Below, in pieces: positions 1-64,000 of a stretch of 64,000 nucleotides of DNA. The stretch covers positions 14,008,198 to 14,072,197 of the forward strand of contig NC_087377.1 in NCBI RefSeq assembly GCF_963675165.1, written 5' to 3'. A program made the translations under genes and the position numbers. The notes beneath the pieces were generated by a model. That model saw only the letters and a program-made list of their open reading frames with translations, searched no databases and was not told the DNA's origin. The DNA is from Halichondria panicea (lineage: Eukaryota; Porifera; Demospongiae; Suberitida; Halichondriidae). Numbering within the stretch: position 1 is the first letter of the stretch; each line of letters starts with the position of its first letter.

Positions 1-1227
1 AACGACTGGCTCCTACTCGAACAAAGCAAGCTGTCTATTACGTTTTTTATAATAATTTTTAGTTATAATAATTACATGACTGTGTATATAATTATATCCT
101 TGTAAAATAAATAATTTAAGTTGATTGTAGTTTGTAGCCCAGATGGGGGGGATTTGAACATACATAATTCAACTGCTATATCAAATCCCTGTCCATACTG
201 CAAGTGCAATGATCAGCACATGCATGAGCAATAATTATGTCAAGTCAGCCCGTACTAGAGTATAGGTGGGGCTTGCCTTAATAGTCTATAGGTGCTAACA
301 GGAGTACATGAATAGGAGTAAGCAACTACTATACAGCCCATACAAACGTGTTGTTAATATCTCACTGTGTCATGCCACGTCATACTATGCATGTGTAAAA
401 TGCCCACATCTCAAGTGGCCTACGTACAACCACTGTGTGGTTAATACATGCATTGTGCAAGCACACTTGGTAGAATAGGTCCAGGTGGCTAGCTCTTGCA
501 CAAAAGGAAGAAAAGCAAAGAAACATGAACACAGCAAAGCAACTGTGATAGAAGTTGCCAAAAGCTTGCTATACTGAATAAAATAATCTAGCATTGGTGA
601 GAAAATTAACTGAAGAAGTAGAGAAGCTACCACAACTAGAGATGTACCCTGAGAGAAAACAGGTTTTTAATATAATCTCTAAGGAACAGGATGATGGCTT
701 GGTGAAGCTTGCAGGCTGCCTGTGCAATTAATTTTACATCAAGTGTAAAGGCAAATTTAAATGCATACTTAAATTTTCAAATTCAGTGGTACGATTTCCT
801 ACGTTGCATTGCATCTGGGGTAGAAATAAAGCTCTCATAGACTCACAAGTAATCGACTCAGACTATGAAGAAACTCCTACTTTTAGTGCATGGGCATCCC
901 TTGTTACTGCTGTGTCTCTCAAGGTTGACGTTGTTTCCTCAGACACACAACTTGCAATATTCCATGACATTGCAAGTAAGAGATGGAGCAACTTTAGCAG
1001 CTTGTCGCACCTCTAGTTTAGTTCTCTCTATACACGGTAACCCGGCACCACACACAATGCTAACTGCTTTGCATTGCATCAAACATGTTATTCAGCAAAG
1101 ATTAGTTACCAATTTCATGGTGAACAGCCAATTCCGTCTTTTTCTAAGGTTAAGCATTCTCTAGATGCTGAGTAGATCTAGATCTATGCTATTCTCTAAG
1201 TCTTGTATATAGTTTCAGCCTAGCCTG
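1..1227. other. intergenic, no gene recognised
   Basis: AT-rich sequence with several short open frames on both strands. None has a recognisable domain, a signal peptide or plausible splice partners. The frames around 786-1164 overlap each other and look like chance. No RNA gene was seen. Confidence 0.4.
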
Positions 1228-1815
1228 CACTAGCCTCAATCCCAGGCCGCACTTCCCACTAGGGAAGTGGGCCTGGTATCGACTGCTTGCGCATGCGCTA
1301 ATATCCCCCCGGTATCTGGGGGCTTTGGATAACATCGTTTATGCTCAGTAAAACTATGACATCACAACGAAAGGAAGTGGATTGAAGGAAGTAGATAGAA
1401 AGTTCGATTGAAGGTTTCTAGCCCATCGGATAGCATTCTCTGATAGCTACCCTTAGCCTGCTATGTTAACAAAAGACTCACAGCCTGCAACAGTGTGGAT
1501 GACGATCGTCTGAAAGGAGTGACGGCTGATAAGAGCCTATATGGACAGACAGGCCACGCCCATTTAACACTAACTGTGGTGAAAGTCTACTATACTGCTA
1601 CTGATTCTATCAGAAGAAAATAGCAGTACAACAAACCTACACAGCTCTGTCTCTAGCTAGCTAGCTATATAGCTCTGTGTATGACTTTTAAGATATTTTC
1701 TCTGATGTATCCAGTATTATAGGAATATTTACGGGAAGAAAATCCAATAATTTGGCGCATGCGCAAGCAGTCGATAGCAGGCCTTCTTTCAAAGGCCAGT
1801 GAAGGAGGCTAAGCC
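1228..1815. repeat. MITE-like element with inverted arms
   Basis: The palindrome-rich block tatcgactgcttgcgcatgc at about 1278 reappears inverted at 1755-1776. Outer parts (cctcaatcccaggccgc on the left, gcaggcc and aggctaag on the right) resemble a short inverted-repeat family seen elsewhere in the window near 8320, 37890, 45750, 51290, 57813 and 59975. There is no coding capacity, so it is read as a non-autonomous DNA element of about 590 bases. Confidence 0.6.
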
Positions 1816-1963
1816 TGCACATGCACTTTCACTCTTGTTCTAAGTGAGCCTACCATGCAGCCATACATGGTCATGTGTACTGTACACAAAGTAACCACAA
1901 TTTACACTACTACATGTGTTTGTGACGTAGTGAGATAATAACGAATTTATATGGTGTACATAC

Positions 1964-2694
1964 CGTACCCTCGCGAAAATACGCCCACCCTTTTTTTGCA
2001 AGAAGTCTAGGTTTATTAGGGGACTGGGCGTTTAATCGCGAACAGCGAGTTTTCATTCGAATATACGCCCACCCGCGGCCTCAAATCGAGGTTTACACTT
2101 TGCTCTATGCCAATTCTTTATTAATAAATTTATTGTATTTTCATTTTAATACATAGTATGAACATTTTATTGACAACAATGTTATAAACTAATGCATGAG
2201 TATGATTAAAGCATGACAAGAGAATGAACATGAAGAAGTGGACACTGACTCTATTCGTTGCTTGTTGATGTTAGATGTAGCTCGAAGGATGGTAGGTCAT
2301 ACTCCTACAGAGCAGCTATCAGGTACTTTGTTTCAGAAAACCAAGGCAAGATAATCTGCAAAATTAGCCTGTGTGATAACTTTCTTGGACTTTGTGTTTT
2401 CCTTTCTCAGCATATAGGACTACTTGTTCCCTGCATATACATCTTCAGGGGCAAACAGATCCATACAGAGAAAGTTACATGTCTGATCTTGGTCCAGCAA
2501 GGAGTATAGTCTCACTAGCTACTAAAATTAATAGTGAACATGTGGCATTCAGCTACTGCGCATGCTCAACTTCTTATTCTGGGTGGGCTTATAATCGAGT
2601 GAAAATACCCTCGCGTGCAAGAACTTCGAAGCAAAAGAGGGGATGGGCTAGTTGGGCGTTTATTCAAGATGGGCTTATTTTCGCGAGGGTATGG
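1964..2694. repeat. MITE-like element, TIR taccctcgcgaaaat
   Basis: The left end reads gtaccctcgcgaaaatacgc. The right end at about 2668-2692 carries its inverted form, gcttattttcgcgagggtat. Internal partial copies of the same end occur near 2055 and 2605. The short frames inside have no recognisable domain. Probably a non-autonomous DNA transposon of about 730 bases. Confidence 0.65.
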
Positions 2695-2974
2695 TAGTAG
2701 TTCTATTCATGTACTCCTGGTGCTAATTGTAGTGTTACAATACAGACCCCCAAGTTTTCAGGATTTGCAAGACAAGACAGGAAATACATACCACAAGTAT
2801 TTTAATGGTTTCATAAGGATGACATACAAAATTTTTTAATTATATAATGAGATTCATAATGATGACACCCAAAAACTCTAGTGATATTTCTGGATTTCCA
2901 AAGCTCATAACACAGACCATTTACTGAACTAGAACCTGTTATACTAGGAAATAAAATTAATTAGTTCAATATGG
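2695..2974. other. intergenic, nothing recognised
   Basis: AT-rich stretch between two repeats, with no supported gene or site. Confidence 0.3.
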
Positions 2975-3548
2975 AATGTATTGACTCAGCAAGTTTGGAC
3001 TGGATTGAGATAGTGAGAACAGCTTGGCAAAAACTCAAAGTTAGCTCATTTTCAATAATCTCTGTGGTTGGTGGAACTCATGGCTGCATATCTCCAGATA
3101 TTAATGGAACCAGCGACTGCCTAACTAGTGCATCTGATGCATGTGCATGCTTTGCACCAAACAAGAAGGCTTGAAGCCATTCATGAAGTGTTCTATGCTA
3201 TTGCCGAGTTGTGTATTTATATAAAAGTTTGTGTATCTGCTTTGCAAACACCATTCATTTGTATGGCATTTACCTTGAATATGTTGTTATTTAGTTTATT
3301 TGTTCGACCAATTTTTAGCTTGCTACGTTGATGGTGAACAGTTTGCTCAAAAACTTAAACTTTCCGCAATCGTTTTACACAAATTTATGCCAGTTTGACC
3401 CAAATTCATATTTAAAGTGTTTATCGTATGTTAAACTGTCTTTTTACATATTTCAACTTAGATAGCTCTAAAAACCTTTACTTTTATCAGAAAAAGTGTT
3501 CTCATTTATATTTTCATGAGGCTATTTGGGGTCTTAGGGCAGACTGAT
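2975..3548 (+). repeat. dispersed repeat upstream of receptor gene A
   Basis: This block is closely matched in the same orientation by 48885-49473, which lies upstream of the receptor-like gene at 49.5 kb. Both copies begin near tcagcaagtttggact, share the core tggttggtggaactcatggc and end near gggcagactg. The open frames in it do not stay intact between copies, so it is probably mobile DNA or a duplicated 5' flank, not coding exons. Confidence 0.6.
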
Positions 3549-3607
3549 AGGGGTTTTCCTAAGGAAAATTCCCCGGCCCGCATGTAACTACGTACTAATC
3601 ACCACAG

Positions 3608-5538
3608 AAACATCTTATTCATCTGGGTTACATTGTCCTGGTTGTAACTGCACACTTGACAGCTCAGTCTCAAGGTGGGAAATCAAAGCGTCACTCGTGC
3701 ATGAATAGTTGATCTTGTTGTTTCCTTTTGAAGGTACAAATCCATCAGTCACACTGATTGTTGAAGGAGGAGAGAGTCTGGTTGGTGAACACTGTCCTGG
3801 AACTGTCAAGATCTCATGCATTGGAGTCGACTTGTCGATTTTAAGGTGGAGATTCAATGGGAGCACAGATGTAGTAACATTTTTCTCCGACAATGTGGCA
3901 CGTTCTCCATTCACAAATAATCCAGCATTTATAAGTGCCGAGCTACTGTCTACAGCACCAGATCAACTAGATCCAAACTTTGCTAACTTTTCTTCAGAAC
4001 TTGTTGTAGATGTGTCAAAACTAAAGACGGAGAGTATAACAAGTATTACTTGCGGTGAGCCAGATACTTTCAAAATGATTCCAGTGGATATTGAAATTAT
4101 ACAACAAACTGAGCCTGAGAGTCCCAATGGAACTAATGTGAAAATTCTCTATGAAGATGGATCATTGACAGATGTCACTGTTTCTTGGGAAAAACTGGTG
4201 AGCTATTAACAAGAGAAAAGTTTTAAATGAAATAATGTTTTTTCGCTGCAGGAAGCACGTTGTCCAGTATTTCAGTCTTATTTAGTTTATCAAGTTCAGT
4301 TTGGCTCTAGTGTTGTTGCAATAAATCACACAAGCTGTGGAGAAGTGTGTATCGTCAATTTTCAGAATTTTTCTGATGCTTCTGAGGGGTATAGGGTATC
4401 ACTATCTGCTGTGAATGTAATCGGGGCCAGTAAAGTTGTGGAACATCCAACCCTCATCGGTGTGTTTAACGCTAAATACATTAACACAAACTCAATCATG
4501 TATGACCCACATTTCCTTGTGCATATATAATTAAGCAGGTTACTATTCTATTTCAGTGAAACAAAGCAGCTTCTACTTCACACCTACCTTCCTCTCAAAC
4601 GACTGTCTGTTTGTTTGCGAGTGCTTCTCAAATAGAAGTCTTGATACAGACAGTTGCAATGTGTTGTACACGACTGACTCGATGTACAGGGATCCAACGA
4701 TAATTGTTTCTCCACTCGATACACAATTTGAAATAGCTGAAATAACTTCTAACACAGTCTATTATTTTGAATTCTCCGTGTCTGTGAATGGCACTCTGCT
4801 TGTTAGGAACAGACTTACTGAAAAAGCGATATCAAGTGAGTAACACACAATTATAGACGTTAACTACTGAATCTTCACTGTTTCAGGTCCGAGGTTCAGT
4901 GCAGTGGCTATTGTTTTCCTTGCTCTAACTATTTTGCTTATCACTGTCGGAACAGCATTTGGTATTATAGGTACATTATAATGTAAAGTTGCCTAAACTA
5001 CCTTGCACATTTTTGCAGTTATCTGTGTTGCTAAGCAATTGCAATTGCAAGGGGTTCTAGCAAATATTGTTTTGTTTATGGTATGTCTCTTGGGAATGTT
5101 GAGCTTGATTTTTCTTATTGTTTTCTCTATTGTCACTGGTGTTCAACAAGGTAAGTTTTTACTGAGTTGATTTTATTTTATAAGACGTCTCTCTGTAGAC
5201 ACATGCAGTCTGGATTGGATCAGAGCACATGATGCATTGGTCATTGTGGCCTTTCTGTTTGCTCTATTTGGAAATGCTCTTCTGGTCTGTTTCCTGCTTG
5301 CTTCTTACCAACAGAAAAGTAAGGCATCTTTAATTTTTAAATTAATGGCAATAAATTTAATTCGTGCCTGTGCCTGTTGTCAGAGTTTGGCCAGATGAAT
5401 TTACAGCGTAGCCAAAACGGTTCCCAGATCAACATGCATAGGTAGGTATATAATCATAGTATATATAGCCGTACAATTAATATTTTTGATTTCCTCAGTA
5501 ACACCATATTCTCAGGACAAGCAGACACAACAGCTGAG
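3608..5538 (+). CDS. gene A, receptor part: Ig/FN3-like ectodomain and three membrane segments
   Basis: Proposed exons are 3608-3674, 3734-4197, 4252-4459, 4557-4835, 4887-4970, 5019-5150, 5199-5318, 5384-5441 and 5499-5538, all with GT..AG introns and matching phases. The first encodes a hydrophobic leader (IHLGYIVLVVTAHLTAQS) but has no ATG. An acceptor at 3607 after tactaat suggests an upstream start exon that I could not find. Exon 2 holds an Ig-like domain (EHCPGTV, ISC, LRW, ITC). Exons 3-4 are cysteine-containing FN3-like segments. Exons 5-7 each give one membrane helix, which would place the C-terminus in the cytoplasm. Gene F at 61.4 kb has the same exon layout and similar sequence. 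The frame runs straight on into the PX-kinase exons, so this is probably the N-terminal half of one protein. The ligand is unknown. Confidence 0.8.
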
Positions 5539-5593
5539 GTTAGTATATAGTTGCTTTTCTATCAAACATATTGTGCATGCGTTGCATATATAG

Positions 5594-8500
5594 GATTTGA
5601 CTAGCAATTCCAAAGCAAATCCCAAGAAGACGAACACCGCTTCAGTGCCCAAAGATGTAGTAGCACCTTCAGAGAATATAGACGGAGAGCTGGAGTCTAG
5701 TCCAAAGAAAGGCCCATCATCTGCGTCTAAGAAATTCACTGTCTACAAAGTTGTAGTCACTCTTGAGGATAGGTCATACTTTGTGTTCAGAAGGTGATTA
5801 ATGCTGTCCTTTGTTAGATCATGATGTTAGATATATCGGCATTGCAGATACAGTGAATTTGAATTCTTTTTTGGCGAAATTAAAAAGGAGTACCCATCCT
5901 TGGATAAACTGACATTTCCAGGGAAGAAAGTCTTGAAGAAAAAATTCGATCCGAATTTTATCGAAGAACGTCGCATCGGGCTACGTGATTTCATTATCAA
6001 CCTTATGAATGTATGCTTCAATGTAAAATAGACAGTGATGAAGTATAATTTTAATCAAACACACCTGCAGATCCCCAACATTCTAGAATATCTCCCGGTT
6101 CGTGAATTCTTGGCCATCGATGACCCACGTTCAGCACTCCCCATCAACGACATGCCGGCAGCCGAACAGAAAGTGAAAGAGGCGGACAGGGTGGAGCTTG
6201 GTAAGAAAGAGGACACCACTGCCAAGATCACTGACCTAGACTTGCTCAAAGTTATTGGGAAGGGAACCTTCGTGAAAGTAAGTATAGCTTGTGAGAGTTA
6301 GTTTACAGAAATTATTAAAGCCTGACCTCCCATGCAAAATGTTGCTACAATTTAAATCACCTATCAGGGCTCGAAATTACAGTCTGACAATTAACAGACA
6401 AACCCGGTTATCATGTGCACGTGACCGATCATTTCACGTGTTAGTCACACATAGAATACATGTAAAGCTAGCTATAGCCAGAGAGCTAGCTGTTCAGTCT
6501 AGCTCTAAGAGGCCTTGTCAAAAGTGCTCAGAAGAACCTACGAAAATATTAAGTGTGGATAAATGCATCAGTAAAGAACTACAAACTGCCTCATGGTTCA
6601 AGTACATAGAATGTAGTTTGCTCTCTCTCTCTTTCTGGCTGGTGAGTTTTCTCTCTATACGAAGTTTCAAGATAAGCTATCCCGCCTAAGAAACTTTTTG
6701 ATGGCTCAAGAAATCTTTGAGCGTCCAACCAGCCTCATACACAAAACTAATGATTTTGTGTGTGTATGCCTGATTTTGTAGAAATTGTATGACCAACTTT
6801 AATAATTATTATGTTGAATGCATGTCTGAACATGTTGTCAAATCAAAACATTAATTGGACTGACATTTGACAGGCATGCAAATATTTTAATTGCGAGCCC
6901 TGCCTATTGCCACGGTCAGGTTTAGCATATTTTGGCCCAGCCCGGATCTTTGATGTACAGGCACACATATAATTATATATATATATATAGCACAGGTTAA
7001 ACTCTTAAGGTTACGGTCAATCGTTTTGCTCATTAATTATTCATGAGCTAGATCTAGTGATCTTTTCCAGCTAGAATGAGCTGGAAGTCCAGCTGAAATG
7101 CAGTAGTCATTTCATGGTTCGAATACACATTTTTACTATAAAACTTAGGTACAGTCTACTGTAGCTTCACTATATGCAGGGCGGGTCGAAGAGATATTTC
7201 GAAAAAAGGCTACTGAAAGCTCACAAGAGGCTGTTTTCCTTGGCTCTGGCCGCAATTTTAAGTGAAGTTAGTCTACATATTATTATTAATTTTTGTGAGA
7301 GTTTCTTGGCCTGGAAAGAAAAAACGCTTTGACCCGCCCTCCAGAATGGTAAGAAGCATCATATAAGAGAAAGAACACAGAGCTAGAAGTGTTTTTGGAA
7401 GCTTAAAATGGCTACTAGTTTGTGTTGTTTCTAGTAACTTGAAGATTGCTCAGAGCTTCCACTGGAAAATGTTTTGAAGACTAATACTTGTCATACAGGA
7501 TGATACACCAATATATTTATCATGTATATGCTTCAAACTTTTATCACGGCATGTATAGTTTCACAAAAATCATTTGCAGTAACTGTAGGGTATATACATG
7601 TATCTCTAGCCCATTAAGTGGGCTAGTATACTCGGGTATATTAAGGACTGGGACCAAAGGAGGTTGGTCACGATTGTTAATTAATCTTCTAATTTTCTTT
7701 GTAACCTCCAATTCCGTGGAAACTTGCAGAGAAAGTAGCTATCCTAGCTAAGCTAAAAGGCTGCAAACGATCATAGCCTTTTATACCAGTAGGAAATGAT
7801 GCTAACAATACTCAGTGACCCTAGAAAGTGAGTAGCATAGTCATACTCGAGCCAGAAACTAATACTATTAGTCACAAAGTTCCAGTTGTTGCTGCACTTT
7901 CCTTGTTTTTTTTCCTCCTGTCTTAGATTGGCTGGACCAAGATTATATAGCTATAATTATAGGGTAGAGCATAGTTTAGCGATGCTGCATGTATGCAGCT
8001 TGCACTATAGTGACTGGCAAGAATCTAGTAAACACTGTATGCACTGTTAACTCGCCAGAATAGAGGGGATCGGGTTGGTTAATGAAAGATTTATATCCAA
8101 AGAAGCCAGAGAGACACATAAAGTTTGCACTTAGAATTAGAAAATTAGAAGATTAATTAAAAATCGTGACCTTCTGGTCAGAGTCCTATACCTGGTCATA
8201 GTGTCCCTCGGTCCAGAGAGTCTTGCAAGGGTTGATGTATACGCTACGAATAGCTGGAGGCCTTATTTAATAAATGATTGTTCTTGTGGCGGGTTTATAG
8301 TCACTGCATGTAAGAGGCTAGCCTCGATTCAAGGCCGATTAAAATACGGCCTGGTATACCATTGCAAGGGTGATAGTGAGCATGCACTTCAAATTACCCA
8401 GAATATGGGTAATCGTACTACGAACGTAGTTAGTTCATTTACTAAGACCGTAATACTTTATCTCTATGACTGAGTTCCGTGAAGCTGTGACTTATGCAAT

Positions 8501-11500
8501 CTATTGCATTGGTGTAGAAGGCTTGAACACTAGTCTAAAGACAAAAGAGGCTCTCGTCTACGTCTACGATCGTCCTATAGCCAGGTTTTGTTCGCAAATA
8601 GCAGTTATAAGAGGCACCATACACTTCCCATAGACTGTACACATCCAAGCTAAAAGACATCCTGACCATACAGCCATCATAGAGGTAGACGAGAGCCTCT
8701 TCTGGCTTCAGACTAGTGTGAAAGCCTTCTGGAACAACGCAACAGAGAGCTAAGCTGATGTACAGTGCAACAACCAAAGAAAAGTTAATTTAGAGTATAG
8801 ATATATTTTTTTTACAACTTTTTCACAGTTTGCTGCATATCTTTTGAAGTTTAGGTGATACACAGCAAAAACACATAATTATGTTATATGAGATGCATCA
8901 TCGTATTTTAGTGTTAAAATGACAGAAATTTATGTCATTTCTACACGAAATTTCAAAAGATGCGTTTCATTTAACATGTTTTATGTTACTGTAACGAACA
9001 TGTTTTTACTGTGATGATCTATTTGAGTGTAGGTACTGAAAGTTCAACTATTGGCGCTTCCATTGGACCACCATCTGTTACATCATAATTATTATGACAT
9101 CATTAATATAAAATGGCTGTCTGAAGATGTGTACCTCTGAAAATAATTATGTTAGAAATAGAAGTAGCTTATTTGTTTGAGTTTATTGTGCATGTATACC
9201 TGATTATAATTATTGCTCCTTCAACGGAAGTCTGGGCTAGTAGTAAGTTCTGCACTTTTTAGTGGTAAATAATTACGTTAGGAATACATGCAACTTTCAT
9301 TTTATGCTAGTTAAGGTCTGATTTTTGAGAAGCATTTACTACAATAGCGTAAAATTCATTTGCACTAACTTACAGGAGCTAGACAAGTTTCTTCTTTGCT
9401 AGAGCGGCCCTTCTTGTCAAAAATGGTGATTTTGCTCCGTTTTGCTACTTTTTACTGACGTAGCAATTGATTTATGACATCACAAATCATCTTGTTGTTA
9501 TTTGCTACATCCAAAGGTCATGTGATGTCTACCTGCAACTACACAGTTGGGTCATTCTGTGTCACAGGGGCAGCATGGCAATTGAGCTTACTACATAGCG
9601 CAAAGTCATAAAAGTGACAAGATGGGCCGCTCTAGCCTAACTCGATCCTGTAAGTTAGTACAGATGAAAAGTACACTTAGTACATGCTGCTCAAAAATCA
9701 GAACTTAACAAATATAAAATCGAAAGTTGTATTCCTAACATAATTATTTTCCACCAAAAAACAACAAAATGCAGTATTTCTCAGAACTTACTAGTAGCCC
9801 AGACTTCCGTTGAAGCTTAAAAGTTTGAACAATTAGGTACATGCTCAACAAATTTCAGATCTTAACTCAAAGAAATAAGCTACTTCTATTCCTAACATAT
9901 TTTTGGAAGTACACATCTTCAGACAGCCATTTTATATTGATGATGTCATGTATTGTAACAGGTGGTGGTCCAATGGAAGCGCCATGCAATTGTTGAACTT
10001 TCAGTACCTGCATGCACTCAAATAGATCATAATTATCACTTTTACTTTGGAAGATATGCCACAAAATGTAAAAAATGTGTACCAAAAAAATCTACTCTCT
10101 TTGGTTGTTGCACTGTACATAGAAGAAGAGAAAGAAAAAGGGGATTCCCCATATTCTGGTGAATAAACTAACGCATGCGCACTATCACCCTTGCAATAAG
10201 TACCAGGCCGTATTTTAATCGGCCTTGAATCAAGGCTAGTAAGAGGCATATAGTTAAAGAAAGTTTGGCTTCGCTGCATGTGGAATGATAAGTGCATGCA
10301 TGATGGTTTAAAGATTCTTGTGTTGACGTACAGCAAATTTAAACCTGTATGTGATCGACTATTCAACACCACTATATATATACCACTATCAAATGATTGA
10401 TTTTCGATTCAACCCGGATATATAGCCTCGCTTCGCTCGGAATAATTAAGTCGTGCCGGACATTTATTCAACAGATTGCTTTATAATCGTATTATGTACT
10501 CTTTAATGCTATATCACCATGCATCACACAGCAAAAACACAGAATTATGTTATATGAGATACATCATCGTATTTTAACACTAAAATGACAGAAATATATG
10601 TCATTTCTACATTAAATTTCAAAAGATGTTAACATGTTTTATGTTACTGTAACGAATGTGTTTTTACTGTACATAATAGTGTACCCTGTCACACGTACCA
10701 CACACTCTAACCACATGCACATACCCTCCCCATGCTTTCACAGGTCTACCTGGGTCGACACAAGAAAACTGGTGCTTTCTATGCCATCAAAGTCCTGCAA
10801 AAGGAAGCAGTCGAACGCAGCGAGTTTAAACTCATCATGGCCAGGAGAAGCGTCGCAATCCACCCATTTCTAGTAGGCCTACAGTGCTCCTTTCAGACGA
10901 GGACCAAGCTATACTTTTTGTTGGACTATGTGAATGGTGTGAAGTTGTTCTTTCATCTGCAAAGGCAGAAAAATAATGTGTTCGACGAGCCTATTGCAAG
11001 GTGAGTATAGTCAGACACCAGTTATTATTAAATGCTAAGCGGCTTATTAATATTTTAGTTAGCTGCATAGTTTAAACTACAGCTTGATCAGTCTGTTGCT
11101 GCTCCTGACATAATAATGATCAACTCTATACATACATGAAGTGTAGTATATATAGCCTTCTAGCAAGTTACTATTATGTGTTGGTTTTTGAATTCCTGAG
11201 TGTCGTACAGTGTCATGTCTGAAACGTTGCTAAGGAATGGACAAAGAAATTCAGCAAGAGCATAACTCAGATTCCTTTTTCTCAAAAAGCGGCCTGGATT
11301 CGAGCTGGTTCAAATAAAGGGTGTGGTCTCTTACGCACCTACGCAACACTAGAACCACACCCTTTTCTTTTAAAAAGGTGTGGTGTCTATAAGATTTCAT
11401 TTCACAGATTTGGTTCGACATTTCATGGAATATTTCGGATTTCAGCTTGTATACGAGATCTGCATGTGTAGCAAGTGCTATAGATACTCATAGCAAGTCA

Positions 11501-14500
11501 GCAAAGACTTGAACTTCTGAATCACACAAAGTAATCACACAAAGTAAACAACATAGATGTACACTGTTACTTCAGCTATATACTGTTCTTAGGTACTCTA
11601 GTACATATAATATTATAGATAAACCCTTTCCTGGCTTTAATTAAAACAAGAAAATACAGAATAAATACACGTTTTTCTTTAAAAATCCATATCTCATGAA
11701 CCATACATTGAAATGACTCGTAACTATTTCCTACAGGTAGCCCAGACACCATGACATCATCATCGTTACCTAGCAACTGACCACCCCCAACTAATTAGCA
11801 ATTGTTTCCAAACATTCACAATTATGTACACAAACAATATTGTATGAAAGCACAAAGTGACTATAGACACTAAGTAAGTGTTCTCAATGTTCTCACGGTG
11901 ACATGGTTCGATCAGGATCTGCCGAAACTTCTCTGCCAGGTCGTATCAGCAGACGCCCTTTTCCCAGGAAACGTTTTCTTCACCGGCCTACACACAGGCT
12001 TACAAGTTCAATGGTGGCTCATGATGTCCACTACTGTACTAACTAGTCTAAGCAAACCTATACTGAAGCTATCACAATACAGTCTGTTGTACAGATGCTA
12101 CTTTAGACTTACCAGATCCATAAACTTGGTCCGACATGCACCTTCATGCAGGCTCCTCATGCTCTTTATTTTCTAGCTTGAGGTAGCTTCCTACCTAGCT
12201 ATGATCCCAGTCACTGTCCTCTCACTCAACAAGGACATAAACATTGACATTTTCACTGTCTAGCAGCTCTAAAACTTCACTGAGGTTGTACTACGAAGAT
12301 CTTGAAGACTAAGTCATCATCAAACGGTCACTTTTCTTTTGACAGTACTGGGCAAAGCGCACCTCAAGGCAAGATATTGAAAATACCACGTAAAAGAGCA
12401 GCTCAATGCGCATGTGCCGGTACCTACAGCGTGCGCATAGCTCCAACACAGCCCGCACAACGAAATTTTGAAAAATCTCGGTAGCAAGGACGACATATGT
12501 CGTCTAAAGCCGGGAAAGGGTTAATGCTTGTAGGGTGCATGGAAAAGGAATGCGGAATGCGGACACGAAAAGCGGAAACGGAAATATCTTAGCTGTCTAA
12601 AGTTAACAACCATCACCATTCTGTGTTTTTTTTTACACAGAATTCATGGTAATGCATGGTGAGCAAAAAACACAGAATGGTAATTATGCCTATAGGTGTG
12701 CGTGCGCGTGGTGCGTGTGTATGTGTGTGTGAGTGCGTGCGTGTGTGTGTGCAGCCATTAATTTGAGAGACTTGGACTTTTGGCATCGATCGTTTTTAAC
12801 AACAATCATGGTCGATCATTACCCACTCCTTGAGTTTGCATGCATGCAGCAATGCAAAAATTCATCATTATGATAATTATAATGTGTGTATAGCTTTGGC
12901 ACCTAGGATTTCATATTATAATTGCTATCTTGCATGAGAAACAAAATGTCATAAATGAAAACATGAAGAGCTGCTTTAGAGACACTCTGGGAGAGGGCTT
13001 GGGCTCAGGCTGAGCTTTTCCAGCTTTCTCGAGGATTTCTCATTGACTTCACAGTCAACGATTGTCAAGAACTGGTTCTAAAACTGTGGCCTGCGTACAG
13101 TGAACTGTCAATGCCCCGTGATGAAAGAGCCTTACGGAAGGAGGAGGTAACGTTTAATTTTGGGGCGAACACGCATAAGCGAACTCTGTATTTTACAATA
13201 ACTTGTAATTTTGTGACGTATAATTATATGGTCCAAGGCCAAAAAATAACAAATTAGGGCCCCGAACGTGGGAACAAGAAATCATGATCGACCATGATTG
13301 TTGTTAAAAACGATCGATGCCAGTGCCAGTACAGTGTTGCTCATTTGGGAGCCCTGTAGCAGAGGAGGGTGGGGCATTAGGGGGTGTGGTATGATGGATA
13401 CGCACCGTCTGATACACTTGCATATAGACGCAGTTATATGTAGAGGATCATGCTGAGCTTAATAATACTCTCTAGTAGTTGCAAAGCTCCACCGAGGCAT
13501 CAGCACCTGCGGTGTTTTCATTAAACCAATGAATATAAACATGAAAGTGAATGAAGTAAACATGAAAGCACCTTGTCTCAAGCTACCTTACCTATAGTTG
13601 CTCCTTGAAGCTAGATAGATTAGATAGGCTTCCCCACAGCATCGCTTTACAAATACGACTGCGCCTACAAATTTTCTCTCATGCTTTCATGTTCATTTTA
13701 TTCATCAGTCAGAATAGTATAATGGTCGTTAACTTTAGACAGCTGAGATACTTCCGTTTCTGTTTTCCGTTTCCTTCTTTTCCATGCACCCATGCTTGCA
13801 TGCTTCATAAATTATCTTGTTGAGGCTGCTGCATGAGGAAGATATCCCATGTGTCGAACTTAAACTCTTCATCACTACTCTGATTTGACCACATGCACTC
13901 ATTCATATACTGAATATTTTGTAGACACTACTAGATATTGTCAAGGGCGTATAAAAGAAGAGAGAGCATGCAACTCCACTATCAGTACACGTATAGCTAT
14001 ATAGCAGAGTTCAAACGTGTGCGGAGGAATGTGTGCATTTGCATGAAGTGCTAAAAATAGAAATTTCTATTTTTAGCAAATCATGCACAGTCATGCACAT
14101 TCATCCGCCCACGTTTGAACTCTGCTCATGCATTTGGAGTTGCATGCCCTCTCTTCTTTTATACGCCCTTGATATTGTAAAATGGCTCTTGTCTGGAATC
14201 TCTTTGCTCAGCTTTAGAAACATCTCTTCACTTCAATTTAGCAACCTAGGCAACCAAAACACGTTCAATATAAAACCTTACCATGAATGAATAATGGCTT
14301 TAATTTTTGCCACATCGTCTAACATTATAGTATTCTTAGTACATAATGGCGTGCAAGTGAAAATTTATCTGACGGCAAAAGGGTTAAAAAATGCTGAATC
14401 AGCAAATAAGCCTAGCGATTATAGCAATGAAAGTACCGCAGGTGCTGATGCCTCGGTGGAGATGCCAAAGCTACATAACATAAAGCTAGCCTGCTAATAG

Positions 14501-17168
14501 CTTTGCTATTAGTATAGGGTGTATGGAAAGAAGGGAAGGAAACGAAAACGAAAATGGCATAGCCCGAGGGATGAGGGACACTATAACCATAGATACATAA
14601 ATCAATGAATAAATAAACGTGCAGAAGAGTAAAACCAAAAACCGGACAAGTCCGATGAAGACTACCAGTACTGTTTAGATGGCTAGGTTCAGCCATTGCA
14701 GCTTTATCTCACAGTCGATGTTTGCAAGGGTCTTACTTCTCCAACATAATTACAATGCTGCCTGACGTCATCTGTTTAGTACTTGCTAAAGCTGGATGTA
14801 TTCAAGTTCTCAGATTCTCTCCTATATATACCTGCTTTTCCATGTACTCAACTTTCAAATTCAAATAGGTTCACTTCATTCACTCTGATCGACCAGGAGC
14901 GTGGGAAGCATGCTCTGGAGCACCCCCTTGTCTCAAGCTACCTTACCTAGATAGGTTTCCCCATGCACAGCACCCCTTCACAAATACATCTTCCTACAAC
15001 TCTGCTCTCAACTAACTTTCCATGTTCATCAGCATGCAGTATTCATGTGAAAAAATACAGAATGGTAATGGTCGTTAACTTTACACAGCTGAGATATTTC
15101 CGTTTTTTCCGTTTTCATTTTCCGTTTCCTTCTTTTCCATGCACCCGCTTTTATACACAATTCACATTAATTTTTTGCAATTTTGCTGCATGAACTCAAA
15201 GTGTGGGTAATAATCGAACATGATTGTTGTTAAAAACGATCGATGCCAAACGTTCAAGTCTATAATTAATCGGGTTGTATCATCAGAGCCTTGCAGCTCT
15301 CTTCTCACTCTTTCTTGCAGCTATCAATAGCTAGTGTTCTAGTGCAGAGCTAACTACTAAGTAGAGTAGCAATACTCGGTAAACAAGTTTGGCTACGTGC
15401 TCTTCTGAAAAGGCTACAATGGCATTCCAAGTAAGCAAAACTAGGCATAACTCGAGAACAAAGCATTATTTTGCAAATCCACGAATTAAATCCAAAAAAA
15501 CATGACTAGAAGCCTATATACTTGCACTTCATTGATCCTTGAGCAGCGGGGTAGTCTCATGGATCAGCCCCCTCCTAAGAAGGGGTCTGAGCACTCTTGT
15601 CTTGAGGTCATTTCCCAATGGAATGTGCCAGACCAATGGAATGTAATCAATTCCTGACCTTACGCCCGCGTATTTGTTAATTATGCCTCGAGGTGTAGCC
15701 GCACGAGGGATACGGTAAAGTGTGTGTGTGTGTCTGTCTGTGGGTGGGTGGGTGGGTGGGTGTGTGTCTGTTCCAGCTGTAACTGCTCAACGGTTGCAAT
15801 GCGACGAAAACAAACAGCTTCTATAGGCTTCTAGCCACGTTCTCTTGGATTTTGATTCGTGGATTAGTAAACTAAAGCTTCTTTCTCAAGTTATGGCTAG
15901 TTTGACTCACATTGAAGGCCTCTAAGATTATTCATTAAGCCATCAGATAGGCTTCTGTTTCCATTCAGCTCCTCTCCTATAATGACTGTGTGGAATTCAA
16001 TTCTGTCAACAATTGTCAACAATTGCAATCAACAATTGCAATCAACGTAACATATATCTCTTCACCTCTTCTAATAGTTTTTGAGCGAAAGCAAAACAAC
16101 AGCGAGAGGCATTAGCACAGCACAGCTTGCACCACTCGTTCGTTTGGTCAGTGATCGGTTCGTTATGGCAAAAATCGAATTATTGGACAGTATTTTTCAA
16201 ATGATTACTGTTCCAACTGGAAGTGACCTGGCCTATCCAAATGTTCGCTTGTTAATTGTTACATGCATGGCCACCATTATAAAGTAGGAAAATTAGTTTC
16301 ATAATTTGTTCGTGCATTACACGACCTTTTAACAGGCGCACTTTGATGTCTAACGGAGTTCGGCGACTTGCTGTATAAGTTTTAAAGTGGCCGACAGGCC
16401 CTTAAAAACACTCTTACAAAAACACTCATACAATTGCAGCTATTAAAATAAGGTCATGCACTACTGCCATGCTCAAACGTGTTATTATTTACCCGTTACA
16501 GATTCTATGCTGCCGAGATCACCTCTGCCCTCGGGTACCTGCACAGTCTCAATATTATCTATTGGGATCTCAAACTTGAAAACATTCTACTAGACGCTAA
16601 CGGCCATATCATGCTAACAGACCTTGGACTCTGCAAAGAAGAGGTCAAATTTGGAGAGACAGTAACAACTTCTGGCAGCCCCAAATGCCTAGCCCCTGAG
16701 GTGCTCAGAAAGCAAGAGTACGGTTACAGCGTCGACTGGTGGTGTCTGGGCGTGGTAATCTATGAAATGATGTACGGGCTGCCACCGTTTTATTCTGAAG
16801 ATGTTACTGAATGGCACAACAATATTTGTCGTAAGTCATTACAACTTCGGAATCTGCCTAACATCACTCCCAGTGCTCGAGGCCTACTCGAAGGTTTGCT
16901 GCAAAAAGACAAAAATCATCGATTAGGAGAGAATGGTGATCATAACGACATCAAGGTTCACTCATTTTTCAAGTCCATCAACTGGGATGCCCTGTTCCGT
17001 AAGCGATTGAAGCCTCCGTTCAACTCTCCTCCGGTAAAGGATACCCTCAAACTTGGACATTTTGGGTCCGAGCTTATTGCCGAGGCTATTTCTGGCGCAC
17101 AGAAACACGGGACAGTGCGTGTGCCATGTGTGAGCATTGCTGAAGACACTTTTAATGTAATGAACTAG
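5594..17168 (+). CDS. gene A, cytoplasmic part: PX domain plus SGK-like AGC kinase
   Basis: Exons 5594-5793, 5848-6010, 6071-6277, 10744-11000 and 16502-17168. The PX domain ([31 protein letters not shown]) and kinase domain closely resemble SGK3/CISK, which binds PI3P on endosomes and acts downstream of PI3K/PDK1. Retained: the Lys of YAIKVL, catalytic Asp of YWDLK, metal-binding Asn of LEN, Asp of DLG, and APE. Altered: glycine loop GKGTFVKV (third Gly is Val), alpha-C Glu replaced (IMARRSV), YRD to YWD, DFG to DLG, activation segment one residue shorter ([12 protein letters not shown]), and the protein ends at DTFNVMN, before the hydrophobic-motif Ser/Thr. No in-frame ATG precedes the PX domain and the upstream intron is only 55 bases, so a separate kinase gene is unlikely. 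It may be a pseudokinase or a weak enzyme. Together with the receptor exons it totals 2946 bases (982 codons with stop). Confidence 0.85.
7645..8186. repeat. MITE-like element
   Basis: ggactgggaccaaaggaggt followed by cacgattgttaattaatctt at 7645-7700 reappears inverted at 8140-8186 (gaagattaattaaaaatcgt, then gaccttctggtcagagtcc). It is about 540 bases and non-coding. Confidence 0.7.
8519..8729. repeat. short inverted-repeat element
   Basis: The arms 8519-8565 and 8684-8729 are inverted copies that include gaggctctcgtctac and gtagacgagagcctc. The loop has no coding content. Confidence 0.6.
8763..10115. mobile_element. foldback MITE, ends cagtgcaacaaccaaag, TA target site
   Basis: The ends cagtgcaacaacc and ggttgttgcactg are flanked by TA on both sides, as in Tc1/mariner or pogo-type insertions. 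Long internal arms are mutually inverted: tactgaaagttcaactattg at about 9035 against the region at 9990-10010, and the agagcggcccttcttgtcaa block against its inverse near 9620. A second copy lies at 23880-25120. Neither encodes a transposase, so mobilisation in trans is likely. Confidence 0.8.
8861..9012. mobile_element. 150-base MITE, ends acagcaaaaaca / tgtttttactgt
   Basis: The sequence from acacagcaaaaacacata to tgtttttactgt is absent from the corresponding place of the related foldback element at 23.9 kb. A close copy stands at 10507-10663. The ends are imperfect inverted repeats, and a small palindrome (gacagaaatttatgtcattt) lies inside. It is a small element that inserted into the larger one. 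Confidence 0.65.
10507..10663. mobile_element. second copy of the 150-base MITE
   Basis: Nearly the same sequence as 8861-9012, including ttatgttatatgagat and the terminal acagcaaaaaca. It lies about 80 bases before the kinase N-lobe exon of gene A. Confidence 0.65.
12540..13800. repeat. inverted-repeat element family, copy 1
   Basis: Outer arms contain ggaaaaggaatgcgg..gttaacaaccatcaccattc near 12540-12620 and, inverted, atggtcgttaactttagaca..ccgtttccttcttttccatg near 13722-13790. A nested inverted pair uses ggcatcgatcgtttttaaca at about 12781 and tgttaaaaacgatcgatgcc at about 13303. It resembles two nested non-autonomous elements. Parts recur at 14515-14560 and 14935-15250. Confidence 0.55.
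13941..14172. repeat. near-perfect hairpin element
   Basis: tcaagggcgtataaaagaag at 13941 pairs with cttcttttatacgcccttga ending at 14172. The pairing continues through gcatgcaactcca and cagagttcaaacgtg to a central ctaaaaatagaaatttctatttttag. The whole 230 bases could fold as one stem. The end motif reappears weakly near 58625. Confidence 0.75.
14930..15250. repeat. inverted-repeat element family, partial copy 2
   Basis: cttgtctcaagctaccttac, tggtcgttaactttacacag and tgttaaaaacgatcgatgcc recur here in the same order as at 13571-13790 and 13303. This indicates duplication or independent insertion of related elements. Confidence 0.5.
15683..15860. repeat. dispersed repeat with GT/GGGT microsatellite
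   Basis: gtagccgcacgagggatacg, then gtaaag, then a GT-rich tract and ctgttccagctgtaactgct. The same arrangement occurs at 63858-64000, where it runs off the window. Confidence 0.7.
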
Positions 17169-17867
17169 TTAAAAAAATAATGTGTGGTGAATATAACTGC
17201 AAGCGGTCATATTTCTGTGTTGTTAAAGTAATAATTATTTTATTCCAAGGTGAAATAACTAAGTGGGGTTAAATTAAATGTCATTAAGCCAAATTACTAC
17301 TTGCGATTGTTTTAATAAACAACAGGTTAAAGATACATTTGTGCTATATATATAGTAAATATAATTACGTTCTTTGTGGTTATTTTAAATTAACGTATTG
17401 TCTATCTGGATAAAATAACCCAGGTATTCAGTGTTTCTAGACTTATACCAGTCTAAAACAACCTATCAATTAGTTATTGGCAGATAAAGCTAACTGAAAT
17501 AGATACTGTACATCATTGAATCTCTTTTTTACTCTTTCAGCTTACGTTACCTGGAGTAGAGCACTAACTCTTGTTCATACAGTGAGAAACTCAACAGTTC
17601 CAGGAATCGGGCATGAAAGGAAGCATTATAATTCCAGAAATACAAGATTTGTAAAAAGCTAATGTTGCTTCACCTACATGGCCCAAGTCAATCTTTCAAG
17701 TACACTTGCCACCAGACATTGTTGTATACCAGTATTACTGAAATGTTTAACTCTTGTAGGACCCAGAACCACAACTAGTCGCCAGTATACTTAAGAACAA
17801 AGCTGCCACAATTATTATGATTTTGAGACTAAAATAAACTCTTTTTTGTGTAATTACCTCTTAATTA
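17169..17867. other. 3' flank of gene A
   Basis: AT-rich, without a supported gene. A pyrimidine-rich acceptor-like site at 17540 would open only LTLPGVEH followed by a stop, so it does not restore the missing kinase tail. An aataaa-like signal (gactaaaataaact) lies near 17830. Confidence 0.35.
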
Positions 17868-18114
17868 ACACAGGAAAAATATCGAAATTTCCTATACTTT
17901 CAGGATAGTACAAAATTTCCTGTAGACTTTCCTGTATGAATCTTACACATGTCCTGAACTTCTTCAGGAATAGTAAAGGAAACTATACAGGAAACGTTGC
18001 ACTATCCTTTGTAAGTAGGTTGCAGGACACCTGCCATTTTTCAGGAAATGTGCAGATTTTATGGGCTGCACTGTAGCAGCACTGTAGCAGGAAATTTAAA
18101 TATTTTCCCTGTGT
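17868..18114. repeat. MITE-like element, ends acacaggaaaaatat
   Basis: acacaggaaaaatat at 17868 is inverted as atattttccctgtgt, ending at 18114. The interior has repeated aggaaa/tttcct blocks. About 247 bases, non-coding. Confidence 0.6.
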
Positions 18115-18197
18115 AACAATCAGTCATTCTAACATATTCATTAATAAATGCCAGTAAAAGCTATAAAAAACTTCGGATTGTGTGTACTTATAGTGCA

Positions 18198-18640
18198 ACC
18201 ACTAGAGTAAAGTATCAATCACCGGACGTCATCATATGTCGGACACCGATATTGTCAAAACTACAAAAGATACAGACACCATTCAAAGACTATTTTAAAG
18301 CTAATGTCTTATGCTATCTATTCTCCAAATTGTGTAGCTATACTGTGAAAATTGTTTGTTTTACAGCTGAAAGAAAACGCTGTCCGGTGGTAGCGATTGC
18401 CAGACAAAAACAACGTAAGTTCGGACAGTGCTGATATTCTCACCAGTAAGGACTCCTGTGAAAATGTAAAAATTGAGGACTATAGCGGAACTCTTTAGCT
18501 AGCTGCAGACCAAAAATGAAGCTCAAACTCCTATCAGGCTCTGCACTACGCTCAGTTGAACTGGTAAAGGTATCTCGATCAATAAATCGGACATTGTGGT
18601 TATGATCAATTAACCGGACACTGTACTTTTCCAGTGCTGC
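18198..18640. repeat. left long inverted repeat flanking the transposase gene
   Basis: About 440 bases that are matched in inverted orientation by 25138-25577. Shared blocks include ggacgtcatcatatgtcgga, tgaaagaaaacgctgtccgg and gatcaattaaccggacac. The inner end (cagtgtccggttaattgatc in inverse) is preceded by TA. Whether these are the true terminal repeats of the transposon or two separate insertions is not settled. Confidence 0.75.
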
Positions 18641-18973
18641 TGGGCTCAAAGGGATGTCTAGATACTATCAGACTTTGCACATCATACTTTTCTTCAACTG
18701 TCTAACTCTATATATATAAAACAAAATGTATACACCAATCATGATGACCAATGTTCAATGTTTTGTGTTTTACTCTGATCTAGATCTACCTGACTACCAA
18801 ACAGATCTTGTGACTTCATACAAACGGAAACCACACTGTAAAAACAAATATATCATACTAGAAATGTTGCTGAGAATAACACATTGACAGAAATACCTTT
18901 TTTCCTTCATCCACACTCTTTTTTGGCTCTGCATGTACGATACAAAGTAACTCTAGTTACGTACCATTATTTT

Positions 18974-21900
18974 GTATAATTGTGAACGGAGTAGAGTGTA
19001 TAATAAAAATCAGTGTCTTTTTGTATACCCCGAAACTGTTCTGGGTGCAAGCCACGTTCAATAATACCTTTGATGCCGTGGACAGCGGAAATAGTCTCGT
19101 CAGAAGCAGCTAGAATAAATAAATTAAAACACAACACTGTGACTGGAATTTAAACTATAACCTTTGACTTCCAGAGTGCTTACAGCCTTGGGTACTGGTT
19201 TACTCGCTGGTTTACTCTCTCCTCTGAGTTTCATTTTGAACCCTGAAAGATTGGATGATTTTTATGCCACATAATTATAAGCACATTCATTAATGCCTTG
19301 GACAGCGGAGGTAGTCTCGTCAGAAGTAGCTAAAATAGATTAATTAAAACCACAACACTGCACGTGACTGGAAATTTAACTAACCTCTTTTGACTCCCAG
19401 AGTGTCTTCAACCTTGGGCGCTGGCCTTTTAGACCCTGAACATTTGTATGACCTTCACACCAATACGTATGGGCATATTCGATACCTTTTGCAGATGTAA
19501 GATCTGTGCCATTGGTGGTCGTCTCGGCAGAAGTAGCTGGAATAATGAGATACATTAATTAAAACACAACACTGTGATTGAGCAACATAAACAAACATTT
19601 GACTCCCAGTGTGCCTACAGCCTTGGGCACTGCTCTTCTGAGAGTCCTCTTGGGTTCTGAAAATTGTAAGACTTTTATGCCACGTGTATTGGCATACACG
19701 TCACTGATACCTTTGATGCTCTTAACAGACGTAACACCTCTAGTCTCGTCAAGAGTAGCTGGAATAATGAGATACATTAATTAAAACACAATACTGTGAT
19801 TGAGCAACATAAACAAACATTTGACTCCCAGTGTGCCTACAGCCTTGGGCACTGCTCTTCTGAGAGTCCTCTTGGGTTCTGAAAATTTGTAAGACTTTTA
19901 TGCCACGTGTATTGGCATACACGTCACTGATACCTTTGACGCTCTTAACAGACGTAACACCTCTAGTCTCGTCAAGAGTAGCTGGAATGGGACTGGGCAA
20001 TGAACCTTTGACTCCTACAGTCTTGGGCGCTGGTGTACCCCCTCTTCCGATTGTCATATTGGGCTCTGGAAATGGTATGACTTTCATGTATCAGTATGCC
20101 ACGTATATATGTACGTAAAATAATTATTGGGACATTAATAGTAATACCCTTCGCAGACGTAACACTAAGAGGTATTAGGTAGTCATTAAACAAACCTTTG
20201 ACTCCCAGTGTACCTGCAGCCTTGGGCATTGCTTGACACCTTCTTCTTAGCGTTCTCTTGGGCTCTGCACAATTGTAAGACGTTCATGCCACATATATAT
20301 ATTATGTACACAATAATGCACATTTCGAAATCAGATACCTGTGATTCCCTTTGTAGACGTAGAGGTAGATCTTGTCTTGTCAGCAGTAGCTGGAAAATTT
20401 GCTACATAAACACAACACGGGAAGGGACTGGGCAAAAAACTAACCATTGACTCCTACAATCTTGGGCGCTGGTGTAGACGTAGAGGTAGATCTTGTCTTG
20501 TCAGCAGTAGCTGGAAAATTTGCTACATAAACACAACACGGGAAGGGACTGGGCAAAAAACTAACCTTTGACTCCTACAATCTTGGGCGCTGGTGTATCC
20601 CCTCTTCTGGGTGTCCTCTTAGACTCTGAAAATTCCGGGTGTGAATTTCGCTTAAAAATATGCACATCAAATACCTTTGACTTCTATCCCAGACACGTCA
20701 TCCTCACCATCAGACATAGTCGTGGCTACATAACGAGTGACTCAAATTGAACATAGGGTGTAAAAGTTAATTGTTAATTATACCGCTTAGACTGGTGCTA
20801 GCTTCTTGCTGCTCAGTGAGATAGCCCAGAGAAGCTGCAGTCTTATCAATATAAATACCAAATGCATGAGCATATCTAAACTTACCAGACTTAGAACACG
20901 TCGTATGCTCATCTGAAACAGTACAACCAGAACCTACAAATAATTTTTAATTATGTATGTGCGAAAATAAACTTGTATACTTACACTGGCAGCATATCCA
21001 GAGGATGGAATCATCTTCATCTAACAGCACATCATCAGGAATCGGAACGCAGCCTTCATGATACCACATGTTACACGTGTCGCAGGAAGCCATCGGCAAA
21101 ACCTCCGTTCTTCGACATAAGCAAAACAACTCAACCGATTTTCTGTGGACAAGCCGCCTTTTCTCCTTGCTATCTCTTCTAGTTGAAAATACGGTGAGAG
21201 TTGGTGGTTCGCTCTCGAAACATTCTTTCAGGTGAATTCGCATACTTGATTGATCATAACTGCTTTTGAAAGGATCGATTCTTGAACACAAATCTGCAGC
21301 CATAGCGATCGCATACAGTCCACAATCATTACATCCTATCTGTTTTTGAACATTAACCACGTTGATGGTCACAGAATGCTGTTGAGACTTCAGAATTGTG
21401 CAAACTTGCTGAGCTATTGATCCTGATGCGGTGGGGATGGTATGCAGGGAGTCGTATAAATCAACACTTCCTTGTTCAGAAAATACATTCGAAACACAAG
21501 CCCAGTGACAGTCGTTAACACATAAAATCTGCACAAATTCATCTGGAACTGACAGCCAGGTCTTCCTATCTCTTAGGTATGACGTATCTAAAAGACCGTT
21601 TTGTCGAGGGTACCTTTGCTTAAGCATGTACTGAGCTGCACTGATATGACTTGCAGACAACCATTTGCCATTCGTTAGAGTGTCTTCATCATCCTTTGTA
21701 AGACATAATGTGTGTATCCATTCAGTCAAGTATGGATCTAAGAGAAATATATAGATGGTAAAAGGCATCAATTAAATTAAAATACTTACTATCACTTTCA
21801 GCTGGGACAAGTTCAAGAGGTCATAACCACAGTTCGTGGAATTGCAAGGGCCTGAATTATCTAATTGTACCGTGGAGAGACAGATATATAGACTTAAAAT

Positions 21901-23657
21901 AAACAATACAAATATTCACCTGTCTTCTGAGATGGCACTGTAGTTTTCTTCTTCTTCATCGGTGTTTTTTTCTTTTGTTCTTCCCGCTGAATCTTTTTCT
22001 CTTCACGCTGAATCCTCCTCTCTTCTTTCTGTCGTTCAATCTCCTTTTTCTCCTTCTGTTTTTTCTCTGCTGATTCAATCCACTGCTTACTTGTAATCAC
22101 TCGACCACCTGATTTGTTTGATTTAGGAAGGTTACTTGGTGGCTTGGGAAAATCTAACGTGTGCCCAAGCGGTGAGACATAGGGCAGTGGCTTTGCTGGT
22201 GTAGCAAGGTGTGCTGGGTTCAATTTCTGTTTCATAATTGGCTCTTGGGTACGCAGACGAACAGGATTTCCATCTGCTATGTGTGTGGAGATAGGACTCT
22301 CGATATCCTCACTACCTATTGAAGAACGATAGGCAGGTTTTCTCTTAGTCTGCGGACTGTAAAAAGGAATATACGAAAGACCAGTGTTAGAACAAAGAGC
22401 CTCTGGTTTAAATTCCTTAAATTGCTCCTCTGGAAGAACAAATGCAGCTTCATTTAAGGGGTATACTCCGGTCACCCTAAAACCACTTTTTATGTTTTTG
22501 ATGGTCATTGCCTCGTCCCACGCTTCACACAGTAAAGAGGAGAAATCATAGAGCGTAATCACTCTCCCAGGATTTCTGACGAGAAATGAATGGCATACCT
22601 TTCTCCAACTGCTCTTTAAAGCTGAGAAGACTCCTTTGTCCAAAGGCTGAGATACCTGGGTTGTGTGAGGTGGGAGGACAAACAAGACAACTTGTTCACT
22701 GGCAGCAAGTTTAACCATGTCCGGGCAAAAATGTGATGAACACCCATCTAAGAGTAGTAGCAGAGGCCTCTCTGAAGGGGCGTAACATAGAAAATGGTTA
22801 ACAAACCAGTCATGGAACAGCTCCATATCCATCCAGCCATTTTTCGAATACCCATAATACGTGTTTGGAACTTCACCAACAGCAAGTTCAGTTTTCATCT
22901 TTCGATTGAAGATCACAAATGGTGGTATGCAGTCACCAGTTGCATTGACACAGGCAATAACAGTTACCTGAGATTTTGTATCAGAGGTGATACATGATAG
23001 ATTCTTCTGCCCTTTTCTGCCCACAACTTTGGGTGCTTTGGGTGCTAAAGGCATTCCGCTCTCATCACAATTGAAAATCAACCTTGGCTTATCAAGCAAA
23101 GTATTCTGAGTTAAAGTTTCTCGGAGCAGATCGAAATATTTGTTAAACGTTTCCCGACTCATAGCTTGAGCTCGTGGTTGGGCCAAAGGTGAGGGAGTAC
23201 GGAGAGTAATATGAGGCTGTCTTTCCCTAAATCGTTGCCACCATCCAGTTGACACCTCTTTCTCAATCCCTTTTCTCCAGAGATGTTGCTGTACAATGCA
23301 GATAACTTGTGTTCTAGTTCTGGGATATCCAATGGCTGCACAACCAATCAAAAAATGTGCAAGTTCCTCTTCTTCCATCGTCGTAAGATACTTCTCTGGG
23401 CCAGGTCTATTTGTGGAAACATTCTTACGGACTCTATCATAGAGAGTTGACTTGGGTACTCCGTAACGCTCTTGTGCTTGTCTGAATGAGAGAGTGTGGT
23501 TGGATACAGCTTCACATGCTAACCCCATACTTTTAGAGTTCGTCCAATCATGGTACACACGTGGTGGTTGTATTGTGGGTACTGGTGGAGTTGGATCACG
23601 ACGAAGATCGTGATCACGTGACCTTGCTCCAGATATTCTACAGTGCAAATCAATCAT
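18974..23657 (-). CDS. pogo/Tigger-like DDE transposase with C48 protease, PHD finger and repeated mini-exon tail
   Basis: The first exon (about 23657-21919) encodes a helix-turn-helix region (SFRQAQERYGVPKSTLYDR), a second CENP-B-like DNA-binding part and a DDE-type nuclease with Asp in FNCDESG, LLLDGCSSH and SQPLDKGVF. It ends in a charged KEKKEIERQ-rich coil. A small exon (about 21851-21790) follows. The next exon (about 21737-20995) gives a C48/Ulp1-like cysteine protease (His of NDCHWACV, Asp of VDLYDSL, Cys of GCNDCGLYA) and then a PHD finger (FCLCRR, CDTC, WYHEGC, WICCQC). Beyond it, down to a stop near 18974, alternate two short exon types, EPKRTLRRAVPKAVGTLGVK and ATLDETRGVTSVKSIK. 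The exon joins and the single-gene reading are inference, especially the donor after the small exon. Flanking inverted repeats suggest a mobile element that may still be intact. Confidence 0.75.
18990..20640 (-). repeat. tandem mini-exon array in the transposase gene tail
   Basis: About seven or eight copies of a proline/lysine exon alternate with about seven copies of a threonine/serine exon, spaced by 60-100-base introns. Units at 19559-19784 and 19790-19990 are nearly identical. A 116-base block at 20352-20468 is repeated almost exactly at 20473-20588. Copies further away are more diverged (PAPKTVGVKG, PVPKAVSTLEVK), which indicates stepwise duplication. Confidence 0.7.
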
Positions 23658-23879
23658 CCGAGCCTAGGAAAAAGATTTTGCTATTGTTACATTGTGTCCT
23701 GATTATTATTTGTATACTATATAAAAAGTTTTAAATGATGCATGAGCACCAGCAAGTTGTGGATTCTACCTGTCAGTGAGTACATGATATGTATGCTCAT
23801 AGGCAACCGTCTTTGGCTGTTAATTTAACCATAAATAGACTAGATATACAAGTAACTTACCATTTTCATGTACTGTATA

Positions 23880-25120
23880 CAGTGCAACAACCAAAGAGAG
23901 TAGATTTTTTTTTATATTATTTTTTTTCACATTTTGTGGCATATCTTCTGAAGTAAAAGTGATATGATCTATTTGAGTGCAGGTACTGAAAGTTCAATTA
24001 TTGGCGCTTCCATTGGACCACCACCTGTTACATCATATGACATCATCACTATGAAATGGCTGTCTGAAGATGTGTACCTCCGAAAATATGTTAGGAATAG
24101 AAGTAGCTTATTTGTTTGAGTTAAGATCTGAAATTTATTGTGTATGTACCTGACTATATTGCTCATCTTTTGAGCTTCAACAGAAGTCTGGGCTGCTAGT
24201 AAGTTCTGAGAAATACTGAATTTTGTTGTTTTTTGGTGGCAAATATGTTAGGAATACAACTTTCGATTTTATGCTAGTTAAGGTCTGATTTTTGAGGAGC
24301 ATGTACTACAATAGCATAGAATTCATCTGTACTAACTTACAGGAGCTAGACAAGTCTCATCTTTGCTAGAGCGGCCCTTCTTGTCAAAAATGGTGATTTT
24401 GCTCTGTTTTGCTACTTTTGCTGACGTATGCAATGATATTCATTGATTTGTGACATCACAAATCATCTTGTTGTTATTTGCTACATCCAAAGGTCATGTG
24501 ATGTCTACCTGCAAATACACAGTTGGTGTTGGTCATTCTGTGTCACAGGGGTGTGGTAATTGAGCTTACTACGTAGCCAAATCGCCCTAAAAGTCATAAA
24601 AAGCACTGTTTTTGACAAGATGGGCCGCTCTAGCAAAGAAGAGGCTAGCCTAACTCCTGTAAGTTAGTACAGATGAAAAGTACACTATTGTAGTACATGC
24701 TGCTCAAAAATCAGACCTTAACTAATATAAAATCGAAAGTTGTATTCCTAACATATTTGCCACCAAAAAACAACAAAATGCAGTATTTCTCAGAACTTAC
24801 TAGTAGCCCAGACTTCTGTTGAAGCTCAAAAGATGAGCAATATACTCAGGTACATACACAACAAATTTCAGATCTTAACTCAAACAAATAAGCTACTTCT
24901 ATTCCTAACATATTTTCAGAAGTACACATCTTTAGACAGCCATTTTATACTGATGATGTCATGTGATGTAACAGGTGGTGGTCCAATGGAAGCGCCAATA
25001 GTTGAACTTTCAGTACCTGCACTCAAATAGATCATATCACTTTTACTTTAGAAGATATGCCACAAAATGTAAAAAATGTGTACCAAAAAAAAAAATCTAC
25101 TCTCTTTGGTTGTTGCACTG
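23880..25120. mobile_element. foldback MITE, second copy, TA target site
   Basis: The ends cagtgcaacaaccaaagaga and tctctttggttgttgcactg are flanked by TA at 23878-23879 and 25121-25122. The two long arms are inverted copies of each other: the sequence read on the minus strand at 23969-24166 reappears on the plus strand at 24833-25030. It lies between the transposase gene and the right inverted repeat, so it looks like an insertion into the larger element. It has no transposase of its own. Confidence 0.85.
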
Positions 25121-25137
25121 TAAAGAGAAACGATTCA

Positions 25138-25577
25138 AAGGTGACCTTTGTACGGTTGTCCGGTTAATTGATCATAACCGCAATGTCCGATTTATTGATC
25201 GAGATACCTTCACCAGTTCAACTGAGCGTAGTGCAGAGTCTGATAAGAGTTTGAGCTTCATTTTTGGTCTGCAGCTAGCTAAAGAGTTCCGCTATAGTCC
25301 TCAGTTTTTACATTTTCACAGGAGTCCTTACTGGTGAGAATATCAGCACTGTCCGAACTTACGTTGTTTTTGTCCGGCAATCGCTACCACCGGACAGCGT
25401 TTTCTTTCAGCTGTAAAACAAACAATTTTCACAGTATAGCTACACAATTTGGAGAATAGATAGCATAAGACATTAGCTTTAAAATGGTCTTTGAATGGTG
25501 TCTGTATCTTTTGTAGTTTTGACAATATCGGTGTCCGACATATGATGACGTCCGATGATTGGTTCTTTACTCTAGTT
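25138..25577. repeat. right long inverted repeat flanking the transposase gene
   Basis: Inverted match of 18198-18640, with a few point differences such as ggttaattgatcataaccgc against the left copy. The high similarity of the two arms suggests recent activity or gene conversion. Confidence 0.75.
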
Positions 25578-27382
25578 ATGTATATCTCCCAAACCCATTG
25601 GCGTCCCAATACGAAAGTTAAGTGCGATAAAGAGGAATAATTATTATCAAAATCTAAAATATCCCGAATTAGGCCTCAAACTGGAGTCGATTATTCCCCA
25701 ATTAATCTTTGACCCCAACCTCACTAGAAAGCATACTTTTGCACATCAAATGAAAGCCTATACTAACACTTATGCTACAACCACATACATGTACAATTAG
25801 TTTCTCATAATTATAACAGCAATCACTTCATGTGAAATGAGCATTTACATGATGCATGCAGTGTAGATCAAACTTGCAAAAAAACTTCACATTTTTACCA
25901 CACTATAACCACGAAGCCATGAAACTTTACCCACACATTTTTGTTGTGGTTTAATATTTCAGCAACTACTACCTATGTACCGAGTTTCGGGGAAATCTAA
26001 GGGGGTCATCCAATTTTCGTGTTGGATCTCACATGGAATGACCCTTAAGCAGCTAGCTATATAATAATTATGTTGTACCCTCATCTCTGATCCACTGCCA
26101 CCATGAGTGTAGTAAAGAAGGTAGTTAAATACGTCCTCATACCCCACAAACTCAATTATGCTACTATGGTCAGTTTTAGTACCTCAGTGTAACCCCTGAC
26201 AATATACACGACACCAAACAGGAAATGCGACGCAAACCCTGTCCGGCACGACCGTTTCTGCGTGCGCATCCCCCGGACCAAATTCTGGCCGGACCTTATA
26301 AATTATTTCCTGTGTCACCGGCTGTTTTTGTGGAGTGCACTATGTCCATAATTATATAAATAAGACAGATTTTAGAAGCAAAAGGATCTCAAACAAAAGA
26401 TTCCAGAGAGACTCAAACTTTCGCTCCCATCAGCTAAAACTATAAGTAGAAAGGAGTCAGTACCACGGGGGTTGGACTGGAAACAACCACTCCCTTCACT
26501 GCGGTCTGGGCGCCGTGAAAGGAATGGTTTCAAGAGTAGGGAAATGCTTGATTTTGCTCCTGTCCACAGAAAAACTCAAATTTCTTACTGAGTAGTAGAC
26601 ATAACCTATCCCACCTGTAGGCATGTTATGGTGGGAATAATATCGTTAGAATAAGGTATGCCGGTGAATAGGGGTTGGTAGATTATGCTGGCATAATTTT
26701 GAGCATAATAGCTAAGCACATTTTTTTGGTGAGAATTATGCTGGCATAATAGGTACCTTTATAAAATGTATGAGAATAATATGAGGTTTTGAAAATACAT
26801 GCAGGTCAATACAAGTCATAGTATAAACATTAGTAGGCCTGACGAAAGTACTGGTCGGTTAATTATCAGTATTCTTCTTGGCATTCTAGTGTTAATATAG
26901 ATGAGGGTCATGTGGCTATTATTTATAGTTTGATGTTACTTGTGAAACGACATGGGGCCTATATGCCTTTGGAGAAATAATAATAGGTGATTTGAAAAGG
27001 GTAATAGGCAATTTGAGGCTATTAACTTGAGCATAAAAGAATAGCATAATAGGTAATCCGTAATTAAACTTACTGAGGTTCCTATAATATTTATTATACA
27101 CAAGTCAATAGCTAATTCTATCCACTTAATTTTATGTTTCAGAATGCTCACTGCATGATGGTGTAATAGTTATTATGATTGTGTTTAAGTGATCTATTCG
27201 CATGTACTAAATTCTGAATAGAGTAATAACAATTAAATCTGGTTACACATAATTATAAACAATTATTATTGCAACAGGAAGCATGTACTTTATAAACATG
27301 CAACAACAATTAATGAACAAAATGAGAGATTATAATAGTCATACAGTTGTTGCTGCAAAGAAGAGGATTACTTACAAGAGGT
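25578..27382. other. intergenic, nothing recognised
   Basis: 1.8 kb of AT-rich sequence. It contains a run of related ataatagg/gcataat words (about 26640-27110) but no supported gene. Upstream-flank similarity to 34550-34740 and 51960-52100 begins near 27270, which marks the start of the duplicated receptor unit. Confidence 0.4.
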
Positions 27383-30300
27383 ATGATGCAATGTTATGCA
27401 AGATGCTTTGTACTCTTTCTGCTAAGCTGGTTACACTACTGCCAAGGTATGATAGAAATAATTATTCTAGAGACGTTATACACTATATTTGTTAACAATG
27501 ATAGGAATATCAGTAAGTGTAATTACGGATGATGGAAAAGACACACTTTCTGGTTCATACTGTCCTACTACTGTTAAGCTTATCTGTAATGTTACAAATC
27601 TTCCTAATTTGCGATGGACGTACAATGCCAGCAAAAACATAATTGTTCTTCTTCTCCCGGATGATGTACAACACTACCCAATCCCAGCATTTCCATTTTA
27701 CCAGTTAACACAGTTTAATGTATACAAAAATCATATGAATCTGACTCGGATTAATGCTTCAACGATTCTCACTGTTGATCTGTCAGATCTGAACAAACAG
27801 AATATTGAAATTATTTCTTGTGGTTCTTCTTTTACGGACAAGACAGTGCCAGTGAATATCAGCATTTTGCAGCCAACATTTCCTTCTGTTAGCCCCCAAG
27901 TTTATACAGCTGTGATTGTACGCTATGAGTCTAGACTTATATCAAGTGTAGATGTATCATGGAGAAAATTTCAGGTATGTTATATGTATAATTATATATA
28001 GCACTGTACTTAAACACAAAATGTTTGCTATAGCAACCAGATTGTCCTGAATATGAAAATTCCCAAGAATACCTCATCAATGTCACTGGATGTGGGTGGA
28101 CATGGCTCAACCAAAGCACCTGTCAAGACACTATTTGCTCGTCTGTTTTCTGTAATTGTACGGAGAACGTGAGTGAAATCACCCTACAAGCCAAGATCGC
28201 TGACACTGAGAGTGAGCAAGTAGTTTTTCCCACGTCTGTAGGTGAGAGCATTAATCTAGTAGATTTTACATTTATCGACTTTTTTTACAGATTCCAATAA
28301 TCGCTACTTTAGAGCTGCTCTTAACCAGTCGTCAAGGTGCCAAATTCATGTGCAGTGTTTACCCATGAGAGGAGATGTTAGTATACATCAAATGTGTACC
28401 ATTAGATACACTACAGATCCGGATTATGGAAATCTATCAAATCCTATCACAACTCTAGTTGGCACAGCACCTGTCTCACTTTCACTTACTACTCCTGGTA
28501 CCATATACTACTTTGAGTTCTCCGTGTTGATGAATGATACCCTGTTGATTGTGGAACAAATAGAGTACATGATTACAGAATCAGGAGGTACGGCACGTGA
28601 TTAAGAGGTTTATACACTTCAATTAGCACAAGAAGTTCATGCACTTGTGTTCATTTTCTTACCGTATTCCATACACCTACAGAATCATTCCAGTTGGGTG
28701 CAAGAGAAGGCGTCATCATTGCCATTGTATCAGTTTTCTTAGGATGTTTTACTGTGCACACTACTATCATGATATTGTGCCAATTAACATTTAGCAGTAA
28801 GCAATTCTTGTCACTGGGATGGTATATAATGATAATATTATTACAGGTGATGATCATACTGTTTCCAGATTGAAAAAGTTAATTACTAACAAACAAATTA
28901 AAATCTCGATAACACTGATTCTCCTGGTGCTGTTTATTGGGTGTATCACTCTGCTGACAACTTTTGCCATTATTTCAAACGGTATATTGGAGTAGTATGC
29001 TAATCTGATTAAGAATCAGAGTGTTTTCTTTTGTGTTTGAGTGTGTTTCTCTTCATATAGATATGTGTTTCACAAACCAACAAGTTCCCAACAGTTTGCT
29101 TGATACATTGTTAGTAATTTCAATCATTGGGATAGCATCCATTCTCCTTTATTGGGTCTCAGTGGGATACACAGTTTATAAACAGAGTACAACAGAAGGT
29201 AAGATATTACAGTTGTACATATAGACTCATCTTTTTTATGCAGGAAACAAAACCAAGCTTCAAACAATGTATGTTCTCCCCCAGTAACAATGTTCTGTTT
29301 ATGTGACATACAATAATTATAGGTTTTGTTGCAACAACAATCTTCACAAGAACAGCAAATCAAAAACGCATGAATGTAATATCCAAGAGGTAATTTGTTT
29401 ATGGTTTGTGATGTAGATTGTATTTACGAAGGATATATACCACATGCAGGAAAACTATAACACTGTGAAGCACACCCATAGTTTAAGGCCATCAGACAGA
29501 CATGACATACAGGACGAAATTTACGGGAAACTTGAAGAGGTTTTACTATCATGTATATACTCTAGAATAAATATTAGGGAATAAAATAAGCATTGCATCA
29601 ATGTCCATCTTTGGTAAATAATTATTCATAACAACATCCTATAAAGGTTGGAGACTGGAGAGTTTATAGTCGGCAAAATAACACTGAGAGTCATATTATG
29701 TGTTTTGTCACTTGCATGTGCATGTAATAATTCGGATTTTGTATGGAGACAAATAGAATATAATGGGGGGGCCGGAAGAATAATATTATTTACTCTGTCA
29801 ATTTCCCCCCTAAATTAGACATTTGAGTATCTCCCTATGAACGTCAGTGTGTATGAGCCACTGAGGGCTGGAGAAAAATCGCAACCTGTTCATAACGTAG
29901 CCAATGCAAGTTACTCCCATATTGGAAGACAATCAGAACCTGCTGATACTCACGTTCTATGCAACATGCAGATCCATAACATGAGAGTAAGACGTAATGT
30001 CATAATTATGCATAATATAACCTTGATGAACCTCAGGATGACTACGATGTTCTGGATAGAAATGAGATGTCCTTGTGTACCAGTGCCGATATCCATGATC
30101 CATGTGAATCGGTGTATGGCAATCTTGATGAGGTAAGCAAAAGTCTATATAATAAAAAATTATATCCATGCAACTCAAAACTATACGAGCACGCATTCAG
30201 TGAGACTATTTTTGTCACACAATCTAATAGGCCTCCATTGAACCCCATGGTGATGGTGTCTATAGTCAGCTAAGGCCAGGGGAGAAGTCAAGGCCAGTAC

Positions 30301-30386
30301 CAAACATGACTGATTCCAACTACTCCCATGTGGATGTTAAAGAACAAAGTCCAAAGAGACAACATGAACTGAAGAAGCTAGACTAG
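27383..30386 (+). CDS. gene B: Ig/FN3-like receptor, three membrane segments, tyrosine-rich tail
   Basis: Thirteen exons: 27383-27446, 27505-27974, 28034-28241, 28291-28587, 28683-28796, 28847-28981, 29061-29198, 29244-29268, 29323-29389, 29450-29539, 29819-29986, 30037-30132 and 30231-30386. All junctions are GT..AG with matching phases, and the total is 2028 bases (675 residues). Exon 1 is a signal peptide (CFVLFLLSWLHYCQG). Exon 2 is an Ig-like domain (SYCPTTV, LIC, LRWTYN, ISCG). Exons 3-4 are cysteine-rich FN3-like. Exons 5-7 each carry one hydrophobic helix, so the tail should be cytoplasmic. The tail has ENYNTV, EIYGKL, FEYLPM, SVYEPL, ASYSHI, DDYDVL, SVYGNL, GVYSQL and SNYSHV, which resemble SH2-binding YxxL/I/V sites of immune receptors. 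No enzyme domain is present, so signalling presumably needs a partner tyrosine kinase or phosphatase. The ligand is unknown. Confidence 0.85.
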
Positions 30387-31199
30387 ACATTTCAAGAAAA
30401 CTAGATCTGGTAAATGACTATAATCACTTTTTATTATTATTACCTAACTGAGCTGTATACATGCATGCATTTATAATAGAGAGTACGAACGAAGCATAAT
30501 AGCCTTGCATCAGTATTATAATTATACATTAATGCATGTATTTGGAAAGTAACATGACTGAAATCCTACTTGGTAACTGACCAATTCAAGTGCCTGAGCC
30601 ACCACTTACCTCGATCGGAGGCAGCAATTATTGTATATATAATTATATACTGCTAAAATTAATGATTAATGTATAATTATAATACTAGAACATTTGGTGG
30701 GTGTTTTAATTTGTGGAAGATTTACTGAAGATCGCCAATTTAAAAACCGTCAAATTAAAGTTTTCCGGTGGACACAAGCTCACACAACGTCATTGCAGTA
30801 ACCATGCTTGAGACACCAAATTAAATTAATGTCTCATCCGCCAGTTATACGGTATATATAGTCATATTGAAAAATTGGCGACCATGCATGCAAGTTCCTA
30901 AACACAAGGTATATAAATTATACATAATTATTATTATAGATTTATACTAGGAAATCATTAGGACTAGAATACTTTACCACAAGCGTACACCTGAGTATAG
31001 CCCCAAACTTATAGCCTTGATGTAAAGCATTGCATGTATGCGCGTATACATTAATGTGTACATTTAATTTGTGGACCTATATACTGTCACTAAAACGATG
31101 TATTTTGAAGTTGTCAAAAGAGGTGAAGGTTTATTCTATAGACTCTCAATCGCCTTCGTTTCAATTCCCCATGCACCCATTCCCATTTGTAGTGCTATT
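30387..31199. other. 3' flank of gene B
   Basis: AT-rich and repeat-like (aattataattat words). No gene is supported. Confidence 0.35.
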
Positions 31200-31788
31200 C
31201 AGTGGCGTAGCCAGAGGGGGGCAGAGGGTGCTCCAGCACCCCCCTCTGGCCTCAGACTTTGCTCCACAAGTTAAACTAGAGCTCTATAATTGCACGATCA
31301 ACTCAAAACTCCACCTCTAACTATCTAGCTCCACCTCCAAATATTCATTCCAGTCAGTGCACATGCGCAAAGCCACATGCTGAGCAGACCAAGGTCCCCC
31401 ACAGAGTTGCAGACTGTTAATGTTCAGCAGCTATCACCATCATCATCATGAGTATTTTTCCGTTGAGCCCAGTTCACAGAGCAGCACTGCAACTGCAAGT
31501 GGCTTGCCACCCTGTCCTGCTAATTCACAAGCAGAACCTGGTTAGCAGCTGCATGATTTAATTGTCACAACTCAAAACAATGCATTTTATAGGACATCTT
31601 CAAATTAAGATGTGGCTTAACCACCAGTACCCTCAAAGCAGCAGTACCCTCATTTTTCTTTAGCCAGATTGCGTTAGAATTAATCTCAGAGCATGTAACA
31701 ACAAATATTTTCTGGGGGAGTGCCCCCACCCCCATTGGTAATTCGTTCATCAAGCACCCCCCTATCTCAAATCCTGGCTACGCCCCTG
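31200..31788. mobile_element. MITE with ends cagtggcgtagccag
   Basis: The left end cagtggcgtagccag and right end ctggctacgcccctg are inverted. ctatt flanks both sides (31195-31199 and 31789-31793), as expected of a target duplication. The interior is non-coding. The end sequence resembles widespread hAT-like MITEs of animals, although a full 8-base duplication is not seen. Confidence 0.7.
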
Positions 31789-32010
31789 CTATTTATACAG
31801 CTTTGGGTCTGTATATAGAAAGGCATGCCACACAACTTGGTTCATTTAACACATAGATAAAGGAATGATTATACGCAGAACAAACATGCACAGTCATGCA
31901 CTGGAAGCCAATTATCGCGTAAAAGAGTGGGTATTTAGTAACGCCTAGTTGGCTATATACAGCTAGAGCTAGGTAGCTGGAGTTATTAAAAGCTAGCGAG
32001 TCCATGATAC

Positions 32011-32243
32011 CAGGGTGTCATACTGTTACATGCAGGATTTTTAAGTAGAAGGGGGAAGGAAATAAGGCATGCTTTTGAAAGTAACCAGAAACTTTTGTAA
32101 AAAAAGGTCAACTGTTGTTTCAATACCCTGTTAGTATGTGGCTATGGACACTCTGTCATACAACTAGTACCTGAATGCAAATTTGCTGGGGGGGATCGGA
32201 TCCAGAGGGGGATATCCCCATTCCCCCCCTGTATGACACCCTG
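32011..32243. mobile_element. MITE with ends cagggtgtcatac, target site gatac
   Basis: cagggtgtcatac at the left and gtatgacaccctg at the right are perfect inverted ends of a 233-base element. gatac is duplicated at 32006-32010 and 32244-32248. Confidence 0.8.
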
Positions 32244-33106
32244 GATACCTGAAGTTCAGGAGGCAAGATTCCTCATTGCTAGTTATACTCCCCTGAGATT
32301 ATGTCATGAGCTTACCTTGCTCTGGACAAATCGAAGACCTATATATATATATATTCTCTTTTCAAATGAAAGAACAGCGCTCCACCATTCACATAATTTA
32401 TAATACAGTAAAAAATAATTATAGCTTATATTATAGTACTCGTCTGAAAGGTATAAGCGATGTTTTTCTCAGCCATGCACATGCTAATTTAATTGACCAT
32501 GTTGTGTTCGACGATTGTTTTCTTTTGAAGGATGTTGATGGCATTATAGAAACCACCAGTTCTTGTGGCGACTCAGGTAGACCTTTGAGGGTGCATGTGT
32601 GCATGTGCTGCTGCATGTGATGCATATATCATGTGTGGGTTAAAGCCTATAATTATGGCATGGTGAGGGTGTGTGTGTATAATTATATGACCTGCTTGTT
32701 CCATGAGTGCTATTGGAGTTTCCTTAACCTCCTACCAGCAGAGGGCGCACTCGAACCCGAGAGGTTGGCTCCGCCTTTATACCGCGCCAAGGCTATTTAT
32801 GATGCACTCTCCCCTTTGAAACACGAGACAGGGGACGTGTGTGTGAGCGCTACAGATCACACTTTTGTTATAATTTATCACCGGAAATGAACTAGAATTT
32901 GACTCTCTGTGTGTGCATGTTTGTTTTTATATTATACCGGTATGTACATTATTGATTGTGACATTATATTTATATAAATTCAAGCAGTTCTAGCGACTGC
33001 ATGCTTTACAAGACGTAGTATAGTAATTATAGATGATGATCTATAGTATAATTTATTATACGTAATGTACATAGTGATGTACTGATCTATATAATTATAT
33101 ATAATA
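32244..33106. other. intergenic
   Basis: No supported gene. The block around 32780-32880 (ctcccctttgaaacacgaga) has a weaker copy at 38385-38440 near the kinase fragments, so it is part of a dispersed repeat. Confidence 0.35.
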
Positions 33107-33660
33107 TCCGACTAGAAAAACATTTGCAATGTGAAAAATTGCTAGGATTGGCCAGGGGAACCACAAAAAAGCGTGGGAACAAGAAATCAGACGAGAGCAT
33201 AACTCCAATCCGTTACAACGTCAATCACATGTATACTGGTAGTTTTCCCATGTTTTCCCAGCCAATATGCCACGCAATTTTTACTGGTGGAGTGATGACC
33301 AATCCCTATATATATTTATTATACATCCATTTTAGAATGTGGGGCACATAATCATGATGATTTGTGATGAATTGATGTTCCTAATACATGCAGTGTTGAG
33401 CACAGGTACACACAGTCCATCCATGCGTAGTAACATGCACGGACCGTACTGGTGACTGCATGGAATGATGTGGTGGATGGAAGCTGATAGGTGGATCTGG
33501 AACACAGTCTATTATTTAATATACTATGTATTGTACATGTTCATGACGTTGTAACGGATTGGAGTTATGCTCTCGTCTGATTTCTTGTTCCCACGCTTTT
33601 TTGTGGTTCCCCTGGCCAATCCTAGCAATTTTTCACATTGCAAATGTTTTTCTAGTCGGA
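33107..33660. repeat. foldback element with 117-base arms
   Basis: 33107-33223 (tccgactagaaaaacatttg .. ccgttacaacgtca) and 33544-33660 are nearly perfect inverted copies around a 320-base loop. The short frames inside the arms are mirror images and not genes. Confidence 0.85.
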
Positions 33661-34216
33661 TTCCCTTTCTTTTTCAGTACAGTTTACGTATCATGACATG
33701 CATAAGTGGAACGTCAAGAGGCAGTACAAGAAGAGAAGACAGGACTAATCAGATATCTTCTAGAATATCTCTGGACTAATAATTATAGTATAATGAGTAA
33801 TAATTTATTACTTGATAATTATGTTGAATTTGCGAATCAGTATTAAATGACAGCCATTTTAAGAGCATGATATCTAGCCAGTGCATATAGCATGCCTGTC
33901 AGAGAAAGGGAGCTAGAGCTGAACAGTGTGAAGAAAAGGAACACCTCAGGCTCTGGAAAAGCACTGCTGCACTGATTTTAGGCGCACAGTTTATTAGCCA
34001 CGCCTATCTATTATTATTGGCCACAACGCAATTGCTGAGTCATTAAAGATGGTGGAATTGTCTAGGTAAGAGAAATAGAGACTGAGAGGTCATCTGCCTT
34101 GTGGAAGCAATCGCAAATCTGAAGAAGCGCTTTGTAATCCAGGTTGTAGTCGTTTGGAAACCCTGTGCAGAATGTCCTGGAGATGGCTGTACTTGGAGTA
34201 AATGCTGGGCAAGAAA

Positions 34217-34265
34217 CTTACTTACTTACTTACTTACTCACTTACTTACTTACTTACTTACTTAG
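34217..34265. repeat. ACTT microsatellite
   Basis: About twelve tandem cttа-type tetranucleotides (actt repeated) with one interruption. Confidence 0.85.
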
Positions 34266-34676
34266 TCAGTCAGACAAAGAGCGGTGAAACGTCGAAATAG
34301 TGCAATTTTTAAAATGAAAATATTCATTCATTAAAATGTTTATGGATTATGAAATGAGAGATACAAAGAGAGAAAAGGCTAAATAAACTATCTGTTCAGC
34401 CAGTTTCTTGATGTGGCCTTTCCCTGCAGAGATAGAACAGTTTGAACATGAGTCAAAATAATTGAAATATTGCTAAACACAGGCAAACCCACTGCCAATC
34501 CTATGTAAAACCTACTGGTTTTACTATTATAATGTCTTGTATTTGTACTGCAGATTATGATCATTTTATGGCTATTAAAATAATGCAACAGAAAGCATGC
34601 ACATGCATAATTATGAAAAACGAGAGTATATACAGTCATAAGTTAAGCATGCACACAGAATCCAGATGCCTTTATA

Positions 34677-37317
34677 ATGGTGAAATATTACTATATACTC
34701 TTTATTCTAAGCTGGTTACACTACTGCCACTGTGAAACAATTATAATTATTCAAGAGACGTTAGCTAAAAATTATTACAATCCCTTGTGGATGGACAATG
34801 AATATAGGAACTTCAATAAGTGTAATAACGGATGATGGAAAAGACATACTTTCTGGTTCATACTGTCCAACAACTGTTAAGCTTATCTGCAATGTTCCGA
34901 ATCTCCCTAATTTGCGATGGACATACAATACCAGCAAAGAAATAATTGTTATTTTTCTCTCGGATAGTGTAGAACACTACCCAATCCCAGCATTTCCATT
35001 TTACCAGTTAAAATTTTAATGTATACAAAAATCATATGAATCGGACTCGGATTAATGCTTCAACAGTTCTCACTGTTGATCTGTCAGATCTGAACAAACA
35101 GAATATTGAAATTATTTCTTGTGGTTATTTTTTTGTGGATAAGACAGTACCAGTGAATATCAGCATTTTGCAGCCAACATTTCCTTCTGTTAGCCCCCAA
35201 GTTTATACAGCTGTGATGGTGCGTTATGAGTCTGGACTTATATCTAGTGTAGATGTATCATGGAGAACATTTCAGGTACATATAATATAATAACTATAGA
35301 GAAAGAAATGCAAATGCAAACCCATGGTTCCTGTAGCAACCGGATTGTCCTGAATATGAAAATTCCCAAGAATACCTCATCAATGTCACTGGATGTGGGT
35401 GGACGTGGCTCAACCACAGTACCTGTCAAGATACTATTTGCTCGTCCGTTTTCAATAATTGTACGGAGAACCTGAGTGAAATTACCCTACAAGCCAACGT
35501 TGCTGACATTGAGAGTGAAAAAGTAGCCTATCCCACATCTGTAGGTGAGAGCTTTAACTTGGTAGTATTACATTTATCGACCGGTTTTTTTTATTTACAG
35601 ATTACTATAATCAATATTTCCGACCTGCTGTTAATCAGTCGTCGAGGTGCCAAATTCATGTGCAGTGTTTACCCATGAGAGGAGATGTTAGTATACATTA
35701 AATGTGTACCATTCGATACACTACAGATCCCGATTATGGAAATCTATCAAATCCTATCATGAATTCTGTTGCCACAACACCTGTCTTACTTTCACGCATC
35801 ACGCCTGGCACTATGTACTACTTTGAATTCTCAGTGTTGGTGAATGATACCTTACTGATCACAGAGAGAATTGAGTACATTACAGAATCAGAAGGTACGG
35901 GAATGAAATTTTCTTGAGATAATGCCACTTTAATCAGCAAGATCTTGTCTCATAGACGTGTGCATGCTCATTTTATACTGCACACATGCACCTACAGAAT
36001 TGTTTCAGTTGGGTGCAAGAGAATTAAGGCGTCATCATTGCCATTACATCAGTTTTCTTAGGATGCTTTACTGTGCACACTATAATCATATTGTGCTTAA
36101 ATAGTAAGTATATATATATACGTTAATTTTTGTCACTCATATCAGTATTGGTATATAATAATAATTATAGTATTATGATAATTATTGCAGAGGGTCATCC
36201 TAAAGTTTCCAGGTTCATTTCTAACAAACACATTCAATTCTTGATGACACTGATCCTCTTCATGTTGTTTATTGCGTGTGGAACTCTGTTGACAACCTTT
36301 GCAATTATTTTAAATGGTGCGTATTGGACTTGTGCCAACTCTCGTTTGCAATACTTTGTGTGACATTGTTTTTAATACAGATGTGTGTTTATTGAATGAA
36401 GAAGTTCCCAACAAATTGCTTGATGCAATGTTAGTACTTTCATGTGTTGGGATAGGAATCCTTCTCCTCTATTGGGTCTTCAGACAATATAAAATATATA
36501 AGCAGCATACTAAAGGTAACTTAGAGAGAGTAATTAATATTGTATACATCTTTTCATGCATCTTATTTTGTGTATAGGAACCAAAAACAAGCTTGAAAAC
36601 ACGACGTATGTTCTTCCTTTAACATGTAGTACAGTTCATTATATTTTAATATAGGTCTCATTGCGACTATGCTCTTCGTCCGAACACCTCTTCACAAAGA
36701 GCTCAATATAACGCTCAAGAGTCACCTGAGGTAATTAAATTGTGTTTCAAATTAAGACAATTTATTTTACTATTCAGAAGACACCTGATTCTCAAGAGTG
36801 CCAACAATTGCATCCCGAAGGTGTTAACGAAATGGTTCCAATGCAGAATAAGCCTTTGAATGGCAGCCAGCTAATGATGACACCTAGTAGGAAATGTCCA
36901 CCCTCTACACTTCCCAAACAAAGAAAGTCAGGTCAGCATTCCAACACTGTTTTGTACGATGAGGTTGGTTTAGCAAAAGTCAAAGGCAATGTCTCGGATA
37001 TGACAGAATTCGAGTTGAAAGCTAACGAGTCTTACGGGCACACAGACAAGAGGTTTTCAACTGCCAAGAGCAACGTGACTGATTGTCCATTATGTTCAAC
37101 ACCAGCCAGCAAAATCCAGCAAGATTTGTCATTACGTCACCAGTACAGTGACATCAATGCGAAACCGAAGAGTGAGCATCCTGAGCTGAATGCTATTGAG
37201 CAGGAGCAGATAGAGTTGAAGTATAATCAGTCGTATTGTCAGCTAACAAGTGCTGTCGGTCAGATAGGAGGATGTGAACCACTGCACGAGTACGACTATA
37301 TATACGTGGACTCCTAA
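34677..37317 (+). pseudogene. gene C: damaged copy of gene B type receptor with intact tail exon
   Basis: The exon layout follows gene B: 34677-34731, 34808-35275, 35337-35544, 35601-35894, one near 35998, then exons through 36720, and a long last exon 36778-37317. There are four lesions. Joining exon 1 to exon 2 creates TGA. A 2-base loss near 34999-35012 shifts the Ig frame. CAA has become TAA at 35699-35701. An extra ttaa at 36024-36027 shifts the first membrane exon. By contrast the last exon is an unbroken 180-codon frame with VLYDEV, NESYGH, HQYSDI, NQSYCQL and HEYDYIYVDS. That tail differs from gene B's, so it is from a distinct lineage. Either decay is recent or the tail is used with other 5' exons. 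Confidence 0.75.
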
Positions 37318-37671
37318 TAACGAGGGATAAGAACCACTGCACAATGCATATCATACATAATTATACGGACGGCACCTCTAGTTAACACACTATTAATTTT
37401 CATAAAGAATTGCAATTAATGTATAGTAAACTGAGTATAATTCTGTCATCGTAACATCTGAGTGTATTGCATGCGTGTTATCATAATTATATTTGTTGGG
37501 AATAATTAAGCTGCTTAAAATAGTCCCCTAGAATTCTTTAGATGCACAGTACAGTACTATGTTTAGCCAACATTGTTTGTCCATTGCAGACACTCTCACA
37601 CATGTACACACACCCTCACACCTCGTCATACGTTCACCACACACACATGAACACGATAACATGCATGCACA

Positions 37672-37855
37672 CATGTCTAATTGGGTTGGATGCAAGGAAA
37701 CTGAGGCACCAATGTCCTGCAAAACAAAGATGAAACATATCATGCCCAAGAGAAATGTCATGACTCACCCATTTCTAGTAGGACTAAAATTAATATACTT
37801 TTTCAAACGAGCACTATAAGCCATACTTTGTGCTGGACTATGTGCATGCATGCAT
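37672..37855 (+). pseudogene. decayed SGK-like kinase N-lobe exon
   Basis: HIMPKRNVMTHPFLVGL matches the alpha-C to HPFLVGL segment of gene A ([17 protein letters not shown]) and of SGKs. Nearby DNA (gtaggactaaaattaatata, tttgtgctggactatgtg) also follows gene A's exon 10744-11000, with stops and shifts. Like gene A it has no Glu in alpha-C and lacks the same few residues before HPF. Confidence 0.7.
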
Positions 37856-38164
37856 GGGTTCTTCAGAGAAGGCTTTACCCACTTCCCTGAGTGAAGTGCG
37901 GCCTGGGATCGAGGCTAATCACATTATGGCTATAATACCATTGACCCATGCACTGTGTATATTCTTGGTTAAATATCTGTAGAGCTGTACTCTCAGTACT
38001 ATATAAATAAGAGAGATATTCGAGTGCAAGTTGAGACCTGGCCTTTCATAAGTATCAGTTAGTCCACTCACTGACAATGCATGTATATAGGGTCCTGCTA
38101 TTTTGAGGTCATTTTTGCCCTTAGGTATATGCACACGTACTATAGGACACATGAGCTTGCATGC

Positions 38165-38290
38165 TTGAGACCTATTCATAATGCAAGGACGTTTGGAATA
38201 GACTCAGGAACTGGTGATGTTGAAAACATCGAAGTGCACCAGTTTTTTAGTTTATCACCTGCAATGACTCAATTGCATGTTATATATAAG
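38165..38290 (+). pseudogene. decayed SGK-like kinase C-lobe fragment
   Basis: RTFGIDSGTGDVENIEVHQF followed by FSL lines up with gene A's [17 protein letters not shown] segment near the end of the kinase domain. It stands about 850 bases after the tail exon of gene C and 310 bases after the N-lobe fragment. Confidence 0.55.
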
Positions 38291-38514
38291 AGCCTCCCTC
38301 ATTCAACTTCCTGGTAAAGATTCCCTCCATTACCGAGAGATTGACTCGGATCGATCTCATCGGTAAGGCTATTTCTAACACTCCTTCCCTTTGAAATACG
38401 AGACAGTGGGCATGTCTGTGAGCGTTACAGACCACACTTTACTTCAGGTTAATAAGATTATTTTATATCCAAATATCCATGACGTGTATTAAAATGTATT
38501 GTCACTCCCACACA

Positions 38515-40144
38515 CCTACAGAATCGTTACTGTTGAGAAGGTGTCATCCTTGCCACTAATATTATTTTAGGATACTCTACTGTCCACACTATAATTATAC
38601 GATGATAATGTACCAAATTAAGTTCTGTCACTCAGATCAGTATTGGCAATGGCACCATAAAGGTGGTGAGCATACTGTGTTCTAACTTCATGTTCATTAT
38701 ATGAAACGCATTCAAATCTCAATCATCACACTGATTCTCCTGCATGGTCCTGTTTATTGGATGTGGCACTCTGTTGACAACCTTGGTATGTTGAATTGGT
38801 ATATACCAACTTACATGTTTTCTTTTGATATAGATGTGTGTTTCACAAACTAAAAAGTTCCCAACAGCTTGATGCACTGTTATTAACTTCGTAGCATCTT
38901 AATGGGTCTCAGTGGGATACAAAGTTATAAAACAACTAGAGCAAACAAAAGGTAAGTAAATCATTTACATTGGAAGGTTACAGTTGTTTATCTGTTAATT
39001 GTGTGACATACAATAGGTCTGGTTGCGATATAACAATCATCAGAACAGCAAATCACAGAAATGTAATATCCAAGAATCGTCAGAGGTTTTTGCCTTAGCC
39101 ATGAAGATTGTGTTATCGAGGATACAAAGAAATGCATTAATGTGTACCAGGGCAGGAATTTTTATAATTTAATTATAGCCTCTGGAGCACACACCGACTT
39201 TAACCATTAATTTTACCAGCTGAATGATTGTGGAAAAAATTCGAACTCTGCATGCTATACCTCGCCTGATTCATGTGTAGATTTCTACAACAAGCTGTCA
39301 CTAGGCCCTGATAAATTATGTTTTTTTCTTAATTCTTGCCTATTATTCTTGGCATAAAAAATCCGCATAACAAAATTCTGAAAATGTGACATAAAAATTA
39401 AGACAAAGACATAAATACAGCACCCAACTGACACACAACATAATTAAATGTGTTATAATTATCTTGCTGACTTGTTTTTGCCGCCATGAAACGTCGTTAT
39501 GCATGTAATGATCTTTACCAAAAATGAACATATGCCAATTATTCTTTATCTAGACACCTATTATGCTAAAAATTGAGCATAATTTGTCAGGGCCTTAGCT
39601 GTCACCCACTGACCTCAATTTTCAGGTCACTTTTTTCCTATTGGTAACCCAATCCAGCCACACCCAACGCTCAAGTGAAATCCCTTCCCTTTTCCACATA
39701 ATAGCCGGAATGTGCAGGGGATTCTTGATGTTTTCAGCGTCCTCAAAGTATTCTTGAAACTGCAGGATGACACGTATATATTAGGACATTATGAGGTTGG
39801 TATCAGACTCTAGTGTACACCCTCAGCTACCTGCCAAATCACGTCTCGGGAGTCCTGAAACCTTAAGAGTGTGGAACCAAGGAGATCGAACCCCGGTTAA
39901 GGAGGCCTTTTGTGCGCCCTCTTAAAATTCCTCTATACATGTTTGGGCAACAAAACGCGGGAGAATAATTACACTTCACTACACGTGGTGATTTTAGCAA
40001 CTTTGTGCACTCTCTGCATGTGCCACATCTGATGGACGCAGTGCGGGCCACACGTTTTTGGCTCATCGAGTCATGCAATGGGGTTAATTAAGGCCATCAA
40101 ACAGATGTGGCACACAGGATGACTTTATGGGAAACTTGAAGAGG
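38515..40144 (+). pseudogene. decayed 3' half of a gene B type receptor
   Basis: DNA at 38515-38600, 38690-38790, 38830-38955 and 39010-39090 matches the membrane exons and short exons of gene B (gaaggtgtcatccttgccac, ctgattctcctg, agatgtgtgtttcacaaac, aatgtaatatccaag), with many stops and deletions. A further piece near 40086-40144 (ggccatcaaacagatgtggc .. gggaaacttgaagag) matches gene B exon 29450-29539. Confidence 0.65.
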
Positions 40145-43100
40145 TAATACTATTATATCACGTACACACCAAAACTCCGTCAATTCCTTTCAAGAGTATA
40201 AAGCTGGATAATGTTGAGTTGTATATGTATTCGCATTGATAGAAACAATGCAGCTATAAGGGTGTACTGATTGTAAATTCAGTATACTTGTGACACAATG
40301 TGCTGTGTGCATGTACGTGATGCCACTTCACTATTATTAGTGCATGTTTGTCCATAATAATTATATCTCAACTTATCTACACTTTGCTATTGAGACTAGC
40401 GATCAATTTAAAAGTACGCAGTAATTATGATAATCAATTTTACGTTACATTGATTGTATGCATGAGTGCATGAAGGGGTTGTATAATTGGAAGTGTGATA
40501 TACACATACTGTTACAAAATATCCGATAAGGTACAACGTTGTGATACTGCACTAAACTGACATGCTTGCATGTGCTAGATCTAAACGGAAGACTCTATTT
40601 GCAAGATTGAAGCAGTTCATTGTCAACGTAATCGTACTCCACTTTATCCTCTGGGTCAGTGGATACTCTTGCCAAACCATACGACTGATTCGCTTCCATG
40701 TTCATCTTGCCTCTTCTAGCTCCACTTCTTTTTAAAATTCCCACTTTATCGTAAGATAGGTTAGCTTTTAATCTCATTTCTTCATCTGGTCGGGAACGTT
40801 CTTTCTTTGGCTTTCCATAAGACTCGTTAGGAATTGAACTTACACTCGACTTTGTATAAACACTACTGCCTATTATTGGATCATCGGCTTCACAATAGGA
40901 GTGAGTCAGGCCTTCATTTTGCTGTGCTGTTTCTGGATTCGAATAGACAACCTCCCGATCAATTTCCCTTGATTCTTGTATTCGTATTTCCGGTGCATTC
41001 TCTCTCGGTTGCACTCTAGTCTCCGTTTCTCTTTTCAATTTTAATTTTTTTAGCACAATATAGTATGTACTAACTCCCGTGACGAAACCGAGTACCAAAG
41101 AGAATATGAATACACCAACAGTAGTTGCTACGGTCACTCCGACAGATACACCATTGGAACTGCTTCCTGTCACTGAAATTATACAGCTGATGTTAAAGGC
41201 TTATGCATTAATAGAAGTCACCTATAAAAATATTATGTAGGACAGGATCACTTCTCCCCACGTTGTTGATAGCTTGGAGCTCCAACACGTAGTTACCATC
41301 TCTGGAAAGCGGGACAGTGAATGTGACGCTGCACACCATTGTACAGGTACCACTATTAGTAGTTGAGATGTGATGATAATCATTCCCAGTTAGGGTGGCC
41401 TCATAGCGTATTTGTTGTCTAGAAGCAGGGCATGCCACAACCTGTGATTGACAATCATGCATGGATCAGATAAGGTGTAAATGTATAGCCCCTGGGCCAG
41501 TATTGCATGGTAAAAATGGTATGGCTTACTGGTGGTTCCCATGAAACGGTCAGCATAACAGAAGCAGAAGATTTAAAGGATTTGACAATATTGATTTGTT
41601 GAGGGTCTTCTGATAATGCCTGTTGCCTTACCTGAACATCAATTGTGATTGTCTGGTGCGTTACCGGATCGCCGCATCTGATTTCATTAATGTGCTGCTC
41701 CTCAAGCTCTGAGATGTTGAGGGTAAGAGTTGAAGAAAAGTTTCCGAAATTCCGTTGATCACTCTGCAAAACTGAGCTCAACTCAACAGAAATAAAGGCT
41801 GGATTTGATACAGTTTGAGTAGAAATCATACTGTCAGGATAGAATGAATGAATTTCTTCCTTAGTGACATTGTAACTCCAACGCAAACTAGTGAGATCCA
41901 CTCCCTCACAAAACAGTCTGACAGTTCCAGGACAGTGTTCACCAATCAGACTCGCTCCTCCCTCTACAGTCAGAGAAACACCTGCAACATGATTACATGC
42001 ACTCAATGTTGCATAGCAAATCATGAAAACATGCAGGGATCTTACTAATTGCTCCGCTTTGTCCAACAGTGAAACACAGTAAGACAACACTCATTACCAA
42101 GTGAAATACTGCCATCCTATTAATATAATAGCTACTTGAGACAGAACAATAATGGCTATTACTATGATTCTCCCAAATTATTTTACTAAAAACAAATATA
42201 CATCACTACATGTAGCTATCTCGTAGTTCACGTGCAGTCTCTCATACTTCAATTCACATGTTGATGTGGATTAGATCTATATTTGAAGACAATGTTATCA
42301 GTTGCAAAACATTGCTTTCTATGTACCTGGTTATAGTGTTCAGTTAACTTCATATTTCATAATCAGGTCACCTGGAGAGTATAGATCTTACGTTAGCTTG
42401 CCCTTCAGATTCCAGTAGACAAAGTATAAGCCCTGATAAATAATTATTATGCTCGGAATAATCTGGAATGTAATAGCATGAACAGTATAAATTTGTCCTC
42501 TTTCTTCCTACAGTGGATTGCAACCTTTCTCTTGTGAGATTTGATGCTTGAGGCAAGGCTTGCATGAGCATGAGGAGCTTTGAACACTTCGATCAAATTA
42601 GATGATCTTGCTGTTATAGTATTTAGAGCATTCTGCACATGCGCAATAGTGTTTTGCGGTTAATTTTGCCTATTATTCAAGATGCTGCCTATTATTCAAA
42701 ATAATTATTATTCAAGTGTATAATTAGCTCAGGCCTAGCATTGAGCGTGAACAAAAACTTAGCCAACAAGTTCGCTTGAAATCCATCGCTAAACGAAAAG
42801 GGCTCGAAAAGGCACCCAAAAAACCTGATAATCGAGTAGTAATCACTGCATGTGTGTACTTATGTAAACTATAAGAACTCATGCATATATAATTATAATA
42901 GCTAAACTATTCAGGAATGTTGTGCAGACCTTAGCGGACAACAATTGGTCTTTTCCATTTTGCTAAGAGATTGTCCACTATATAGAAAAATCCGTTGCTG
43001 TTTTATAATTAACCACCACACAATTATACCCACCACCTTTGATTACCATGGAAATCTTTTTTGGATCGTTCTCTACTTACACAATGGTATCAGTAGTATT

Positions 43101-43170
43101 ACTTAGAAATTATTTTGTGATTGTAGCTAATAATTAATTATATATACCAATACTGAGGAGCAAATATTGC
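39846..43170. repeat. segmental duplication, copy 1 (holds gene D)
   Basis: Matched in the same orientation by 53006-57570, shifted by about 13.15 kb. The match starts near aaaccttaagagtgtggaac and covers the whole of gene D. After 42450 it continues as a weaker match at 57180-57570 (aacttagccaacaagtttgc), because the second copy has an insertion between. Point differences are few within the gene. Confidence 0.8.
40595..42115 (-). CDS. gene D: Ig-FN3 single-pass receptor with tyrosine-rich tail
   Basis: Four exons on the minus strand, 42115-42046, 41981-41530, 41441-41222 and 41172-40595, total 1320 bases (439 residues), with phases matching throughout. Exon 1 is a signal peptide (MAVFHLVMSVVLLCFTVGQ). 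Exon 2 holds an Ig-like domain (EHCPGTVRLFC, LRWSYN, EIRCGD). Exon 3 completes an FN3-like domain (YVLELQAINNVGRSDP). Exon 4 begins with one membrane helix (GVFIFSLVLGFVTGV) followed by a basic stop-transfer and a tail with VVYSNPE, HSYCEAD, SVYTKS, NESYGKP, NLSYDKV, NQSYGLA and YDYVDNE. The NxxY and YxxV patterns suggest PTB or SH2 partners. It is a relative of genes A, B and F but lacks the extra cysteine-rich segment and two membrane helices. The ligand is unknown. Confidence 0.85.
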
Positions 43171-43854
43171 GTTTTTTTACTCTCTAGACTAAAGGCACTG
43201 TAATTATCAGTGGAAATGGGTGGCTTGGTCGACCTCGCCCACAGACAAAAAGACGTTATATGATTATCGGGATGTTTGCAGGGACATTTTATACTGGGAC
43301 AAACACCAGGGGAAAAAGCTGGGAATCTAATACTCTTCCATAAACTCTTCTGTACTGGGTATGACCAAGAGCACTCCTGGTATATGACTATGTTAGAAAT
43401 TTTGTGAACCTTTTTATAGACAAACTATTGTGAAAAATAAAAAAGGTGATGACACTGCAAATAGTTGTGGCTCAGGTGCTGTTGCAGGAAAGTGACCGCC
43501 TAATACTAGTTGGGCGGAAGTCCTGTCACGGCAAAATCTGTCCCCCCCTAAAATTAGTCCAGGGGGACCGATTTTGGCAGCAAAAGTGGTCCCCCCGGAC
43601 TGGTCTTGATTGGATTGCCATAATTGGTCCTATACCCTGCCTGAATGCTGTGAGGATGCAATCTTCTGAGCCTCCTTCTTTTGGACTGTAGATAGTGTCT
43701 CAACTGTTTATTTCAATTTTCATCAACAACACATCGCGAGCCATCAGCAATATTAAAATCAGGCTAGTGTATACTCACAATAAAGTAGATGAATGCATCA
43801 GTTACATCTATGCAGTATAAATGAGGGCTTAGCCAACTGTAAATTACTTTTTGC
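43171..43854. other. intergenic, repeat-like
   Basis: Includes G/C-run sequence (ctgtcacggcaaaatctgtc) that resembles DNA near 47280, probably a dispersed element. No gene is supported. Confidence 0.35.
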
Positions 43855-45180
43855 AGTTTCTACAGTACCAGCGTTTATTGGTGTTTAGTACTTCTTCATC
43901 GATTTTCTCGCAAGTGTCGTGATACCACTGCACCATACCACCCTGTCAGACGCATGCAGCTCCTGAATCTGTCAAACGACAGTGAAAACATACATTGAAC
44001 GACTCTGTTTTGCTGGGGCGACTAATAGCTCTTCTTGAGATTAATTGGAAAGTGGTCTAGTTGCCCGCTCTCAAGACACTGGATCAAGTGGTTTCTCATC
44101 TGTATCTGCATGGTTATAAACCATACTAGTAGGATTGATTGCGAGACATATAAGGAAGTTGCAAAAGCCAAAGCAAACAGACCATGCACAATCTGAAGCA
44201 CCGATTTGATGCTGTACGTTCATAATTATACTGAATCGTTATGGTATCTTTGCTTGTGTGAAGTAGAGCAACAATTTCTTCTTTGTTTCGACTTGTTGTG
44301 TATCTGCCACCACTATCATACACTTTCACGAATCCAGGAAGACAATTAATGGTAGAAATCAGAATCCAGTGGCTATCGGCAACATTAAGAGCCTGCACAA
44401 ACTCTGCAGTTTCTATATCAATAGAGAGGGTACAAGTTTATCAAACATCCTGTAAAACTGAGACTAGATGACCAAACTGAGAATGTAGTAGATGTTGCCC
44501 GACATCAATCAAATTATCAGTGAGCCATGCATCGATGTGGATGTTCTAAGATGTCTTTGTCGGCCTTGAATATTTAGCTTCAGTGATGGAGACCAAACTG
44601 AGAGGCCTTGACTCAGAGTTGTCTTCGCTCTTGTCATCTTGCATTGCTTTTCATCTCTTTAAAGCATTCCTTTTCTGTCGTCGTTTTGAATCTCTAGCAA
44701 AGCTTGTTCATTTCGAGATTTCTTGCATGGGGGAAGAACAGCAGGTGTTTCCTTTGTCATAATTATTATGTCTTCGTTTTAAATGTAGTGTGCAATTTTT
44801 TGAGAGCTTGACAATATTGGAAATGGGTATTGCTTGCTTGTATACTTGATAATAAGTTCAAAACAGGTGCTGGAGCCGTTAAGATAAAAATATCTTCATC
44901 AAGAAAACTTAAGTTTGGCTCTGGAACAATCTCAGTGTTTGCAATGATGGGGAAATATACGATAGCTCCAGTGGCGGGGAGGTAGGTGGGTTGGGAGGAG
45001 ATGAGCTGTGGGGCGGGGAGGTAGGTGGGTTGGGAGGAGGAGATGAGCTGTGGGGCGGGGAGGTAGGTGGGTTGGGAGGAGGAGATGAGCTGTGGGGCGG
45101 GGAGGTATAGATGAGCTGGGAGGAGGAGATGAGCTGTGGGGCTACTAAGTATACATCCAGACCTCAAAAGACTGCACTAC
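43855..45180 (-). pseudogene. decayed C48 protease-PHD element fragment
   Basis: On the minus strand, ADSHWILISTINC and VKVYDSGGRYTT fit the His and Asp regions of a C48/Ulp1-like protease. Downstream, after frame breaks, WYHDTCEKI and RWYCRNCKK fit the second half of a PHD finger. This is the same domain order as in the transposase gene at 21 kb, but the sequence is clearly different. Frameshifts and stops indicate a dead copy of another element family. Confidence 0.6.
44982..45143. repeat. minisatellite, unit about 42 bases
   Basis: About three and a half copies of ggtaggtgggttgggaggag followed by gagatgagctgtggggcgggga. On the minus strand it reads as a repeated LPAPQLISSSQPTY. Related C-rich sequence stands near 48395. 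Confidence 0.8.
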
Positions 45181-46017
45181 AATCAAGTTCAAGACTGTTA
45201 TATATCTGTGAGAGACCTGTTACAAGTGATAGTTTTTTTTTGCTATAGCTGTTCCTTAATTAACTATCGTACTTAGTCAAACACTCTGTTAACATTTTCA
45301 CATCCACTTGCACTGTAAAGCAATATAATTTTGAAACAACAACATCCATCACAATAATTATTACAGTGCACGAAAAACAAAAACAGCAGTGGAAGATAAC
45401 GAAAACAGCCTAGATTCAATTTAGATCTACAACTAGCTATAGTATTATATTCTGCAAGTGGAGATACTTTAATACGTATAATGATACCATGCACAAGTTG
45501 CACGTATCACACTGTATCATTTCATCGTAAGAGTCTGGGTGGAGACAATGGCAGCATAATTATAGTATTCACAATGCTGGAAAATCTCTTGTGCATGGCT
45601 ACTCAGTTCTTTTGACTTCAAAAATCTTCTTCATCAAAACAACGTACAAGGTGGTGCCTCATTTTGGGATGATGTCATCCAAATAATTGTCTCCTTGCAA
45701 TTCGTGGTATGCAGTACCCTCCTTCACTGGCCTTCATTCCACTTCCCTGAGTGAAGTGCGGGATCGAGGCTAGGTATATGCAGCGGCAATAGCAAATAAA
45801 CTACAGCTGTTGCTGCCACTGTTCTGCTGCTGAATAAAGCCCACAGACAGTCACAGTAACAACCCATTGTGTGCTTCTACATTTGGGCGATTTTCAGCTC
45901 AGTACTTGGCTCCAGTTTATTAACCTTGCCACCTTGATTAGTTGATAATGATTTGAGGAGTTAGTTAAGATTGGTGTCAGCAATTGTCAGGTCTATCGTT
46001 GCTGCGAGCTGGCTGTT
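45181..46017. other. intergenic
   Basis: No supported gene. A short piece near 45740 (acttccctgagtgaagtgcg) belongs to the same MITE family as 37880. Confidence 0.35.
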
Positions 46018-47370
46018 GAAGCTCTTTGCGGATGACCTTGCTCACATGATGCATGATCTCAATAGGGAGAAGGAGATACGGCATCTCAGCCAGCGCATCG
46101 TGGGGCCATAGGGTTGTTTCCACTTTTCTGATAATTGGGAGGCAAGTCTTTTAATAGAAAGTGGTTGCGATTGGGGCCAGTCCTCTGGTCAACGAAAACA
46201 CGAGGGGGGAGAATGAGGAGTGTTCTATCTCACGGACTTTTTGTTCGTATTGCCTTTTCTTTTCTTTTTCGTGGCTCCTGTATGTGGCGGACATGGAGCG
46301 CTTTTGGTTAGAGGGGGGGGCAGGGGGTTGAATACCCTCACATCTAGGTACGTTCTCAAGTTTCAAAGGTACTTCCCCAGAATCCGTCCACCACCACGTC
46401 AAGGCGGGCACCATCCTGTTTATTTGTTGAGGTGCCTTCAAAGGTTTCACTTGTCACTGGTTGTAGGGTGGGTTCTGTTGCGACACCGTGGCAGGTTTCT
46501 TTCAGCAGAGAGGCTCTCAGTTCATTGTGCCTTATACTGGGGTAGCCTCCTCTGGGGCATGAGAGAGCGTGTTGAATGGAGAACGTCTGTCCACAAACAC
46601 AGTGGGATGGTGTGTTTGCTGGGGGCCAACCATACCTCAGGGCTATTGCGTCACGAAAGGCAGTTTTGTGTAGGGTAAATTTATGCTCTTCCAATGGTAA
46701 AGCAGATAGCCAGCTTGAGGCACCTTTCTCGCTCCCAAGGTCCATCGCTAGTTGTTGAGGTTGAGGCAAGGAATCTCTAACCATAATTGCAGATTGTTTT
46801 GCATGTTCACCTCTTTTCTCTCTGACAATTATTTTTTCCTCCATTTGTTCCACAAGAATGTCGTACGGGTACGTGATGTTCTTTGCTACTATAAGATCCA
46901 CAAGGGGTTTTGTAATTGACTTAGACATAATAAACTGTTCTCCGGCTGTTGCGGCATGGTCAGGGAGGTTTAACCCACCAAGTCTTGTTAATAATGCGAA
47001 CAATTGTCTTTCTGTGTCGTTGGGGGCTTCTCTTCCAGTGAGTTTTGGGATTAGGTGACACCTGACGGTTTGCTCTAGGGGGTTTAAAAGCATGATATGT
47101 TTGGAGTTGTTCTAGTGAGGTACGCCCATTTGCTGGTGAATCCATGTGTCATTGAGCATGTGGTTGGCTATCGGCAATTTCTGAAAGCTTCACAATTTCT
47201 TCACACCATACCTTCGCTTTTTTATTCACAAAGTTTACGATAAATTCTGGTTTTCCAATGGGGGAGCCAAGCACTGTTGGACTGTCACGACAAAATCGGT
47301 CCGCTGCCAAATTTAGTTCACATGCACCAAAAATGGTCCGGCCGCCACGCTTGATTTGTGTAGCCAAAGA
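46018..47370 (-). pseudogene. 3' part of a LINE-like retroelement with endonuclease-like C-terminus
   Basis: Minus-strand reading from 47367 shows, across several frames, VLGSPIGKPEFI, RTTPNIS, CHLIPKLTGREAP, ARLGGLNLPDH-type text, SSWLSALPLEEHKFTLHK, RDAIALRYGWPP, HCVCGQTF, HALSCPRGGYPSIRHNELR, ARLDVVVDGFWG and then SFSPLVFSLTRGLAPIATT. This is the conserved C-terminal region of reverse-transcriptase proteins of a non-LTR type common in cnidarians and sponges. The Cys/His cluster and RHNE resemble a nuclease/zinc segment. Frameshifts near 47130 and 46400 and a stop near 46030 mark it as dead and 5'-truncated. Confidence 0.75.
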
Positions 47371-47499
47371 GATGAAGATAATGCAGCTGCAGAGTGCTAG
47401 CTATATACAGTCAGAATATAAGAAGCACAGATTGACAGAGTAAGATTGCTGAAGCCCATTGGACCAAGATGGAAGATATTGCAGCTGCAGAGTGTTCAG

Positions 47500-48210
47500 A
47501 ATCATGCAGAAGCACAGAGTATGCATGAGTGCTGAAGACAACCTGCTTGATGCAGTATATAATTACATAAATGAAGTCAGGTATCCAGTGGAGGCAAGTG
47601 CAGACAAGAAGAGATCAGAAAGGCCAAGAAATTTGCTGTAGAGAATGGAAAGCTATTCTAATTGAAGAAAGTAAATTAGAATGTTTCAATGCACGTGTAT
47701 CTACTTTATGCACAGAGTACAGTTGAGGTGAGATATATAAGAGTACAGTTGAGGTGAGATATATAAGAGATCGGAATGAACAACTAAGAATTCTTCGAGC
47801 ATCACATATCGAACCAACAGTTTGGTCACATGGGAATCAAAAGAACCTGTATCGTATCAATGAGAGGTTCATATGGCATGGACTCATCCAAGGATGTAGA
47901 GGAAATCATATGGTGTGTGTTATACTTATTACTGTTATCATAATGTTTATTGAGTAATACTTCAAAGCTGTCTGGATGTGACATTTGTCAACGGGTCAAG
48001 CGAAAGGATGACAACTACGTCACCTGAACTGCACCCTGTTCGTGCATGTGAAAAGCCCTTTCTACCACATTAGCATAGATTTTGTTGGACCTATCACCCC
48101 GATCTCTGAGGATGGCTCTAGATATAATTATACTGACCATTAGTGATTATTTTACAAAATGGGTTGAGGCAATCCCCACTCCTACGAAGTGTGCAAGCTC
48201 TCCTATTTAA
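47500..48210 (+). pseudogene. integrase remnant (retroelement or Ginger/KRBA2-like)
   Basis: Fragments in order: AVYNYINEVRYPVEAS, ILRASHIEPTVWSHGNQKN, YRINERFIWHG, CDICQRVKRKDD, FVGPIS-like text with stops, and ISDYFTKWVEAIPTPTKC. The order H2C2 zinc-binding region then rve core fits integrases of Gypsy/KRBA2 type. Several frame breaks make it non-functional. Confidence 0.7.
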
Positions 48211-48661
48211 TGCCAATGGACATTAAAGCTCTCCTATATACCTGGGGAAATTGTTTAATGCACATGCATTATAAAAATGCCTCATAGTATATAGGAGAGA
48301 TATAGTGCCGACGAGCATTAAAGCTCTCCTATATGCTTGGGGCACTTTTTTCATTTAGTGACATTCTGTACGGAACCCCCACCTATACCTCCCCACCCCA
48401 CAGCTCATCTTCTCCTCCCAGCTCACGACCTCCCCGCCCTCGACCTCCGCTGAAATCTCTCAAAGTTAAATTTAGGGGGGGGGTCATTTTTTTCAGGGGG
48501 GAGTCATTCGTGACTAGGAGTCAATGACCGGGGGAGTCATTTATTCCTAGGTATGAGTGACCGGGGGTCACTGGTAACTATAGGTATATAGGAGTGACCG
48601 GGAGTCATTATTTGGGGGAGTCACTCGCGCCTATATGACAACGGTATACCATTGCTGTATT
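48211..48661. other. low-complexity intergenic
   Basis: Contains repeated ttaaagctctcctatat blocks and G-run/C-run repeats (gggggagtcatt, gagtgaccgggggtcac). No gene. Confidence 0.4.
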
Positions 48662-48840
48662 CTAGCCTCCTTCGCAGCCTCTCCTTTTTCTGTTCTTTGT
48701 CACAGAGGAGGAACAAAGAAAGAAAGAAGGAAACTTTGTCTCTTCCTTCTTTCTTTCTTTGTTCCTCCAATTAGTCCCATATTTTATCTTATTGAACTAT
48801 GACAAAGAACAGAAAAAGGAGAGGCTGCGAAGGAGGCTAG
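48662..48840. repeat. palindromic MITE
   Basis: ctagcctccttcgcagcctc .. ctttttctgttctttgtc is inverted as gacaaagaacagaaaaagga .. gaggctgcgaaggaggctag. Inside is an imperfect pyrimidine/purine palindrome. A diverged relative stands near 59850-59965. Confidence 0.8.
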
Positions 48841-48884
48841 CAATTTAAGCTGTATTCACAACTATCTTGATAATAATTATCTCA

Positions 48885-49473
48885 GCAAGTTTGGACTAGA
48901 TATCTAGTGTGAACAGCTTGCGTAAAAATTCAAAGGTAGCTCATTCTGAATAGTCTCTGTGGTTGGTGGAACTCATGGCTGCATATCTCCAGATGTGAAA
49001 GGAACCAGTGACTGCCTAAAGTATCAACTAGTGTATCTGATGCATGTGCATGCTTAGCAGCAAGCTAGAAGGCTTGAAGTCATTCATGATGTGTTCTATG
49101 CCATTGCCAAGTTGTGTATTTATGTCAAAGTTTGTGTAACTGCTTTGCAAATACCATTCATTTGTATGGCATTTACCTTGAATATGTTGTTATTCAGATT
49201 AATTGTTCACCAATTTTTAGCTTGCTACGTCGATGGTGAACAGCTTGCTCAAAAATTTGCAATCATTTAACACAACTATGCTTGTTTGACCCAAATTCAT
49301 AATTTAAAGTGTTTATCGTATGTTAAACTGTCTTCTTATTACACATTTCAACTTCTAGCTCTAAAAATCTTTATTTTTATCAGAAACAAAGTAAAACTGT
49401 TAAATTCTCCTTAATATATTCATGAGGCAACTTGTAGCACTTCCTGTCTTACAACATTTGGGGTCTTAGGGCA
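48885..49473 (+). repeat. dispersed repeat upstream of the 49.5 kb receptor, copy of 2975-3548
   Basis: Same orientation and similar length as the block in front of gene A, including tggttggtggaactcatggc and attcatttgtatggcattta. It ends at the same word, gggcagactg, about 70 bases before the signal-peptide exon. Confidence 0.6.
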
Positions 49474-49541
49474 GACTGTTTATTATAAATGAATTTTTAC
49501 CAATCAAGGAAGAAAGGAGGACTGAGTCTGAAAAGAACATT

Positions 49542-50562
49542 ATGCCCATTGCATCCAAAATATTTATGCTTGCTGCTTTGCTCTGTTGAGCAGGTATGAT
49601 AACTAAATGTGTATGCATGCTTGCATTTGTAGATTGGTTTTAATTTGTTCTCAGGCTCATCCACTGATGAAACTTTCAGGCCTATATTGACTAGTCGCTT
49701 AAACAACTCATCTCTCACATTGAATTGTTCAGTGAACTGTACCTACACAAAGATTATTTGGAATATAGGAAATTCTAGATCTAATCGTAACAATATCTAC
49801 AATATCAATGGAATTCAAAATTTTATTCAAACAAATACTACTAATCGGCGTTGCACCATGGATAATACAACACCACAAACATTTGAGCTAATAATTGACA
49901 TTTCGATTCCAAACATAAGTTCAATTTTGCCAAGTATCACTTGTGTAGGTGTGCTAGGAATGGACGACGATTTTGTCTTCAGTGCAAATACTGTTAATCT
50001 AGCGATATTACTCACTGAAAAAACAAGTAAGTGGTCAATTGTAAAATTAAATATCATTCCTAATAGGATTGATTGTTGTTCTCCCCTATTTAGGTGTGAA
50101 CCAAAGTGAAACATCTTGGCCTATATTGACGTTGTGTTTTTCACAAGTTTCAGGAAGAGGAGAGTGGGTGCCTAATCCTGCTGACCTACTTTGTGAAGAA
50201 GGTGTCTTATACAAGATAGCTTCTGACATGACATTATATAATAATTGTCTCCATGTACAAGCACCCATTACTAACGGATCAGTTCATATCAATACCTCTT
50301 GTGTATCAGAGAAAGATGGCGACTCTTTATCAATTGCTGAGATTACAGCATAACGTTCTTAATGGCAACACTCCTTGGATTCCTCGCTGGACTCGTTGTG
50401 ATGCACCTTTGCTCTCGTAAGAAGGCAGTGTACTCCCCAGCAGTTGAAGGACAAGCTAACATAGAACACATTGCACCAGCTAGTCCTGTTTATGAGGAGG
50501 TGTTACCTAAAGAAGAGATTGAACTCAATACTAACCAGGCTTATGGACCAGTAAGAGTGTGA
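49542..50562 (+). pseudogene. single-pass receptor-like gene with two lesions
   Basis: Proposed exons are 49542-49593, 49655-50026 and 50094-50562. Exon 1 would be a signal peptide (MPIASKIFMLAALLC) but codon 16 is TGA, just before the splice site. Exon 2 gives an Ig-like domain (LTLNCSVNC, IIWNIG, SITCVG). Exon 3 continues an ectodomain with several cysteines, then hits TAA at about 50351. One base off, the sequence continues as a clean membrane segment (LMATLLGFLAGLVVMHLC), a basic stop-transfer and a tail with VYSPAV, VYEEVL and NTNQAYGPV. A one-base loss near 50347 would explain this. Phases of the introns fit. It could be a true pseudogene, or a real gene with sequence errors and a non-standard donor in exon 1. 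Confidence 0.65.
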
Positions 50563-51134
50563 AAAACATGACTGTGTTAGTGTTCATGTTAAATTCCAAT
50601 GTTATTGTATTTTTTGACGAGCCAGATAGTGTTCCATCCACTAGCTGGTGTGAGCTGAATTGACTATTATCTCAATATCACCTGTTTACAGTGCAATCAC
50701 ATACACTGAAACTAATTGTTGCAACCAACTACAAGAATTGTCACCAACTTTCAATAGCCAGAGGTGTATCCCAATAGAAAACATGCATTGCTATGAGAGG
50801 GCTGGCTAAATTTACATGTGATGCAGTTTTAGGATGATTTTTAAACTAATATAGCATACTCACTCAATTGATGAATCACCAGATTTGACTATGCGAATCT
50901 TTGTTGCCAAAAAACTGTGTGCACTTCACTAACATTGATAAGATACTCAGGTTGCAAAAAATTTATGAGATGATGAGCACTGTACATTTGAGAATTTACT
51001 TCGTTCTTCTTCTAATTTTCACAAATACTCAAATACTGGTAATTAAGGCAATACTATATTTTTATACTTTTATACTGTTACAGCTTATTATAATCTATAA
51101 GCTGACAAAATTCTTAGGGCTAGATCTAGTGTAT
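50563..51134. other. intergenic
   Basis: AT-rich, with no supported gene. A hydrophobic open stretch near 50980-51080 before the Ig fragment could be a decayed signal exon, but this is weak. Confidence 0.3.
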
Positions 51135-51290
51135 ACAAGTGTTTCTCTGACTGTTGAGGGAGGAGTGAGTCTGGTTGGTGAACACTGTCCTGGAACTGTC
51201 AGATTGTTGTCACGGAGTGGACCTCACCATTTTGACATGGTTATGCCAGACAGGGCCGTAGCCACCAGTCCGGTTAGTCAGGTTTCAACC
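51135..51290 (+). pseudogene. fragment of an Ig-like receptor exon
   Basis: VSLTVEGGVSLVGEHCPGTV is almost identical to the start of the Ig exon of gene E. It then loses frame (RLLSRSGPH), breaks off, and is followed by a MITE end (cctcgagaccaggccgatta). Confidence 0.75.
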
Positions 51291-51639
51291 TAGCCTCGAG
51301 ACCAGGCCGATTAAAATACGGTCTATTGCATGGGTTATAGTGCACATTGAGAGGATGGGCACTAAGAATTTACTCAGTTATTCTTCTAATTTGTCAAATA
51401 CTGGTAAGATTATTAACTAAGGTATTGAGAGGTTTGAAAGCATCATTTCTCAAGAGCGATAGACTATAATTATATGAATCTCCAATTATACATACTTGAG
51501 ATATTTGAGCATAAGTTCAAATGACCCTTCCCAACTACAATCAGCTACAGTAGAGACTTTGAACACATTGGTGGTTTGTAAACCGTTCATTATAAGTGGA
51601 TCCTGTAGATCACTAAAAATAATTAACCGATCCTAAAAT

Positions 51640-51935
51640 TTCTGCTGAGATCACCTCTGCCCTAGGGTACCTAAATAGGCTCAATAATTTCTATTGGGAT
51701 TTCAAACCTAAAAAATTACTAGACACAAGGGTCACATCATACTAACGTGCTTTGGATTTCGCAAAGAAACCTTGGGGACGCGACCACCTCAACTTTTTGT
51801 GGTACCCCCAAACATAACAATTATATCCCAAAACAAAAGAGAGGCTGCAATGTCAACGGGTGGTATATACGTGGACTGGTCATGCACCTATACCTAATGA
51901 TGTAGCTGCCACCGTTTTATGCTTGAGATGTTGTT
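51640..51935 (+). pseudogene. decayed SGK-like kinase C-lobe
   Basis: [31 protein letters not shown] and TTSTFCGTPKH follow the last exon of gene A in order, with stops and deletions. It shares with gene A the unusual YWD (usual YRD) and Lys after the activation-loop Pro, but still has the full TFCGTP that gene A has lost. It sits 350 bases after an Ig exon fragment, so it probably derives from another receptor-kinase copy. Confidence 0.75.
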
Positions 51936-52014
51936 CTACTTTAAGAATCCATGTACTACAAAATAACTTGCAGCACAAATTAATGAACAACATTAGATTA
52001 TAATAGTCATACAG

Positions 52015-52915
52015 TTGTTGCTGCAAAGAAGAGGATTACTTACAAGAGGTATGATGCAATGTTATGGAAGATTTTATTCTGGTTACACTACTGCCAAGGT
52101 ATATGTGATAATTCTAGATACCTATAATTATTCTAGAGACGTTATACCACTTGTGAACAATCGGAATAGGAATGTCAGTCAGTAAAATAATGTAATGACG
52201 GATGATGGAAAGACACACTTTCTGGTTCGTACTGTTCTACTACTAAGCTTATCTGCAATGTTACAATTATATTGTATCATGGAGGAAATTCCAGGTACGT
52301 ATATAGACTGTACTTGACACAATATGTTTGCATGTACACTGCATTGCTGCTATAGCAACCAGATTGACCTGAATATGAAAATTCCCAAGAATACCTCATC
52401 AATGTCACTGGCTGTGGGTGGATGTGGATCAACCAAAGCACCTGTCAAGATAATATTTGTTCGACAGTTTTCAGCAATTGCACAGAGTATGTGAGAGAAA
52501 TAAAAGCCAAGATCGATGACATTGAGAGTGAACATGCAAGCAGTCTATCCCACATCTGTAGGTAGGAACTTTAATTTAGTAGTATTACATTTATCGACCA
52601 TTTTTATTTATTTACAGATTACTATAATCAATATTTCTGACCTGCTGTTAATCAGTCGTCAAGATGCCAAATTCATGTTCAGTGTTTACCTATTCATAGA
52701 TATTTTAGAGAGAATCGAATGTGTACCATTCGATACACTTATACAGATCCGGATTATGGAGATCTATCAAATTCTATCATGAATCCTATTACCATATATC
52801 ACACCTGGTGCTATGTACTACTTTGAGTTCTCAGTGTTGGTGAATGATACCTTACTGATTACAGAGAGAATTGAGTACGTTATAGAATCAGGAGGTATAC
52901 GGGAATAAGATAATA
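52015..52915 (+). pseudogene. decayed gene B/C type receptor ectodomain
   Basis: The signal exon relative (aggtatgatgcaatgttatg) is at 52045. A truncated Ig exon near 52197-52290 is joined directly to its own 3' end. An FN3-like exon (agattgacctgaatatgaaa onward) lies at 52360-52560 and a second near 52620-52895. Frame breaks are present in each. It stops abruptly near 52990, where the segmental duplication begins. Confidence 0.75.
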
Positions 52916-53752
52916 GCGACTTCAATCGGCAAGATCTTACTGCATGTGTATGCTCGTTTTCTACGATATTATACTGCACACACAAACAGAATTGTTCCAG
53001 GGAGTCCGGAAACCTTAAAAGTGTGGAACCAAGGAAACCGAACCCCGGTTAAGGGGGGCTTTGCGCCCTCTTAAAATTCCTCCATACACATTTGGGCGAA
53101 GGGGCGCGCCAAAACGTGGGAGAAAAATTACTTTACTATACATGTGATGATTTAGCAACTTTGTGAGCTCTCGATCTGCATATGCCACATCTGATGGATG
53201 CAGTGCAGGTCACGCATGTTTGACTATCGAGTCAATGGGGTTAATTAAGGCCATCAAACAGACGTGGCACACAGGATGACTTTATGGGAAACTTGAAGAG
53301 GTAATACTATAATTATATCATGTACACACCAGAACTCGGTCAATTTCCATTCAAGAGTATAAAGCTGGAAATGTTGAGTTGTATGTATTCCCATTGATAG
53401 AAACATATATATATTGCAGCTATAATAATACTGATTGTAAATTCTGTACTTGTGACACAATGTACTGTTTGCATGTGCTGTCACTTCACTATAATTAGTG
53501 CATGTTTGTCATAATTGGAACACTATAATTATATACACACACCTTGCTATTGAGAGACTAATAGTATGCAGTGAGTGTAATTATGATAATCAACTACGTT
53601 ACATTGATTGTATGAGTGCATGAAGGATTGTATAATTGGAAGTGTGAGATATACACAATACTGTTACAAAATATCCGACAAGGTTCAACGTTGTGATACT
53701 GCACTAAACTGACATGCTTGCATGTGCTAGATCTAAATGGGAGACTCTATTT

Positions 53753-55262
53753 TCAAGATTGAAACAGTTCATTGTCAACGTAATCGTACTCCACTCTTGC
53801 CAAACCATACGACTGATTCGCTTCCATGTTCATCTTGCCTCTTCTAGCTCCACTTCTTTTCAAAATTCCCACTTTATAGTAAGATAGGTTAGCTTTTAAT
53901 CTCATTTCTTTATCTGGTCGGGAACGTTTCTTCTTTGGCTTTCCATAAGACTCGTTAGGAATTGGTTCCTTTGAACTTACACTCGACTGTGTATAAACAC
54001 TACTGCCTATTATTGGATCATCGGCTTCACAATAAGAGTGAGTCAAGTCTTCATTTTGCTGTGCTGTTTCTGGATTTGAATAGACAACCTCCCGATCAAT
54101 TTCCCTTGATTCTTGTATTCGTATTTCTGGTGCATCCTCTCTCGGTTGCACTCTAGTCTCCGTTTCTCTTTTCAATTTTATGATGAGTAATTTTTTCAGC
54201 ACAATATAATATGTACCAACTCCCGTGACGAAACTGAGTACCAAAGAGAATATAAATACAACAACAGTAGTTGCTACGGTCACTCCGATAGATACACCAT
54301 TGGAACTGCTGTCTGTCACTGAAATCACAGCTGCTGATGTAAAGGCTCATGCATTCATAGAACTCACCTATAAAAAATATTATGTAGGACAGGATCACTT
54401 CTCCCCACGTTGTTGATAGCTTGGAGCTCCAACACGTAGTTACCATCTCTGGAAAGCGGGACAGTGAATGTGACGCTGCACACCATTGTACAGGTACCAC
54501 TATTAGTAGTTGAGATGTGATGATAATCATTCCCAGTTAGGGTGGCCTCATAGCGTATTTGTCGTCTAGAAGCAGGGCATGCCGCAACCTGTGATTGACA
54601 ATCATGCATGGATCAGATAAGGTATAAATGTATAGCCCCTGGGCCAGTATTGCATGGTAAAAATGGTATGGCTTACTGGTGGTTCCCATGAAACGGTCAG
54701 CATAACAGAAGCAGAAGATTTAAAGGATTTGACAATATTGATTTGTTGAGGGTTTTCTGATAATGCCTGTTGCCTTACCTGAACATCAATTGTGATTGTC
54801 TGGTGCGTTACCGGATCGCCGCATCTGATTTCATTAATGTGCTGCTCCTCAAGCTCTGAGATGTTGAGGGTAAGAGTTGAAGAAAAGTTCCCGAAATTTC
54901 GTTGATCACTCTGCAAAACTGAGCTCAACTCAACAGAAATAAAGGCTGGATTTGATACAGTTTGAGTAGAAATCATACTGTCAGGATAGAATGAATGAAT
55001 TTCTTCCTTAGTGACATTGTAACTCCAACGCAAACTAGTGAGGTCCACTCCCTCACAAAACAGTCTGACAGTTCCAGGACAGTGTTCACCAACCAGACTC
55101 ACTCCTCCCTCGACAGTCAGAGAAACACCCGCAACATGATTACATGCACTCAATGTTGCATAGCAAATCATGAAAACATGCAGGGATCTTACTAATTGCT
55201 CCGCTTTGTCCAACAGTGAAACACAGTAAGACAACACTCATTACCAAGTGAAATACTGCCAT
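53753..55262 (-). pseudogene. gene E: recent copy of gene D with splice and frame lesions
   Basis: Expected exons by comparison with gene D are 55262-55193, 55128-54677, 54588-54368 and 54318-53753. The coding sequence is very similar to gene D, including the signal peptide and tail motifs NESYGKP, NLSYYKV and NQSYGLA. Two differences matter. The acceptor before the Ig exon reads GCGG where gene D has GCAG. The T-run at the end of exon 3 has six T instead of five, which moves the membrane/tail exon out of frame. The tail also lacks seven residues before EYDYVDNE. If transcribed it would most likely give a secreted or truncated form. A pseudogene or a consensus error are the main alternatives. 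Confidence 0.75.
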
Positions 55263-55667
55263 CCTATTAATATAATAGCTACTTGCAATTGAGGCAGAAC
55301 AATAATGGCTATTACTATGATTCTCCCAAATTATTTTACTAAAAACAAATATACATCACTACATGTAGCTATCTCGTAATTCACGTGCAGTCTCTCATAC
55401 TTCAATTTACATGTTGACGTGGATTAGATCTATTTGAAAACAAGGTTGTCAGTTGCAAAACATTGCTTTCTATGCACCTGGTTATAAAAATAGTGTTCAG
55501 TAACTCTCATTTTCTTCATATTTCATAATCAGGATCACCTGCCGGAGAGTAGGTCATACGTTAGCTTGCCCATCAAATTCCAGTATAGACTAAGTATAAT
55601 CCCTGATAAATTATGCTCGGAATAATTTTAGCATAATATATCTAGAACACCACCTAGCCATATAATT

Positions 55668-56046
55668 AGGCCATTGTTAGTTGCATACTAGCTTGTTTCA
55701 GATGAGAATACTAGCTCAACCCCGATGAGGGAGGGAGGCCTTCATTACCCATTATCCCATTATTTGATGACGTCATATCCTGTTTTTTTAACTGACGAAA
55801 ATACACAAAAGGACGGAGTCTAAACAATAATTATATATAATTTTTTTACGCACTCCATGGCTTTTTGGTGCACAATGCAACTTGCAACATGGCACATGGT
55901 AAAATAATGCAATGTCAGCCCAAAAAAAGGACTTTGACCTCAAAATTAATAATGGCTGACATCAGCAATAATGACTTAATTGAGGAGGTGAGCAAAACCG
56001 AGGAGGGAGGTTGATCTGAAACAAGTATGCAACTAACAGTGGCCTT
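55668..56046. repeat. MITE-like element
   Basis: aggccattgttagttgcata at 55668 is inverted as tatgcaactaacagtggcct, ending at 56046, with arms of about 35 bases and a non-coding interior. Confidence 0.75.
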
Positions 56047-57179
56047 AAGTGTTTTAATCTGTGTGCCGAGCTAGGTAACCAAGAGGCCATCCGAGTGCAC
56101 CAGCATTAAATAATTATACGTGATATTGTCTACTGTGTTTTATAGTTCTGACATGCACGTGATCTCTATAGCCTTGCCATTTTTACAGTGAGTTTGACCA
56201 ATTAAATCAGTTTTTTTACCTGAAATGATTGTATAAAGGTTGAGTATATATAGGGGTTGGTATAACCATCAGTACTTCTATCAGGCCTATAATTATTATG
56301 TGAAACTAGTAGGGTCACAATGGATCATTTTGACCAAAGCCCAAGGCGCAGTATACATTTTAGGGCCCATGCATGCAGTGTATAGATAGACATCATAATT
56401 ATTTTGATGTGTGTCATGATGCGACAGTACGTAGCTCAATGTCACTGACATGCATCTACATACACATGGATAGATTAGTGTAGCAGGTCCTAGAGTATGT
56501 TCTGTGAAAAGGAACACCAAATTATCCATCATCAACCGACAGGAAACACTCCTGAAGTAGACTGCATGCACAATTTCCTCTGGAACAACTTTAATAATAC
56601 CACCTATTAAACTCGTTTCAAGTTCTGTTTCGTACTCACCCTTAAACCCAATCTGTTAAACGTTATAGCTTTATCGTTTAAAAGGGAAGTGGTCTTGTAA
56701 ACTAAAGTAGTCAGTTGCAACCCCCTCTTGACAAAAAATAAGTCATAAGTTTGTAAAAATCAAATCAAAATGTTGGGTCTTCTTAGCCTCCACAAGGCTG
56801 TTTATAGCACGAGACATTCACTTTCATTGCATGCGCATTTCATAAGTTAACTTGTCGCAATAAATAAATGTTATCAAATAATTGTTGTGCAAATTAATTT
56901 CACTTTGCATGTGAAAACACTTCAATGAGGCTGTGGATGGCTAAGCACTACTTTCCCTATATCTATACTGTGTGTAGAGTGGCCATCTTAATTGGGGTGA
57001 CGTTTCACCGACGTCTGAAAATTTGCTTCGTCAACGTTGCGGTTTAAGTATTGGTCGTGTGCAGTCACGAGAAAACTCATAGATTACAAACGTGTAAAAC
57101 ATCATTACCATCATGGTTTGTCTTTGACATCACAGAACAGAGCACAATCTAACCTCTTCTGCTACCAGAATATTAATAA
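56047..57179. other. intergenic
   Basis: No supported gene. Short frames on both strands lack domains. Confidence 0.35.
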
Positions 57180-57812
57180 CAATTTATTGTGTGAAAAACT
57201 TAGCCAACAAGTTTGCTTGAAATCCATCGCTAAACAAAAGGCACCCAAAAAACCCAATAAAACTGAAGTAATCACTGTGTGTACTTATGTTAACTATACA
57301 AAATCATGCTATTAGAATTTATTATTCAGGAATGTTGTGCAGATCTTAGCCGACAATGATTGGTCTTTTCCATTGCTAAGTGATTCTCCACAATGACTAT
57401 AATATTATATTATAATTATATATGAAAAGTCCGTTGCTGTTTTATAATTAACCACTACATACCCACCACGTTTGGTTACCATGGAAATCATTTTGGATCA
57501 TTCTCTACCTACACAATGGTATCAGCAGCATTTCTTAGAATCATAGTTTTTTTTTTTATTGTAGCTAATTATGTATACACCAATACTGACACTATAACCA
57601 TAGATATACTGAATGCACATGTATAATTATACTGACTGATTTATAGATCCTACTTTTCATTGGCTGCCTCGATCATGCAGGCAAAAAGTCATAAGTGTCT
57701 TTATAAAAGCAGCAAGCCTTTTACTAGCCTTGATCCTAGGCCAAGTTTTCGCTTATATAACGGTTAGGCGAACAACTATAGGCTAGGCCTGGACGAATGG
57801 ATATTCTCGTTC

Positions 57813-57870
57813 TAGCCTTGAATCCACGCCGATTAAAATACGTATTTTAATCGGCGTGGATTCGAGGCTA
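57813..57870. repeat. near-perfect 58-base palindrome
   Basis: tagccttgaatccacgccga, then ttaaaatacgtattttaa, then tcggcgtggattcgaggcta. It is the two ends of the cctcgat..aggccgattaaaata MITE family joined head to head. Confidence 0.85.
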
Positions 57871-58281
57871 TTCTCGTTCACTTTCATGGCATTTATATTC
57901 GTGTACTATATTGTGTACTAAAAGTCAGTTCCCGTTTTATCTTTATTGGAATCAATTGGGATGCATGGCTCTTAGCCTGCTGAAGCTTCTATCTTCTCTG
58001 AAACTTAGAAAACGGCTGAAGACTTAACAACAATTAGGGAAGAGGTAGATCTATAAAGCTTTGTCAAGCTTGTTAAGGTCAGATATTTTTGTGTGGGCCC
58101 TATGCTATCATATTAAGTTAAATTTGTTCATGTTTGGCAAGATATATAGTTTCACCATTGATCTACTTTTAATATGGTGGATCAAGTGAAGAGTGTGCAT
58201 GAGCCAGAGAACTTGGTGCTGCCATCATCAGCTCGTCGACAATGACACTATAACCTGTTTAATACGAGACATTTAATAATC
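57871..58281. other. intergenic
   Basis: No gene or structure recognised. Confidence 0.3.
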
Positions 58282-58564
58282 AGGCCAAGCCAACTTAATT
58301 ACATGCTTCACCGATGCAAGCGGGTCTCTTTTTGTGAAAATCTAAAAAAACCCACAACCACCCACTCCATACCCTTATAAGGCTTATTTGTGACCATAAC
58401 TTACTTACCAGTGTGGTTTGGGAAGCCTACCCATTATTTTCTCTAACAGCCTAAAAACACCCACTCTCCCTTCATTTTTAATCATATTCATTTTTTTACA
58501 GATCTAGCTGGTCTATAAATTGCTAATGAAAGTCCGTGAAACATGTTATTAAGTTGGCTTGGCC
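58282..58564. repeat. MITE-like element
   Basis: aggccaagccaacttaatta at 58282 is inverted as taagttggcttggcct, ending at 58564. The interior has no coding signal. Confidence 0.7.
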
Positions 58565-60755
58565 TTATGAAGATCTACACGTATTCAGAATGTCTACTTC
58601 TCTGCACAGGAGCAATGCCTAATATCAAGGGCGTATATACAGAGACGCCCTTGCTAATTAATATCCAGCTATCCCAACAGTGCTCCTTGGCCTCTTGGCT
58701 ATATACTAGCGACGAGACTGGTCAGTTTGAGGTAAGGGTTTAACCGTCTTTGGTTTCTTTTTAATTCAGGACTGGAGTATGATCTGCTCGTTTGAGGGTT
58801 GCTGGGTAGCTCAGAGGCATCAATAAAATCTACGTTTTCTCAAGCAAAATTTACCTGAGTTACGAGTTCGAGTAGGGGCCTAGAATCAGAGAGGTCCAGC
58901 AGCCTGCTAAACCTTCTTGAAATGTAAATTGAGGGCATTCAATCATCCTGAAGTTGCCTTGGGTCACTATAATCGTGCTGCAGCACAGCTGGCAACTCCC
59001 CAGGCCCTTGTGAAGCAGCTCCCTATGTGCATTTTTTGTATACTCATTCTGTGCATTTTCTGTGTACAAATTTCAATTTATTAAATATTTTGCCGACCAC
59101 AAATACAATGAAAATTTGACGCATGCGCAAGTATCATGCCTTGTTCGCCTTTGGTTATAAAAGCGAAAACTCGGCCTGGCATTATTTTGCAAATCCACGA
59201 ATTAAAATCAGCTGTATAAGCAGTCTACATAGCCTCGTTCCCAGGCCTTACTTTTTCTTGTTGTTGTCACTGTTCATTCATAAATCACAAGAAAGACATA
59301 GTGCTAGTGAAATGGAAAAAAATAAAGAAATGGGCGTACGGTTAAGGCCTGGTTTGGGAAATCGCGTGGTCCACAAGGATTTTTATGAATGTGGGCGATA
59401 TGTAGCCCACAATCATGACGATTCTCCCACGCATTCAGAGTTAATAAGACTGTACTGTACTGAGACACAACCACCAAGCTGTGCTGCAAGTCAGATCAGA
59501 GAACCAGCGTGGCCAGCTCTGGTGGCAGTAGCTACCTGCTATATGATAATGATGACTTGATCTATACTAGCATGTAGAAAGACACAAGAAAAGGTAATAG
59601 TCTGATAGAATCTGAACACACACAATCTAGACTAGTAGATCATCTAACTAAGCCTAAGGTCTATAGCTATAGTGCTTGCAAACTTCCAGTTCCAAGTCCA
59701 TGTCCAGCTTGCTGCAGGCAAAGTTTATTGGTCATAGATATCTGCGTGGGCAGTCCAACATCTCTAGCTCAGCATGCCTACGCTCATTTTCACCCCCTTT
59801 TACCCTCACACGACTTCCCGATATACTGGCTCTCTAACTCTACGTCTATTTCTTTCTTTATTCCTCCAATTAATACCATATTAAATTTATCTCATTGAAC
59901 GATTAAGACAGTATTTTATCTTATTGAACGATTGTGATAAAGAACAGAAAAAGGAGAGCCTGTGTAGAGGTAGCCTCGACCCCCGGCCGATCCGTCTCCA
60001 ATTGAACGCTAGGTCGCCTTCAACTTTGTTCTATTAAAAAAAATCGGCCTGGGACCGAGGCTAGTGTAGTAGGCGTAACCTCGCTTGCGCATGCGCACCA
60101 AGGCAAAAGTGATGACACTGCAAATATTTGTAGTCCTGAGGTGGATGTATGAGTAGACAATGGAAACGGCTAAAATGAAGGTAGAGTTTTAATTGTATGT
60201 ATAGTAGATCTCTATTCAGGGACTATTATAATCATAGATCTATTATTCATTGTGAATTTCAGCTACTGTATTAAAGTTTGAGCCGAGGCTCTGTATATAT
60301 AATTATCATATCTATATATGTACGTACATGCTATAGTACTAAATCGCGAGCTGTTGCTTTTGAACGGCGCGAAAAGTAGACTGGTCAATTTGAAACTAAT
60401 TTATTATCATAACAAGTGGCCCGGCATGTGATAAGATCATTGATTGAATTCTCACTGCACCATGATATTATAGGCATATCATGTAAGTTGTAAACTCGAG
60501 TATAGTACGTCCTAACACAGCGCTAGGATACTTTTTGAGTAAGCTAGTGAGTTAGGTGTTTGTGTAGTCTTCTCAGACACCATGAAAACCAGCTGCATGG
60601 TCAAACACACAACTCTCGAGCTCTATATACGGAGTTTGACAAAAAGTAGATCTATAGACTACAGTAGAGTATAGTCTCGCAAATCTGGTCTTTGAGTGCG
60701 TCACCTTCAATACCGGTATAGTTTCATTTGGCACAGATTGTTAGCTTGATCTTTT
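58565..60755. other. intergenic with dispersed repeats
   Basis: Contains a relative of the 48.7 kb palindrome (about 59850-59965) and a short inverted pair of the cctcgaccc..cggcctgggaccgagg type (about 59972-60065). An open frame at 59123-59560 has no recognisable domain and overlaps a repeat that also occurs at 15450. Confidence 0.4.
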
Positions 60756-60882
60756 CTGCACAAAACTCGCCCTGAAATGTGGCCACCGTATAATATTCAA
60801 TTAAAGTCACAAGTTAAAATGTACGGGCAGCCAGCACTGGCTAGTATACGGAGTAGCGCATTTCAGGGCGAGTTTTGTGCAG
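60756..60882. repeat. short inverted-repeat element
   Basis: ctgcacaaaactcgccctga at 60756 is inverted as tcagggcgagttttgtgcag, ending at 60882. Confidence 0.75.
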
Positions 60883-61411
60883 CCGTAAACATCTAGCTAT
60901 AGCAATCCGTGCAAACCGCCAAATGGCCGGAGGTGGCCCTATATTTTAGAGAGCCAAAATAGCGATAGTTTTTACTGTACACTTAAATAGAGAGCATAAT
61001 AATTCATTATCCTCGAGAAAGAGCCGTAAAATAATTAGTCGGGGTAGAGTCGCTTTTTACCTGCAACTACTTTCTGAAATTCAGCCTATTCCGACCAAAC
61101 TACACTGTTCCAAGGGTGACCATGCATGCAGATTAACGGGACAGTATATATATAATTATTATATCTAGCTATAGCTATAAGATTCATCCTGGCATGCATG
61201 ATTGTATAATACTGACCGACTGATGCGAAAAATAGACATTGGTGGACTAATTCTATACAATAAGCTAAATGACAGCTGCATGTAGAGGGTCATTCCCAGG
61301 GAATTTCCCTAAAAATCATAATATTGATAAGCATCCTGTAAAGGGTTATTCCAGGGAACTTTCAGTCTTAACCACTATAGTATGTTGTTTACACCATGCA
61401 CACAGAAACTA

Positions 61412-63762
61412 ATGTTTCACCTGGGCTGGATCGTACTAACTGCCACTTCAGTTTTAACAACTCGGTCTGAAGGTGATCCTCCTGTATGTTATAATTAGAA
61501 AATGCTATTCACAAATGGTGCAAGCTGATTAGTTTCCTTATTTCACTTAGAGACCTATATATACCTCAGCATGCTGATCGAGGTCTTATTATATATACAG
61601 AGGTCCACTATGTACGATGTGTACTTATAGCAATTTATGTTGAAGTCACATAATTATAGTAATGATACAGCTAGTGCATAATTACAAACTAAGCTTGCTC
61701 TAGCAGCTACCAATAGCTAGTACTCTAGTGCAGAAATAACTACTAAGTAAAACAGTTACAGGCCTTGTACAACGGTAACTATATAAGAGACCTCCTCGAA
61801 CCCCTCGGGGACCTTGGACTCTTATAACTATATGGTATAGTGTAATTTACGTTGCTGCTTGTTTTTGAAGGTGCAAATCCATCAGTCACACTGACTGTTG
61901 AGGGAGGAGGGAGTCTGGTTGGTGAACACTGTCCTGGAACTGCCAAGGTTTTGTGTTACGGAATTCATTTGTCATTTTTACGATGGACGTACAACGGGAA
62001 CATAGATATAGTGTCTGCCTTTCTCTCAGATACCACATCACCTTCTTCTGTTAATCCTAATGATCCAGCGTTCATAAGAGTGGAGCTGCTATCGGTAGCA
62101 CAGGATCCAGCGTTCCTGAGTTTCGCTAACTTTTCATCTGAGCTTGTTGTAAACGTGTCAAATCTAAGAACAGAGAGTGTAATAAACATTACATGTGGGG
62201 ATCCAAATACTTTCAAAATGATTCCAGTGGATGTTGAGATTATCCAACAAACTGAGCCTGAGAGTCCCAATGGAATGAATGTGACAGCTCTCTATGAATT
62301 TGGATCCTTGACTGATGCCATTGTCTCTTGGAAAAAGTTGGTGAGTAAGTTATACATCAATGCTCATGTAAAATTGTAAACATATCGCATAGGAAACACG
62401 ATGTCCAGAATTTCAGACCTTCTTGATCTATCAAGTCACACTGTTGGACTCCGGTGTTGTCACAGTAAATCACACAAGCTGTGGAGAAGTGTGTATAGTC
62501 AACTTTCAGAACTTTTCCGATACTACTGAAGTGTATAGGGTGTCACTGTTTGCTGTTAATGCCATCGGGGCAAGTGAACTCGTGGAATATCCAGCCATTA
62601 TTGGTATGTCAACATTAATTATGTCAAAATACATTTATTATAGGGTCCGGCGATTTAATACATATAAAAGCTATGAAATAATTTATTCTAAGGCCATAAT
62701 TATATCTTACTATTAGCACAAACTTTTTCAGTGAAACGAAGCAGCTTCTACTTCACACCTACTTTCCTCTCAAACGATTGTCTGTTTACTTTTGAATGCT
62801 TCTCAAATGGAAGTCTGGATACAGACAGTTGCAATGTGTTGTATACGAATGACTCAATGTACAGGGATCCAATGATGATTGTTTCTCCACTCGATACACA
62901 ATTCAAAATAACTGGAATATTTTCTGATACTATCTACTATTTCGAATTTTCTGTGCACGTAAACGAAACTCTGCTTATTAGGAACAGATTTACTGAACGA
63001 TTAACATCAAGTAAGCTAGTGGTCATTCCGATGTTATATCGTTAAAGTTTTCCATATGCTTTAGGTCGGAAGCTCAGTACAGTGGTCATTGTGTTTCTAA
63101 CACTAACCATTCTGGCCATCATTCTCGAAGCAACATTTGGTATAGGTAAGTTGTAGTAAGTTTTAATTCGCTAAAGCTAGTCTTGCACCTCTTTTTGCAG
63201 TTCTCTGTGTTTTAAAACAACTGCAAACATTTCAAGCCAAGATTCTATTTCTTGTGGCTGGTTTTTCTGGTTTTTTGAGCTTACTTTCTGCTTTTGTTTT
63301 CTCAATTATCACTGGTGTTCAGCAAGGTAAGCAACTAATAATAATTGTTCTGACTTGAGAGGATTATTTGCAGACACATGCAGTCTTAGACTAGACTGGA
63401 GCAGAGCAAGCAATGCATTGATCATTTCGGCCTTTATTTTAGCTCTAATCGGGAATATTATTCTAATCGGCATCTCGATTGCTTCATGCCTAACGAAAAG
63501 TAAGGCCTTTTCAATATATCTTTAACTATTTCAATACCATGCACCTGTTCCACTCTCAGAGTCCAGCAAGATTATAATTAATTTTAAATTGCAATCGGAA
63601 CATAGGTCTTCTCCAGTTGATGAAATTATGCATAGAAGGTAATAGCAATGATTAGTCATAATTATTATAATAGTAATCTTAATTGCTAATTATAGACTTT
63701 TCATGAAGGGTGACACTGTTCCAGGTGGTGCTTCTAATACAAAAATTGAATCTTCAGTATAG
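61412..63762 (+). CDS. gene F: Ig/FN3-like receptor with three membrane segments and short tail
   Basis: Nine exons: 61412-61472, 61871-62340, 62393-62603, 62732-63010, 63065-63145, 63201-63326, 63374-63499, 63560-63638 and 63696-63762. The total is 1500 bases (499 residues), with all phases matching. The start ATG gives a leader (MFHLGWIVLTATSVL). The Ig exon has EHCPGTA, LCYG, LRWTYNG and NITCGD. FN3-like exons follow, then three hydrophobic exons ending ISIASCLTK. The short cytoplasmic tail ends TKIESSV. It is the closest relative of gene A: exons 3-8 have the same or nearly the same length and similar sequence (SFYFTPTFLSNDCLF in both). Unlike gene A, the ninth exon reaches a stop and no PX or kinase exon follows in the remaining window. 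It may be a decoy or may signal through partners. Confidence 0.85.
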
Positions 63763-63857
63763 CTGTGGTGAGTGATATTTAAATGGCAGCATCTACTCTA
63801 TATCTAAAATTCATGCTTGAAAAAGGTGTGTACCGTATTACTAGAATATTTATGTCT

Positions 63858-64000
63858 CGAGGCGTAGCCGCACGAGGGATACGGTAAAGCTGACTGTGCG
63901 TGTGTGTGTGTGTCTGTGTGTCTGTTCCAACTGTAACTGCTCAACGGTTGTAATGCGAAGAAAACTAACAGCTTCTATATGCTTCTAGCCACGTTCTCTT
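63858..64000. repeat. dispersed repeat, second copy, cut by window end
   Basis: gtagccgcacgagggatacg, a GT-rich tract, ctgttccaactgtaactgct and cttctagccacgttctctt match 15683-15850 in order and orientation. Confidence 0.75.

Follow-up and report, generated by a model that had tools for sequence, protein, structure and literature searches.

A receptor gene in a cluster on one chromosome of the sponge Halichondria panicea appears to continue, in a single reading frame, into a PX domain and an SGK-like kinase. We propose, with a probability of roughly 0.6, that this is one fused gene with an endosome-reading PX domain and an atypical or non-catalytic kinase, which was captured by the receptor cluster and then duplicated. 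Within this proposal, the exon order and phases, the frame-preserving indels, the purifying selection and the exchange of ectodomains are borne out by the sequence.

Gene model and related loci

The gene lies in the window, the whole 64,000-nucleotide stretch that was analysed (G000:C1:14008198-14072197, within a 131 Mb assembly). A first-pass annotation had joined fourteen exons with matching phases into one frame of 982 codons, and chaining of splice sites reproduces this arrangement. Our model is the best-scoring chain of candidate splice sites from position 3608, with hand-set ranges round the exon edges, and it comprises fourteen GT-AG exons in one frame across 3608-17168, or 2946 nt and 982 codons including the stop (Table 1). 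Starting the chain at 3608 or at 3610 gives 768 open chains each, and starting at 3609 gives none; the two sets differ only in exon 1, and members of a set differ by small shifts of exon edges. The same chaining returns the receptor/PX intron at the length and junction first given for it (55 bases, 5538/5594). Ten other introns measure 48-97 bases, and two measure 4466 and 5501.

Table 1. Exons of the window copy and the intron between its receptor and PX parts
Feature	Position in window	Strand	Description
Exon 1	3608..3674	+	Hydrophobic leader-like peptide; no ATG; follows acceptor AG
Exon 2	3734..4197	+	First ectodomain exon
Exon 3	4252..4459	+	Ectodomain
Exon 4	4557..4835	+	Membrane-proximal ectodomain; c3 counterpart holds the ectodomain switch
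Exon 5	4887..4970	+	Bulk of predicted membrane helix 1
Exon 6	5019..5150	+	Predicted membrane helix 2
Exon 7	5199..5318	+	Predicted membrane helix 3
Exon 8	5384..5441	+	Juxtamembrane tail
Exon 9	5499..5538	+	Tail; matching tail of PX-less c8 ends in a stop
Intron 9, receptor to PX	5539..5593	+	55 bases; if retained, frame stops after VSI
Exon 10	5594..5793	+	Linker, then start of PX domain
Exon 11	5848..6010	+	PX core; RRYSEF straddles the exon 10/11 join
Exon 12	6071..6277	+	Last part of PX and linker, then glycine-rich loop of the kinase (GKGTFVKV)
Exon 13	10744..11000	+	Kinase N-lobe; ATP lysine kept (AIK); Arg at alpha-C Glu position (10843-10845)
Exon 14	16502..17168	+	C-lobe of the kinase with YWD (16560-16568) and DLG; C-tail lacks the hydrophobic motif; stop

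Searching the genome with the kinase, receptor and PX parts locates two further complete copies, c2 (about C1:14224012-14236928) and c3 (about C1:14401363-14410211), 0.2 and 0.4 Mb from the window copy, each with 14 exons in order, the same phases and no internal stop. The c3 model was chained from exon 2 onward, and its exon 1 was set manually, guided by an alignment of the upstream region. A fourth copy, c4 (about C1:14472695-14474902), has exons 1-10 and then a stop inside PX. That three intact loci share the same phases makes the 14-exon arrangement more than chance. At E 0.001 the PX segment matches these four loci and, weakly, one locus on C17 (31% identity, E 5e-4); the genome contains 24 matches to the PX family in general.

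The beginning of the gene is less regular. The model frame opens after an acceptor, exon 1 is preceded by an in-frame TAA (3596-3598), and no start codon was found in exon 1 or by upstream search in the window copy or c2. An in-frame ATG is present in exon 1 of c3 and of the PX-less cluster receptor c8, and a comparison of the upstream regions of six family members found no shared ATG exon. The 58 bases that lead into exon 1 align with c2, and two weaker matches (71%) lie about 3.3 kb further up. Some 3.3 kb of the window (about 247-3550) is absent from c2 and lies between flanks common to both, of which the upper are 71% alike; this stretch could have pushed the first exon or the promoter out of place.

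Exon 2 has at least about 60 matches by eye count over 101 listed hits, all on C1 and mostly at 13.88-14.54 Mb. Two of the receptors in this cluster are used for comparison below: c8, which starts in the window near 61406, has no PX match at its locus and a short tail, read straight from sequence, that ends in a stop; c5, read as far as exon 7, likewise has no PX match at its locus. The exon edges of both were set by hand for the identity comparison and trees. Further members or fragments of the receptor family lie in the window at 27510-27974 (+), 34813-35914 (+), 41536-42033 (-), 51138-51240 (+, a fragment), 54683-55180 (-) and 61406-63486 (+). A 587-residue ORF at 21894-23657 (-), with DDE_1 endonuclease (E 1.8e-23) and HTH_psq (E 3e-9) matches, is by our reading a pogo-like transposase. 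Prokaryote and virus contigs scanned with two peptide patterns (49 and 93 pattern matches) yielded no confirmed relative, an absence that weighs little because those sets hold prokaryotes and viruses.

Ectodomain, PX domain and kinase

Hydrophobic stretches at residues 337-375, 374-412 and 421-449 of the window-copy protein agree with the three membrane helices that had been placed in one frame with PX and kinase. The accompanying description of the ectodomain as Ig/FN3-like finds no support: Pfam gives no Ig or FN3 match over cut-off (the best, Big_4 at E 0.013, is below its own), a PDB search with the ectodomain finds nothing up to E 10, and a structure model of exon 2 with four window paralogues has a pLDDT of 37 (34 for exon 14 alone). 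From the leader-like exon 1, the three helices and the lysines after the third helix, the tail should be cytoplasmic. The protein would be located at the cell surface, with an outward-facing and presumably ligand-binding ectodomain.

The outer part of c3 has a different affinity from the rest of the gene. In exons 2 and 3, its identity is 0.93 and 0.96 to PX-less c8, against 0.79 and 0.83 to the window copy; in exons 4-7, it is 0.93-0.96 to the window copy, against 0.74-0.85 to c8. A sliding comparison over 120 bases at a time locates the switch within exon 4, around c3 positions 4465-4525. The tree of exons 2-3 separates c3, c8 and c4 from the window copy and c2 (bootstrap 100; c3 with c8 alone, 72), and that of exons 4-7 separates PX-less c5 and c8 from the four PX-bearing copies (bootstrap 100; order within the four, 54-77). 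Judged by this identity switch and these trees, the ectodomain of c3 is of the type found in a PX-less receptor of the cluster, and the membrane helices and PX-kinase travel together as a constant tail above which ectodomains are exchanged.

By its sequence signature, the PX domain (Pfam E 1.2e-12, residues 543-620 of the window-copy protein) is SGK3-type. Its best PDB match is the SGK3 PX domain (E 5e-24), and the alignment retains RRY and RRxGL, which we take to be the PI3P-contact residues; the domain probably binds PI3P. The kinase (Pfam Pkinase E 6.6e-56, residues 664-910) is nearer in sequence to SGK than to AKT, PKC or PKA, with SGK1 as its best PDB match (374 bits, E 1e-110) and RAC-beta as the best non-SGK match (274 bits). 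The HRD motif, the alpha-C Glu, the G-loop and the hydrophobic motif are named here, and their roles understood, as is customary for kinases, and residues were assigned by alignment to SGK1 (PDB 2r5t). All three full copies keep the ATP lysine (AIK or TIK), the HRD Asp, the DFG Asp and APE, and the activation-loop Thr is probably kept as well. In all three, the HRD Arg is replaced by Trp (YWD) and the third G-loop Gly by Val, and the alpha-C Glu position is occupied by Arg in the window copy and Lys in c2 and c3, both of which have also lost the first G-loop Gly. Compared with SGK1, the three N-lobes are four residues shorter after alpha-C and the activation loops are altered; their C-termini are cut at the hydrophobic motif FxxFSY and end in DTFNVMN or DTFSVMN. 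The DFG motif reads DLG in the window copy and DFG in c2 and c3, and exon 13 of c2 contains 15 extra residues that nearly repeat their neighbours.

Elsewhere in the genome, Pkinase_C is matched at E 0.001 by a canonical SGK (C1:17683558) and six other loci, and by none of the fused copies. The canonical SGK exon (C1:17683573-17684238, minus strand), identified without its N-lobe, has YRD, DFG, TFCGTPEYLAPE and FAGFSYVP, and 5000 N stand upstream of it in the stretch examined. Five other AGC loci were set aside as AKT and PKC types by reading. A kinase-only relative at C1:14377425-14379523 (positions 7420-9524 of locus L006, G000:C1:14370000-14379900) consists of exons 13-14 with YWD and DLG, and no PX match was found upstream of it; the same locus also holds, at 2198-2478, an older remnant of exon 14. 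The first part of exon 14 (query residues 84-125) recurs as five short repeats of 76-78% identity at G000:C1:14077639, 14099133, 14159617, 14168451 and 14493423, three of them in L008-L010, each with a minus-strand receptor match no more than about 2 kb away.

With the hydrophobic motif, alpha-C Glu, HRD Arg and G-loop Gly lost, catalysis is doubtful. The tail had been described as an SGK-type signalling module; PX and kinase are indeed of SGK type, but the loss of these four features in all three full copies speaks against an ordinary SGK signaller. Because the domain remains under constraint although several catalytic and regulatory features of SGK have gone, we favour a kinase that is atypical or non-catalytic.

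A probable single coding unit and the alternatives to it

Three intact copies, frame-preserving indels and purifying selection argue that receptor, PX and SGK-type kinase form one coding unit, as the first-pass annotation had read them. Every distinct exonic indel among the four copies is a multiple of three (29 of 29, with exons 8-10 contributing 10 of 10), whereas the same holds for 9 of 44 intronic indels and 1 of 7 in the junction intron (exonic versus intronic, Fisher p 9e-13). The count leaves out introns 12-13 and, for c4, exons 1 and 10. Although choosing exon models to be open favours frame conservation, the chosen sites are nonetheless homologous between copies. PX and kinase are under purifying selection, with N/S over exons 10-14 of 0.55, 0.40 (window-c3) and 0.48 (c2-c3), differing from neutrality at p 1e-4, 1e-8 and 9e-6. 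N/S over exons 2-9 is 0.37-0.48. Exons 8-10 taken alone do not reject neutrality (p 0.08, 0.06 and 0.4), and dN/dS for exons 8-9 is 0.69-1.08 on 28-29 codons. When copies are compared, short introns resemble each other about as closely as exons do (0.81-0.98 for window-c2), so the copies are recent and similarity alone proves nothing; the one-gene argument therefore rests on frame and substitution type. That two further intact copies exist suggests a genuine single gene, not a pair of neighbours run together in the model.

It is improbable, in our judgement, that two adjacent genes were block-duplicated, one of them a receptor that ends because intron 9 is retained, the other a PX-kinase gene starting from an unseen first exon of its own. 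Duplicating a block of two neighbours would likewise preserve order, intron 9 retention yields a short receptor tail comparable to the end of PX-less c8, and in c3 PX is preceded by a Met (index 509), with one poly-A-like motif lying within intron 9. However, the codon just ahead of exon 10, in the exon 10 frame, is TAG in all four copies and the join is in phase 0, so the PX exon must be spliced to something upstream, and the tails read through a retained intron 9 are not conserved among the four (VSI, VSSCFYQNYCVCVA, a 32-residue tail and VR). As first noted for the window copy, no Met stands between the junction and PX, the next being at index 603; c2 too lacks a Met before PX, and AATAAA and ATTAAA are absent from exons 8-10 and their introns in the window copy, c2 and c4. 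For two genes, a hidden promoter and first exon would have to lie within the receptor gene or upstream of it. By a simple consensus, the junction intron's donor scores 19 (16-21 for the gene's introns) and its acceptor 6.5 (5.5-8.5). In c3 this intron is 188 bases long (L003 2392-2579), with about 130 inserted bases adjoining the acceptor, and the AG before exon 10 remains.

It is equally improbable that the window copy has recently become a pseudogene, with the fused family working elsewhere in the cluster. Its missing start codon, the unshared 3.3 kb directly upstream, DLG in place of DFG and the altered activation loop would fit decay, but the 982-codon frame is intact, c2 likewise has no ATG, and window-c3 N/S is no weaker than that of c2-c3. 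A fused receptor whose SGK is active and anchored at the membrane, is turned on when receptors cluster or PI3P is bound, and is altered by the lost motifs in regulation only, seems to us unlikely, though less so: the retained lysine, HRD Asp, DFG Asp and APE, the probable activation-loop Thr and the constraint on the domain are what such an enzyme would show, and set against them are the replaced alpha-C Glu, HRD Arg and third G-loop Gly, the absent hydrophobic motif, the loss of the first G-loop Gly in c2 and c3 and the 15 extra residues of c2.

Proposed origin and comparison with known systems

Under our preferred reading of one fused gene with an atypical or non-catalytic kinase, an ancestral three-pass receptor of this chromosome would have gained SGK3-type PX and kinase exons downstream of exon 9, and the fused gene would then have duplicated within the cluster, with ectodomains exchanged above a constant transmembrane-PX-kinase half. 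The tail would meet PI3P on endosomes after receptor internalisation, and the kinase may work mainly by binding, as a partner or substrate platform. More tentatively, the clustered receptors could form a modular recognition repertoire of exchangeable ectodomains on a constant, three-pass, PI3P-reading, non-RD pseudo-SGK tail, in which a kinase serving largely as scaffold would read out the signal on the endosome.

To our knowledge, animal receptor kinases are tyrosine or TGF-beta-type kinases. A PX-AGC receptor tail, if real, would build PI3P sensing and an SGK-derived domain into the receptor itself. The copies suggest a route, in which a soluble signalling gene is captured by a receptor cluster, loses regulatory motifs and is maintained by selection, and also a mode of swapping ectodomains above a constant tail. 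Among the literature matches listed, which exclude subscription papers and preprints, no title or abstract opening describes a receptor-PX-SGK fusion.

The closest known arrangement is that of SGK3 (CISK), a soluble kinase regulated through its activation loop and hydrophobic motif, in which PX precedes an AGC kinase in the same order as here. In the sponge gene, by contrast, PX-kinase appears to be joined to a three-pass receptor and has lost its hydrophobic motif, HRD Arg and alpha-C Glu. According to a study of SGK3, its PX domain reads PI3P, which activates the kinase allosterically, including on endosomes (PMC8318898). Multi-pass receptors with a C-terminal kinase, as here, are described in the accessible text on GPCR-TK and GPCR-TKL/K fusions of choanoflagellates and sponges, GPCR-TKs occurring in sponges (PMC12716839). 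As described there, those fusions combine 7TM receptors with TK or TKL kinases, whereas the sponge gene has three predicted helices and an AGC kinase; that text does not mention PX, and the term AGC is absent from its main part. For the kinase itself, EFR offers a parallel by analogy only, being a plant LRR receptor kinase of another kinase family: it is a non-RD receptor kinase whose HRD Arg is replaced, as in this kinase, and which is reported to function in immunity without catalytic activity of its own (PMC8463890).
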